64,000 nt of DNA from contig OX421966.1 of assembly GCA_949128115.1 (NCBI GenBank), positions 1,612,001 to 1,676,000 of the forward strand, written 5' to 3'. Under the pieces are notes generated by a model, which saw only the letters and a program-made list of their open reading frames with translations, made no database searches and had not been told where the DNA came from. Of this stretch, positions 1 to 64,000 are shown piece by piece. The first letter of the stretch is position 1. Each line of letters opens with the position of its first letter. This DNA comes from Anaspis maculata (lineage: Eukaryota; Arthropoda; Insecta; Coleoptera; Scraptiidae). The position numbers and the translations under genes were made by a program.

Positions 1-2974
1 AACTTATAACTCCGAACCTAAAACTATAAGATGAGATGAGATCTTGAACTCTAAACCTGGAATTTTCACTCCAAACTTATTCAGCCCTCAACTTCAAACT
101 TTAAACTCTGATCTGGAAGTTCCCAACTTTGAGCTTTGGACTCTGAATACTGATTGGAATTTCAAATTTTGAACTTGAAACTTGGAACTTCAAAACTTGA
201 TAATCCAAGCATCAAATTCTGAATTTGCACTTTGGAATTCATACTGCGAATCCTGAGCTTAGAACTTCCAACTTCAAACTCAACTCTTAACTTGGAACTT
301 GATTTCCAAAGCAAAAAATCTGTAATTTTCACTTTCAAACTTGACATTTTGATCTTCTAATTTTGTACGTTCATACTGTGAACTTTCAACTTTGATATTT
401 GAATTTGAAGTTTTCAACTTTAAATTCGGAATTTCAAGTTTTGAAGTCAGAATTCCAAACTTCCGAACTTCCAGTATCAAGTTTTGAATTTTAAACTCCC
501 GAAACTCCAAGCTTTGGATAAGTAAATCGAGACTTTCCACTTCAAGCTCCTATCTTGCAACTCTGAACTCGAACACTGAATTGAAAACCTAAAACTTGAG
601 ACTTTCAGCTTTGAATCTTAAGCCTTGACATTCAAAATTTGAGCTCTCCTCAGCTAGCAATTCCAGGCAACAGAACTTTGATTCTCAATTTTCAGAATGT
701 GAGCTCTGTACTTCAAACATTCATTCTCGAATTCCAAACTTCAAAATTGATTTTCAAACAGGAAACTGTCAACTCCAAACTTCGAACTACTTGAAACTCA
801 AACTCTGAAGTAGAAACCTCTGGCTTCAAACCCTATTTTTTGAACTTCTCAATTAAGACGTTGAACTTTAGACTGAAAGTTTACATTTTTCAACTCTCAA
901 CTTGAAACTACGAGCTGTCAACTTGAATTTTTGAACCTTCCATTTTCCAGTATCAAGTTTTGGATTCCAGACTTCAAGCTTTATACTTTGAATGCATAAC
1001 TTGGAATGTTTGAATGAAGCTTTAAACTAATAGTTTTGGTATCCTAATCCGAGACTTGAAGTTTGAACATAATTTTGGAGCCCAAAATTTTGAAATTCAA
1101 CTTCTAGCTTTGAACTACGAGCTTAGAACTCAAGAATTAATTTCCGAACCTGCATTTGTTCAACATCAAACTGCAAACTCGACACTTGGAGCTTTTAATT
1201 GAAATTGTTGAACTTTGAATTCATAACTTGGTATTTCAACCGCCAAATGACTATTCCTCAACGCTGAATATATTCTTGTCCCGCTTGGTTTTCAAACGAT
1301 TGGCAGCTGGAGTGATTCTGCGAGAGTCATCATAAAAAAAAATGGAAAAAGAATAACCGACGTGACAGACGAACCTGGATCGACAGAATTTTTGTTCCAA
1401 AAATCTCAATTTATGTTGAAATGAAAGGATTCAACTTCAAATTTTCAACTTGGAATTTTCAACACAAAACTGAGATTCAAACTGGAAGTTCGAACTTCAA
1501 ACTTTGATAGTTGAAAATTGGATGGTGGTGGATACATGAGTTTGAATTTTTCTAGTTCCCAACTTTCAACATTCAACCTCAACCCATAAATTTTCGATCC
1601 TCCAAATTCCCCTTCCTCACCTTCTAAGAATTTCCAACTCTCATTGTCAAACTTTCACATTCATATTATACAATTTCACCCTCCACCCCTTCACACTTCA
1701 AGTGATGAATCTCGAACTTAGAACTTTCAACTTCAGAATTTAAAGTCATAACCTCAAGTTTCGAGCTTCCAACTTAGAACTTTGGAGTCAAAACTTGAAA
1801 CTTTGAGCTCTAAACCTTCCATTTTGAATTTTGAACTTCAGTCACTGAATAATATAAAACCCCAAATTCAGAACTTCAACTGCGAATCTCGAAGAACTTG
1901 AGCTGGAAGCACCAATTTTTGAACTTTGATATCCCAATATTGAACTTGAAATTTTGAGTTTCTAATTCCAAATTCAAAATTCCAAACTCCCAAACTTCCA
2001 ATATCTAACTTCAAAATTCGAATCCTAATGTGCGAATAAGAATTTCTGAATTCTCTGGTTGAAATTTGGCAACTCAATAAACTCCAGTCTCTGTATTTTG
2101 AATTTCAAAGCTCTAGATTCTGAATTTTGAAATTCAAGTTTTGGATTCTGAGCTTCAACTTTAAACTCAAAGCTTCGAAACTTTGAACTTCAAACTCCAA
2201 ATTTTGAACTCCCAATTTCGAAAGTTCGAAGTCAAACCGGCATCTTCCAGTCCGCAACTTCAAACTTGAAATTTTGAACTTTGAATGTGGAGTCTGGAAT
2301 TTCGACCATGAAAGCTCAAACTATCACTTGTCTATATCAAGTTTGGAATTACAAACCTCTAGCTTCAATCCTCGAATTTATAACGTGAAGCTTTCAATTT
2401 GAAGCACTTATGTCATCCAACTTTGAACTCAAGCTTGCAACCTGGAATTTGAATCAAAAACTTGAAACGTAGGACTTCGAACTTGAAACTTTGAGCTTAT
2501 AACTTTGACCTTCAAAACGCAAATTTGGATTTATGAAATTCCATCCTGAAACTTGCTATTCCAAGCTTCAAATTCTGAATATTATTAACTTCATATCCCC
2601 AATTCTCAACTTCAAACTTCTAACTGTGAGTTCTGAGCTTCACTCTCTCAACTTCAATCTTCAGCTTTGAGCTTAGAACTTCAATTCCAAATTTTGAGCT
2701 TGTTACTTTGTGCTTCGGACTTCAAAATCTCCAACTTCCAAACAAGAGAAAACAATTTCAACTTGAAACTCAGAACTTGGAATTTCAAACGGTGAACTCA
2801 AAATTTCAAACTCTCAAACTTTCATTATCAAATTTTGAACTTCAAAATTCCAACTCCAGGCTTTAAATTTGAATCTTGGAACTCCTTTAGTTCAAGCTTT
2901 CAATTTTAACTTAGAATTGCTCTCAGCCTAAAATTTTGAATTAAAAACTTGGAACGTAGAGATTGGTGCTTTAA
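1..2974. repeat. Higher-order unit A (5' truncated by the window)
   Basis: First copy of the long unit. It begins inside the phrase that opens units B and C. Compared with unit B it lacks about 265 bp that should lie near 785 (the segment matching 3886-4150), so the A-to-B landmark distance changes from about 3100 to about 3360 bp across that point. It also carries a non-repeat insert at 1247-1425. Confidence 0.7.
1247..1425. other. Non-repetitive insert within the array
   Basis: About 180 bp that do not follow the CTTCAAACTTT pattern and have more balanced base use. They include GCTTGGTTTTCAAACGATTG and a run of nine A. No terminal inverted repeat or target duplication could be made out, so the origin is unknown. 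Confidence 0.5.
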
Positions 2975-5900
2975 TCTTATAACTCCGAACCTGAAACTAT
3001 GAGTTTCAAACACCAAAGTTTGAACCTCGAACTTACAACTTGGACTCGAAACTTCAAAACTGAGATATTGAACTCTAATCCTGGAATTTCAACTTCAAAC
3101 TTCAAGAGTTCAGCCCTTAACTTCAAACTTTGAACTCTGATCTGGAAGTTCCTGACTGTGAACTTTGGACTCTGGATGCAGATTGAAATTTGGAATGTTG
3201 AACTTGAAACTTGGATTTTCCGAATTTTTAATATCAAACTTCCAATTTTGAACTTCAAAGTGCAAACTCGGAACCCTGAATTTCCAATTCAAAACTTGAT
3301 AATTTGAGCATCAAATTCTGAATTTGGTCATTGAAATTCATACTGCGAATCCTAAGCTTGCAACTTCCAACTTTAAACTCAACTTTCAACTTGGAACTTG
3401 ATTTCCAAAGCAAAAAACCTGAAATTTCCACTTTCAAACTAGACATTTTGATTTTCTTATTTTATACGTTCATACTGTGAACTTCCAACTTTGATATTCG
3501 AATTTGAAGTTTTCAACTTTGAATTTGGAATTCCAAACTTTGAATTCAAAATTCCAAACTTTTGTACAAAGTATCAAGTTTTGAATTTCAAACACCTGAA
3601 ACTTCAAGCTTTGGATAAGTGAATTGAGACTTTCCACTTCAAGCTCCTATTGAAGCTTCCTCCCCCTCAACATTGAATTGAAAACCTAAAACTTGAAACT
3701 TTCAGCTTTGAATCTGGAGCCTTGACATTTTAAATTTGAGCTCTCCCCAGCTAGCAATTCCAGGCAACAGAACTTTGATTCTCAATTTTCAGAATGTGAA
3801 CTCTGTACTTCAAACATTCATTCTCGAATTTTAAACTTCAAAATTGATCTTCAAACAGGAAACTCTTAACTTCAAACTTCTTACTCCAAAGATTGAATTA
3901 GAACTCGAATCGCAAATTTTCAACCTGAAACTCCGGAATTTGAATATCCTATATCAAACTTTGAACTTCGGGATTCAAACAACAAACTTGGAATCTCAAA
4001 GTTCCAAACTCTTTGATAATTCAAAATTCGAACACTGAATAATGAATATCAGATATTCAAACTTCTCCCAAATTCCAAAGCTCAAACTTCACTTTGACCA
4101 CATTGAATTGTAAACTTCAAACTTTGAACTCCAAACTCAACTCTTACCTAACTACTTGAAACTCAAATTCTGAACCAGAGACTTCTGGCTTCAAACCCTA
4201 TTTTTTGAACTTCACAATTTAGACGTTGAACTTTAGACTGGAAGTTCACATTTTCCAACTCTCAGCTTGAAACTACGAGCTGTCAACTTGAATTTTTGAA
4301 CTTTTCAACTTTCAGTATCAAGTTTTGAGTTCCAAAATTCAAGCTTTATACTTTGAATTCATAACTTGGGATATTTGACTCGAGGTTCGACTTCAAACTT
4401 CTATTTTCCAGCTTTCGACTTCAAACTTCTTACTTGGATTGGAAACCTAAAACGTAAGGGTCTGAGTTTTGAGCTCCCGTCTTCAAAATTCAGAATTTGA
4501 AACTTTGACCTTGAAGCTTCGAAACTTCGAGCTTTGAACTCTGAACATAGAATTCTCAACTTGAACTCCAAAACATCTAACTTGAAACTTGAATTCCCAT
4601 ATCTCAAACTTTGAACTGAAAGTTTTGCAATTTGGATATTGAATTGGTGATTTTTTTGAATTTTGAAATTTGAGCTTGGAATTTGAAATTTTCATCTACA
4701 ATATTAGATTTTGCAGTTCAAACCTCAAACTTCAAAGCTTTGGAATCCGAATTTCGAACTGCAAAATCAAAACTCCAAACTTGAACGTTGAATATGATGA
4801 TTTGAACTTGAATCCCAAAACTTTGAATCTTGAATTTTGGACTCCGAGCTTTCAACTTGAAACAATTTTTCTCCACCCCACAACAACTCTCAACTTCAGG
4901 CGTTCAGCTCAGAACTTCCATTTTCCAATATTGGGCTCCCAAACTCAAAATCCAAGTTACAAACTATACGGATTTCGAACTCAAAATTTTGAAAGGTGGA
5001 TATTCAGGGGTGAAAGTTGAACTAGAAATTTGGAATTGTAGGTTAAAAGTTGTAAATTGTAGGCTGGAGTTGGAAGTTTTGAACCAGTTCAAAGTTTGAA
5101 TTTTTCGCCTGCTCATCCATTTTAATTAACGCACTATTTTTTTTTTTGGAAAGCGTACATTGAGCTGTATATCCCTCCTCAGATTCGACTACTTGAATTC
5201 AAATTTTTCTAGTTCCCAACTTCCAACATTCCACCTCAACCTATTGATTTTCATTCCTCCAAATTCCCATTCCTTACCTCCTTAGAATTCTTAACTTCCA
5301 TTGTCAAACTTTTACAATCATATTATACAATTTTACCCTTCAACCTTCTCACTTCAAATATTGAATCTTGAAATTGGAACCTTCAACTTCAGAATTTAAA
5401 GTCATAACTTCGAGCTTTGAGCATCCAACTTGAGACTTTGAAGTCAAAATTTGAAACTTTGAGCTCTAAACCTACCATTTTGAATTTGAACTTTAGACAC
5501 TGAATTTCAAACTCCGAATTCAGAACTTCAACTGCAAATCTCGGAGAATTTGAGCTTGAATCACCACCTTTTGAGCTTTGGAATCCCAATAGTTAACTTG
5601 AAACTCTCAGTTTCCGATTCCAAATTCGAAATTTCAAACATCCAAACTTCCAATATCTTACTTCAAAATTCGAACCTCAAAGTGCAAATGAGGATTTCTG
5701 AACTTTCTGGTTGAAAACTCAATAAAGTCCAGTTCCTCTATTTTGAATTCCAAAGCTCTGGATCCTGAACCTTGGAATTCAAGTTTTGGATTCTGAACTT
5801 CAACTTCAAACTCAAAGCTTCGAGACTTTGAACTTCAAATTTTGAACTTCCAATTTTGAACGTTCAAAGTCAAACCGACATCTTTCAGCCCGCAACTTCA

Positions 5901-6626
5901 AGCTTGAAATTTGGAATTTTGAATTTGGAGTCTGGAATTTAGACCATGAAAGTTCAAACTATTCAAAGTTTGGATTTCCAAACCTCTAGCTTCAATCCTC
6001 AAATTCATAAGGTGAAGCTTTCAATTTGAAGCACTTATATCATCTAACTTTGAACTCAAGCTTCCAACCTGGAATTTAAATCAACAACTTGAAACGTAGG
6101 ACTTAGAACTTTGAACTTTGAGCATATAACTTTGACCTCCAAAATGCAAATTCGGAACTATAAAATTTCATCCTGGAACTTGCTATTCCAAGCTTCAAAT
6201 TCTGAATATTATGAAGTTTATATCCCAAACACTCAACTTCAATCTTCTTATTGTGAGTTGTGAGCTTCACTTTCTCAACTTCAATCTCCAGCTTCGAACT
6301 TAGAACTTTAATTTCAAAATTTTGAGGCCGTGACTTTGTGCTTCAGACTGAAAATTCGAGACGAAAATTTCCAACTTTCGAATAAGAGAACACTTTCAAC
6401 TTGGAACTCAGAACTTGGAATTTCAAACCGTGAACTCAAAATTTTAAACTCTCAAACTTTCAGCGTAGAACTCTGAACTCCAAAATTCCAACTTCAAGCT
6501 TCGAATTTGAATCTTGGAACTTCCTTAGTTCAAGCATTTAATTTTTAACTTGGAATTTTGAGCTCTCAGCCTAAAATTTTGAATTGAATACTTCGAAAAC
6601 TTGAAACGTAGAGATTCGAGCTTTGA
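2975..6626. repeat. Higher-order unit B (complete, ~3.65 kb)
   Basis: The only complete unit, running from the CTTATAACTCCGAACC landmark to its recurrence at 6629. A short non-array stretch at about 5105-5195 (T-rich, containing a run of T) interrupts it. Phrases such as 'TTTTTCTAGTTCCCAACTT' are shared with unit A at about 1550 and unit B at about 5203. Confidence 0.7.
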
Positions 6627-8580
6627 ACTTATAACTCCAAACCTAAAACTATGAGTTTCAAACACCCAAGTTTGATCCTTGAACTTCAACTTGTACTCCA
6701 AACTTCGAAATCGAGATCTTGAACTCTAAACCTGGAATTCTCACTGCAAACTTTGAGAGTTCAGCCCTCAACTTCAAACTTTGAACTCTGATCTGGAAGT
6801 TACCAACTTTGAACTTTGGACTCTGGAAACAGATTGAAATTACAAATTTTGAACCTGAATTTTGGAGCTTCCAAACTTTTCATATCAAACTTCCAATTTT
6901 GAACTTCAAAGTGCGAACTCAAAACCCTCAATTTCCAATTCAAAACTTGATAATTCAAGCGTCTGATTCTGAATTTGGACTCTGGATTCATACTGCGAAT
7001 CCTGAGCTTGAAACTTCAACTTTAAACTCAACTCTCAACTTGGAACTTGATTTCCAAAGCAAAAAATCTTTTATCTTCACCTTCAAAATTGACATTTTGA
7101 TCTTCAAATTTTGAACGTTCTCACTGAAAACTTTCAACTTTGATATTTGAATTTGAAGTTTCAACCTTTTAATTTGAAATCTCAAACTTTGAACTCAACA
7201 TTTTGAACTTCCGAACATCCAGTATCAAGTTTTGGATTTCAAACTCTCGAAACTCCAAGGTTTGAATTAGTGAATTGGAACTTTCTACTTCAAGCTCCTA
7301 TCTTTCAACTTTGAACTCGAACATTGAATTGAAAACCTAAAACTTGAAACTTGCAGCTTTGAATCTGAAGCCTTGACATTCAAAATTTGAGCTCTTCTCA
7401 GCTTGCAATTCCATGCACCAGAACTTTGATTCTCAATTTTCAGATTGAGAGTTTTGTACTTTTAATTAATTTTCTTTTTAAGTTTGTAATGTTCTTTATT
7501 GTTAAGTATTCCTTGTATTTACAGACCATTTATTATAATGGTAGGACGTTATTGTTTACAATAAATATATATCAACATCCATTCTTGAATTTCAAACTTC
7601 AAAATTCATCTTCAAACGGGAAACTCCCAACTTTAAACTTTGAACTTCAAAGATTGGATTTGAATTTGAATCGCGAATTTCCAACCTGAAACTCCAGAAT
7701 TTTAATATCTCATATCGAACTTTGAACTTCGGGATTCAAACAACAAACTCGGAATCTCAAAATTCCAAATTGGATAATTCAAGATTCCAACTCCGAATAA
7801 GTGATGAATATCAAATATTCAAACTTCTCCTAAATTCCGTAGTTCAAACATGAAAAAAAAATTCAATTTGACAACATTGAATTGTGAGCTCCAAACCTCC
7901 AACTTCAAACTCAACTCTCAACTTGTTACTTCAAACTCAAACTCTAAACCTGAAACTTCTAACTTCAAACCTAATTTTTCGAATCTTTCGATTTAGACGT
8001 TGAACTTTAGACTGAAAATCCACATTTTTCAACCTTTTACTCAAAATTTTGAACCTTCTAACTTTCAGTATCAAGTTCTGAGTTCTAGACTTTGAGCTTT
8101 ATACTTTGAATCCGTAACTTGGAATGTTCGACTCCAAACTCCTATTTTCCAACTTTAAGCTCCAAGCTTCTAACTTGGATTGAAAACCTAAAACGTAGGA
8201 GTCTGAGTTTTGAGTCCCCGTCTTCGAAATTAGAATTTGAAACTTTGAGCTTGAAGCTTTGAAACTATGAGCTACCAGTTTCAAACTCTAAGCTTGACGA
8301 CAACAGAATTTCGAACTTTGAACTTGAAATCTCCCACTCCAAGCTTTCAAATCTCAAACTTCGGATTCTCGACTCCTAACAATCAACTTCAAACTCATAA
8401 CTTGCCACTTCAAATCTTCTTGAATTTGCCACTTTTTTCGATTCTCAACTTTGACCTTCCAACTCAAAAGCTTGAGCTTCAAACTAGAAACTTTGATTTG
8501 ATCGAAGTTGAAAGTTTGAAGCTGGAATTGGAAGATTATTTCTTTGAGTTGTAAATTTGAAGCTGGAAGTATCAAATAGA
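6627..8580. repeat. Higher-order unit C (3' truncated)
   Basis: Third copy. It follows unit B landmark by landmark to about 8250 and then fades out near 8580, where the array ends. It is interrupted by an AT-rich insert at 7461-7573 that is absent from units A and B. Confidence 0.7.
7461..7573. other. AT-rich 113-bp insert specific to unit C
   Basis: Alignment to units A and B puts the break after 'TTGTACT' and resumes it at 'AACATCCATTCTTGAAT'. The inserted sequence is T/A-rich and unlike the array. No clear inverted termini are visible, so it could be filler DNA or a decayed small element. Confidence 0.5.
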
Positions 8581-10124
8581 AGGTTGGAACTTTGAAGTTC
8601 AGATTCGTTCAAAGTATATACATTTGAATAATAAATAATAATTATGATAATAAATGTGTTCCACACTAAAAATTCTGATGATCGCACACTTTGTCAGACT
8701 AAAGCTCACGTGACTTTTGCTTGACGAGTGCTTTCTCAAAATAAGAATAAGTTACGTATAGTGGAAGATTTGCAAAATTGGATTTGTTTCTTTATTGATT
8801 GATTGGTTATTCAAGCCAGGTTTTACAATGAAAGAGTGCTGGTCAGCCCAGGAAATGTTCGTCCTTTACCTAGCACCTAGTCTAGCAAAATTTGAAATGG
8901 TGTGAAGCTCGATCTACGCCATCAATCTTTACTGTTCAATTCTTTGTCGGGCTAAAGCTTGGTTGAAGCTTGTCTAAAGCTTCGCTGAAGCCACTCACTA
9001 AGCAAATGCCATTTTGAAAAAATATCACGTTTCAAAGTTGAAGTTGAAGCACACTCTCAAGTTACATGATTCAAACAGGGCTTTATTGATTTTTGGCGAG
9101 AACAACTCAAAATATGAACCATGAGTTTCACTCCCACGAAATTCTATGGGAAAAAAATTGATTTTTTCCCAATGAATAATTCAATAGTCATTGCTTTATA
9201 ATTGTACCAACTTCAAACTCCAACAGTTCCTGGTTTTTACAGTCTTTCAGTTTTTCCTCAGTTTTTTCAAAGCTGATTGAGGCTTCATCCGAAAGTCTCG
9301 CGGAGCTCAATGACGATAATTTAGGTTATCGCTTTTTTCTCAAATAATCTCGCACCTTGAAAAGCAATGCCGAGAAAAACTTTTACAATACATAGCCTAT
9401 GAGGCTGCTACATGCCGAATAGATACCGAGATAATTTTATTAGAGCTCCAGCACTAATTTTATTGAGTTTGCTTAATACGTTCAGCGTATTTGTTAACAT
9501 TTCTTATAAATATTTACCAGAAGCACCTAAGTACATGCCATTGAAGGTAAAACGAGGTGCTTGGCTATTGCTCAGTAGTAGTGCCCGTTCCTGTACAGAA
9601 GCTGTTAATACGGTTGCAATTTATTTATACAGTAGTTATCGGAATGGTGGTCGAGTTCGGATAGCATTTTTATTGTTACAAATTACAGAATAGTGCTTTA
9701 GTGGTTAATTTTGGACTTGATCAGTCACCTATGATAGTGCTTCTGTGGATTTAAAGTGTATACACCAATAGCAGTGTTTGTATTTGGAAAAAATATTCAC
9801 AGGAAGTAGAAGGTTAGTAACTCAGTCGCTGCAAGCGTTGTTCGAATCACAATACCTGCTGACAATTTTCTATATTATTTAATATGAGTAATTCAGTCGA
9901 TGAGCTCCGTATCAAATACCACATCATTTATAAATGATTGGATCGCTGAAACAGCGAAATGTCCATTCGGGAATTATTAAACTGCATAAATCATGACGCT
10001 TCATTTTCTACCAGAACCAGAGTATTGACAAGAATTGTGCAATTACTAGGCGTTTCAATAAATGCAAGCTTTTCCCTAGCCTTATGGGAATAGCCCTATG
10101 CCGGATTATATACATACCTGGACG
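8581..10124. other. Intergenic DNA, no gene recognised
   Basis: Normal-complexity AT-rich sequence between two repeat blocks. A 93-codon open frame near 9412-9693 has no motif I recognise, no splice context and ordinary composition, so I do not call it a gene. A short run of AAGCTT-containing repeats lies near 8950-8990. Confidence 0.6.
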
Positions 10125-10317
10125 CAGGGCTGGGCAAAATACTTTGAAAATATATTAAAATATGGAATACAGAATACTCGATCCAAGATAGTTGATACAA
10201 AGTAGTTGTTGGAATAAATTGTCTTTGAAATACAAAATACACACAAGATACGTATTTTGGAAAACAAATAAATTTCAAAATACAAACTATCAATTTCAAA
10301 GTACGAAATACATACCA
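10125..10317. repeat. AATAC-rich terminal segment beginning CAGGGCTGGGCAAAATAC
   Basis: Starts with CAGGGCTGGGCAAAATAC and continues as a run of AAAATAC/GAATAC words. A sequence of the same character in the opposite orientation lies at 21540-21709 (ending CTTGCCCAG), and a third near 34091-34146. CAGGGCTGGGCA-like ends followed by AATAC words resemble termini of hAT-type non-autonomous elements. That family assignment is inference. Confidence 0.5.
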
Positions 10318-10450
10318 GGGGTGCGATTCTCGAACTTGTTCGAAGAGTTTTCGTATGCGAATTCTCCTTTCCAAACGCCCAAATGTACATGAAACCTAGA
10401 AGGATATTCGTATACGAAAAGTCATTGGAATAACTCGAGAATCGCACCCC
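10318..10450. mobile_element. 133-bp foldback MITE with GGGGTGCGATTCTCGA ends
   Basis: The left end GGGGTGCGATTCTCGA is matched by the exact reverse complement TCGAGAATCGCACCCC at the right end. The inner parts also pair (TTTTCGTATGCGAATTCTCC against GGATATTCGTATACGAAAA), so nearly the whole element can fold into one hairpin. It has no coding capacity. A target duplication is not clear: the flanks are CCA and AAAA. Superfamily unassigned. Confidence 0.8.
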
Positions 10451-12123
10451 AAAACATTCCAGCGATTTTATTCCAGAAACCCGCGAAATGCGAAAGTTTC
10501 AATTCAACACTTTACTGATGACATCGCAACAAGAAATCTTGTGAGAATCTCTGGAAGTTGCTGAAAATCTTGTAGAAAAATATCCAAAAATCGTTAAAAA
10601 TCCCATGCAAATTTCAAGAAATCCTGCAGAAATTTTTGGAACCCCTAGAAACTATCAGAATTTTTTTGAAATCTCCAGCACTGGGTCAGTTCTCTCGACA
10701 AAACTTGTGGGAATCTTCGAAAATCCCAAAAACTCTCATGAAAACCTTCAAAAATTCCTAGAAATTCCACACAAATCTTCAGGAATCCGTGACTGCCCCG
10801 TAGAGATTTTTGGAAATCGCTGAAATATAAATATAAATATACTGGAATATCGTCTTCATATAAAGTTTAGCACTTGGAACTGAATTCATAGGCGTCCTAC
10901 AGAAATCTTTAGAACTCCCCAGAAATTTTCAAAAATACTGAGCAATCTTGTAGGAAACTTCCGGAATCTCTAGTAATCCTGTGAAAAGCCATAGAAATCC
11001 CCACAGATCTCGTAGAAATTTCCAGAAATTGCTGGAAATCCCGTGAAAAACTTTAAAAATCCATGGGAACTCTCACAGATTCTCAGAAAATTCCAAACAT
11101 GCTATGGTGATTCTCAGGAATCTATTGCGATCTCGTAGAGATTCCAAGAGATCCTTGAGAAACACCTAAAAATTATCACAGAAATATTCAGAAACTCTCT
11201 AGAAATCCCAGGTTATCCCGTGGAAAGAAATCTCCAATATCCTGGAAATGTCCATGAAAACCTTCGGAAATTCCTGAAAATCCCTACAAAATGTTCAGAA
11301 ATCCTGTGAAATTTCCAACACTGCCTGAACAGTCTCAGAAATCCTTGGAAATCTTGTAGAACTCTCTAGAAATTTTTCTAAAACCTCTCAAGTCCCTGAA
11401 AACCCTGTAAAATTCACAAAAGTCCCCATAAATTCTCACAGGAACCTTCAGAAATTTCGTTGGTATAGAATTAGAAACCCCGTAGACAACTCCAAAAATC
11501 TCTCAATATTCTTCAAATTCAAACAAATCCCTGTAAATTCTTAGAAATTTCTCAGGAATCTTGAGCTCTCCAGAAATTCCCAAAAAACCGTGGAGATATC
11601 AAAAAATACTTGAAAATCATACCATTGGTGAAGTTCAGGAGTCTCCAGAGAATTCTTGAATTATAGCGGAAATCCTTGAAAATTCCACACAGATCTTTGA
11701 GAATCCCCCGAAATCCCGTAGTGATTTTCAGAAACATTTGAAGATCCTTGGGAACCCGCAGATATCCCGTCGAAATAATCCTGTGAGAATTTCCAGAAAT
11801 CTGTAGTGATCTTGGAGAAGTTTTTCGAGAGCCTTATGAATTTTCAGAAATCTCGTGCAAAATTATCCAGAAATCTGAAACAATCCTGTCCAAATCTCTG
11901 GAACTTCCTACAAAATCCGTAGAAATATTCAGAACTCTCTAGAGATTTCGCGAAAATATTCAGACATTCCAAGAAATCTGAGAAAAATTTTCGGAAACCC
12001 CTGGAGATCTCGTAGATTCCTTCAAAAATCCCACGGAATTCTCACAAGACTCCTCACGAATCTCGTAAGTATTTCTAGAAATCACGTAGAATCTTCAAAA
12101 GTCCCTGAGGCTCTTTCAAGTCT

Positions 12124-15100
12124 TGTATAAATCTCAAGTAATCACCAGAAACTTCATACAAGTCTTCATGTATTCCAAGAAATTCCGTTGAAATAATGAG
12201 AAATTCATACAAGATTTTGTGAGTGCTCAAAGATATTCAAAAGACCCTACAGAATCAAGTGGAATTCTCTGCAAATCCCTGAAAGTCCCGTGAAAATCTG
12301 AAAATTCATAGGAACTCCCAGGAATCATGAGAATATCCACATAGAATATCCACATAGAAATTTGTGGAAGGAAATCTGAAATCTCCTAAAAATTTTGTAG
12401 AAACTCCCTAAAAATTCTATGGATATTTTCAAGAGTCCTGTAAAGAACTTTTTAACTCTCTGGGAGTTTCCAGAAGTCTCTAGGGATTATAAGAAATTCC
12501 TACCAATTCTGTAAAAATCTCCAAGAATCCTTCAAATTCCCATGAAACTCTTCAGAAATGCCTAAAGATTCATACAAATCTCTAGGAACCCCTCAAAGAT
12601 CCTGTATAAGTCGTAAAAACATAATAATTCTCAAAAATCTTCAAAGCCGTGGGAATTTCATACTGATCTCCAGTCTCAGCCCGTAAAAAATCCTGGGACG
12701 ACAGAGATCACGTACACATACATGTTCAATCCCATAACTCCCTAGAAATTCTCAAAAATTTTGAGAATCCCCCAAAATCCCGTATCATTTTTTATAAATT
12801 CCTAGAAAACTCAAAAAAATCCTTAGGCCTGATGATTCCGTAGAAATCTCAAGACATCTCTTGAATTCTCACAGGAAACATGGAAAATCTCGCTAGTATA
12901 TCCAGAAGACCCGTGGAAATCTTCAGGAATCTCTCGCAACTCTACAAAATCTCTGAAAATCTCCAGAAACCCCCAGCAATCTTACGCAAATTTTTATAAA
13001 TTCTTAGAGATCCTTGAGACATCTCTAACCTTCCAGAAATTCCCAAAAACCGTGGAAATATTGAAAAATCCTCAAGAATCATCAGTGATCATCTGAAGTC
13101 TTCAAAAATATCTTGAGTTGTCATAGAAATTCCTATAAATCCTGAATAAATTTTCAGAAATCCCCAAAAATCTTGCAGTTATCCTGAGAAATTTCTAGAA
13201 ATCTTCAGAAATTCGCAGAAGTCGCTTGGAAGTTAACGAAAGAATCTTGTGAGTTTCCCAGAAGTCTCTAGAAATCTTGCGGGAATCTCCCAAGATCGAT
13301 ATAAATATTCAGTTTTCTTGTCGAGGTCTTGAGAAATTTTCAGGAATCTTCAGTCGCAAAAAAATTCGAATAATGATTCCATGAATATTTTGAAGAACCA
13401 TTGTCCTGATTGTCAACGTTGTATTAACTGATTCCGTTATGATTTTGTTCTGTCTGTGGATCCTAGATTCATTCAAATTGGTAAACCGATTTTTCGATGA
13501 AGCGACGTCACTATAAAGCTAACTAGACAATAATTGAGTAAATTAACCAATCTGAGTAAATCTAGAACCAGAACCCACAGACAGAACGAGATCATAACGG
13601 AACCAGTGATTACAATGTTGACAATCAGAACAATGGTTCTTCAAAATATTCATCAAAAATCATCTTATTCGAGTTTTTCTGCGACTGAAGATTTCTAGAA
13701 ATTTCTCACGATTTGGACGAGTATACTGAAAATTTATATTGATCTTGGGAGATTTCCACAAGATTTCTAGAGACTTCTGGAAAATTCATAAATTTTTTTT
13801 GTAAATTTCCAAGAAACTTCTGTGGATTTCTGAAGATTTTTAGAGATTTCTCAGGATCACTACGAGATCTTCAGGGATTTCCGAGAGTTTATTCGAGATT
13901 TATAGAGATTTTTATGACAATTCTACGGATTTCTAGAGACTTCTGAAGATCACTGATGATTTCCAAGGATTTTCCAATATTTCCACGATTTCTGGAAATT
14001 TCTGAATGGTTAGAGGTGTCTGAGAGACTAAATAATAATAAAGATTTGTGCAAGATTTCTAGGGGTTCCTTGAGATTTTCACAGATTTTTGAAGAATTTT
14101 GAGAGATTTCTGGGGATTTCAACGGGTCTTCTGGATATACGAGCGAGATTTTTGATGTTCCCTGTGAGAATTGCCAGAGATGTCTCAAGATTTCCACGGG
14201 ATTAGGATTCCTAAGAATCTGTTTAAGATTTCTAGGGATTTATGAATAATCATACAAAGTTTCGGTGAATTCTAGAGATTTTTGAGAATTTCTAGGGAGT
14301 TCTGGGATTGAACATGCATGTATACGTTATTTCTATCTTTTCCAAAATTTTCACGGGCTGAGATTAAAGATCAGTAAGGAATTTCCACGGCTTTGAAGAT
14401 TTTTACAGCATTCCAAAGAGATCTGAGAATTTCTAGGTTCTCACGATTTAAACATAGTCTTTGAGAGATTCTTAGATGTTTGTTTGAATTTTTAGACATT
14501 TCTGAAGATATTGATTGGATATTAAAGGAATAGTGAAGATTTCTACAAAATTGGTAGGCATTTCTAATGGTTCCTAGAGACTTCTAAAAACTTCTAGGAA
14601 GTTCGATAGATCTTCACAGGATTCTCGAAAATATCGATAGAATTTCTAAGGACTTTCTGCAAGATTTTCAGGAACTTCTACAGATTTCTACGAGATTTTT
14701 GAGAAATTCCGGAAGTTTCTAGGGCTTTCTGAAGATTTGTACCGGAATTCGAGTGATTTCCAAAAATTTCCTCAAGAAATCAAAAGACCTATACAGATTT
14801 CCACGGAATTTCCAAAGGTTCACATGGAATTTCTAAAATCTTCTTATGAATCCTTGTAGTGTTAATGAATTTTCAGATTTCCACAGGACTTTCAGAGATT
14901 TGCAAAAAATTTGACTCAATGGAGTTTTTAAAGATTTTTGGGGACTCCCAAAAACTTCTACGAATTTCTCCATATTTCAACGGAATTTCTAGGAATTAAT
15001 GAAGACTTGTATGGAGTTTCTAGGGATTACTTGAGATTATCACGAAACTTGAAAGAGTTTTAGGAACTTCTGAAGATTCTACGTGATTCCTGTAAAAATT

Positions 15101-15859
15101 TACGGGATTCATGAGAATTCTTGTGAGAGTTTCGTGGGATTTTCAAAGGATTCTACGGGATCTCCAGGGATTTCTGAAGACTTTTCTAAGATTCCTGGGA
15201 ATGTTTGAATGTTTTCACGGAAATTCTAAAGAGTTCTGAATAATTCTACGGATTTTTGAGGAATCTCCAGAGATTTCGACAAGATCGTTTCAGATTTCAG
15301 GAGTATTTTGCACAAGATTCCTGAAAATGAACAAGGTTCTTGGAAAACTCCTCCAAGATCCCTACAGATTCCTGGAAATTCTCACGGGATTGTTTCGACG
15401 AGATTTCTGCGGATTTCCAAGGATCTTCGAAAGTTTCTGAAAATCACTACAGGATTTCGAGGGATTTTTTAAAACTGTGTGGAATTTCCAAGGACTTTTG
15501 CGATAATTCCAGGATTTTCTGAAGACTCCTGAAATTTACCAATGATATGATTTCCAAGTATTTTTGGTATCTTCATGGTTTTTTAGGGATTTCTGGGAAG
15601 CTCAACATTCCTAAGGAGTTTCTAGAAATTTACAGGGATTTGTTTGAGTTTGAAGAATTTTTGAGGATTTCTGGTGATGTCTACGGAGTTTCCAATCTTA
15701 TATCAACAAAATTTCTCAAGGTTTCTGTGAGAATCTATAGGAATTCCTGCAAATTTTATAGAATTTTTAGGAATTTGAGAGGTTTTAAAAATTTTTTTTT
15801 GAGAGTTCTGAAATTGATGTGTATCCTCGTGTTTTCTATCATCTTGTATAAATATTGTC
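12124..15859. repeat. Palindromic tandem unit 1
   Basis: Opens at the TTGTATAAATCTCAAGTAAT landmark (also at about 15860 and 19706). It contains a left arm of GAAATC repeats, core palindrome 1 and a 2.2-kb right arm of GATTTC repeats. Its inverted partner sequence extends further left, to about 11360. It differs from unit 2 mainly near 12190-12360. Confidence 0.7.
13348..13690. repeat. Core palindrome 1
   Basis: Left half begins CTTCAGTCGCA and right half ends TGCGACTGAAG. In between, GAAGAACCATTGTCCTGATT pairs with AATCAGAACAATGGTTCTTC, and TTCTGTCTGTGG pairs with CCACAGACAGAA. The unpaired centre, about 13490-13545, contains TTTTTCGATGAAGCGACGTC. This is where the satellite changes strand. 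Confidence 0.85.
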
Positions 15860-18800
15860 TTGTATAAATCTCAAGTAATCACTAGAAACTCAATACAAGT
15901 CTTCATGTATTCCGAGAAATTCATAGAAGATTGATATTCAGAAAACCCTACAAAATCAAGTGAAACTCTTCGCAAATCCCTGGAAGTCCCGTGGAAATCT
16001 AAAAATTCATAAGAACTCGCATGAATCATGAGAATATTCCAGAAAATCCATATGAATCTTTGAAAATGTTGTGGAAATCTGTATAAGTCTTAATAGTTCT
16101 CAAGGAAATTTCTGGAAATCGCTTGAATTTTCATACAAATCTTTAGAAAGCCCTAGTAACTTTCGCAATTCCTCAGAAATCTCGTAGAAATTTGTGGAAG
16201 GAAATCTGAAATCTCCTAAAAATTTTGTAGAAACTCCCTAAAAATCCTATGGATATTTTCAAGAGTCCTGTAAAGAACTTTTCAACTCTCTGGGAGTTTC
16301 CAGAAGTCTCTAGGGATTATAAGAGATTCCTACCAATTCTGTAAAAATCTTCAAGAATCCTTCAAATTCCCATGAAACTCTTCAGAAATGCCTAAAGATT
16401 CATACAAATCTCTAGGAACCCCTCAAAGATCCTGTATAAGTCGTAAGAACATAATAATTCTCAAAAATCTTTAAAGCCGTGGAAATTTCATACTGATCTC
16501 CAGTCTCAACCGGTAAAAAATCCTGGGACGACAGAGATCACGTACACATACATGTTCAATCCCATAACTCCCTAGAAATTCTCAAAAATCTTGAGAATTC
16601 CCCAAAATCCCGTATCATTTTTTATAAATCCCTAGAAAACTCAAACAAATCCTTAGGCCTGATGATTCCGTAGAAATCTCAAGACATCTCTTGAATTCTC
16701 ACAGGAAACATAAAAATCTCGCTAGTATATCCAGAGACTCGTGGAAATCTCCAGAAATCTCTCGCAACTCTACAAAATCTCTGAAAATCTCCAGAAACCC
16801 CCAGCAATCTTACGCAAATTTTTATAAATTCTTAGAGATCCTTTAGACATCTCTAACCTTCCAGAAATTCCCAAAAACCGTGGAAATATTGAAAAATTCT
16901 CAAGAATCATCAGTGATCATCTGAAGTCTTCAAAAATATCTTGAGTTGTCATAGAAATTCCTATAAATCCTGAATAAATTTTCAGAAATCCCCAAAAATC
17001 TCGTAGTTATCCTGAGAAATTTCTAGAAATCTTCAGAAATTCGCAGAAGTCTCTTGGAAGTTAACGAAAGAATCTTGTGAGTTTCCCAGAAGTCTCTAGA
17101 AATCTTGCGGGAATCTCCCAAAATCGATATAAATATTCAGTTTTCTTGTCGAGGTCTTGAGAAATTCTCAGGAATCTTCAGTCGCAAAAAAATTCGAATA
17201 ATAATTCTATGAATATTTTGAAGAACCATTGTCCTGATTGTCAACGTTGTATTAACTGTTTCCGTTATGATTTTGTTCTGTCTGTGGATTCCAGATTCAT
17301 TCAAATTGGTAAATCGATTTTTCGATGAAGCGACGTCACTATAAAGCTAACTAGACAATAATTGAGTAAATTAACCAATCTGAGTGAATCTAGAACCAGA
17401 ACCCACAGACAGAACGAGATCATAACGGAACCAGTGATTACAATGTTGACAATCAGAACAATGGTTCTTCAAGATATTTATCAAATTAATCTTATTCTAA
17501 TTTTTTTGCGACTGAAGATTTCTAGAAATTTCTCATGATTTGGACGAGATTACTGAAAATTTATATTGATCTTGGGAGATTTCCACAAGATTTCTAGAGA
17601 CTTCTGGAAAATTCATAAATTTTTTTTGTAAATTTCCAAGACACTTCTGTGGATTTCTGAAGATTTTTAGAGATTTCTCAGGATCACTACGAGATTTTCA
17701 GGGATTTCCGAGAGTTTATTCGAGATTTATAGAGATTTTTATGACAATTCTACGGATTTCTAGAGACTTCTGAAGATCACTGATGATTTCCAAGGATTTT
17801 CCAATATTTCCACGATTTCTGGAAATTTCTGAATGGTTAGAGGTGTCTGAGAGACTAAATAATAATAAAGATTTGTGCAAGATTTCTAGGGGTTCCTTGA
17901 GATTTCCACAGATTTTTGAAGAATTTTGAGAGATTTCTGGGGATTTCAACGGGTCTCCTGAATATACGAGCGAGATTTTTGATGTTCCCTGTGAGAATTG
18001 CCAGAGATGTCTCAAGATTTCCACGGGATTAGGATTCCTAAGAATCTGTTTAAGATTTCTAGGGATTTATGAATAATCATACAAGGTTTCGGTGAATTCT
18101 AGAGATTTTTGAGAATTTCTAGGGAGTTCTGGGATGAAACATGCATGAGTGCGTGATTTCTATCTTTTCCAGAATTTTTACAGGCTGAGATTAAAGATCA
18201 GTGAGAAATTTATACGGCTTTGAAGATTTCCACAGCATTCCAAAGAGATCTGAGAATTTCTAGGTTCTCACGATTTGAACATAGTCTTTGAGAGATTCTT
18301 AGATGTTTGTTTGAATTTTTAGACATTTCTGAAGATATTGATTGGATATTAAAGGATTCGTGAAGATTTCTACAAAATTGATAGGAGTTTCTAATGGTTC
18401 CTAGAGACTTCTAAAAACTTCTAGGAAGTTCGATAGATCTTCACAGGATTCTCGAAAATATCGATAGAATTTCTAAGGACTTTCTGCAAGATTTTCAGGA
18501 ACTTCTACAGATTTTTACGAGATTTTTGAGAAATTCCGAAAGTTTCTAGGGCTTTCTGAAGATTTGTACCGGAATTCGAGTGATTTCCAAAAATTTCCTC
18601 AAGAAATCAAAAGACCTATACAGATTTCCACGGGATTTCCAAAGGTTCACATGGAATTTCTAAAATTTTCTTATGAATCCTTGTAGTGTTAATGAATTTT
18701 CAGATTTCCACAGGACTTTCAGAGATTTGCAAAAAATTTGACTTAATTTTGTGGAGTTTTTAAAGATTTTTGGGGACTCCCAAAAACTTCTACGAATTTC

Positions 18801-19705
18801 TCCATATTTCAACGGAATTTCTAGGAATTAATGAAGACTTGTATGGAGTTTCTAGGGATTACTTGAGATTATCACGAAACTTGAAAGAGTTTTAGGAACT
18901 TCTGAAGATTCTACGTGATTCCTGTAAAAATTTACGAGATTCATGAGAATTCTTGTGAGACTTTCGTGGGATTTTCAAAGGATTCTACGGGATCTCCAGG
19001 GGTTTCTGAAGACTTTTCTAAGATTCCTGGGAATGTTTGAATGTTTTCACGGAAATTCTAAAAAGTTCTGAATAATTCTACGGATTTTTGAGGAATCTTC
19101 AGAGATTTCGACAAGATCGTTTCAGATTTCAGGAGTATTTTGCACAAGATTCCTGAAAATAAACAAGGTTCTTGGAAAACTCCTCCAAGATCCCTACAGA
19201 TTCCTGGAAATTCTCACGGGATTGTTTCGACGAGATTTCTGCGGATTTCCAAGGATCTTTGAAAGTTTCTGAAAATCACTACAGGATTTCGGGGGATTTT
19301 TTAAAACTGTGCGGAATTTCCAAGGACTTTTGCGATAATTCCAAGATTTTCTGAAGACTCCTGAAATTTACCAATGATATGATTTCCAAGTATTTTTGGT
19401 ATCTCCATGGTTTTTTAGGGATTTCTGGGAAGCTCAACATTCCTAAGGAGTTTCTAGAAATTTACAGGGATTTGTTCAAGTTTGAAGAATTTTTGAGGAT
19501 TTCTGGTGATGTCTACGGAGTTTCCAATCTTATATCAACGAAATTACTCAAGGTTCCTGTGAGAATCTATAGGAATTTCTGCAAATTTTATAGGATTTTT
19601 AGGAATTTGAGAGGTTTTAAAAAATTTTTTTTGAGAGTTCTGAAATTGATGTGTATCCTCGTGTGTATCCTTGTGATTTCTATCCTCTTGTATCAATATT
19701 GTCTT
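15860..19705. repeat. Palindromic tandem unit 2
   Basis: Near-identical to unit 1 at offsets of 3827-3832 bp across the right arm. The first 1.3 kb is in GAAATC orientation, then core 2, then about 2.2 kb of inverted array. High similarity between such degenerate monomers means the 3.8-kb duplication is far younger than the monomer array. Confidence 0.75.
17177..17517. repeat. Core palindrome 2
   Basis: Same inverted-repeat core as at 13348-13690, with small differences (for example GATATTTATC replaces AATATTCATC in the right half). The spacing of the CAGTCGCA landmark from core 1 is 3828 bp. Confidence 0.85.
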
Positions 19706-21480
19706 GTATAAATCTCAAGTAATCACTAGAAATTCCATACAAGTCTTCATGTATTCCGAGAAATTCATAAAAGATTTTGGGAGTCCTCAGAGATATTCAG
19801 AAAACCCTACAAAATCAAGTGAAACTCTTCGCAAATCCCTGGAAGTCCCGTGGAAATCTAAAAATTCATAAGAACTCCCATGAATCATGAGAATATTCCA
19901 GAAAATCCATATGAACCTTTGAAAATGTTGTGGAAATCTATATAAGTCTCAATAGTTCTCAAGGAAATTTCTGGAAATCGCTTGAATTCTCATACAAATT
20001 ATTAGAAAGCCATAGTAACTTTCGCAATTCCTCAGAAATCTCGAAGAAATTTGTGGAAGGAAATCTGAAATCTCCTAAAAATTTTGTGGAAACTTCCTAA
20101 AAATTCTATGGATATTTTCAAGAGTCCTGTAGAGAACTTTTTAACTTTCTGGGAGTTTCCAGAAGTCTCTAGGGATTATAAGAAATTCCTACCAATTCTG
20201 TAAAAATCTTCAAGAATCCTTCAAATTCCCATGAAACTCTTCAGAAATGCCTAAAGATTCATACGAATCTCTAGGAACCCCTCAAAGATCCTGTATGAGT
20301 CGTAAGAACATAATAATTCTCAAAAATCTTCAAAGCCGTGGAAATTTCATACTGATCTCCAGTCTCAGCCCGTGAAAAATCCTGGGACGACAGAGATCAC
20401 GTACACATACATGTTCAATCCTATAACTCCCTAGAAATTCTCAAAACTCTTGAGAATCTCCCAAATTCCCGTATCATTTTTCATGAATCCCTAAAAAACT
20501 CAAACAAATCCTTAGGCCTGATGATTCCGTAGAAATCTCAAGACATCTCTTGAATTCTCACAGGAAACATAAAAAATCTCGCTAGTATATCCAGAAGACC
20601 CGTGGAAATCTTCAGAAATCTCTCGCAACTCTACAAAATCTCTGAAAATCTCCAGAAACCCCTAGCAATCTTACACAAATTTTTATAAATTCTTAGAGAT
20701 CCTTTAGACATCTCTAACCTTCCAGAAATCCCCAAAAACCGTGGAAATATTGAAAAATCCTCAAGAATCATCAGTGATCATTTGAAGTCTCCAAAAATAT
20801 CTTGAGTTGTCATAGAAATTCCTATAAATCCTGAATAAATTTTCAGAAATCCCCAAAAATCTCGTAGTTATCCTGAGAAATCTCTAGAAATCTTCAGAAA
20901 TTCGCAAAAGTCTCTTGGAAGTTAACGAAAGAATCTTGTGAGTTTTCCAGGAGTCTCTAGAAATCTTGCGGGAATCTCCCAAGATCGATATAAATATTCA
21001 GTTTTCTTGTCGAGGTCTTGAGAAATTTTCAGGAATCTTCAGTCGCAAAAAAATTCGAATAATAATTCCATGAATATTTTGAAGAACCATTGTCCTGATT
21101 GTCAACGTTGTATTAACTGATTCCGTTATGATTTTGTTCTGTCTGTGGATCCTGGATTCATTCAAATTGGTAAACCGATTTTTCGATGAAGCGACGTCAC
21201 TATAAAGCTAACTAGACAATAATTGAGTAAATTAACCAATCTGAGTAAATCTAGAACCAGAACCCACAGACAGAACGAGATCATAACGGAACCAGTGATT
21301 ACAATGTTGACAATCAGAACAATGGTTCTTCAAGATATTTATCAAATTAATCTTATTCTAATTTTTTTGCGACTGAAGATTTCTAGAAATTTCTCATGAT
21401 TTGGACGAGATTACTGAAAATTTATATTGATCTTGGGAGATTTCCACAAGATTTCTAGAGACTTCTGGAAAATTCACAAA
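19706..21480. repeat. Palindromic tandem unit 3 (right arm truncated)
   Basis: Third unit. It is complete on its left arm and core, but the inverted right arm stops about 100 bp after the core at 'CTGGAAAATTCACAAA', where non-satellite DNA begins. Confidence 0.75.
21037..21378. repeat. Core palindrome 3
   Basis: Third copy of the inverted core, 3861 bp after core 2 by the CAGTCGCA landmark. Its right half shares the GATATTTATCAAATTAATC variant with core 2, so cores 2 and 3 are closer relatives of each other than of core 1. Confidence 0.85.
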
Positions 21481-21499
21481 ATTCTTTGTGATTGCAGAG

Positions 21500-21709
21500 A
21501 GTGGAAAATAAATGTAGGTAAAATCAAAATACTTCTCCGGAAAGCGTAGTTCATATAATAAAATACAAAATGCTAGCTACTTGGACTATACCAAAATACA
21601 AAGCGAAAATACTTGTCAATCAAATGTATTTAAATACAAAATACATTGAATGCATTTCAAATACGTATGTCAAACACTTGTATTTGGAATACCATTCAGC
21701 CTTGCCCAG
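21500..21709. repeat. AATAC-rich terminal segment, opposite orientation
   Basis: Runs of AAAATACAAA and ATTTAAATACAAAATAC end in CAGCCTTGCCCAG. Read on the minus strand this begins CTGGGCAA, like the segment at 10125. The two could be the ends of one large element holding the palindromic satellite, or two separate copies of a small element. No target duplication confirms either. Confidence 0.45.
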
Positions 21710-22649
21710 ACGTCTATTGGATATTCCTCAAGATTCTCTTTGACATCAAGCAAACGACTCGATAAATTATGCAGGCGCTGTAACGATGCGTGTTTGTTCG
21801 AAGGTGGCTATGGCGTTAATGTCATAAATATCCAAAGCTCCCTCGAAAGCTCCAGCTTGAATCGATTAATTAATCATACAAATATCAACATCCATATACC
21901 TGAAGGTAGCTATTTATTTCACCTGTTGCGAAGCTCTTTGATTTCCTGTTAGAACTAGTCGAATTTTTCCTTCAAGAATTGCCGGCAGACAAACATTTTT
22001 CAAGTATTTTATTAAGTTAAAATAAATTGTAAACGTGTGCATAAATATCGACAAAGTTTGTTTATGTAGACGGGTATAAACGTGCTTTTTGATGAACATT
22101 TTTACGTTGGTATACCGGTATACTTGCGCTATAGTTTATTTTTATTAGTGATAATTATGAAAGTACATAAATTATGATCGTGAGCATGTGAGTGAGATTT
22201 TTCTGGTATTTAATCGACGCTAAGTATTTTCGGAGCGAGAGCTTTTAACAGTGTTTTTATTTTTGTTTCCAGGGAGCCGGATGGCGAGTCAGAAAGGTGA
22301 GTCATTATTCCTCCGACCAAAAATTAGTTGTACACACAAAAATCAAATTCAATCATGGAATTTTTTATACTCACCATCAGCAATACATTTCGAGTGTTGC
22401 GTATAAATTCAGGTGGCTATTACTTCACAGAGTGTTATTGGTAATTAGGCTGGGAGCGATGGATTTATCTTGACAATTTAATTGTTCATTTCACCCAGGC
22501 GATCATTATGTACAACGTAAAGTTCCACTGAAAGCTTTCTATTAATAAAACGCGACTGGTAGCAAAGCTTGAATGAGTTGGATATCAGCAGAGATAGAGG
22601 TAATTGTTTACCGTTGAAAAACATAACAGCCATGGCTCTGGACGCGTTC
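21710..22649. other. Single-copy-looking intergenic or intronic DNA
   Basis: Normal-complexity AT-rich sequence with no recognisable protein. It holds the splice-flanked segment at 22273-22296. Open frames of 100 and 61 codons (21650-21952 and 21914-22099) show no known motif and overlap repeat-like flanks, so I reject them as genes. Confidence 0.5.
22273..22296 (+). other. Candidate 24-nt microexon with near-perfect splice signals
   Basis: Upstream is a T-rich tract ending TTTTTGTTTCCAG, a textbook acceptor. Downstream is AAAG followed by GTGAGT, a consensus donor. The enclosed segment is 24 nt, a multiple of three, so it could be skipped or included without changing frame. All three frames are open, and one contains ATGGCGAGT. 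It could belong to a host gene with large repeat-filled introns, or the match may be chance. Nothing else in the window identifies that gene. Confidence 0.35.
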
Positions 22650-22935
22650 GCTAATAATAAGAAGCAAAGTTCAAAAAGAGGCTTTCAACTCCAGTAGGTA
22701 CTGTAAAGGCATTTTGTTATTAAATCCCGCTGTGGATTACGAAGCTTCCCTGAAATAATTTCGGTTCCTCGGCCCAAACCAAGGTGTGTTATTACAAGAA
22801 TATCATTAACATTATCACAATATTCTCAGAATACTCCTGAATAATTCCTGCTCGGGCCTACCTAGCTCGAGACCTAGCTTTACGAAAGCAAAAAGTACAT
22901 CTCCAGCTCATGTCATATACAATACAATACATCTC
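22650..22935 (+). repeat. Direct repeat F, left copy
   Basis: From AAGAAGCAAAG through GGCATTTTGTTATTAAATCC and CTCGGGCCTACCTA to CTTTACGAAAGC, this segment matches 34160-34450 in order, with many substitutions and small indels. It immediately precedes the second GAAATC block. Confidence 0.75.
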
Positions 22936-25900
22936 AGGAAATGGCTCGAATTTTTGTAAATACCATAAAAAGTCTGAAGAAATTCTTGTTAAAATTATAG
23001 ATAACTTTCAGCAGTCGTATCCCTAGAATTATCTTGAAAATCCTTACAAATCACAAGTCTCATACCAATCCCTGGAAATCTCTGAACATTCTTGCAAATT
23101 CTTGGAGATCTCAAAGAAATAATAACAAATTTCTGGAAACCCTACAGAATCTTCAGAACTCCTGAAAAATTCTAAGAAATACTCAGCAATCTTGTAGGTA
23201 TCTTTAGAAATCGATAGGACTGCTGTGAAAAAAAAAAATAGAAATATCCACAGATCTCAGAGAAATTTTTAAAAGTTTCTGAAAATCCCGTAGAAATCTC
23301 GGACATCTTATAGTGAACTTTGGTAAGTCCCTAGAGATCTCAAAGAGATCCTCAGATAATCTTGAGAAACACCTATAAATTCTCACATAAATACTCAAAA
23401 ACTCTGTAGAAATAATCCCTTGGAAACCTTTGGCAATATTCAAAAATTTTGTAGTCATCTTTACAAAGTCCAAAAAAAAAATCCAGAAAACCGTCGGAAA
23501 TTAGAGAAAAAATCACATACATATCTTGAGAAATCCTGTAGGAACTTCCAAAACTGCCTGCAAGTCTCAAGAAATCCTCAAAAATCTTGTAATAGTCCCT
23601 AAAATCTCTGAAAATCTTATGGAGAAAAATTCTGCAATCCATAGAAATCTCATGCAAATTTTGTAAATTCTGTAGAAATCTTTTGAACTCCTTGGAAGTT
23701 CTCAGAAATCTTTAGAAATCTTCAAAAGTCGCCACTAATCTTGTGAAGATCTGAAAAAATCCTAGATTCCCATGGAAACCTTGGAGAAATCCAAGAAATC
23801 TCATACCGATCTCCATACATCTCGTAGAAATTTCCAAAGATTCCGTTGAAGTCCCGTAGAGATTTTCGGAAAATGCTCGAGTTCTTGTGAAAATCGATGA
23901 AAGTCTTAGGAAATTCTTCTTGTTTTTATTGGTATCTAGTCTTCAAGAATCTTATCGCTGGGATTATTGTGAAGATTCCTACAAATGACAAGTTCTATAC
24001 AAATCTCTGGGAATATCTTGAAATTCTTGCGAATTGTTGGAGATCTTGAAGAAATTTCGGGAATTCCCTAAGAATCTCATAGAAATATCAACAAATTCTT
24101 AAAGATCCTACAAAATTTTTTAGAGATCCTACAGAATCTTCGGAGCTCCCCAAAAATTCTTATAAATAGGTACTAAGATCTCGCAGGTATCTTTGAAAAC
24201 TTTGAAAATCGATAGTACTGCAATTGGAAAATCCAGAAATTCCCACAAATCCCGTGAAATTTTTTGGAAGTACCTGAAAATCCCGTGGAAATCTTCATAA
24301 ATCCATGGAGATTCTACGGAATTCTTGAACATTTGGAGACATATAACACTAAACTTTATGAATCCCTACTGTTCCCATAGAGATTTTCAGATAATCTCGA
24401 GAAACACCTAGAAATTCTCACATACATACTTGAAAACTCTGTGGGAATCCCTATGAATCCTGTGAAAATCTCAGGGAATATTCAAAAAGGTTGTAGTCAT
24501 CTTCATAAAATCCCGAAGATAACTAAAAACCCTTCGGAAATTATTGAAAATCCTATACATAGGTTCAAAAATCCTGTAGAAACTTACAAAACTGCCTGCA
24601 AATTTTGACAAATTCCTAAAAATTCCATACGAATTTCTAGAAATCCTAGAGAGTCGTTACAACTTTCTGAAAATTCCCGGAAATACTCAGCAATCTCGTA
24701 GAAACCTCCATAAATCAAAAGTACTGCTATGGAAAAAATTTGGAATCCCCACAAATTTCGTAGAAATTTTTGGAAGTACCCTCAAATTCCGTAGGAATCT
24801 TCAAATATCTGTAGGGATTCTCACGTATCCTCCAAAATTCTGAGACATCTTATACTAAACTTTGGTGAATCCTTTGAGATCACATAGAGATCCTTACATA
24901 ATCTTGAGAAACACCTAGAAATTCTCACATGAATACCCAGAAACACCGTAGAAATCCCTAGAAATCCCTTATAAATCTTTGGGAATATTCAAAAAATTTG
25001 GAGAGATCTTCACAAAGTCCCGAAAATTTCCGAAAAACTTCCGGAAATTATTGAAAATCCTACACATATGTTGAAAAATCCAGTAGGAGCTCACAAAACT
25101 GCCTGCAGAATTCAAGAAATCCTCAGAAATCTGGTAAAAAGTCCCTAGATCTCTGAGAATCTTGTAGAGAGAAATTCTGAAATCCCTAGAAATCCCATGC
25201 AAATTTTCATAAATCCTGTAGATATCTCTGGAGCTCTCGAAAAGTTCTCAGAGATCCTTAGAAATCTTCAAAAGTCTCGACTGATCTTGCAAAATCCTGA
25301 AAATTCCTAAACATTGAACCTTGAGAAATTTCTAGAGATCCCATACAAATCTTCAGGAATCCTTAGAAATCCTGTGGAAATCTTGATGATTTTATGGAAG
25401 TACCTTGAAGATATTTGGAAAATGCTCGACTTCTTGTGAAAATCCTTGAGAATTTCCAAAAATCTTGTAGAGATCTTCACAAAGTCCCGGAAATTTACAA
25501 AAAACCTTCGGAAATTATTAGGATTCCCACAAACATGTTCAAAAATCCTGTGGGAATTTTCGTAACTGCCTGCAAATTTCAAGAAATCCTTAGAAATCTT
25601 GTAAAAATCCCTCGAGTCTCTGAAAATCTTGTTGAGAAATATTCAGAAACTCCTAGAAAACCCATGCAGATTTTGATGAGTCTTGTAGAAATCTATAAAA
25701 CTCCCTAGAAGTTCCCAGAAATTCTTAGGAATCTTAAAATATTCCGGCTAATCTTGCAGAAATCTCAGAGAATCCTGAAAATTCTCATGGGAACCTTGAG
25801 AAAGTCCTCAAAATCCTTTTAAAATCTTCAGGAATCCTTAGAAATTCCGGAGAAACCTCAAAGATTCCGTAAGAGTCTCGTGGGAAAGTCTCAAGGAACT

Positions 25901-28461
25901 CTTGTTATTATTGATAGTCTCCAGGAACGCTATCTCTGGAACTATCGTTGAAATCTCTACAGACTACAAGTCCCATACAAATCTCTGAGAATCTCTGAAA
26001 TATCCTGCAAATTTTTGAAGATCTCGGAGAAATCTCCGAAAATTCTTGAAAATCTTGTAGAAATATCAACAAATTCCTAGTCATCTTCTTCAAATTTCTA
26101 GAAATCCTACATAATCTTGAGAACTCCCTAAGAATAAGTATCTTATTCAGGAAAACAGCAATCTCGTAGGAATCTTTAGAATTGAATACATTTGCTGTGG
26201 AAAAATTCAGGAATCCTGACAAATCTCGTAGGAATGCTTGAAAGTATCCAAAAATCCCGTAGAAATCTCCAAAAATCCATATAAACTCTCACGAATTCTT
26301 AGAAATTTTTAGACAGCTAATAATAAACTTTTATGAATCCCTAGAGATTTCATAGAGATTCCCAGAGAGACTTGAGATACACATAGAAATTCTCACATGA
26401 GTACTTAGAGACTCTATAGAAGTCCTTAGTAATCCCGTAATTTTTTTTCGAAATATCCAAAACCAAATATCCAATTATTCAAAAATCTCATACATCTGTT
26501 CAAAAATCCTGTAGGAAGTTTCAAAACTGCCTGCAAGTTTCAAGCAATCCTTAGAAATCCCGCGAAAATCCCTAGAGTCTCTTGAAATCTTGTAGAGAGA
26601 AATTCGGGAGCCCCTACAAATTCCATGCAAATTTTGATAAATCCTGTGGAAATCTTCAGAACTCCCTAGAAGTTATCAGAGATCCAGGAATCCTCAAGAG
26701 TCGCGACAAATCTTGTAGAGATCTCAGAAAACTCTTGAAACTCCCATGGCAACCTTGAGAAATTCCATGAAGTCCCATACAAATATTCAGGGATCCTTAC
26801 AGATCCCATAGAAATCTCAAAAATTCCGTTAAAGTCCCGTAGAGGTTTTTGGAGAATGCTCGAATTCTCGTAAAAATCCATGAAAAGTTCCAAGAAATCC
26901 TTGTTGTTATTGATAGTCTTCAAGAATCTCATCCCTGGAATTATCGTGAAGATTTCTACAAATCACAAATCCCAAACAAATCTTTGGGAATCTCTGGAAA
27001 TTCTTGCAAATTGTTGGAGATCTCGAAAAAATCTCTGCAAAGCCCTATAAATCTTGTAGAAATAATAACAAAATCCTAGAAATCCCATACAAATTTTCAG
27101 GAATCCCACAGATACTTCGGAACTCCCTAGAAATTCTTAGAAATACTCAGCAATCTCGCAGGAATCTTCAAAAGTCAATAGTACTGCAGTAAAGAAATTC
27201 AGAAATTTCCACAAATCGTGCGAATATTTAGAGATGTAATAAAGATCCTCATGGAGACTTGAGAAACACCTAGAAATTCTCACATGATTACTCAAAAGTC
27301 TTCAGTGATCCTGTTAAATTTTTTGGAAATATCCAAAAATTTTACGGAAATCATCACAAAGTTCCGGAAACCTCCAAAAAACTTTTTGAAATTCTCAGAA
27401 ATCCCCTACAAATCCCAAATCCCGCCTGTAGATAGTTTGGGAGAATAAAAATCACAAAGGTACACATTTTCAATCTCAGAACTCCCTAGAAATTTTTTGA
27501 AAACTTTTCCAATCGATAATAATTTTGTGAAATTATTCAAAAATCATTGGATAAAAGTTCAGATATGAATTACCCTAGGAATCCTCATCGAGTAATCCTC
27601 ACGAATCTTGTAAAAGTAGAAGATTTTTCAAAGTAGTGGAATTTTTGAAAAATTCCACGAAACTCTTACAAGAATCTTAAAAAAATTCCGTAAATATTCT
27701 CAGAAATCACGTAGTATCTTTAGAGCCTCTGAAATTTCTTCAAAAATCCCGTAGAAATCTCAGATAATCACTAGAAATCTCACAAGAATCTCACAAGTCT
27801 CCATTAATTCCTTGAAATTCCATTAAAATAATGACGAATCTATAGAAATCTCTGGGAACTTTCAGAAATCCTTAGAAGACATCCTCAAAAATCCTTAGAG
27901 ATCCCCGTAAACTCCGTATAAATATTCAGAAATCCGTTGAAATGTCAAACGAATCCTCGAGAATCCCTGATAACCCTGTAGAAATTTTGGGAGATCTCTG
28001 GGAACTCTCACAGTGATCATCAGAAATCTCGTTAGTAGCTTCAGAAAACCCGTAGAAATCTTTCGAATTCTCCAGACATCTCACACAAATCCTTATGAAT
28101 TCCTAGAAATTCCTCAAAAAGCTTGAGCCTCCTAGAAATCTCTGAAAACCGTAGATATATCAAGAACTCTTCAAAACTATTGGTAATCTTCAGAGGTCTT
28201 CAGAAATCCCTAGAATCCCATGAAAATTCCTTTGAATCCCGAACAAAACTTTGGAAATCTCTAAGAATCTCGTAGTGATCCAGAGAAATTCCTAGGGATC
28301 TTCAGAAATCTACAGAAGTCTGATGAACATTTCCAGAAGAATCCTGTGAATTCTCTAGAAATTCCTGAGAATCTTGTATAGAAATTTTCCGAGAATCCTT
28401 ATAATATAAATTTCCAGACATCTTTCACAAATCTTTGAGAGTTTCCAGAAACCTTGAGAAA

Positions 28462-28800
28462 TTCAGGAGAACCTTTGTTTTAATTGCCAACAGTGTATTA
28501 ACTGGTTGCGTTATGATTTCAGCATTCTGTCTAGTAAATTTTGCAGGATTGCTCAGTTATAGTCCGGTCGTGGGCTGTTTCTACACTGCAAAATTTGAGC
28601 CGCGATGCCACTTGACAGAATTGTTATTTGGAACATTGTCTGGATTTTGAGAAGTGGTGCCAAGATGGCGGTCTGTGCAGACGCTGTATACGGGGTGATC
28701 AAAAATAAGAAAATTCAGGAACAAAAAGAGTTGGAGTAATGAAAATCACCATGTAAATTCACAATTTGATGCTTATCAAGATAAAATGAACCGCGTTCGA
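28462..28800. repeat. Non-satellite core segment, copy 1
   Basis: Interrupts the satellite with unique-looking DNA: AATTGCCAACAGTGTATTAA, then GGATTGCTCAGTTATAGTCC, CCAAGATGGCGG and a TACGGGGTGATCAAAAA word. It repeats at 31873-32215 with an offset of 3409 bp. Its first 60 bp are also homologous to one half of the palindromic cores at 13.4, 17.2 and 21.0 kb, which links the two satellite blocks. A 71-codon open frame inside is not conserved in length between the copies. Confidence 0.75.
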
Positions 28801-31142
28801 GGAAATCCTTAGGAATCTCGTGAAAATCCCTAAAGTTCCTGGAAATCTTGTGAAGAATAATTCAGAAATCCCTAGAAAAAATCATGCAATTTTCAATAAA
28901 TCGTGTAGAAATCTTCAAAACTCCCTGAAAGTTCTTAGCAATCCTCAGAAATCTTCAAATGTCTCGACTTATCTTGCAGAAATCTTGGAAAATCCAGGAG
29001 ATTCTCATGGAAACCTTAAAAATTTCCTAGAAACCCCATACAAATCTTCAGGAATCCTCTGAAATCCCGCGGAAATCCAGAGGATTCCGTAAGAGTCTTG
29101 CGGAAATTTTTGGAGAATGCTCTATTTCCCGTAAAAAATAATTAAGGTTTCAGGAAATTTTTGTTAACATTGGTCGTTTCCAGGAATCTGATCCCTGGAA
29201 TTATCGTGAAGATCCCTTCAAATCACAGGTCCCATACAAATCTCGGGGAATATCTGGAAGTTCTAGCAAATTGTTGGATTTCAGATTTCGGAGAATTTCT
29301 GGGAATCTCTGAAAATCTTTTAGGGATATAACCAAGTTTCTGGAAAACCCATAGGTACACATTGTTAGAAATCCTGCAGAGTCTTTAGAACTCCCTAAAA
29401 ATTCTCGGAAATAATTAGCAATCCCGTAGGAATCTTCAGAAATCAAAAGTACTGCTGTGAAAAAAACTAGAGGATCCCCACAAATCTCGTGAAAATTTTT
29501 AAAAGTACCTGAAAATCCCGCAGGATTCTTCAAAAATTCATAGAAATTTTCACGAATTCTCAGAGATTTTCGGACATCCTCAACTAAACTTTGATGAATT
29601 CTCAGCTATTTCATAGAGATCCTTAGATAATCTTGGAGAACACCTAGAGATTCTCACATAAATACTCAGATACTCTATAGAACTCCCCAGTTACCTATTT
29701 CGAGAAAATCTTTGGGAATAACTAAAAATTTGTAGAGATCTTCACAAAATCCCGAAAATTTACAAAAAAAAAAACCTCCAGATATCACTAAGAATCCCAT
29801 ACCTACATGTGCTCAAAAATCCTGTAGAAATTCACAAAACTGCACCAAGGTTTCAAGAAATCCTTGAAAATCTTGTGAAAACCCCCCAAGTTTCTGAAAA
29901 TCTTGTGGAGAAAAATTCAGAAATTCCTTGGAATTCCATGCAAATTTTCATCAAACCTGTAGAAATCTTCAAAACTCCCAAGAAGTTCTCAGAAATCCTT
30001 GGAAATTTTCAGAAGTCGCGATTTATCTTGTAGAAATCTTAGAAAATCCTAAAAATTCCCATGGAAACCCTGAAAAATTCCGTAGAAACTCCATACAAAT
30101 CTTCAGGATTTTTTGGAAATCCCGCACAAATCTGAAAGATTTCGTAAAAGTCCCGTGGAAATTTTTGGAAAATGCTCGAATCCCTGTGAAAATTATTGAA
30201 AGTCCCAAGAGATCCTTGTCATTATTGGTAGTCTTCAGGAATCTGATCTCTGGAATTATCGTGAAGCTCCCTCCAAATCACAAGTCTCATACAAATCTCT
30301 GGGAATCTCTGAAAATTCTTGTGAATTGTTGGAGATTCCGGAGAATTTTTGGAATTTTCTGAAAATCTTATAGTGATAAACAAATTCCTGGAAATCCCAT
30401 AAACATCCTTAGGAATCCTACAGAGTCTTTGTAACTCACTGAAAATTCTCAAAAATACTTAGCAATCCCGTAGGAATCTTCAGAAATCAACAGTACTGCT
30501 GTGAAAAAACCAGAGATCTTCACAAATCTTGTGGAAATTTTTGAAAATACCTGAAAATCCTGCAGGAATCTTCAAAAAAACATAGAAATTCTCACGAATT
30601 TTTCAAAATTTTCAGACATCTTATAATGATAAGGAATTTTGATGAATCCCTTGATTTCTCATAGAGATCCTTAAATAGTCTTGAGAAACACCTAGAAATT
30701 CTCACATCAATACTCGGGAACTCTGTAGGAATCCCTAGATATCCCGTGAAAATCTTTGGGAATATTCAAAAATTTTGTAGAAATCTTCACAAAATCCCGG
30801 AAATTCACAAAAAAATCTTCAGAAGTTATTGAAAATCCCATACCTACGTAATATGCTCAAAAATCCTTTTTGTAAATTCTGTAAATCCAGGAGTTTGCAA
30901 AACTTATATGAAAATATCCAAATTCTTGGGAAATCTTGTAGAGAAAAATCCAGAAATCCCTAGGAATCCCATGCAAATGTTTATCAATCTTGTAGAAATC
31001 TTCAAGACTCCCTAGAAGTTCTCAGAAATCCTTAGAAATCTTCAGAAGTCGCGACTAATCTTGTGGAAATCTTAGAAAATCCTGAAAATTCCCATGGAAC
31101 CCTCGAAAAATTTCTAGAAATCCCAAACAAGTCTTCAGGAAT

Positions 31143-31260
31143 CCTTTTTGCTCAGCTACCCCTAGGAAAATCGGAGTCGAAGCAAAATAAGCCCTTTTCC
31201 ATCCACACGGCCTATAGAAACCTCAATCATGATAATCTTCAAACTCAGCCAGTAGAAATC
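31143..31260. repeat. Non-satellite insert, copy 1
   Basis: About 115 bp starting TTTTTGCTCAGCTACC and including GGAAAATCGGAGTCGAAGC and CACACGGCCTATAGAAACC. It is unlike the surrounding monomers and recurs at 33507-33620, 2364 bp downstream. Confidence 0.65.
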
Positions 31261-31872
31261 TTGAAAAACCTTAGAATTCTCCAGAAATTTTCAAAAATTC
31301 TCAGAAATCCCTGTGAACGCCGTATGAATATTCAGAAACCCGTAGAAATTTCGAACGAATCCTTAGGAGTCCATAATGATCCCGTAAAAATCTTGGGAGA
31401 TCTTTAGAAATTCTCACAGTGATTATCCGAAATCTCGTTAGTAGCTCAGAAAACCCGTAGAAATCTTCCAATTTCTCTAGACATCTTACACGAATCCTTA
31501 TAAACTCCTAGAAATACCTCAAAAGCTTGAGCCTCCTAGAAGTCTCTGAAAACCGTAGACATATCAAGAACTCCTAAGAAACTATTGGTTATCTTCGGAG
31601 GTCTTCAGAAATCCCTAGAATACCATAGAACTTCCTATGAATCCCGAACAAAACTTTGGATATCTCTAAGAATCTCGTAGTAATCCCGAGAAATTCCCAG
31701 GGATCTTCAGAAATCCACAGAAGTCTGATGAACATTCTCATAAAAATCTCGTAAATTCTCTAGAAATTCCAGAGAATCTTGTATAGAAATTTTCCGAGAA
31801 TCCTTATAATATAAATTTACAGAAATCTTATACAAATCTTTAGAAATTCCCAGAAAAATTGAGAAATTCAAA

Positions 31873-32215
31873 AGAACCATTGTTTCAATTGCCAACAGTG
31901 TAATAACTGGTTCCGTTGTGGTTTCAGCGTTCTGTCTGGTAAATTTTGCAGGATTGCTCAGTTATAGTCCGGTCGTGGGCTGTTTCTACACTGCCAATTT
32001 TGAGGTCGCGATGCCACTTGACAGAATTGTTCTTTGGAACATTGTCTTAATTCAAGGAAGTGGTGCCAAGATGGCGGTCGGTGCAGACGCTGTGTACAGG
32101 GTGATCAAAAATGGGAAAATTCAAACTCAGGAACAAAAAGAGTTGGAGTAATGAAAATCACCGTGTAAATTCACAATTTAATGCTTATCACGATAAAATG
32201 AACCGCGTTTGAGGA
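31873..32215. repeat. Non-satellite core segment, copy 2
   Basis: Second copy of the segment at 28462-28800. A frame starting at 31918 stays open for 77 codons here but stops earlier in copy 1, which argues against selection on a protein. The TACAGGGTGATCAAAAA word is intact here, whereas copy 1 has a substitution. Confidence 0.75.
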
Positions 32216-33506
32216 ATTCTAAGAAATCTCGTAAAAAACCCTGAAGTTTCTGGAAATCTTGTAGAGAAAAATTCAAAAATCCCTAGAAATCCCATGCAAT
32301 TTTGGAAAAATCGTGTGGAAATCTTCGAAACTCTGGAAAATTTCAGAAATCCTCAGAAATCTTCAAATGTCTCGACTTATCTTGCAGAAATCTTGAAAAA
32401 TCCTTAAAATTCTAATGGAAACATTGAAAAATTCCTGAAATCCCATACAAATCTTCAAGAATCCTCTGAAATCCCGCAGAAATCCCAAAGATTCCAGAAG
32501 AGTCTTGTGGAAATTTTTGGAGAATGCTCTATTTACCGTGAAAAATATTGAAAGTTTGAAGAAACTCTTGTAATCATCAGTCGTTTCCAGGAATCTGATC
32601 CCTGGAATTATCGTGAAGATTTCTTCAAATCACAGGTCCCATACAAATCTAAGGGAATCTCTGGAAATTCTTGCAAATTGTTGAAGATCTCGAAGAGTTT
32701 CTGGCATCTCTGGAAACCTTTTAGGAATATAACCAAATTCCTGGGAAACCCATAGGTACACATCCTTAGAAATCTCGCAGAGTCTTCAGAACTCCCTAAA
32801 AATTCTCGAAAATACTTTGCAATCCCGTAGAAATCTCCAGAAATCAATAGTATTGCTGTGAAAAAGTTCAGAGATCCACACAAATCTCGTGGAAATTTTT
32901 CAAAGTACCTGGAAATCCCGCAGAAATCTCCACAAAAATCATAGAAATTCTCACGAATTTTTAGAAATTTTCAGACATTTTATACTAAACTTTGATAAAT
33001 CCCTAGATTTCTCATAGAGATCCACAGATAATCTTGTGAAACATCTAGAAATTCTCACATATATACTCGAAAACTCCGTAGAAATCTTTAGTTATCCCGT
33101 AAAATCTTCAGGAATATCCACAAATTTTGTAATAATCTTCACAAAATCCCAGAAATTCACAAAAAAAATACAGAAATTATAGAAAATCTCATACCTACAT
33201 ATGCATATGCTCAAGAATCCTGAAGGAATTTACAAAACTGCCTATAAGTTCCAAGAAATCCTTCGAAATCCAGTTAATATCTTCAAATTCTCGGGAAATC
33301 TTGTGGAGAAAAATCCAGAAATCCCTAGGAATCCCATGCAAATGTTTAACAATCCTGTAGAAGTCTTCAAGACTCCCCAGAAGTTCTCAGAAATCCTTGG
33401 AAATCTTCAGAAGTAGCGACTTATTTTGTGGAAATCCTAGAAAATCTTGAAAATTCCCATGGAACCCTCGAAAAATTTCTAGAAATCTCAAACAAGTCTT
33501 CAGGAA

Positions 33507-33620
33507 TCTTTTTTGCTCAGCAACTCCTAGGAAAATCGGAGTCGAAGCAAAATAAGCTCCTTTTCATCCACACGGCCTATAGAAACCTCAATCATAGTAA
33601 TCTTCAATCTCAGCCCGTAG
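33507..33620. repeat. Non-satellite insert, copy 2
   Basis: Near-identical to 31143-31260, sharing GGAAAATCGGAGTCGAAGC and CACACGGCCTATAGAAACC. It marks the 2.36-kb duplication inside the block. Confidence 0.65.
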
Positions 33621-34090
33621 AAATCTTGAAAAAGCTCAGAATTCTCTAGAAATTTCCAAAAATCCCCAGAAATCCCTGTAAACTCCGTATTAATATTTAG
33701 AAATCCGTAGAAATTTTGAACGAATCCTTGGGAATTCCTAATGATCCCGTAGAAATCTTGGAAGATCCCTGGAAATTCTCACAGTGATCATCAGAAATCT
33801 CGTTAGTACATCTCACACAAATCCTCATAAATTCCTAGAAGTCCCTTGGAAATCTTGAGCCTTCTAGAAGTCTCTGAAAACTGTGGATATATCAAGAACT
33901 CCTTAGAAACTATTGGTAAACTCAGAAGTCTTCAGAAGTCTCTAGAATTACATAAAAAAAAATGTATGAATCTCGAACAAAACTTTGGGAATCTCTAAGG
34001 ATCTCGTATAGTGATCTTAAAAAATTCCTAGGGGCCTTCAGAAATCCACAGAAGTCCGATGAAAATTCTCAGAAAAACTCTGTGAATTCT

Positions 34091-34154
34091 TTAAATGAAT
34101 ATTTGTATTTCAAATATTTGTATTTAAAATACCGGCCAGCCCCGGTCGGCCAGC
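34091..34154. repeat. AATAC-type end sequence bounding block 2
   Basis: Reads ATTTGTATTTCAAATATTTG and continues to AAAATACCGGCCAGCCCCGG, the same style as the ends at 10125 and 21709 but with GGCCAGCCCC in place of TGCCCAGCCC. A CGGCCAG word is repeated directly after a 7-bp gap. Confidence 0.45.
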
Positions 34155-34450
34155 GCTGATGTTAAGAAGCAAAGCACAAAAAGAGGCTTTCAACTACTCT
34201 AATATAGGTACTGTGTGTATAGGCATTTTGTTATTAAATCCTGCTGTGAATTACGGAGCTTTCCTGAAATAATTTCGGTGTCTCGGCCCGGACCAAGGTG
34301 TATTATTCCAAGAATTTTACTAACATTATCACAATATTCCCGGAATATTCCTAAATAATCCCAGCTCGGGCCTACCTAAAGCCCTACGAAAGCAAAAAAT
34401 ACACTTCCAGCTGCCAGGTATTTCCAGCTGAAAAAGCACCGCCGTGTACT
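34155..34450 (+). repeat. Direct repeat F, right copy
   Basis: Diverged copy of 22650-22935, about 11.5 kb downstream, in the same orientation. The shared phrases occur in the same order. The two copies bracket satellite block 2, so the interval could be an 11.5-kb tandem duplication, or an element with long direct terminal repeats. Confidence 0.75.
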
Positions 34451-35360
34451 TCTCGAAATACAATACGGCCGACTGGAAGCGCCACTTTTTCAGATTTCAC
34501 TCGGTAATTTGTAAATTTGAAACGGTTTAACGTTGCGGAATCCCGGAATCAGAGACTGTGTGAGTTCTGAACGCCGACATGAATTTGGCAAGAATTCGCC
34601 GGCGCGCAGCAAGAAGTAGGCAAAGAGAGGGTTTTAACATCAAAAGGACCAAAAGGACCATACCCCGAAAAGGCACCATAGCAGGAGCATTGAACAAATA
34701 ATCCTGCCATGCGATGCGCCAGCTCTGGTAATAGCTGAAATCCTAGCTGAAGCCGTTCCAGATTTGCTTTGCAATATTAATCATATTCATTGCTTCTGCC
34801 GGCGCAGAGCGAATAGTAAAACAAAACCGGAAATAAAACTACTACGGTATAACAAAGTTGGAGCTTATTTGCGCTTTGTAATGGTAGTGTTGAATTTCTG
34901 TTAGAATTTGATACTGGATGGAGCATGTCATTGCGAATTACGTCATCTTTTGTGTCGCCGGTACATATTCTGTTCTTTTTTTAATAAAAACGAGCTTCTG
35001 GTAAACAAAGGACGGCGGTGACGTGTGCGTCAAAACATCTCATTTTTTTTTTCGACGTCGCTTTTAATAAAAGTTATGAATGAGGAACTTGGTGGCAATC
35101 TCTGGCGGGTAGCCGATAACTCGACGTGACTCTGCAGATATTATTATCGAGGATGTACGGAAAAATACAAGAAAAACTTCGAGAAAAACTCTTGCTGGAG
35201 ACAAGGACAGTTTTTTTATCATTATTATAAAATATTTTGAGACAGAAAAAATTAAGCTATCCAAAACAGTAGATATTTCATTACGTAGAGTATTATCATA
35301 TTACTGCTGGGCATGAAGTTATTTCTGGAACTTAATATAAATACCTTCAAAAATTTTCTT
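34451..35360. other. Intergenic DNA, no gene recognised
   Basis: Somewhat higher GC than the arrays (for example CGCCGGCGCGCAGC near 34600). No open frame with recognisable protein content, no splice pair and no terminal repeats were found. Confidence 0.55.
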
Positions 35361-36766
35361 CAGAAAGTTATTCCAACAATTTTTTGTACAATTTTCGCTT
35401 TTGTTTCATAGTAAAAATATGAATTTGCACCAAACCCAATTTGAAGTAATGAGTTTGAACTGAATCCCGCTACAAAGTTGATCATTTCAGCGGAATTCAA
35501 ACGATTGAAGTGTTGTTTCAGTACGATTCTCACTTTGAAGTCGGTGGTTAACACAATTCTTGCTATGACATTGACGAATTCATCAAAATGCTCGCTAAAA
35601 TGTTGATAACTCGGTTGATGACTTTTGTGGAATTCTCACGTAGTTGACGAATTCAGCAACATTCTCCGTGATTGAAGAATTTGCAAAAGTCTCAACGCAC
35701 AAATAAAGAATTTGACACCATTCTAACAATAAAGTCCAGAAATTAGACGAACTTCCGTCAAAAAAATTATAAATTTGGCAAAACTGTTACAAGAAAGTTG
35801 ATAAATTCAGCACAATTGTCGCTGTGCAGTGATGAATATGTGAGAAAACTCTCTCAAAAATTGTATATTTTGGCGAAATTCGAGCTATATGAGTGATATA
35901 TTCAGTGCGATTTTCACTTTTAAGTTGGTGAACAAACACCATTCTTGCCATAAATTGATGAATTCAGGGAAATGCTTATTTCTAGCTTGATTGCCTTTGT
36001 GAAACTCTCAAGTGCTTGTCGAATTCAACACAACTTCCACTATACTATTGATGAATTCAGCACAATTTTAGCGACTGAAGTGATAAATCTGGAAAAAATT
36101 CGTTCAAATAGTTCAATAATTTGGCGAAAAGTACTGATAATGCAAAGTTGATCCATCCGTCAGCACAACTGTCGTTATAGAGTGATGAATTTGTACAGAA
36201 TTCTGACACAAAGTTGATCATTTTGGCGGAATTCAACTATCAAAGTGATGTATTCAGTGCGATTCTCACTTTGAAGTTGGTGAATCTAACACAATTCTTG
36301 CTATGGAATTGATGGATTTAGCGGAATGCTCACCTCGAACTTGTGACCTTTGTGAAAGTCTTGAGTTATTGATGAATTCAGCGTGATCTTCACTGGCGAT
36401 CAATTTAGCATAAATATAACGACAAAAGTGACGCATCCAGGGAAAAAATCCTCAATAGTTAAATAAATTGGCCATAATGTGCCTACAAAGTTGATGAATT
36501 CAGCACAGTTTTAGTCATAGAGTGATGCATTTGGACAAAATCTTGCTTCAAAATTGATTGATTTGGCGGAATTTGAACCATGAAAGTGATGTATTTGGTG
36601 CGATTCTCACTTAGAAGTTATAAAATGATGAAGTCAGCGAAATGCTCACTATGAGGCTGATGGCCTTTATAGAATTCTCACGTGATTGACGAATTGAATA
36701 AGCTTCTCACTACATAGTTGATAAGTTTTCGCACAATTCAAGCGACAAAGCTGATGAATTGGATTT

Positions 36767-37088
36767 ACTAGGTGACAAAAAAACTCATTTTTGGAAAGAA
36801 TGAAGGTTGAAAAAGTGAGATGAAATGTCAATTCGCATTGAGTATTTCACCGGAAAAAAACGTTAATTCTCCCATAACCAGCATACAAATATTTGTTTCG
36901 AGCTTGTTAGCTCTCGTCAGTGACAGATATATGTTGGAATTAAGCCCTAAATGACCAGAAAAAATCGAAATCGAAAGGTAAATATCAAAAAAAAAAATTT
37001 CAGTTTGTTACCGGAACCCCGTTCAGGATAACCTGGATCAGTCAGTAAGTGTTTTATTTTTTTATTTTTCCTCTTTCTCCTTTTGATT
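36767..37088 (-). mobile_element. Short retrozyme-like copy with one hammerhead ribozyme
   Basis: Shares with the array at 51323-52946 the words ACTAGGTGACA, GTCAATTCGCATTGAGTATT and GTTACCGGAACCCCG. It begins at the ACTAGGTGAC boundary. After the CCGGAACCCCGTTCAGGAT stretch it switches to an inverted piece ending CTTTCTCCTTTTGATT. It is therefore a single truncated unit with an inverted tail, inserted in the 32-bp array. The target duplication is ambiguous (GATT, or a GATGAATT-like word). Confidence 0.75.
36874..36931 (-). ncRNA. Hammerhead ribozyme, type I, isolated copy
   Basis: On the minus strand it reads CTGACGA, stem II GAGCT/AGCTC with loop AACA, then GAAA, a short stem III CAAA/TTTG with a 2-nt loop, and cleavage triplet GTA. 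The predicted cut lies between 36884 and 36883. Stem I pairs TGCTGGTTAT with ATATCTGTCA, using two G-U pairs and internal mismatches. All conserved core bases are present. Confidence 0.85.
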
Positions 37089-39310
37089 AAAAAAGTGGAT
37101 GAATTTCAAGGAATTCCCATACAAACCTGATAGATTTGGCTAAACTCATTTGATTACATGATAGAATGTACATTCATAAAAATGAAAAGTTGATAAATTC
37201 ACCACGATTTTTACTATACAGTAATGAATTTGAAGGAAGTGCTATTACAAAGCTTATGACTCAAGAGAAGTTTTCGATATAAAACTCTTAGTCTTGGCAT
37301 AATTTCAGATAAGTTTTAATAAATTTGAGGACATTCTCACTACAGAGTTTATAGATTGGCGGAATTGTTACTATACGGAATTTATGAATTTAGCACCATA
37401 TCTCCTGTGATGTTGATCAGATAAAAAAAAACTACGCAACACAATTGATGATTCATGCGTAATTTTTACTTTGAAAGCTTTAATTCAGCACAATTTTAGC
37501 TATGAAATCAGTTACCTTGGCAAAGTTTTAGCTACAAAGCCGATGAATTTGAAAAGAGTCTTGCTAGGAAGTTTCACTGCAAAATTGATTGATTAAGCAT
37601 ATTTTTTGCTATGAAGTTGATGAATTCGAAGGAAGTTGCGTTACAAAGTTGATAGCTTTAGCAAAACACTCATCAGACAGAATTATCCAGAGACATTTCC
37701 ATTATAAAATTGTTGACTAAGAAAAATTCTCACTGCAAAGTTAGTGAATTCAGCAGATTCCCCACTACAAAGTCGAGTTGTGAAGCTCTTACTATACAAT
37801 TGGGGAATTCAGCACACTTTTGGCTGGAAAGTTGATGAATTCAGAGAAATTCTCACTGCACAATTGGATAATTAGCCGAAACTCCCACCAGAAAGATGAT
37901 GAATTCAGCTCACTGGTTGCCATTGAGTGATGAATTTTAGAAGTCTCCCTATAAAGTTGATGACTTGAGAGAAATTCTCACCAATCACTTACTGAATTTA
38001 ACAAAATCCTACTTTCAAAATTGATGGATGTGAAGAGATATCAACTGCAAAATTGACTGATTTGGCTTAGCTGTAGTGCAGAGTTGATGAGTGCAGCGTC
38101 ATTTTCAAAATTCATGAATTTAGAGAGAACGGCCCTACCAAGCTATTGTCCTCAATAAAACTTGCATCAAGAAGTTCAGCAGAAGCCGTGCCATGAGGCT
38201 GAGGTTGAAGATTCTCGCTATGATGTTATTGAAATTAAATAACATAGCCTTAAGGCTCATGAGTTCAGGGTAATCTTCGCTCCGAAGTTTATGAAAAAGT
38301 TTCCTTTGAGATGCTCAATAGAACACAATTTCTGCTTTTAAGTGATGGATCGAGTGATGGATGTGGACAAAATCTCGCCACAAAGTTGATCATTCTGACG
38401 AATAGCGAACTCAAGAAACGATGTATCCAGCGCGATTTTAATTTTGAAGTTGGTAGATCTGACGCAATGCTTGCTATAAAATTGATGAATCCAGCAAAAT
38501 GCACCATTCAATGTTGACGAGTTTTGTGTGATTCTCACATGTTTGACGAATCCTGCAAAATACGCAGTTGATGAGTTTCGCACAATGCTGAAGATATAAG
38601 TGATGAATTCGAACACATTTTCATTCAAAAGTTGATTGATTTGCCAAAACTGTTGAACTGAAACATGCTTACTATGAAGTTGATGATCTTTCAGAAATCC
38701 TCTGTGGTTGGTTGACAAATTTGGCGGAATGCGCACTAGACAGTTAATAAATTCAGCTAAATTCTAACGATGGAATCGATTGACTAAGAGAAATTGTCAT
38801 TGAGAAGTTTATTAGTTTGGCGAAACTGTTACCAAAAAATTGATGAATTCAGCAAAATTCTCGATATGGAGTGATGAATTTGGCCCAAATCTAGCTACGG
38901 AATTGTTCATTTTGGCGGAATTCAAAATGTGGAAATAATATATCCAGTGTGATTTTCACTCCGAAGTTGGTGAATCTAACACAATTTTGGCTTCAAAATC
39001 AAAGAATTCAGCGAGATGCGAACTGTGAGGCTGCTGTCCTTTGTGAAATTATCACGTGGTTGACGGATTCAGCGGAATTTTCACTACACAGATCAATCCA
39101 GCACAATTCTGAAGATAAAGGTTATGAATTTTGAGGAATTTATATCAAAAAGTAGAACAATTTCGCCAAATTACTTGGAAGTTGATAATTCAAGCACGAT
39201 TATCTCTATGAAGTGATGAATTTGTGAAAACTTTGCTTCAAAATTGATCATGCATTTTGATGGATTCCAAAATATGGAAGTAATGTGTTCAGTGCGATTC
39301 CCATGATGAA

Positions 39311-40290
39311 TTATAACCTAAACCTCGCACTTTCAACTCACAACTTTAAACTCTGAATTTCGAACTTCAAGATTCAAACTTCAAGCTTTAATCCACAAAC
39401 TGAGAACTTCAATCAACTTTGAACTTGAAATTTAGAATTTTGAGCTCCAAATTAGAAAGTCCCAAACTTTCAGCATCATATCATTGTATCGAACTTCAAA
39501 TTGCCTCCAGAAAACTTGTAAGTCTGGATTTTCTTGGAACTCTACTTGAAGTTTTGAATTTTTAATTCAAAATTTAATTCTTTTGAACTTCCAATATGAA
39601 GATTCGAATTTCGGATTTCAAACAATAAATTGATTGCTTGGAACTCTCCAGCTTTAAACCTTTGTCATTCACTTTCAAGCTTTGAGCTTCCAACGTGAAA
39701 CTCTGGATTCAAAACTTGAATAGTGAAACTTTAAGCTTCGAAATTTTAATTTTGAAATTTGAACTTTAGACTTTGAACTTTGAATTTCAAATTTGAGGCT
39801 TTTAAACCCTGAGCTTTGAACTTTCAACTTCAAACTCCAACCTCTACTTCAAACTCCAACGACACTTCAACTTCTAAATCTAAACCTGCCTTTTTGAACT
39901 CCAAGTTTCAACCGTTCAACCTCAAACTGCAAAATTTCCAAACTTGGAGCTTTCAACTGAAAAATTTCAACAATGATCTTATTACTTGAAATTTGGAGCT
40001 CTAAACTTTGCAATCAAAATTTTGAATTTGAACTCCAAACTTGAAACGTGAGCTTCAAACTTTGAATGTTCAAACTTCCAAATTCCAGCACCAGACTTCA
40101 AATTTCGAGCTTCGAATTTCGGAACTCTGATTTTAAAACTGTGCAATTCAGACTTCAAACTGCCAACTGAGAACAGCAGTATTCGAACTTTGACTCGAGT
40201 AATTTGAAATTTGAACTCTGAAATCTAAACTCGTCTGAACTCATAACATCCATTTCCCACTCCCAACTTTCAACTACAAGCGCGTAAGTG
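39311..40290. repeat. Second CTTCAAACTTT-type array stretch
   Basis: Same style as 1-8580 (for example GAACTTTGAATTTCAAATTT), sitting within the 32-bp arrays. From 39584 onward it is part of the segment duplicated at 50143-51032. The last part before the Gypsy element, about 40290-40472, returns to GTTGATGAATTTG-type monomers. Confidence 0.75.
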
Positions 40291-40473
40291 AACGTGTCCG
40301 TATGTAGTTGATGAATTTGACAAAATCTCACAACGCATTATATGATGAATCGAACGCAATCCTAACTAGGTAACTGATGAACTAAAGGAGAAATCTTGAT
40401 AGAAAATTGATGAATTTGGGGGGAATATATCATTACTAAGTTTACAAATTTTGCACAAATGGAGTCACATAGT
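39584..40473 (+). repeat. 890-bp segment duplicated on both sides of the Gypsy element (left copy)
   Basis: Identical, as far as I compared, to 50143-51032 with a constant offset of 10559 bp, so there are no indels. It ends in GGAGTCACATAG directly at the 5' LTR. An integrase-made target duplication is only 4-6 bp, so this repeat needs another cause. Confidence 0.9.
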
Positions 40474-42246
40474 GTTACGGCTGAAATTTCATTTGGGGTT
40501 TGTTTACTTCTGGGTGACCTTTGGTGTTCTCAGCGATTAAACTTTGCGTTCAAACAGCTGATCGAACAATACCTGGGAGCGATGACCACGCATCTTATTC
40601 GTCTTCGACGCTGGCCCTTTAGGCGGAACGAAGAGAACCGTATGCGGCAAGAAATAGGTGCGAGTGTGCTATCATGCCTTCTCCTACAATAGTCGGTAGG
40701 TACCAACTTCCGCACCTCTTCGTTTGAGCGGCGATGGACTTCCCCTCTCGTAATTACCACGTGTAATTGGAAGATATCGGTAATCCAGAGTCATCCAGGG
40801 TTGATCGGGGTTTTTCATCCCCCTGAAACGGTTGGTCGTATCGTTTTCTCTCGTTTACTGTGTGTTGCCTCGTATATTTTTGTTGTTTAGTCCGTCCATT
40901 TTTGGATATTTCAGAAGGTGGGCATTGTCTTTGATTTGAAATGGACGTTGGAGAGGGGAATTTGATAAGAGAAACATTATTATTTCTGTCGAGTAATCGA
41001 GTGGTGTGTGCTGGAGATTTTGGAAAAGCGCTAATCGCGGATTTAATCAGCCACCACTTTCCGATTAAAAGATCATCGCAGACTCGATCGCAGATTTATT
41101 TATTATTCTTTGAGGCCACACAACAACCGTCGGCCTCCATTTCTTCATCCGTCCAGTTATCCATTTCGGATGCTTTGAATGTTTTTCTTTGTCCGTCCCA
41201 ACATCTTCTTCATCGGATAAATTGGGGTGCTTCTTCACTGGTGTGGATTCCTCAGCTGCTCCGTAAATCCATCAATAGCTGCATCTGTGACTTCACCGCC
41301 ACTTTTTGTGCTTTCATCAAACCTCGTGTTGTCTGGAGAGAAGTGCCCAGTCTTGTGTTTCTGGTACAGCCACACCCAGTGTCTGTCTGTCCAGTCTGGA
41401 AGAACCCTCGATGGGAACCCGAGGCGAAAGTTAGGTGATAGAATAAGTTGTCGGTTGATGTCCAGATTATGGAAATTGCCAAACTACAGCACGTCGCAAA
41501 CTTATAATTGTGAATTGTGAAACTTATTATTATTGTGAATTTCATAGCCTTCAGCTCTAAAAGCCTTCAGCCTTCTCAATTTTCATTATTATTTTTCTTC
41601 AGTAATTCAAATACCAAATTCTTTATCATTCATTATCTCCATTTGTTAGTTTTTTTTTTTTTCTTTATTTTGTCAAATAAGCTTATGTCCAGGAAAAGCA
41701 ACGCACACAAGTTCTCAGGCAGAGTAGTGATTCACTACCTGTGGATTTTTGTGGAGATTGCGTGTGCCTGGTTAGATCGTGCGGGACAGGACCGGGTTTG
41801 GGGTGAATAGGGCCCATTGTTAGCGACCCCCCATTTCTCTGTGCACGGATAGTTGGGTAGGTAGCTAGGCTAGAATACCATCCTTTTCCTTGCTGCGTTC
41901 TGGCCGCTCGCGTTGATCCATCAGATCCCTCTCTTTTGTTTCTTATTTGTTTTGCTTGATTGTTTCTTTTCTTTTGGACGCCCGCTTAACAGTATGGCTA
42001 TTTTTCCTTGAACTTAACTAACTTTCATATTTCTCAATCTATCTAATTGTTACTTTCTCACTATTTAAAACTTGTTATTTCTATTTCATTTAATTGGCTT
42101 CAAATATACTTCAGTACCTCTCAACTATTTTTATTTTTTTTTTATTTTTTTTTTTTCGTTCTATTCTGGATCCATGATATGCCAGCAACCGGACCTCACG
42201 AACCCCTAAAGAATCTCAACCGGGTTACGCAATTCGGGGCGTAACA
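40473..42246 (+). repeat. 5' LTR
   Basis: Begins TGTTACG and ends CGTAACA, a 7-bp perfect inverted terminus of the TG...CA type. It matches 48376-50143, with one visible length difference in a T run (13 against 11, at about 41650-41662). A 165-codon frame (40941-41438) exists in both LTRs but resembles no known protein and is probably chance. No AATAAA was found, and a TATATTTTT word near 40874 is only a weak TATA candidate. Confidence 0.95.
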
Positions 42247-43217
42247 TTTGGCGCCCAACGGTTTTTTTGAGTTTGCAACGTAAATAAGTTAGTAGGTACC
42301 TACTATTTGGCATCCAACGCGATTTTTGTTTGTGTTGTTTTTGAGAAGGCTGGAAAAAGAAATTCACCATTGGCATCTGACATCTAGCACTTTACTGAAA
42401 ATACTTTGTAATTATTTTGGCCGATGTTGGTAAAGGATAATGTTAGACTTTCGAACTGGAGAAATTTCTTTGGGTGAACGTTAACCATAGCGGTTAATTT
42501 TTTTTTTTTGCAGCAGCAGCAGCGCTTTTGTAATATTTTTTCTGGTCTAGGGTGACGAAAAATAATCCGGCCTGGAGAATTTTCGTGGTTGTAGTATACA
42601 GAGTGTACGCTAGAGCGCGCATTACCTGTTTCGATACTACCTACGCTGTATATAGAGGGTTTATTAGGTATTAGTTATTACTTTAGGATTAGTATTAAGA
42701 TTTATTGGGTTTCCGCTGGCAGTGCTAGGTTGGAGACGTCCTCCCTAGTAGTGGTGCTTCGCGTGATTGGTTTTAATTTTTCTTGCGAAAAATTGTGCAG
42801 GTACGGGGGGAGTTCGGTTTCGGACAAACCTCAAGTTTTCCTGGAATTTTCCGGAGAGTGGACCGTGCAGTCTCATTTGAAGAAGGACTATTCCTTCTTA
42901 TCAAGTTTTTTTCGATAAATCTTGAAACCTTTTGGGTTTATTTATTGGGTTATTTTACGCACAACGAAGCGTAGTGAATACCCACAATTGTGTTGTTTAA
43001 CAATAATAAACAAATTTGTGGTTTTTATATACAGGGTGTATACCTAACCTACAGAGTGTGCATATATAGTTCCTATATAAATACAGGGTATATCAACGTT
43101 TTTTTGGCGGTCTTTCACTTGGTTTTATTGCTTGTAGTAAACAAAGTGTAATACCAACGCATTTATTCGGACACTTGGTCGTTTTTTATTTAAGAACTAT
43201 ACAGGGTGACCTCAAAT
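42247..43217 (+). other. Untranslated leader of the Gypsy element
   Basis: No long frame. It contains repeated TATACAGGGTG/ACAGAGTGT words near 42596, 43031, 43050, 43082 and 43198, two PBS-like echoes, and a short run of CAG triplets near 42512. The gag ATG follows directly after the last ACAGGGTGACC word. Confidence 0.7.
42249..42260 (+). other. Primer binding site, tRNA-Lys type
   Basis: TGGCGCCCAACG starts 2 nt after the LTR and is complementary to the 3' end, with CCA, of insect tRNA-Lys(CTT). The match stops after 12 nt. A decayed echo, TTGGCATCCAACGCG, lies about 60 bp downstream. Confidence 0.85.
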
Positions 43218-45164
43218 ATGGTGGAACAATTGAAGCCAAACCGTTTGTTGAAGGATGAACTTGCTCATGAACTCCAGATTCGTGGTGTGGCGTCTTCTGG
43301 ATTGGTCGAGGAAGACAGGGCTCTTCTTCGTGAAGCATATCGCTCAGGCCTGGAGGTTAGACGATTGAGACTGGATCCAGAAGAAGAGTTCGAGATCATT
43401 CGGCAGAAGTTGAATGAGCTCGCCCTACGAATTCGCAATTTCAACTTCGAAAATAGAGATAATGAACATGAAAGCATTTCCACTCGCCTGAGACATTTGA
43501 CAGGTCGACTGGATCGTCTCTGGTCGGACTCTGAGATGATGGAAAGACTTCATGTGGAACTCAAGTCGAAATGTATTCGATTGAACGCACTGTTGTTGGC
43601 CGTGTTTGAAGGCGAAGCTTCTGGTGGGGGCGATGACGGTCCAGAGGTGGAGGAAGAACAGAATCGGTCTCGAGATGCTCTCATACAAACGGCAGAAACC
43701 GTGGTGGGAATGCTATCGCGTATCAACATTGACTCATCGAGCGTAGACGAGGAGGGACCCCCGGTGACGGAGAATCAGGCAAGTCTCTATTCCCTTTTGG
43801 ATAAAATATCCATAGCGGTCAATTCGACTGCACCAACTTTGCTACCATTCGTAACCTCTAGCACAACTTCAGGACTATCAAGTTCACAGCCCCAGCAAAT
43901 CATTTCTACTGGCACATGCGCAACGTTTTCGGGAGGAGGGCCGATTTCATCGGTTACAGTTGGTACTTCAGGTGTTCAGAACATGGCACAACAGGGTATT
44001 CTGTTTCCACCAACCACTAACGCTGCACCATACCAACCTTATTACGGTCCTTATCGTCAACAACCGCAACACCAGCAACCACAACGATACTATCATCAAC
44101 AACAACAACCACAACAATATCATCGACAACCACAATACCAGCAACAACAGCAATGCAATCTTCAACCACTACTAACACAACAACAACCACCACTACCATT
44201 CGCTCAGCAACCTGCGTATTTCGGATTCCCGAGCGGACTGACCTCTACTCAGCCGTTCCAGGCGTCTCACCACATGGGACAGGGATCCATTGCGAAGTGG
44301 AACGTGAAGTACAGCGGATGTACGAGTCTGGCTTCATTTATCCAGCGAGTCGAAGAGTTAGCGGTAGCGAGAGGAGTATCGCAGGACCAACTTTTCGTCG
44401 CGGCAGTGGACCTACTCGAGGGAGATGCCCTAAATTTTTGGCGAGCGAACCGAGTTCACTATCGGAGTTGGACGGATCTGGTGCGGGGACTTCGAGGTGC
44501 TTTCGAGCCGATGGACTATGCGAAGCGACTTTGGAGCGAGATAGAACGGCGCACGCAGCATCCCTCGGAGGGAATAGTGGCATATGTTTCGGCCATGGAA
44601 AATTTATTTTCGAGACTTGCGGTGACTCCACCGGAAGAGGTTCGTCTGAGCGTGATCCGAGCAAATCTTCTGCCCTATTTACAATTTGAGCTGACCCGAA
44701 CGCCGTGTCACACGGTCGCCGATTTAATGTACGTAGGAAGGATGTTCGAGGAGACTAGGATAATGGCCGCTCGTTATCAACCTCCCACAACCGACACCTC
44801 TTCTATGCTGGAGCCAGACCTGTCGTGTCCAAATCTTGCACCTTCGAAACAGCGCACTCGGCCACCATTATCGGTGTTCACAGGATTCCCCGAAGGAAAA
44901 ATGGCCCGAACAAGTGTGGTGGAAGCTGCTGATCAGAAGCAGGCAGAAAGAAACGAAAGTCGCAGCCGGCCTAGGGGACTTTGCTGGATTTGTGGCGGGA
45001 CAGGCCACTACGCGTCGACGTGCCCGGATGGCCAGGCGAATTTCTGCTCCAGGTGTGGAAAGGAAGGCGTTTCCCTGAAGACATGTCCACGCTGTCGCAC
45101 CAACCCTGGAAATCGAGGTCGTGGTGGATCGAATGCGGGAAACGGAAGGATGAATCAGGAGTAG
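43218..45164 (+). CDS. gag: Gag polyprotein of the Gypsy element (648 aa)
   Basis: Structural protein that forms the virus-like particle and packages element RNA. I place the start at ATG 43218, which has A at -3 and G at +4. The frame is open from 43206, but the codon there is GTG. From the N-terminus: a charged helical region with a KDELAHELQIRG stretch; a Ser/Thr/Gly-rich linker; a Gln-rich tract at about 281-314; a Retrotrans_gag-like capsid region at about 360-520 with the FWRANR and LRGAF words; and a basic C-terminus. Zinc knuckle 1 is a full CX2CX4HX4C at 589-602. Knuckle 2 at 610-623 keeps the three Cys but has Val for His, followed by PRC. The frame is intact and ends in a stop that lies past the slippery site. 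Confidence 0.92.
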   Translation: MVEQLKPNRLLKDELAHELQIRGVASSGLVEEDRALLREAYRSGLEVRRLRLDPEEEFEIIRQKLNELALRIRNFNFENRDNEHESISTRLRHLTGRLDRLWSDSEMMERLHVELKSKCIRLNALLLAVFEGEASGGGDDGPEVEEEQNRSRDALIQTAETVVGMLSRINIDSSSVDEEGPPVTENQASLYSLLDKISIAVNSTAPTLLPFVTSSTTSGLSSSQPQQIISTGTCATFSGGGPISSVTVGTSGVQNMAQQGILFPPTTNAAPYQPYYGPYRQQPQHQQPQRYYHQQQQPQQYHRQPQYQQQQQCNLQPLLTQQQPPLPFAQQPAYFGFPSGLTSTQPFQASHHMGQGSIAKWNVKYSGCTSLASFIQRVEELAVARGVSQDQLFVAAVDLLEGDALNFWRANRVHYRSWTDLVRGLRGAFEPMDYAKRLWSEIERRTQHPSEGIVAYVSAMENLFSRLAVTPPEEVRLSVIRANLLPYLQFELTRTPCHTVADLMYVGRMFEETRIMAARYQPPTTDTSSMLEPDLSCPNLAPSKQRTRPPLSVFTGFPEGKMARTSVVEAADQKQAERNESRSRPRGLCWICGGTGHYASTCPDGQANFCSRCGKEGVSLKTCPRCRTNPGNRGRGGSNAGNGRMNQE

Positions 45165-45199
45165 GTCGACACCTCGATTCAAACCCTTCTCAGTCGACC
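45137..45199 (+). promoter_or_regulatory. Programmed -1 ribosomal frameshift site between gag and pol
   Basis: GGGAAAC at 45137-45143 lies in the gag frame exactly as G GGA AAC, a classical X XXY YYZ slippery heptamer. Slipping back one base continues into the pol frame, with the next codon at 45143, and avoids the gag TAG at 45162-45164. Downstream, GGTCGAC (45164-45170) can pair with GTCGACC (45193-45199) as a 7-bp stem with a 22-nt loop. The 20-nt spacer is longer than usual, so the stimulatory structure may be different or a pseudoknot. Confidence 0.75.
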
Positions 45200-48100
45200 A
45201 AAATTCTAGGATGGCGCCAGCTGGCGCGTACGAAAGGAGACAACCGGCCACACCTTAAGGTGGAGATTCTGGGAAGGGAGATAGTTGCCTTGCTGGACAC
45301 TGGAGCATCGCGCACATGTATCGGAGAAGAAGGAATACGACTTTTTGAGGACATGGGGTACCATATTGGTGGAACGCGCTTCGAAAGCTGTCGCGTAGCT
45401 AACGGCAGCAGACTGGAGACTATCGGTGCCTTCTCCGTCCCCATCCGGTTGGGAAAGGTGGAAAAGCTTTTCGAAGTTCTAGCAATACCATCACTGACGA
45501 ATACAATGATCCTCGGCGCCGACTTCTTCAGACGTATGCGACTCACCTTGGACCTGTCCCGTGGATGTCTGACTTTTTCTTCTGCCCAACTTGATGTCTC
45601 CAGTGTAACTGTTCGATCGGATTTGACCGCTTATCAACACCAGCGTTTGGAATCGTTGTTGAATGAGGCTCTCAGCCACTCCGACTCCGGTTTGGGGAAA
45701 ACCAACCTGGTTGAGCACCGTATCAAACTAAAACCGGGCACAGAGCCCATTAAACAACGATATTATCCCTTGTCACCAGTGCTACAGCAACATGTCAACG
45801 CCGAGCTTGAGAAGATGTTGGAGATGGGAGTGGTGGAGCCTTCGACGTCCCCTTGGGCCTCCCCAATTGTGATGGTCAAGAAGGGACCCGACCAATATCG
45901 CTTTTGTGTGGACTTCCGCAAGGTGAATCAAGTTACCGAAAAGGACGCTTATCCACTACCTTTTATTTCGAACATCTTGGATAGGCTTGGCCAGGCACGC
46001 TTTTTGTCATCTCTGGATATAAAGAGCGCTTATTGGCAGATTCCCATGGAGCAGAATTCAAAAGCCCTGACGGCGTTTACGGTTCCAATGCGTGGGCTCT
46101 TCCAATTCACACGCATGCCATTCGGGTTGCATAACGCCCCTGCGACGTGGCAGAGATTGGTCGACCGTGTCCTGGGTCCAACTTTGGAACCGTACGTTTT
46201 TGTTTATCTGGACGATATAATCGTCGCTACTCCTGACTTCGATGGGCATCTGGAGGTTCTGGCTGAGGTTTTTCGTCGGCTGCGTCACGCGGGATTGGTT
46301 GTCGGTCGTGACAAATGTAACTTTTGTCGGCCGGAACTTCGGTATCTGGGTTACGTGGTGGATGGTCATGGATTACGGGTCGACCCAGAAAAGATTCAGG
46401 CCATTTTGGAAGTGCCAGCACCGACCAAGGTCAAGGAGGTTCGTCGCGTCCTTGGAATGGCGGGCTGGTACCGCCGCTTTGTGCCGAATTTTTCTACACT
46501 GGTAGCCCCCATGAACGGACTGTTGCGGAAGGGTGTTAAGTTTGAGTGGACACCGGCTTGCAAACTCTCCTTCATGGCCTTGAAGCAGCATCTTGTGACG
46601 GCTCCAGTGGTCAGGTGTCCGGACTTCTCACAACCCTTCTCGGTTCAAACTGATGCGAGCGACTACGGACTCGGCGCAGTTCTCACGCAGACGTTTGATG
46701 GCACTGAGTGTGTGATCAGCTACATTAGTCGTTCGCTGACAAGCAGCGAGCGCAAGTTCAGTGCGACCGAGAAGGAGTGCTTAGCGGTTTTGTGGGCAAT
46801 TGAGAAGTTCCGGGCATACGTGGAGGGCAGCAGGTTTGTCGTCATCACGGACCACTTCGCCTTGCAGTGGCTTCACAACTTGCGTGATCCAAATGGGAGA
46901 CTGGCCCGCTGGAGTGTGAGGCTCCAGCAATATGTTTTTTCTGTTGTCCACCGTCGGGGGAAGGATAATGTGGTTCCAGACTTCCTCAGCCGATCCGTCC
47001 CTAAGACTGAGGCGCAGGCCAGTGGCCATGTCGACGCATTGGACTTCACCGCTGTTCGGGATCCGTGGTATCGGCGGATGCGGAATCAAGTTCGTGAGCA
47101 TCCCCTATTGTACCCAGTTTGGAGGCTGGATGGAGAACAGCTAATGAAGAACTGCCGAGACATGTCTACGGGTTTTGGTGCTACTCGATCTTGGAGATTG
47201 GTCGTTCCACAGGATCACCGACAGGAAGTATTGTCTTCTGCTCACGACTCACCGACATCTGGTCATGGAGGCATAACGAAAACATTCTTTCGACTGGCTG
47301 AGACTTACTATTGGCCAAAGATGCGGCATGATGTGGCGAAATTTGTCAAGAAGTGCGAAATCTGCCATGCTCAAAAGCCGGAACAGAGACCTCCGAGAGG
47401 ACTGATGAGTGGTAGAGCAAATGTCACTCGTCCATGGGAACTGATCTACATCGATCTTGTTGGACCATTGCCAAAATCAAAATCGGGGAACATCTACATT
47501 TTCTCGATACTGGATCATTTCAGTAAATTCTCGATTTTTCTGCCTCTTCGAACGGCCTCAGCCAAAAATGTTTGTCGTCTTTTGGAGGACAATGTTTTTC
47601 TATTGTTTGGCGCCCCTAAGACCATGGTTTGTGACAATGGCAGACAGTTTGTCAGCCAAGAACTCGAAACCTTGGCCAGACAATATGGTGTCAAAATCTC
47701 TCATACCGCCGTACATCACCCGGAGGCAAATGCTGTTGAGAGATATCATCGTACTCTCAAGGTGATTCTTGCATCATATGTGAAAGACAATCATCGTAGT
47801 TGGGAAGAACATCTACAAAAAGCGGCTTGCGCAATGAGATCTTCACGGAATGAGACGATTGGACTTACTCCCTACTACGTCAATTTTGGCCGTCGGATGT
47901 GCCTCAATGGTGAAGACTTCGATCCATCGGAAGATGTACAGAACGACGACGCCCTGAGACCAAGAGAAGCGGTGTTTCGCCAGATTTTCGATCAGGTGCA
48001 CGCAAGACTCAACAAGGCTTGTCGACAGTCTAGGGAACGTTACAACCTACGGAGGAGACCAGAGTCATTTTCAGTTGGAGACCGGGTCTGGCATAGGCAT

Positions 48101-48277
48101 TTTGCACAGTCTGACGCAGCTCGCTACTACTCGGCCAAACTTGCTCCAAAATTCGTCGGTCCATTTGTGATCTCAGCGACAATTTCTCCTTGGACATACG
48201 AGCTTTCCACTGAGGATGGACGCCGAATTGGAGTTTACCATGCTAGTGACCTTAAAAGAGCTCTACCGAACACTTGA
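45143..48277 (+). CDS. pol: Pol polyprotein: protease, reverse transcriptase, RNase H, integrase
   Basis: Expressed as a Gag-Pol fusion through the -1 shift. The frame is open upstream to about 44981, but no independent ATG start is needed. Protease: DTGA at 45296-45307. Reverse transcriptase: YLDD at 46205-46216, preceded by the FCVDFRKVN and MPFGLHNAP words. RNase H: TDAS at 46649, with the TEKE and TDH acidic residues following. Integrase: an HHCC zinc domain (His codons 47243 and 47264, Cys codons 47354 and 47363), catalytic Asp at 47453 and 47633, and Glu at 47738, with 34 residues between the last two (one fewer than the usual 35). A C-terminal KFVGPF block resembles the GPY/F module. 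There are no stops or frameshifts, so it is potentially functional. The protein makes and integrates element cDNA. It ends 98 bp before the 3' LTR. Confidence 0.95.
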   Translation, partial: RKDESGVGRHLDSNPSQSTKILGWRQLARTKGDNRPHLKVEILGREIVALLDTGASRTCIGEEGIRLFEDMGYHIGGTRFESCRVANGSRLETIGAFSVPIRLGKVEKLFEVLAIPSLTNTMILGADFFRRMRLTLDLSRGCLTFSSAQLDVSSVTVRSDLTAYQHQRLESLLNEALSHSDSGLGKTNLVEHRIKLKPGTEPIKQRYYPLSPVLQQHVNAELEKMLEMGVVEPSTSPWASPIVMVKKGPDQYRFCVDFRKVNQVTEKDAYPLPFISNILDRLGQARFLSSLDIKSAYWQIPMEQNSKALTAFTVPMRGLFQFTRMPFGLHNAPATWQRLVDRVLGPTLEPYVFVYLDDIIVATPDFDGHLEVLAEVFRRLRHAGLVVGRDKCNFCRPELRYLGYVVDGHGLRVDPEKIQAILEVPAPTKVKEVRRVLGMAGWYRRFVPNFSTLVAPMNGLLRKGVKFEWTPACKLSFMALKQHLVTAPVVRCPDFSQPFSVQTDASDYGLGAVLTQTFDGTECVISYISRSLTSSERKFSATEKECLAVLWAIEKFRAYVEGSRFVVITDHFALQWLHNLRDPNGRLARWSVRLQQYVFSVVHRRGKDNVVPDFLSRSVPKTEAQASGHVDALDFTAVRDPWYRRMRNQVREHPLLYPVWRLDGEQLMKNCRDMSTGFGATRSWRLVVPQDHRQEVLSSAHDSPTSGHGGITKTFFRLAETYYWPKMRHDVAKFVKKCEICHAQKPEQRPPRGLMSGRANVTRPWELIYIDLVGPLPKSKSGNIYIFSILDHFSKFSIFLPLRTASAKNVCRLLEDNVFLLFGAPKTMVCDNGRQFVSQELETLARQYGVKISHTAVHHPEANAVERYHRTLKVILASYVKDNHRSWEEHLQKAACAMRSSRNETIGLTPYYVNFGRRMCLNGEDFDPSEDVQNDDALRPREAVFRQIFDQVHARLNKACRQSRERYNLRRRPESFSVGDRVWHRHFAQSDAARYYSAKLAPKFVGPFVISATISPWTYELSTEDGRRIGVYHASDLKRALPNT

Positions 48278-48358
48278 GGTAGCTCCTGTTCCTATTGTTT
48301 TTTTGTATGTGTCTGTCAAGTTTGTTGGAAGATTTTCCTTCCTAGGAAAGATCTTCGT

Positions 48359-48375
48359 GGAGGTAAACGGGGGAA
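48359..48375 (+). other. Polypurine tract
   Basis: GGAGGTAAACGGGGGAA directly abuts the TGTTACG start of the 3' LTR. It would prime plus-strand DNA synthesis. It has two pyrimidine interruptions, which is tolerated in this superfamily. Confidence 0.75.
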
Positions 48376-50143
48376 TGTTACGGCTGAAATTTCATTTGGG
48401 GTTTGTTTACTTCTGGGTGACCTTTGGTGTTCTCAGCGATTAAACTTTGCGTTCAAACAGCTGATCGAACAATACCTGGGAGCGATGACCACGCATCTTA
48501 TTCGTCTTCGACGCTGGCCCTTTAGGCGGAACGAAGAGAACCGTATGCGGCAAGAAATAGGTGCGAGTGTGCTATCATGCCTTCTCCTACAATAGTCGGT
48601 AGGTACCAACTTCCGCACCTCTTCGTTTGAGCGGCGATGGACTTCCCCTCTCGTAATTACCACGTGTAATTGGAAGATATCGGTAATCCAGAGTCATCCA
48701 GGGTTGATCGGGGTTTTTCATCCCCCTGAAACGGTTGGTCGTATCGTTTTCTCTCGTTTACTGTGTGTTGCCTCGTATATTTTTGTTGTTTAGTCCGTCC
48801 ATTTTTGGATATTTCAGAAGGTGGGCATTGTCTTTGATTTGAAATGGACGTTGGAGAGGGGAATTTGATAAGAGAAACATTATTATTTCTGTCGAGTAAT
48901 CGAGTGGTGTGTGCTGGAGATTTTGGAAAAGCGCTAATCGCGGATTTAATCAGCCACCACTTTCCGATTAAAAGATCATCGCAGACTCGATCGCAGATTT
49001 ATTTATTATTCTTTGAGGCCACACAACAACCGTCGGCCTCCATTTCTTCATCCGTCCAGTTATCCATTTCGGATGCTTTGAATGTTTTTCTTTGTCCGTC
49101 CCAACATCTTCTTCATCGGATAAATTGGGGTGCTTCTTCACTGGTGTGGATTCCTCAGCTGCTCCGTAAATCCATCAATAGCTGCATCTGTGACTTCACC
49201 GCCACTTTTTGTGCTTTCATCAAACCTCGTGTTGTCTGGAGAGAAGTGCCCAGTCTTGTGTTTCTGGTACAGCCACACCCAGTGTCTGTCTGTCCAGTCT
49301 GGAAGAACCCTCGATGGGAACCCGAGGCGAAAGTTAGGTGATAGAATAAGTTGTCGGTTGATGTCCAGATTATGGAAATTGCCAAACTACAGCACGTCGC
49401 AAACTTATAATTGTGAATTGTGAAACTTATTATTATTGTGAATTTCATAGCCTTCAGCTCTAAAAGCCTTCAGCCTTCTCAATTTTCATTATTATTTTTC
49501 TTCAGTAATTCAAATACCAAATTCTTTATCATTCATTATCTCCATTTGTTAGTTTTTTTTTTTCTTTATTTTGTCAAATAAGCTTATGTCCAGGAAAAGC
49601 AACGCACACAAGTTCTCAGGCAGAGTAGTGATTCACTACCTGTGGATTTTTGTGGAGATTGCGTGTGCCTGGTTAGATCGTGCGGGACAGGACCGGGTTT
49701 GGGGTGAATAGGGCCCATTGTTAGCGACCCCCCATTTCTCTGTGCACGGATAGTTGGGTAGGTAGCTAGGCTAGAATACCATCCTTTTCCTTGCTGCGTT
49801 CTGGCCGCTCGCGTTGATCCATCAGATCCCTCTCTTTTGTTTCTTATTTGTTTTGCTTGATTGTTTCTTTTCTTTTGGACGCCCGCTTAACAGTATGGCT
49901 ATTTTTCCTTGAACTTAACTAACTTTCATATTTCTCAATCTATCTAATTGTTACTTTCTCACTATTTAAAACTTGTTATTTCTATTTCATTTAATTGGCT
50001 TCAAATATACTTCAGTACCTCTCAACTATTTTTATTTTTTTTTTATTTTTTTTTTTTCGTTCTATTCTGGATCCATGATATGCCAGCAACCGGACCTCAC
50101 GAACCCCTAAAGAATCTCAACCGGGTTACGCAATTCGGGGCGT
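48376..50143 (+). repeat. 3' LTR, lacking its last four bases
   Basis: Matches the 5' LTR at an offset of 7903 bp except for a T run two bases shorter. It stops at GGGGCGT and passes straight into GAACTTCCAATATGAAG, the start of the duplicated flank. The expected AACA and the following target duplication are absent. The junction shares only one T with the left flank. Confidence 0.93.
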
Positions 50144-51032
50144 GAACTTCCAATATGAAGATTCGAATTTCGGATTTCAAACAATAAATTGATTGCTTGG
50201 AACTCTCCAGCTTTAAACCTTTGTCATTCACTTTCAAGCTTTGAGCTTCCAACGTGAAACTCTGGATTCAAAACTTGAATAGTGAAACTTTAAGCTTCGA
50301 AATTTTAATTTTGAAATTTGAACTTTAGACTTTGAACTTTGAATTTCAAATTTGAGGCTTTTAAACCCTGAGCTTTGAACTTTCAACTTCAAACTCCAAC
50401 CTCTACTTCAAACTCCAACGACACTTCAACTTCTAAATCTAAACCTGCCTTTTTGAACTCCAAGTTTCAACCGTTCAACCTCAAACTGCAAAATTTCCAA
50501 ACTTGGAGCTTTCAACTGAAAAATTTCAACAATGATCTTATTACTTGAAATTTGGAGCTCTAAACTTTGCAATCAAAATTTTGAATTTGAACTCCAAACT
50601 TGAAACGTGAGCTTCAAACTTTGAATGTTCAAACTTCCAAATTCCAGCACCAGACTTCAAATTTCGAGCTTCGAATTTCGGAACTCTGATTTTAAAACTG
50701 TGCAATTCAGACTTCAAACTGCCAACTGAGAACAGCAGTATTCGAACTTTGACTCGAGTAATTTGAAATTTGAACTCTGAAATCTAAACTCGTCTGAACT
50801 CATAACATCCATTTCCCACTCCCAACTTTCAACTACAAGCGCGTAAGTGAACGTGTCCGTATGTAGTTGATGAATTTGACAAAATCTCACAACGCATTAT
50901 ATGATGAATCGAACGCAATCCTAACTAGGTAACTGATGAACTAAAGGAGAAATCTTGATAGAAAATTGATGAATTTGGGGGGAATATATCATTACTAAGT
51001 TTACAAATTTTGCACAAATGGAGTCACATAGT
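50143..51032 (+). repeat. 890-bp duplicated flank (right copy) containing the empty insertion site
   Basis: Copy of 39584-40473. It runs without interruption through GTCACATAG into TATGGAGTAGTGAATTTG, that is, through the point where the Gypsy element sits in the left copy. It thus shows the pre-insertion sequence. Confidence 0.9.
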
Positions 51033-51322
51033 ATGGAGTAGTGAATTTGAGAGGAATCTCGCTGGGCAGATTATAGCTTGAGTGGAATTCTCACCATAGT
51101 TTTGATAAATTCAGCTCTATTTTCGCTATAAAGTTGATGAATTTGAGGAAATTTTCAACGCAAAGTTGATTGGTTTGACGAAATAATCACTACGAATTAG
51201 GGTATTGAGCAAAATTTCTGCCATGAAATTAATGAATTTAGAGAAACTTGCCCTACAAACTTGATGGTTTAGTTGAAGATGTCATGTTAAGGCTTATGAA
51301 TTCAGCAAAATTCATGCCATAG
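51033..51322. repeat. ~32-bp GTTGATGAATTC array, resumed
   Basis: Same monomer as 35361-39310 (for example AAAGTTGATGAATTTGAGG). It ends at the left target duplication of the retrozyme array. Confidence 0.75.
51309..51322. repeat. 14-bp target-site duplication, left
   Basis: AATTCATGCCATAG, repeated exactly at 52947-52960. The sequence beyond each copy belongs to the 32-bp array, so the duplicate marks the borders of the insertion. Confidence 0.85.
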
Positions 51323-51589
51323 TTATTTGAATCGAAAGGAGGAAAAGGAGAAAAAAATGAAAAAAGCACTGAATCATCCAGGTTTCAGAATCCAAGCCTG
51401 AATGAGCCGCTTTTCTACGGCTGCAAGACAAGGACTCGTCTGGATTTCGTTGACGTTAAAAACGCTAAAATTATTTGAATTCACTAGGTGACAGCAAAAC
51501 TCATTTTTAGAAAGAATAAAGGGGAAAAGGTAGGATGATATGTCAATTCGCATTGAGTATTTCACCAAAAAAAAAACGTTAGTTCCCCC

Positions 51590-51648
51590 ATAACTGGCAT
51601 ACAAACGTTTGTTTCGAGCTTGTTAGCTCTCGTCAGTGACAGATATAT
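51590..51648 (-). ncRNA. Hammerhead ribozyme, type I, array copy 1
   Basis: Minus strand: CTGACGA (51630-51636), stem II GAGCT/AGCTC with loop AACA, GAAA, stem III CAAA/TTTG closed by CG, triplet GTA with the cut between 51600 and 51599. Stem I pairs TGCCAGTTAT with ATATCTGTCA, leaving C-U and U-U mismatches as an internal loop. Every core base required for catalysis is present. The very short stem III suggests it may work best as a dimer in tandem RNA. Confidence 0.92.
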
Positions 51649-52008
51649 GATGGAAATAAGCCCTGAATGACCTAAAAATATTTGAAATCGAAAGGGAAAT
51701 GTCAAAAAAATTTATTTGTTCATTACCGGAACCCCGGTCAGGATGATTATTTGAATCAAAAGGAGAAAAAGGAAAAAAAGCACTTACTGAATGATCCATC
51801 TTTTAGAATCCAGGCCTGAATGAGACGCTTTTCTACGGCTGCAAAGCAAGGACCCGTCTGGATCCCGTTGACGTTAAAAACCCCAAAGTTATTTGAATTT
51901 ACTAGGTGACAACAAAACTCTTTTTTGTAAAGAATGAAGGTAGAAAAGGTGAGATGAAATGTCTATTCGCATTGAATATTTCACCGAAAAAAAACCGTTA
52001 GTTCCCTC

Positions 52009-52067
52009 ATAACTGGCATACAAATGTTTGTTTCGAGCTTGTTAGCTCTCGTCAGTGACAGGTATAT
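52009..52067 (-). ncRNA. Hammerhead ribozyme, type I, array copy 2
   Basis: Same core. Stem III is CAAA/TTTG with loop CA, and the stem I strand carries ATACCTGTCA. Predicted cut between 52019 and 52018. The change in the stem III loop and one in stem I leave the helices intact. Confidence 0.92.
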
Positions 52068-52422
52068 GTTGAAAATAGGCCCTAAAGGACCAAAATAGAA
52101 TCAAAATCGAAGAGGAAATGTCAACAAAATTCTTTTGTTCGTTACCGGAACTCTGGTCAGGATAATTATTTGAATCAAAAGTTAGAAAAAGGAAAAAACA
52201 CTCACTGAATGATCTAGGTTTTAAAATTCAGGCCTTAATGAGCCGTTTTCTACGGCTGCAAGGCAAGAACTTGTCTGGATTCTGTTGACGTTTAAAACGC
52301 CAAAGTTAATTGAATTTACTAGGTGACAACAAAACTCATTTTTGGGGAAAATAAAGGTAAAATGTAAGACGAAATGTCAATTCGCATCGACTATTTCACC
52401 AAAAATAAACCATAATTCCTCC

Positions 52423-52481
52423 ATAACTGGCCTACAAACATTTGTTTCGAGCTTGTTAGCTCTCGTCAGTGACAGATATAT
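52423..52481 (-). ncRNA. Hammerhead ribozyme, type I, array copy 3
   Basis: Core CTGACGA and GAAA with stem II GAGCT/AGCTC. The base after the GTA triplet is G instead of T, which breaks the first stem I pair, so it may be less active. Predicted cut between 52433 and 52432. Confidence 0.9.
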
Positions 52482-52775
52482 GCTGGGAGTTAGCCCTAAA
52501 GGACCAAAAAAAAATTAAAATCGAGAGGGAAATGTCAAAAAAATTCTTTAGTTTGTTACCGGAACCATGGTTAGGATAATTATTTGAATCAAAATAAGAA
52601 AAAGGAAGAAGAAGAAAAGGAAAGAATGAGGCCTGGATTTTTTTTTTGCTTCTTCTCCCTTCGATTCAGATACATATCCTGACCGGAGTTCCGGTAACTA
52701 ACTGGATTATTTTCTTGGAATTTGCCTTTGGACCTAATTTTTTTTTTCTGGTCATTCAGGGCTCATTTCCAACAT

Positions 52776-52834
52776 ATTATCTGTCACTGACGAGAGCTAA
52801 CAAGCCCGAAACAAACGTTTGTATACCAGTTATA
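52776..52834 (+). ncRNA. Hammerhead ribozyme, inverted copy with a damaged stem II
   Basis: Plus strand: CTGACGA, stem II GAGCT/AGCCC (one A-C mismatch), GAAA, stem III CAAA/TTTG, triplet GTA ending at 52823. Stem I also has a changed base (TACCAG instead of TGCCAG). Core bases are intact but the helices are weakened. It lies in the inverted tail of the element. Confidence 0.85.
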
Positions 52835-52946
52835 GGGGAATGATCGTTTTTTTTTTTTTTGGTGAAATAGTCAATGCGAATTGACATCTCATCTTACCTT
52901 CTCTACTTTTATTCTTTCCAAAAATGAGTTTTGTTGTCACCTAGTG

Positions 52947-52960
52947 AATTCATGCCATAG
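52947..52960. repeat. 14-bp target-site duplication, right
   Basis: AATTCATGCCATAG, exact match to 51309-51322. It is followed by TGTTGAGTTGGC of the 32-bp array. Confidence 0.85.
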
Positions 52961-53780
52961 TGTTGAGTTGGCAAGAAAGTTGATGAATTCAGATATTGTC
53001 ACTATTACGCTGATGAACTCAAAGGAATACCCACTACTTTAGGTAGATGAGTTTTGACGGTGACAAGATTCCCACTCCAAATTTGACGAATTCAGCAAGA
53101 TTTCGGAAAAAAATTGATTATTTGTCGGAGTTCTCGGTATAAGGTCAATGAATTTTGCACAATTCCCGCTTCAAGTCAATGAATTCCGATAAATGTTTGT
53201 CAAAAAAATGATTGATTTAGCAAAACTGTTACTGTAAGTGCTCATTTGACGCCGACGACTTTTGTGGAATTTTCACGTGTTTGACGGACTTGGCGAAATT
53301 CTCACCACACAGTTGATAAGATCAATAGAATTTCAATGATGGAATTGATGGATTTTGAGAAATTTCCATCAAAAGATTGATCAATTTGGCAAAACTTTCA
53401 CTAAAAAGGTCATGAATCCAGCAAAATCTTTGATATGGGGTGATGAATTTTGGCAAGATATCGCCACAAAGTTGATCAATTCTAACAATGGAAGTGATGT
53501 GTCCAGTGCGATTCTTACTTGGAAGTCAGCAAACCCAACACAATCCTTGCTATAAAATTGATGAATTCTGCGAAATGCTCACTATGAGGTTGACAACCTT
53601 TGTACAATTTCCACGTAGTTGACGAATGTAGCAACATTCTCACTACAAAGTTGATAAGTCGAGCACATTTGTAACGATAAGGAGTTTTCATCAAACATCG
53701 ATTTTTTTGGGCAAAATTGTTCCTACATAGTTGGTGAACTCATGATCGACGCGACGTGATGAATTCGGTCATTAAGATAT
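52961..53780. repeat. ~32-bp GTTGATGAATTC array, final part
   Basis: Continues the monomer and the GTGATGTGTCCAGTGCGATT marker near 53490, then gives way to unique sequence near 53780. Confidence 0.75.
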
Positions 53781-54863
53781 ATGATATTACGCCAGTTACG
53801 GGGCAGCAGTGCCAACTCGAGCCTTTCTATTCCAGTCTGATCTCCGATTGATTCCCTTGAAGCCGCGTTTATGCCATCACGCTGCTGAAGTTTTCCTGAT
53901 GCCAAGTTTTTTCAAAATTCCACCCTGCCACCGCAACTTCCATTGTTAACTCATCCGCGTCGAACGCAACTCCCCCCTGCCCTAATGAAACTTCCACACG
54001 GCGTTTTTCATTAAGTCTAGTGTTCGGCATGTACGAGCGACGTGATTTAGGAGAGTCTCGCGTTTAATTTTTCACTTAAAACTTTGTTTCATTAATTATT
54101 CCGAAAGGGAGAAATTATGTTTATGGTGTGTCCCGGATAAAACTGAACGAGCTGTGTTAATATGAATGCATGGAGCTAAACTGCAGCGGTCCTTAGTTGA
54201 TGGATTTTTTTTTTGTAGCATTAGCTGCATGTTTACGGATCCTTTGATGATGGTGTGGTGTGTGTTTGAAATTGTGTAACAGTGTTTCTATAGGAATATA
54301 AACCATGGAAGGTATCTATAGCTGCTGAAGCTCGAAACAGCTTACAGGAATTGGCTTTGCTTCACTACTATACCTAGCAATGTACTGAAACTTGTAGTAT
54401 TTCATTAGTAGCGTGTGTGGCATACGTTTGAAAAGAAATCGTTCGAAAGCTAATTGAAACTTCCTACTTACCTACTTAATTTTAGACTGTTGCGTGTTTG
54501 TTTTTTCAATTTTGGCCACACCGCGCGTAATTATTGAACACATCCACCGACATAAACCAAATTTATTATTAGAGAGACTTTAATGTCAATTTTTACGACG
54601 CCGGTTTGGTTATAAACACAATCATGCACGCGAAATATATATCGGAAAAGCAAGAGTGACAAGTTTATCGTATGATTGGAATCTGATGACTGACATTCCA
54701 ATCTTTATTCACCGTCGTTTCTCAAGAAATATTCAGGAATGAACTATCCAAGTTACATACGTCATATATTGAGGTGAAGACTCAAGATTCTATAAGAAAT
54801 AACGTACTCCAGAATTTCTATACCTAATTGATGGAACAATTATTCAATTTGCCATTTGGAGCA

Positions 54864-54884
54864 GCAACCCTGACACAGGGTTGC
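54864..54884. other. Perfect short hairpin
   Basis: GCAACCCTG, ACA, CAGGGTTGC: a 9-bp stem with a 3-nt loop. No T run follows and there is no larger structure, so its role is unknown. Confidence 0.6.
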
Positions 54885-55026
54885 AAGTGGCAGAAAAAAC
54901 GTGCCGAAACTAGCCCCAAACATCCTCGCCGTTTATTTTCGAATCTACCCGTAAGGTCCCACTCTGGCCACCACTCCGCGGCACAAACACACAAGAAGTT
55001 TCCTTAACTCGATTCTACAACAACGC

Positions 55027-55050
55027 CACACACACACACGCACACACAGC
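55027..55050. repeat. CA dinucleotide microsatellite
   Basis: An imperfect run of about 11 CA units with one CG interruption. Confidence 0.85.
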
Positions 55051-55109
55051 ACAGTTCGAGCGTTTCCTCTCGAGCATTTCCCACCTTTTCGCCGGCAACA
55101 ATTGGAGCT

Positions 55110-55200
55110 TTGAAGGCGCGCTTAATGAAATTAGCGCAATTTACTGGTGGCCGGGGCTAATTAGCAGCTCAAGTCTAATTAGCATGCATCTGGTGGTCGG
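55110..55200. promoter_or_regulatory. Cluster of TAATTA/ATTA sites, candidate homeodomain-responsive element
   Basis: GCTTAATGAAATTAGCGC, GCTAATTAGC (a palindrome) and TCTAATTAGCATGC lie within 90 bp, in an unusually structured piece of an AT-rich but non-repeat region. Homeodomain proteins bind TAATTA-type cores. Enhancer function is inference only. Confidence 0.3.
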
Positions 55201-55464
55201 GAATTGGACAAGGGAGTTCAATTTAATATAATAACTTCATTATCAACTCCAATTTGTATGAAACCATCCCGCCGGCCTCACCCTCTGCCCCCCTTGCTGA
55301 AAACTTTACGAGTGTGGATATCCTCGAGAGAGAGAAAACGAATGGCCTTGGGAGGACATGTAGAAGGTCTGCTGTAAATAACCGGCGCGCGCGTTTCTAT
55401 GGGTTCCAGTCCTTGTGAGTGGATAGGGATAGGAATTCTTGGAAATCCTGAATGAAACAGGAGT

Positions 55465-55815
55465 AGTGCTGGCAAAAACCAGCAAAAATGAACACCAGTA
55501 TACCGGTTTTGTCGAATACCGGTTTCGGTAAAACCGGTATTAAAAGCCTAATCCAAAAGCCGGTATTCAAAGCCGGCTCCAAAAATAGGCATTGGACACC
55601 GGCTTTGAGAACCGTTATTGAAAGCCGGCTTGGAAAACCGATACTTGAAACCAATTTCTCCGAAAACCAATTTTGGAAGCCGGCTCCGAATACCGACTCC
55701 GAAAGCCGGCTCGAGAAACCGGTCTCGAAAGCCAGATCTGGAAGCCGGTTTTTGGCTATCATCAGAACCGCGGTTTTCGGAGCCGGCTTTCAAAACCGGT
55801 TTCGTTGCCAACACT
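55465..55815. mobile_element. CCGG-rich MITE-like element, copy 1
   Basis: Ends AGTGCTGGCAA and TTGCCAACACT, an 11-bp terminal inverted repeat with one mismatch. The interior consists of about 22-24 bp words such as GAAAGCCGGCTCCGAAAACC and ACCGGTATT that read similarly on both strands. It is noncoding; overlapping frames on both strands reflect the palindromic repeat. No target duplication was found. Confidence 0.75.
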
Positions 55816-58310
55816 AATTTAAATGGTGGAATTTTGACCTTACACATGGAACTCCGACTTCAAACAGGAACTGATTCGACTTTAATCGTGACATTCTGAC
55901 TCCAAGCAAGAAATTTTTACCCCATACGCAAAAACCTTGGACTTTCTATGGCGAGATTTTAATTTCTATTATGTAAAATTTCCGACTTGAAACAAGAAAA
56001 CTTCGACTTCCAACTCGAATATTCGATTCCAAAACTGACAAACTTTGGCTTTTATTGCAAAATTCTGACTTTGAACACGGAAAGATGGAACACTTTTGAC
56101 GTGAAAATTGGGTCTTTCAACGCGGAAAATCTAACTTCTAGAATTCTATTGCAGAAGTTCAACTTTAAACGCGAAAAACTTGATTTGGAACTCTTGAAGT
56201 AGTGACTTCAAAAACTTCGAGTTTTATCTTGGAATTTAGACTTAAAAACCGACAAACTTTCACTTTTAATGCGGAACTTGGACTTTAAACACGGAAAACT
56301 TGAATTAAATCTTGAATTTTTGACTTCAAACACGAAATTTCGACTTTCAACATGAAAACTTTGACTTCGAATACGGAAGATCTAACACAAGAAGTTTCAA
56401 CTTTTATCTTGGCATTTCAACTTAAAAACCGACAAACTTCAACTTCTATTGCAAAATTTTGAATTCAACACGAGAAACTTCAACTGTCAATACTCAAAAC
56501 TCCGGCTTCAACCACGAAATTCCGCCGTAATTCAATACAAAAAACTACGACTTTCAACACGGAAGCTTCGACTTCAAAAACAAAAAGTTTTGACTTTTAC
56601 CGCAAAAAACTTGAATTTTTATTTCGCAATAGTGACTTTGAACATAACAATCTTTAGTTTCAATACCGACATTTCTATTTGAAGCACGTTTCGACTTCAA
56701 ACACGAATGACTTCGATTTTGATCTTGACATTTCGACTTCAACCACGGAATTTCGACTCTACACCAAAAACCTTGTACTCTACATCTTGGAATTTCAATT
56801 TTGATCACGTACAACTTCCGACTCCAGACAAAAATTGACTTAGAACACGAAGAGCTTGACTCTCGAAAATTTGGCTCAGACAAGAAATTTTGACTTCGAA
56901 CATGAAAACTTTGACTTTATTTCGAAAATTCGACTTTAAATGGAAAAATCTTCACTCTTATCGTGAATACTTCACTTCGAATACAAAAAACCTCGCGAAA
57001 AACCTTGACTTCAACATGACACTTTTACTTCAAACATGGAAATTCCGATTTTAATAATATCGAAATATTGGCTTTGAACACAAAATTTCGACGTCAAACA
57101 CGGAAATTTTGACTTTTGACTTGAAATTTTGACTTGAAATACAGAGCATTTCGACTTTGAACAGAAAAAATCCAACACGGAAAACTTCGACTTCTCCATC
57201 TCGGAATTTCGACCTCCGATGCAAAAACCTTTTAGGTGCTTCATGAAATTTCGACATCAATATCTAATGGTGGAGTACGAATACAAAATTTCGACTCCAA
57301 ACACGGAAGATTTTGACTTGGATCTCGACCTCGAAAACGAAAAGCTTCTGATTTAATCTGGAAACTTCGACTCTAAACACAAAAAGTTTCGACTTGGAAC
57401 ACGAAAATCTATACTTTGAACCCTGACAACTTGAACCCAAGTAACTTGACCTTGATCTCGACATGAACACTCCAAACACAAAGCTTTGAGTTTGAAGATG
57501 AAAAACTTCGACTTCAATCTGGAAACTTTGACTTAATACACGAAATTTTGATTTGAACATGGACATTTCCCCTCCAAACAAGAGAAGTTGACTAGTCCGA
57601 CCCCGCGACTCAACTTTGACTCTCGAGTCCGTAAACCTTCATCGAAACCACGAAATTTCGTCTCAAAACACAACAGGTATTCAACTTTCAACACAAGAAG
57701 CTTGATCTTTTACTTCAAATTTTTCACATGAAAACTTCTATTGTGATTCCAAAATGTCGATTTTGAACAGGAAATTTCGAGTTTAAACACGGAAGATTTC
57801 AACTTTGATTTCAAAATTTCGACTAAAATAAGGAAACATGGACTTGAGACTATATTTCAACTGCAACTTGAAATTGCAACATGGAAAAAATCAAACAACT
57901 TATACTTTCATCACAAGAAGTTGACGATAAATACGAAATACATCGACTTCAGATGAAAAAACTCTGCTTGAAAACAAAACACTATGACTTCAGACGCAGA
58001 AACCTTCAATTTCATCTTGAAATTCTGACTTTGAACACGGAAAACTCTCGACTCTGGATTCAGTGGTGATTTCGACTTGAAGAAAAGACATACAATTTTG
58101 TCTTTTGTTGCAAAAATTTGACTCTTGAAATGGAAGACTCCGCCTCCAAACATGAGAATTCTCCTTGGACAAAAGAAAACTCCAGTTTCATTTGTAATTT
58201 TGACTTCAGGCTTGGAAGCCTTCGACTTTGATTTCGAAATTCTGAATCTAAAACTTGACCTTGATATGGAAATTTTGACTTCAAACACGAAAACTTCGAC
58301 TAAAGATATT
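55816..58310. repeat. GACTTCAAACACG-type tandem array
   Basis: Degenerate repeat of roughly 20-24 bp: TTTGACTTCAAACACG followed by GAAAACTTCGAC or GAAATTTCGAC variants. It differs from the CTTCAAACTTT arrays by regular CACG and TTCGAC words. No gene; the frames of 60-125 codons are repeat-derived. Confidence 0.85.
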
Positions 58311-59220
58311 TTGTGGATTTTTTTCGGACATTTTTCAAAACCATTTTATTATTTCTTCAAATCATTGTGACATCCAAATCCTCAATATATGGATAATTTG
58401 ACGTTTTCAAATTTTTTGACATGTTTGAAATCATTCTGTTAGCTCTAGAGTTATTTCAACATTTTTGAAACTAAGTATTTTGGAGTTTCTTTGCGCTTCT
58501 TCAGCTCAGAAATATTTTAATATTCTTTGGAACTAATCTGACGTTTTGTGGAACAATTTCGACACTTTTTATCTTTTTTGGAATTATTGTGACATTTTTT
58601 TTGATAATTTCGACATTTTTATAGTCTTTTAGACAGTTTTTTTTTCCAATTATTCCAACATTTTTTGAATAACATATTATGGAATTATCTTGACCTATTT
58701 CAATCATTGTAAAACTAAAATTCGAGAGCAATAATCAGTTATTTGACAATTATTTAGACTTATAATCGAGGTTGATCTACCAACACACCACATTTTTTCA
58801 TATTTTGCTCAAATGAAAAAAGCTGTGGAATTGATTATGGGTACTGCCCAGTTGCTCGAGCGGAAGATTTTGTTGTTTTTCGTTGTGTTTCGAGGTATAC
58901 AGCCAAGATAGGGCAATGACGAGTTGCAAAGCATAACATTGTAAATGACTACAATCGAGTCGCGAAGCACCGAGGTAGGTATACAATATTTTGAGGCATT
59001 TTTTGGAAATATCCTGACATTATGAGATCATCTTAACTTCCAATTATCTGGACATATTTCGATCATTGACATTTTTTTAATGATTTCGACATATTCTTAG
59101 AATCATCTTGACATTCGTTCCAAATCATACCGATATTCGAATTATAAAAGATTGAAGAATAGGTTATTTTTCTTCACATTTTTGGAATTATTTTGACACG
59201 TTCATAATCATTTTAATTTT
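58311..59220. repeat. GGAATTATTTTGACATTT-type tandem array
   Basis: T-rich degenerate repeat of about 20-22 bp in which TTTTGACATTTTT alternates with GGAATTATT. It is probably a diverged neighbour family within the same region. About 240 bp of unrelated DNA interrupt it at 58750-58990. Confidence 0.7.
58750..58990. other. Unrelated insert within the T-rich array
   Basis: Non-repeat sequence beginning near AGGTTGATCTACCAACACAC and ending near GAGGTAGGTATACAA. No clear terminal repeats, and no protein recognised. Confidence 0.45.
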
Positions 59221-59600
59221 CAACTATTTTGACATTGAACACGAAAAACTTTGACCTAATCTCAAACTTCAAATCCACAAAGCTTCACTTTGATCTTGAT
59301 TTTCTGAAAATTTTGACTGGGGATGTTGACTTTGAGGACGAAATTTGGAGTTCAAACAAAATTTTTACTTCGAGCAATAAAACTTCGACTTCTACCCCGA
59401 AATTTCGACTTCATCGACACGAAAAACTGCGACTTCAAACAAGTGAAACTCTGACTTTCAGCTGGAAGACTGAATTTGAACCACGAAATTACGACTCACA
59501 CGGTTGAAACCACGACTTTCAACAAAAAAAATCCGACTCCAAGCATCAAAAATTCCGACCTTTTTTCACAAAGAGCTCTTTTTTCTTCATCAAAATAGTG
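59221..59600. repeat. GACTTCAAACACG-type array, resumed
   Basis: Same repeat as 55816-58310 (TTGACATTGAACACGAAAAC, ACTTCGACTTC). It ends just before the next MITE-like element. Confidence 0.8.
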
Positions 59601-59630
59601 ACTTCACACCTGACAGTCCTCAATTCAATT

Positions 59631-59913
59631 AGTGCTGGCAAAAACCGGGAAAAATAAAAATCGGTATTCTGTTCGTTAAAACTGATATTGGAAGCTGACT
59701 CCGAAAACTGGTATTGAAAACTGCTGCGTAGACCAGTATTGAAAGGCGGCTTCGGAGACCGACACTGGAAAACGGTCCGAAATTTTGGAAGCCGGCTCCG
59801 AATACCGACTCCGAAAGCCGGCTGTGTGAGCCGGTTTTCAGTTATCATCGAAACTCGGTTTTCGGAGCCGGTTTCCAAAGCCGGCTTTCAGAATCGATTC
59901 GGTTGCCAGCACT
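59631..59913. mobile_element. CCGG-rich MITE-like element, copy 2
   Basis: Perfect 11-bp terminal inverted repeat AGTGCTGGCAA/TTGCCAGCACT. The interior shares GAAGCCGGCTCCGAATACCG with copy 1 at 55465-55815. Two copies on either side of the 3.8-kb array show it is a dispersed family. No target duplication visible. Confidence 0.8.
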
Positions 59914-61444
59914 ACTTTTAATACTGGCCATTTCTAGGACTTCTTCACTTACCCAGCTCTGGACTCATCCTAGCAATGAATACTGGCTGATGTTAAAATC
60001 AGCAAGTGCGTGTGATCGGTGACGTCATTAACTCCGATTATTGTGGTTGCTGGACCAGGTACAGACATTAGCAGCACATCGATAGAGCCCCTAAGAAAGA
60101 TGATTTTTTTTCATCTGCAGTATTTTGTTTTCTCGGTCTTGAATTTTCGAATTCTTGGGACTCGCTCGGTAAAAATTGCATTTTCTTGGCAACTAGAGCA
60201 CTTACAAGCATCGGCGCCCCCTCAAAAGAAAGCTAAAAGATCAGACTTTCCCCCACTTGAAATTTTCTGTTTGTCGCCTTGATGTTTTCTAACAAAATTG
60301 CGCTGGATTGTTCCAGCCGGTACACCCTGTATAACGTCGTGAACGACTCCTCCATTGTCTGAAGCACATTTCAAATCGGAATCAAGTAATTATGCTCGTA
60401 TACAAACTGGAGTTATAACAGAATTGCATCGCGAAACGGAGATGCGGAGTCGCTGCTATGCGATGTTTGCTTTTGTGTAATTGGGATTACGCGAAACTCG
60501 GCTGTGCGGTGCAATACGGAGGAGAACTGAGAAGCTGTTTTGCGTATTGTTCCAAGATGCATTAAATTGGAACTGACAATAATTTATTTAGCGACGATAC
60601 AACAACCCGTCTTCTTGTTCAGTGTTTAGTGTAAAACGAGCTCAGAAAAGGAGAAGTTTATTGTGAGAGAGCCGGAGAACAAGTGTACAATAATACGTAA
60701 TTTAACGGAAGTTGTTTTGTAAAAATAGGAGTTGCAAAAGCGGAGTTTTCATCAAGCTAACGGAAGTAGCAAACACTGTCGCAGATGCAAGCTCCTAGTA
60801 ACTATATTTGAACTAGAATATTTGCTTGAAGAAAGTAGTACTCTAACGGTTTTTTGCTATATGGTTAGCTCATCCTCACCTGTTCAACATGTTGAAAGCA
60901 TACATCCCTGTGATGCGTAATACTTAGTATACAAAGTGGAAATTAAAAAAAAATCTTCAAACTTTTTCATTCCAGTGAAAAAATTTTTGAAAAAAAAACA
61001 GCCTTTCATTATTCAGCAACCTTATGGTCTCCCACTGGACGTGTGAAAAACTCACCCCTTAATAGATGCTGGTATTCTACGTACAGGGTGAAACCAATTT
61101 TTTCTCAATAAATTTTATCTTGATCAAATCAATCCGGACAAAGACCAATTCCGCTTCTGTTAGAAGTCACTAATCTCTCATTCAAGACATGAAAATGTTA
61201 CATTCCTTAAACTGCTGAAACATGACATACAGGGTGAAACACCTAGTTTTTCTTTCATTTTTTTCCTGGGTCACAATAATTCGGATAATAATCTTACCCA
61301 CTTCAAAGGAGTAACTAGAGTATTTGGCAGAACTTATCAAGAATTTACATTTCTGCAATCACTGCAACTACTAGCTATACTGTAGCTTCAAGCATTTTTG
61401 TGATTTTGGTTGTGCGAGGAGTTGCTGAAGACAATTTCCTCAGC
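59914..61444. other. Intergenic DNA with TACAGGGTGAAA words
   Basis: No gene recognised. GTACAGGGTGAAACC near 61081 and CATACAGGGTGAAACACC near 61229 head two diverged direct copies of about 150 bp. The reverse, TACACCCTGTATAA, occurs near 60322. Frames of 60-90 codons show no motif. Confidence 0.5.
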
Positions 61445-61448
61445 AACT

Positions 61449-63295
61449 TGTTACCTTTTAGACTCTCCGGATGGAAATTTTGAGAATCTTTTATTCTACC
61501 CGGGGTAGAAAACGGGGCCAGAGAGACCTCTGGGGTACATCACCGCTACAGTATCGACTAGTTCAGTTCGGAAACATTACCGAGTGTGTCAGCGTTCACG
61601 AATCACAAAGGGGTGCAGTGGCACGGCAAATTAAAGACCCTGATTTAGCAGTGACAAACATTTAATTATGAAATTACTCTAAATAAGTTTACAAAGGAGT
61701 ACTAAACAACTAATCAAGAATTCGACGACTTATAGGCGATGAATATAATGTTTTTAAAATGAACTTGCCCGGCGAATCGTGCGACGTCATCAGCCCAGCA
61801 ATCCCCGCCTCCAGATTCACTGCTTCTCTGCCATGCCCCTCCAGGTTCGCAGCGAGTCGGCCCCTCTGTCATGCCGTCCACCGGTAACAGGCCCGCTCAG
61901 CTGTCGGGTTTGTTTTGGGGAGAATTCTCCCTGGACGCCACCTTCCATGTCGCTGCTCCGGTGAGACGGTTGATTTGCCGTGAAAGGTCGGCTGCGGCAT
62001 GACTTTGGGCGTTCCCACTGGACCTGGAACATGACAGAGAAACAGTAATCGGTCACAAAAAAAAGGCATAAATTGCACGATGACAAGGCCAATACACAGG
62101 CAACTAAGAAAAATAAATCAGTTACATACAAGTCGCAACAACAGGTGGTATTGAACTCGTCGGACAGATAACCTCAAACATTTTGACTTAATTAAACAAA
62201 ATCGTGGAAACTGACATCACCGCCTGTCAAATGGCCGACACGGCTGCCAACCTGACAGACGGCAAAGTCCATCGACAGCAGACATTCCCAGTCGCACAAC
62301 AACAAAAGTGAACGAGGTTTCTCGCGTTCGGCGCACGACCGCACAATCAATGCCAAACTGACACCGTGCGAGCGAGACGGATAAACTTTCAATAATACAG
62401 GCAGGCATGGTACGCAGGTAGAGAAAAGAATCAAACATGAGAAAGACAAGCTTTTCGAAATGAACTTAACTTTTCCTGTACTCGAAGTCCGGCGGGTGAG
62501 TTAGATTCCGCGGGACCCCACGAGCGACGCTGGTAGAGTGCATTCGGTCGCCGACGGCACGGGAGCACAGAAACATGCAGACGATAGCCCCCTTGGTCGT
62601 TGGACGACAGCAGAACATGTAGAGGTGGACGTTGGCGCTCTTCTGCGCCTCCAAGGCCGCAGAAAATATGGACGGTAGCGCTCTTCCGCACGGGCGAGAG
62701 CGCAGATTGAGGGTTGGGCCCCCATGGGCATCCAAGGACAGCAGAAAACAGTTGTAGGGTGGACGTTAGCGCTCTTCCCTACCTTGAGGGGGCGCGGGGT
62801 GGACTAGCGGCGCGTTCATCACACTGGCGAGATCGGTACGGGCATCCGCAGGTGGACAGGGAAACGGAGAGCGTCCTCTGATGAATCGACGAGCAGCCCC
62901 CCGCCGAAACGGCCTGTTTATAAAAATGTACCAATAAAGAACCTGCTCTCCGGACGTAGACAAGTTGAATGGAACATACCCAAGGCGCTCCTCTTCAGAG
63001 TGGTGCACGCACCGTAAGTGTACTACTCACACATGACGTTTTTCGATACACTGGTTCGAGGCGAAAAGAACGAAATCTGGGCGCGGCCGGTTTTATAGGG
63101 ACGCCGTTTCTTGCCCAAAAAAAACTCCGCTGTTTTTATCCTCGACGGAACATTCCATGGCCGCACAGTCCGACTGTCGCTGCCAACTCAGCGCCGAGAA
63201 AATCACCAGAACCTGACCACCCCGAGTTCAGGTCCGGGCTCAATTTTTGAAGAAGGGCCTCGCACCCTGAGCGCTCGAAAATCGAGGCCGTAACA
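61449..63295. mobile_element. Candidate solo LTR (1.85 kb)
   Basis: Starts TGTTAC and ends GTAACA, a TG...CA inverted terminus like that of the Gypsy element at 40473. The four bases before and after are both AACT, a plausible integrase target duplication. Internal signs: TATAAAAA at 62919, AATAAA at 62933, and a GC-rich region with a repeated GACGTTAGCGCTCTTCC-type word near 62620, 62665 and 62760. No gag or pol remains. It is not similar in sequence to the Gypsy LTRs here, so it would be another family. Orientation is taken as plus from the TATA and AATAAA order. Confidence 0.5.
62590..62790. repeat. Short GC-rich direct repeats in the candidate LTR
   Basis: Three copies of a TGGACGTTAGCGCTCTTCC-like word, each preceded by a CAGCAGAAAA-type word, spaced about 45-95 bp. 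They could be enhancer-like LTR repeats. Confidence 0.6.
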
Positions 63296-63402
63296 AACTC
63301 CTTGCATAACAAAAGCTGAAGCAACATAATAATTCATCCTGTATATCAAGTCAGAGTGATATAAGAAATGTAACTTTTTTATATGGCTTGCGAAAACTCT
63401 GA

Positions 63403-63546
63403 CCTCGGGTTCCACCAAACTTTCATAAACGCGATAACTTAACACTCTGATAGTAACTGAGCAACTGGCTATCCTATTGGCTGGTGCATAGCAACTATCA
63501 GCGTGATAGATTTGATCTGCTCTCAAAAGTTTGGTGGAACCCGAGG
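63403..63546. mobile_element. 144-bp MITE with 21-bp terminal inverted repeats
   Basis: CCTCGGGTTCCACCAAACTT at the left is exactly inverted at the right (AAGTTTGGTGGAACCCGAGG). Each side is flanked by TGA, a possible 3-bp target duplication, as in PIF/Harbinger-like elements (family assignment is inference). An inner inverted pair, CTGATAGT/ACTATCAG, adds to the hairpin. Noncoding. Confidence 0.85.
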
Positions 63547-63549
63547 TGA

Positions 63550-64000
63550 GCTTTCCGGTAAACCAGATAAAATCATTATAGGCCAGTCAAATAAGGAAAG
63601 CTGGAGGGAAAGAACTGTTGGAGTTTTGGAAATTTGACATAATGTCCGGTAAGGTGTACTGTTGAACATACTAAAAGTCCTCAACTCTACCTATTGAGCT
63701 CGAGCCGCCATCTTGGAAAAATGGTCCTTCGATCCGAGTTTTCTGTTTATATTCTGCTAATCATCAGAGATATTAGATTCAGTTTGATAAAAAATCAAGG
63801 CTATAAAAATGTCTACAAAAATTGTTTCATACCGATTTTTTTCTCGAATCTGTTGAAATTAATTAAATTAAATTAACAAAAAAAAATCAAAAAATTAGCG
63901 ATTTTTGCCTATGGCTAGAGATATTGTCTTCAAAATTTGTGAAGATGTTGGCAGTCTACGTCAAAGCTAAACGTAACAGTTGAGATAGAAAAAAAAATTG
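63550..64000. other. Intergenic DNA to the end of the window
   Basis: AT-rich sequence with no recognised gene. GAGCCGCCATCTTGG near 63702 is the reverse of the CCAAGATGGCGG word found in the satellite cores at 28.7 and 32.1 kb. Confidence 0.5.

Follow-up and report, generated by a model that had tools for sequence, protein, structure and literature searches.

Introduction

Metazoan non-LTR retrozymes are described, in the parts of the account available, as non-coding tandem units of 150-450 bp and low GC that carry a type I hammerhead, lack LTRs and are accompanied by a target duplication of more than 4 bp (Cervera and de la Pena 2020, PMC7229834). The same account proposes a circular RNA intermediate for them, with LINEs or Penelope-like elements as candidate helpers (PMC7229834). 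The hammerheads of Penelope elements are described as minimal, without helix III or loop contacts. Penelope insertions of Adineta, as presented in the relevant portion of PMC3846280, contain inverted pLTRs and are flanked by duplications of 9, 10 and 8 bp, while some copies have none. In the available text on the purified Anolis enzyme PAc, both target strands are cut and extended with a preference for ATT, copying begins within the RNA, at nt 111-118 of the ORF, while the hammerhead cut lies at 26 (a start about 85-92 nt downstream of the cut, by subtraction), mainly uncut RNA is used in vitro, and the start sites are not homologous to the target (PMC11167929). Another repeat, the hammerhead-bearing satellite pDo500 of Dolichopoda cave crickets, is better conserved in its ribozyme than elsewhere and, among 198 sequences, shows compensatory changes, according to sections of PMC2837043.

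We analysed a 64-kb stretch of DNA (the window) in which an array of hammerheads had been proposed to be a candidate retrozyme. This proposal was supported by a type I hammerhead, non-coding tandem units of about 415 nt, a low GC, a target duplication of more than 4 bp and the presence of a second insertion. The element is probably a non-autonomous and non-coding retrozyme of the metazoan non-LTR kind, predicted to cleave itself and integrated head to head in the style of Penelope-like elements. Judged by its sequence, it is a new family within the known metazoan non-LTR retrozymes. Plant LTR retrozymes, which have a type III hammerhead and a 4-bp duplication, were rejected as its identity, as stem I is open here and the duplication is 8-14 bp.

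Results and Discussion

The array forms one of two arms in a head-to-head insertion

The original prediction placed three direct units of about 415 nt on the minus strand of positions 51323-52946. The units were borne out by Tandem Repeats Finder, which gave a period of 419, 3.0 copies and 85% matches for positions 51367-52607, and by the predicted minus-strand cut points after 52433, 52019 and 51600, which define units of 414 and 419 nt. These lengths lie within the 150-450 bp of metazoan non-LTR retrozymes, and the GC of the units (35.5 and 37.0%) is likewise below 50%. Each repeat is an entire unit, a separate internal region is missing, and no ORF of at least 130 aa is present within 51323-52946. 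The first reading overlooked that the three units (T1 to T3) form only one arm of a larger structure: the inverted arm, at 51323-52629 (1307 bp, sense on the minus strand), is joined head to head with a sense arm at 52630-52946 (317 bp, plus strand), which consists of one partial unit (INV). The two arms overlap within the unit.

The bounds given at the outset are exactly the span between two identical 14-bp repeats (AATTCATGCCATAG), located at 51309-51322 and 52947-52960. The first six bases of the right copy also fit the sequence of the element, so the true duplication measures 8-14 bp, again more than the 4 bp of the described retrozymes. When the flanks were compared position by position, three of the 429,936 pairs reached 14 identical bases, the observed one included, and 223 reached eight. 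Read from its sequence, the array locus is a single insertion with two head-to-head arms and a target duplication. INV differs from T1, T2 and T3 by 14-18%, which makes a simple fold-back produced during assembly unlikely.

A second insertion with the same plan

The occurrence of the repeat at this locus only had been named as a result that would speak against a retrozyme. A second insertion (C5) was found 14 kb from the array, at 36761-37092 on the minus strand, which brings the number of insertions within the 64-kb window to two. Its sense arm runs from 37030 down to 36761 on the minus strand (270 nt) and its inverted arm occupies 37031-37092 (62 nt), so that it has the plan of the array in the opposite orientation. 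The flanks at 36748-36760 and 37093-37105 agree at 11 of 13 bases. This candidate duplication is suggestive only, since 184 of the 355,810 pairs of 13-mers in the flanks match equally closely and the comparison covered 56 offsets.

The two arms of C5 are neighbouring pieces of the unit. Neighbouring arms are the classical outcome of twin priming, and target duplications of 8-14 bp fit LINEs. A LINE-type helper could thus have made the inverted arms by target-primed reverse transcription and twin priming, with no Penelope-like enzyme. Twin priming explains C5 well, because of its neighbouring arms, and explains the array less well, because the arms of the array overlap in the unit instead of abutting. 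The same internal 3' end is found in both insertions, with no poly(A) or simple-repeat tail after it in either, which also argues against a LINE. We consider this explanation possible, though doubtful.

Hammerhead motifs in the five copies

The original prediction described a complete type I hammerhead in each of the three units, made of CTGACGA, stem II GAGCT/AGCTC, GAAA, a short stem III and the triplet GTA on the minus strand. All of these parts were recovered in T1, T2 and T3: stem II has five base pairs and an AACA loop, and stem III has four pairs and a 4-nt loop, four pairs being formed in all five copies. Stem I is an open helix, which makes the hammerhead type I; T1 and T2 form five of the six inner pairs, with a constant U.C mismatch, and also have an outer extension. 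Completeness held for T1 (51594-51642, minus strand) and T2 (52013-52061, minus), which have predicted cuts between 51600 and 51599, exactly the site that had been claimed, and after 52019, respectively. It did not hold for T3 (52427-52475, minus, cut position after 52433), whose stem I has an A.G mismatch at its base. INV (52781-52829, plus, cut position after 52823) has mismatches in stems I and II, and C5 (36878-36926, minus, predicted cut after 36884) has the strict motif. The type I hammerhead of the described retrozymes is thus complete in T1, T2 and C5.

The strict scan (a CTGANGA...GAAA...UH core with at least five of six pairs in stem I, at least four in stem II and at least three in stem III) gave three matches in the whole window, which were T1, T2 and C5 (36920, minus), and failed on T3 and INV. 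None of 200 dinucleotide-shuffled windows contained a strict match, and a chance origin of the motif was rejected on this basis. A model made from the five copies found no sixth copy in the window, the next best match having an E of 0.7.

The suggested comparison with Rfam gave a divided answer: no match was obtained at the gathering score, and Hammerhead_HH9 (RF02275) was the best-matching model, end to end, for all five copies below it. The relaxed search of positions 51000-53200 gave 21 matches, four of them to Hammerhead_HH9. Its scores were 25.7 bits (E 0.0015) for T1, 25.6 bits (E 0.0016) for T2 and 18.4 bits (E 0.33) for T3 on the minus strand, 19.2 bits (E 0.19) for INV on the plus strand, and 20.6 bits (E 0.017) for the dispersed copy C5. 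The gathering score is 52, and none of the five copies reaches half of it; at 18-26 bits, they are not members of RF02275 by the rule of Rfam. The top row of the relaxed table was a sub-threshold microRNA family located on the axis of the inverted repeat; the microRNA and snoRNA matches around 52542-52711 lie on this axis, far under their cut-offs, and we attribute them to the hairpin.

Minimum-energy folds of the five segments of 81-84 nt did not by themselves show a complete three-helix hammerhead. The circular folds of two monomers were no more stable than those of 60 shuffles each (z of -1.25 and +0.82), and an unusually stable circular form was accordingly discarded. Exact-pattern searches gave no match in viral contigs and none in bacterial and archaeal genomes, where an animal element is not expected.

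The ribozyme core is spared in diverged copies

Alignment of the five copies over 273 common columns showed that the core was variable at one of 34 columns while the rest was variable at 92 of 239 (P 4.9e-6). The difference persisted when gapped columns were excluded (1/34 versus 79/226, P 2.5e-5) and when T1, T2 and T3 were taken alone (0/34 versus 60/239, P 1.1e-4), and the wider hammerhead of 49 columns was variable at seven of them, versus 86 of 224 outside (P 6.6e-4). The core columns were defined after the alignment had been seen; as a control, one in 5000 column shuffles (a fraction of 0.0002) had a 34-column window as low. The core has the lowest variability of any 34-column stretch, and non-overlapping windows of equal length have at least six variable columns. 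Selective constraint on the ribozyme core is thus well supported.

In the helices of the hammerhead, 94.5% of cells pair, versus 25-46% when the partners are slid. No covariation was found in these pairs among the five copies, which contain no double changes, only one-sided changes or broken pairs; the helices are therefore supported by pairing and not by covariation. CpG retention was dropped as a sign of constraint on the core, the cells being too few to use (10 of 10 in the core versus 24 of 33 elsewhere). The lack of covariation and of an Rfam match at the gathering score would suit an unrelated repeat in which a hammerhead-like motif arose by chance, a reading made highly improbable by the 200 shuffles without a strict motif and by a core with a single variable column, when any non-overlapping 34-column window has at least six.

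Pairwise identity among the five copies was 82-86%. They form a star, with 7, 10, 13, 12 and 7 private changes in T1, T2, T3, INV and C5, respectively, and the internal branches of their tree make up 5.3% of its length, with supports of 39 and 43. The units of the array are no closer to one another than to the distant C5. This relationship, the exact target duplication at the array and the separate insertion of C5 with the same 3' end all speak against a hammerhead satellite DNA whose spread and inversion were due to DNA-level recombination. Such an origin, which we find quite improbable, has a precedent in the satellites of cave crickets, where the ribozyme region is also more conserved than the rest, according to the portion of the report available (PMC2837043). 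The likeness to pDo500, compared by description only, is that of an insect repeat, the present host being probably an insect too, with a hammerhead better conserved than the remainder of its unit; however, the available account of pDo500 is of a satellite DNA with compensatory changes, whereas the present element has no covariation.

A common 3' end and a candidate stem-loop

Comparison of the array and C5 showed that both targets begin with AATTCAT. When this motif is counted as the start of the duplication, each of the two sense arms stops 123 nt past its cut position. In the array, the shared bases permit an end up to 129 nt past the cut. Near each of the two copy starts, ATTCAAATAA is present; this motif is AT-rich and was given no weight.

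Between the cut and the copy start, a stretch of 33 nt downstream of each hammerhead may form a stem-loop capped by GCGA, at 51534-51566 in T1, 51953-51985 in T2, 52368-52400 in T3 and 36819-36851 in C5 (all minus) and at 52861-52893 in INV (plus). Its proposed pairs are formed in 95.4% of cells, versus 28-51% when slid; no double changes and no covariation occur among the five copies. The folds were below the mean of the shuffles (z of -1.5 to -3.3), and 17, 4, 4, 0 and 1 per 200 shuffles folded as well in the five copies. The proposed structure is the minimum-energy fold in C5 only, and T2 favours another hairpin. The stretch was picked after the alignment had been seen, and we retain it as a candidate binding site, no more.

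Comparison with Penelope-like elements

As in Penelope-like elements, head-to-head inverted copies are present in both insertions, with a short target duplication at the array and a suggestive one at C5. From the available text on PAc (PMC11167929), two further likenesses can be drawn: an internal start that lies a short way past the hammerhead, by about 85-92 nt in PAc and 123 nt here, and a target that contains ATT. However, up to 6 nt are common to the RNA and the target at the start here, whereas the starts described for PAc in that text are not homologous. The element also differs from Penelope-like elements in its stem III of four pairs and in having no RT or GIY-YIG coding region; with no ORF of at least 130 aa, its coding content is not that of a Penelope element. 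The array does match the layout of Penelope pLTRs, with direct and inverted copies and duplications of 8-10 bp, and could be the remnant of a Penelope-like element whose tandem and inverted pLTRs kept the hammerhead after loss of the coding part. This is improbable, given the missing ORF and the four-pair stem III in all five copies when Penelope hammerheads are minimal.

The present insertions depart from the described metazoan non-LTR retrozymes in the head-to-head layout of the array, with its inverted arm, and in the divergence of 14-18% between its units. No head-to-head retrozyme insertion was found in the parts available of the open-licence literature (PMC7229834, PMC11167929, PMC3846280, PMC7761336, PMC8490949 and PMC2837043), and within the same portions we found no earlier description of a Penelope-like integration footprint of a retrozyme.

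Template, priming and helper

For the entry of metazoan retrozymes into the genome, the window offers two insertions within 64 kb that have readable footprints, namely paired arms, target duplications and a common start. These footprints point to priming from both target strands. The arm of three units needs a multimer or a circle, which excludes a cut monomer as its template. Repeated copying of one circle would have made T1, T2 and T3 identical to begin with, and subsequent neutral decay would not be expected to spare the ribozyme, yet the ribozyme was spared. The simplest reading is that the template was the transcript of a genomic array that had already diverged, the uneven conservation in the array pointing to a multimer that was already heterogeneous; selection on the array locus after insertion may be an alternative cause of the sparing.

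In the cycle that we propose, the tandem units would be transcribed and the hammerhead would trim part of the RNA, its self-cleavage being one of the steps that we infer. The uncut multimeric RNA, or circles, would then be used by a trans-acting reverse transcriptase, whose most likely source is a Penelope-like element. This enzyme would open an AT-rich target on both strands with a stagger of 8-14 bp. One target strand would prime cDNA synthesis within the RNA, about 123 nt past the hammerhead cut, the other would prime it at another internal position, and both cDNAs would be joined head to head. We lean slightly towards a Penelope-like helper, and a LINE-type helper with twin priming is clearly the less likely of the two. 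No helper gene was seen in the window, where Pfam was run on 10 ORFs, all outside 51323-52946.

More speculatively, Penelope-type enzymes might copy retrozymes in general as uncut multimeric RNA from a fixed start about 123 nt past the hammerhead. The priming of both target strands would then give rise to head-to-head insertions at birth, the hammerhead and the stem-loop would act as a loading signal that imitates the RNA of the helper, and circles would not be the integrating template.

Other repeats of the window

A Gypsy-type LTR retrotransposon occupies positions 40473-50147, with LTRs at 40473-42245 and 48376-50147 that are 99.83% identical. It has a gag frame (Pfam gag just below the cut-off), which contains CAA/CAG-type, glutamine-rich tandem repeats at 44052-44183, and a pol frame of 1100 aa. 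Among the 120 relatives listed for this pol, five have an organism name, and all five are insects; the host is therefore probably an insect, although a mobile element is a weak guide to it. The 890 bp to the left of its 5' LTR (39584-40473) and to the right of its 3' LTR (50143-51032) are 100% identical, and the right copy ends 290 bp left of the array. This length is far beyond that of a target duplication, and an artefact of assembly or haplotypes and a real duplication are both compatible with it.

A tandem segmental duplication extends over 12355-21487, in which 12355-17626 matches 16185-21487 at 96%. Minisatellite-like repeats of 26 bp, with units AAAGCCGGCT/AAACCGG, are located at 55530-55749 and 59684-59836, and a 43-bp copy occurs in identical form at 55669 and 59781.
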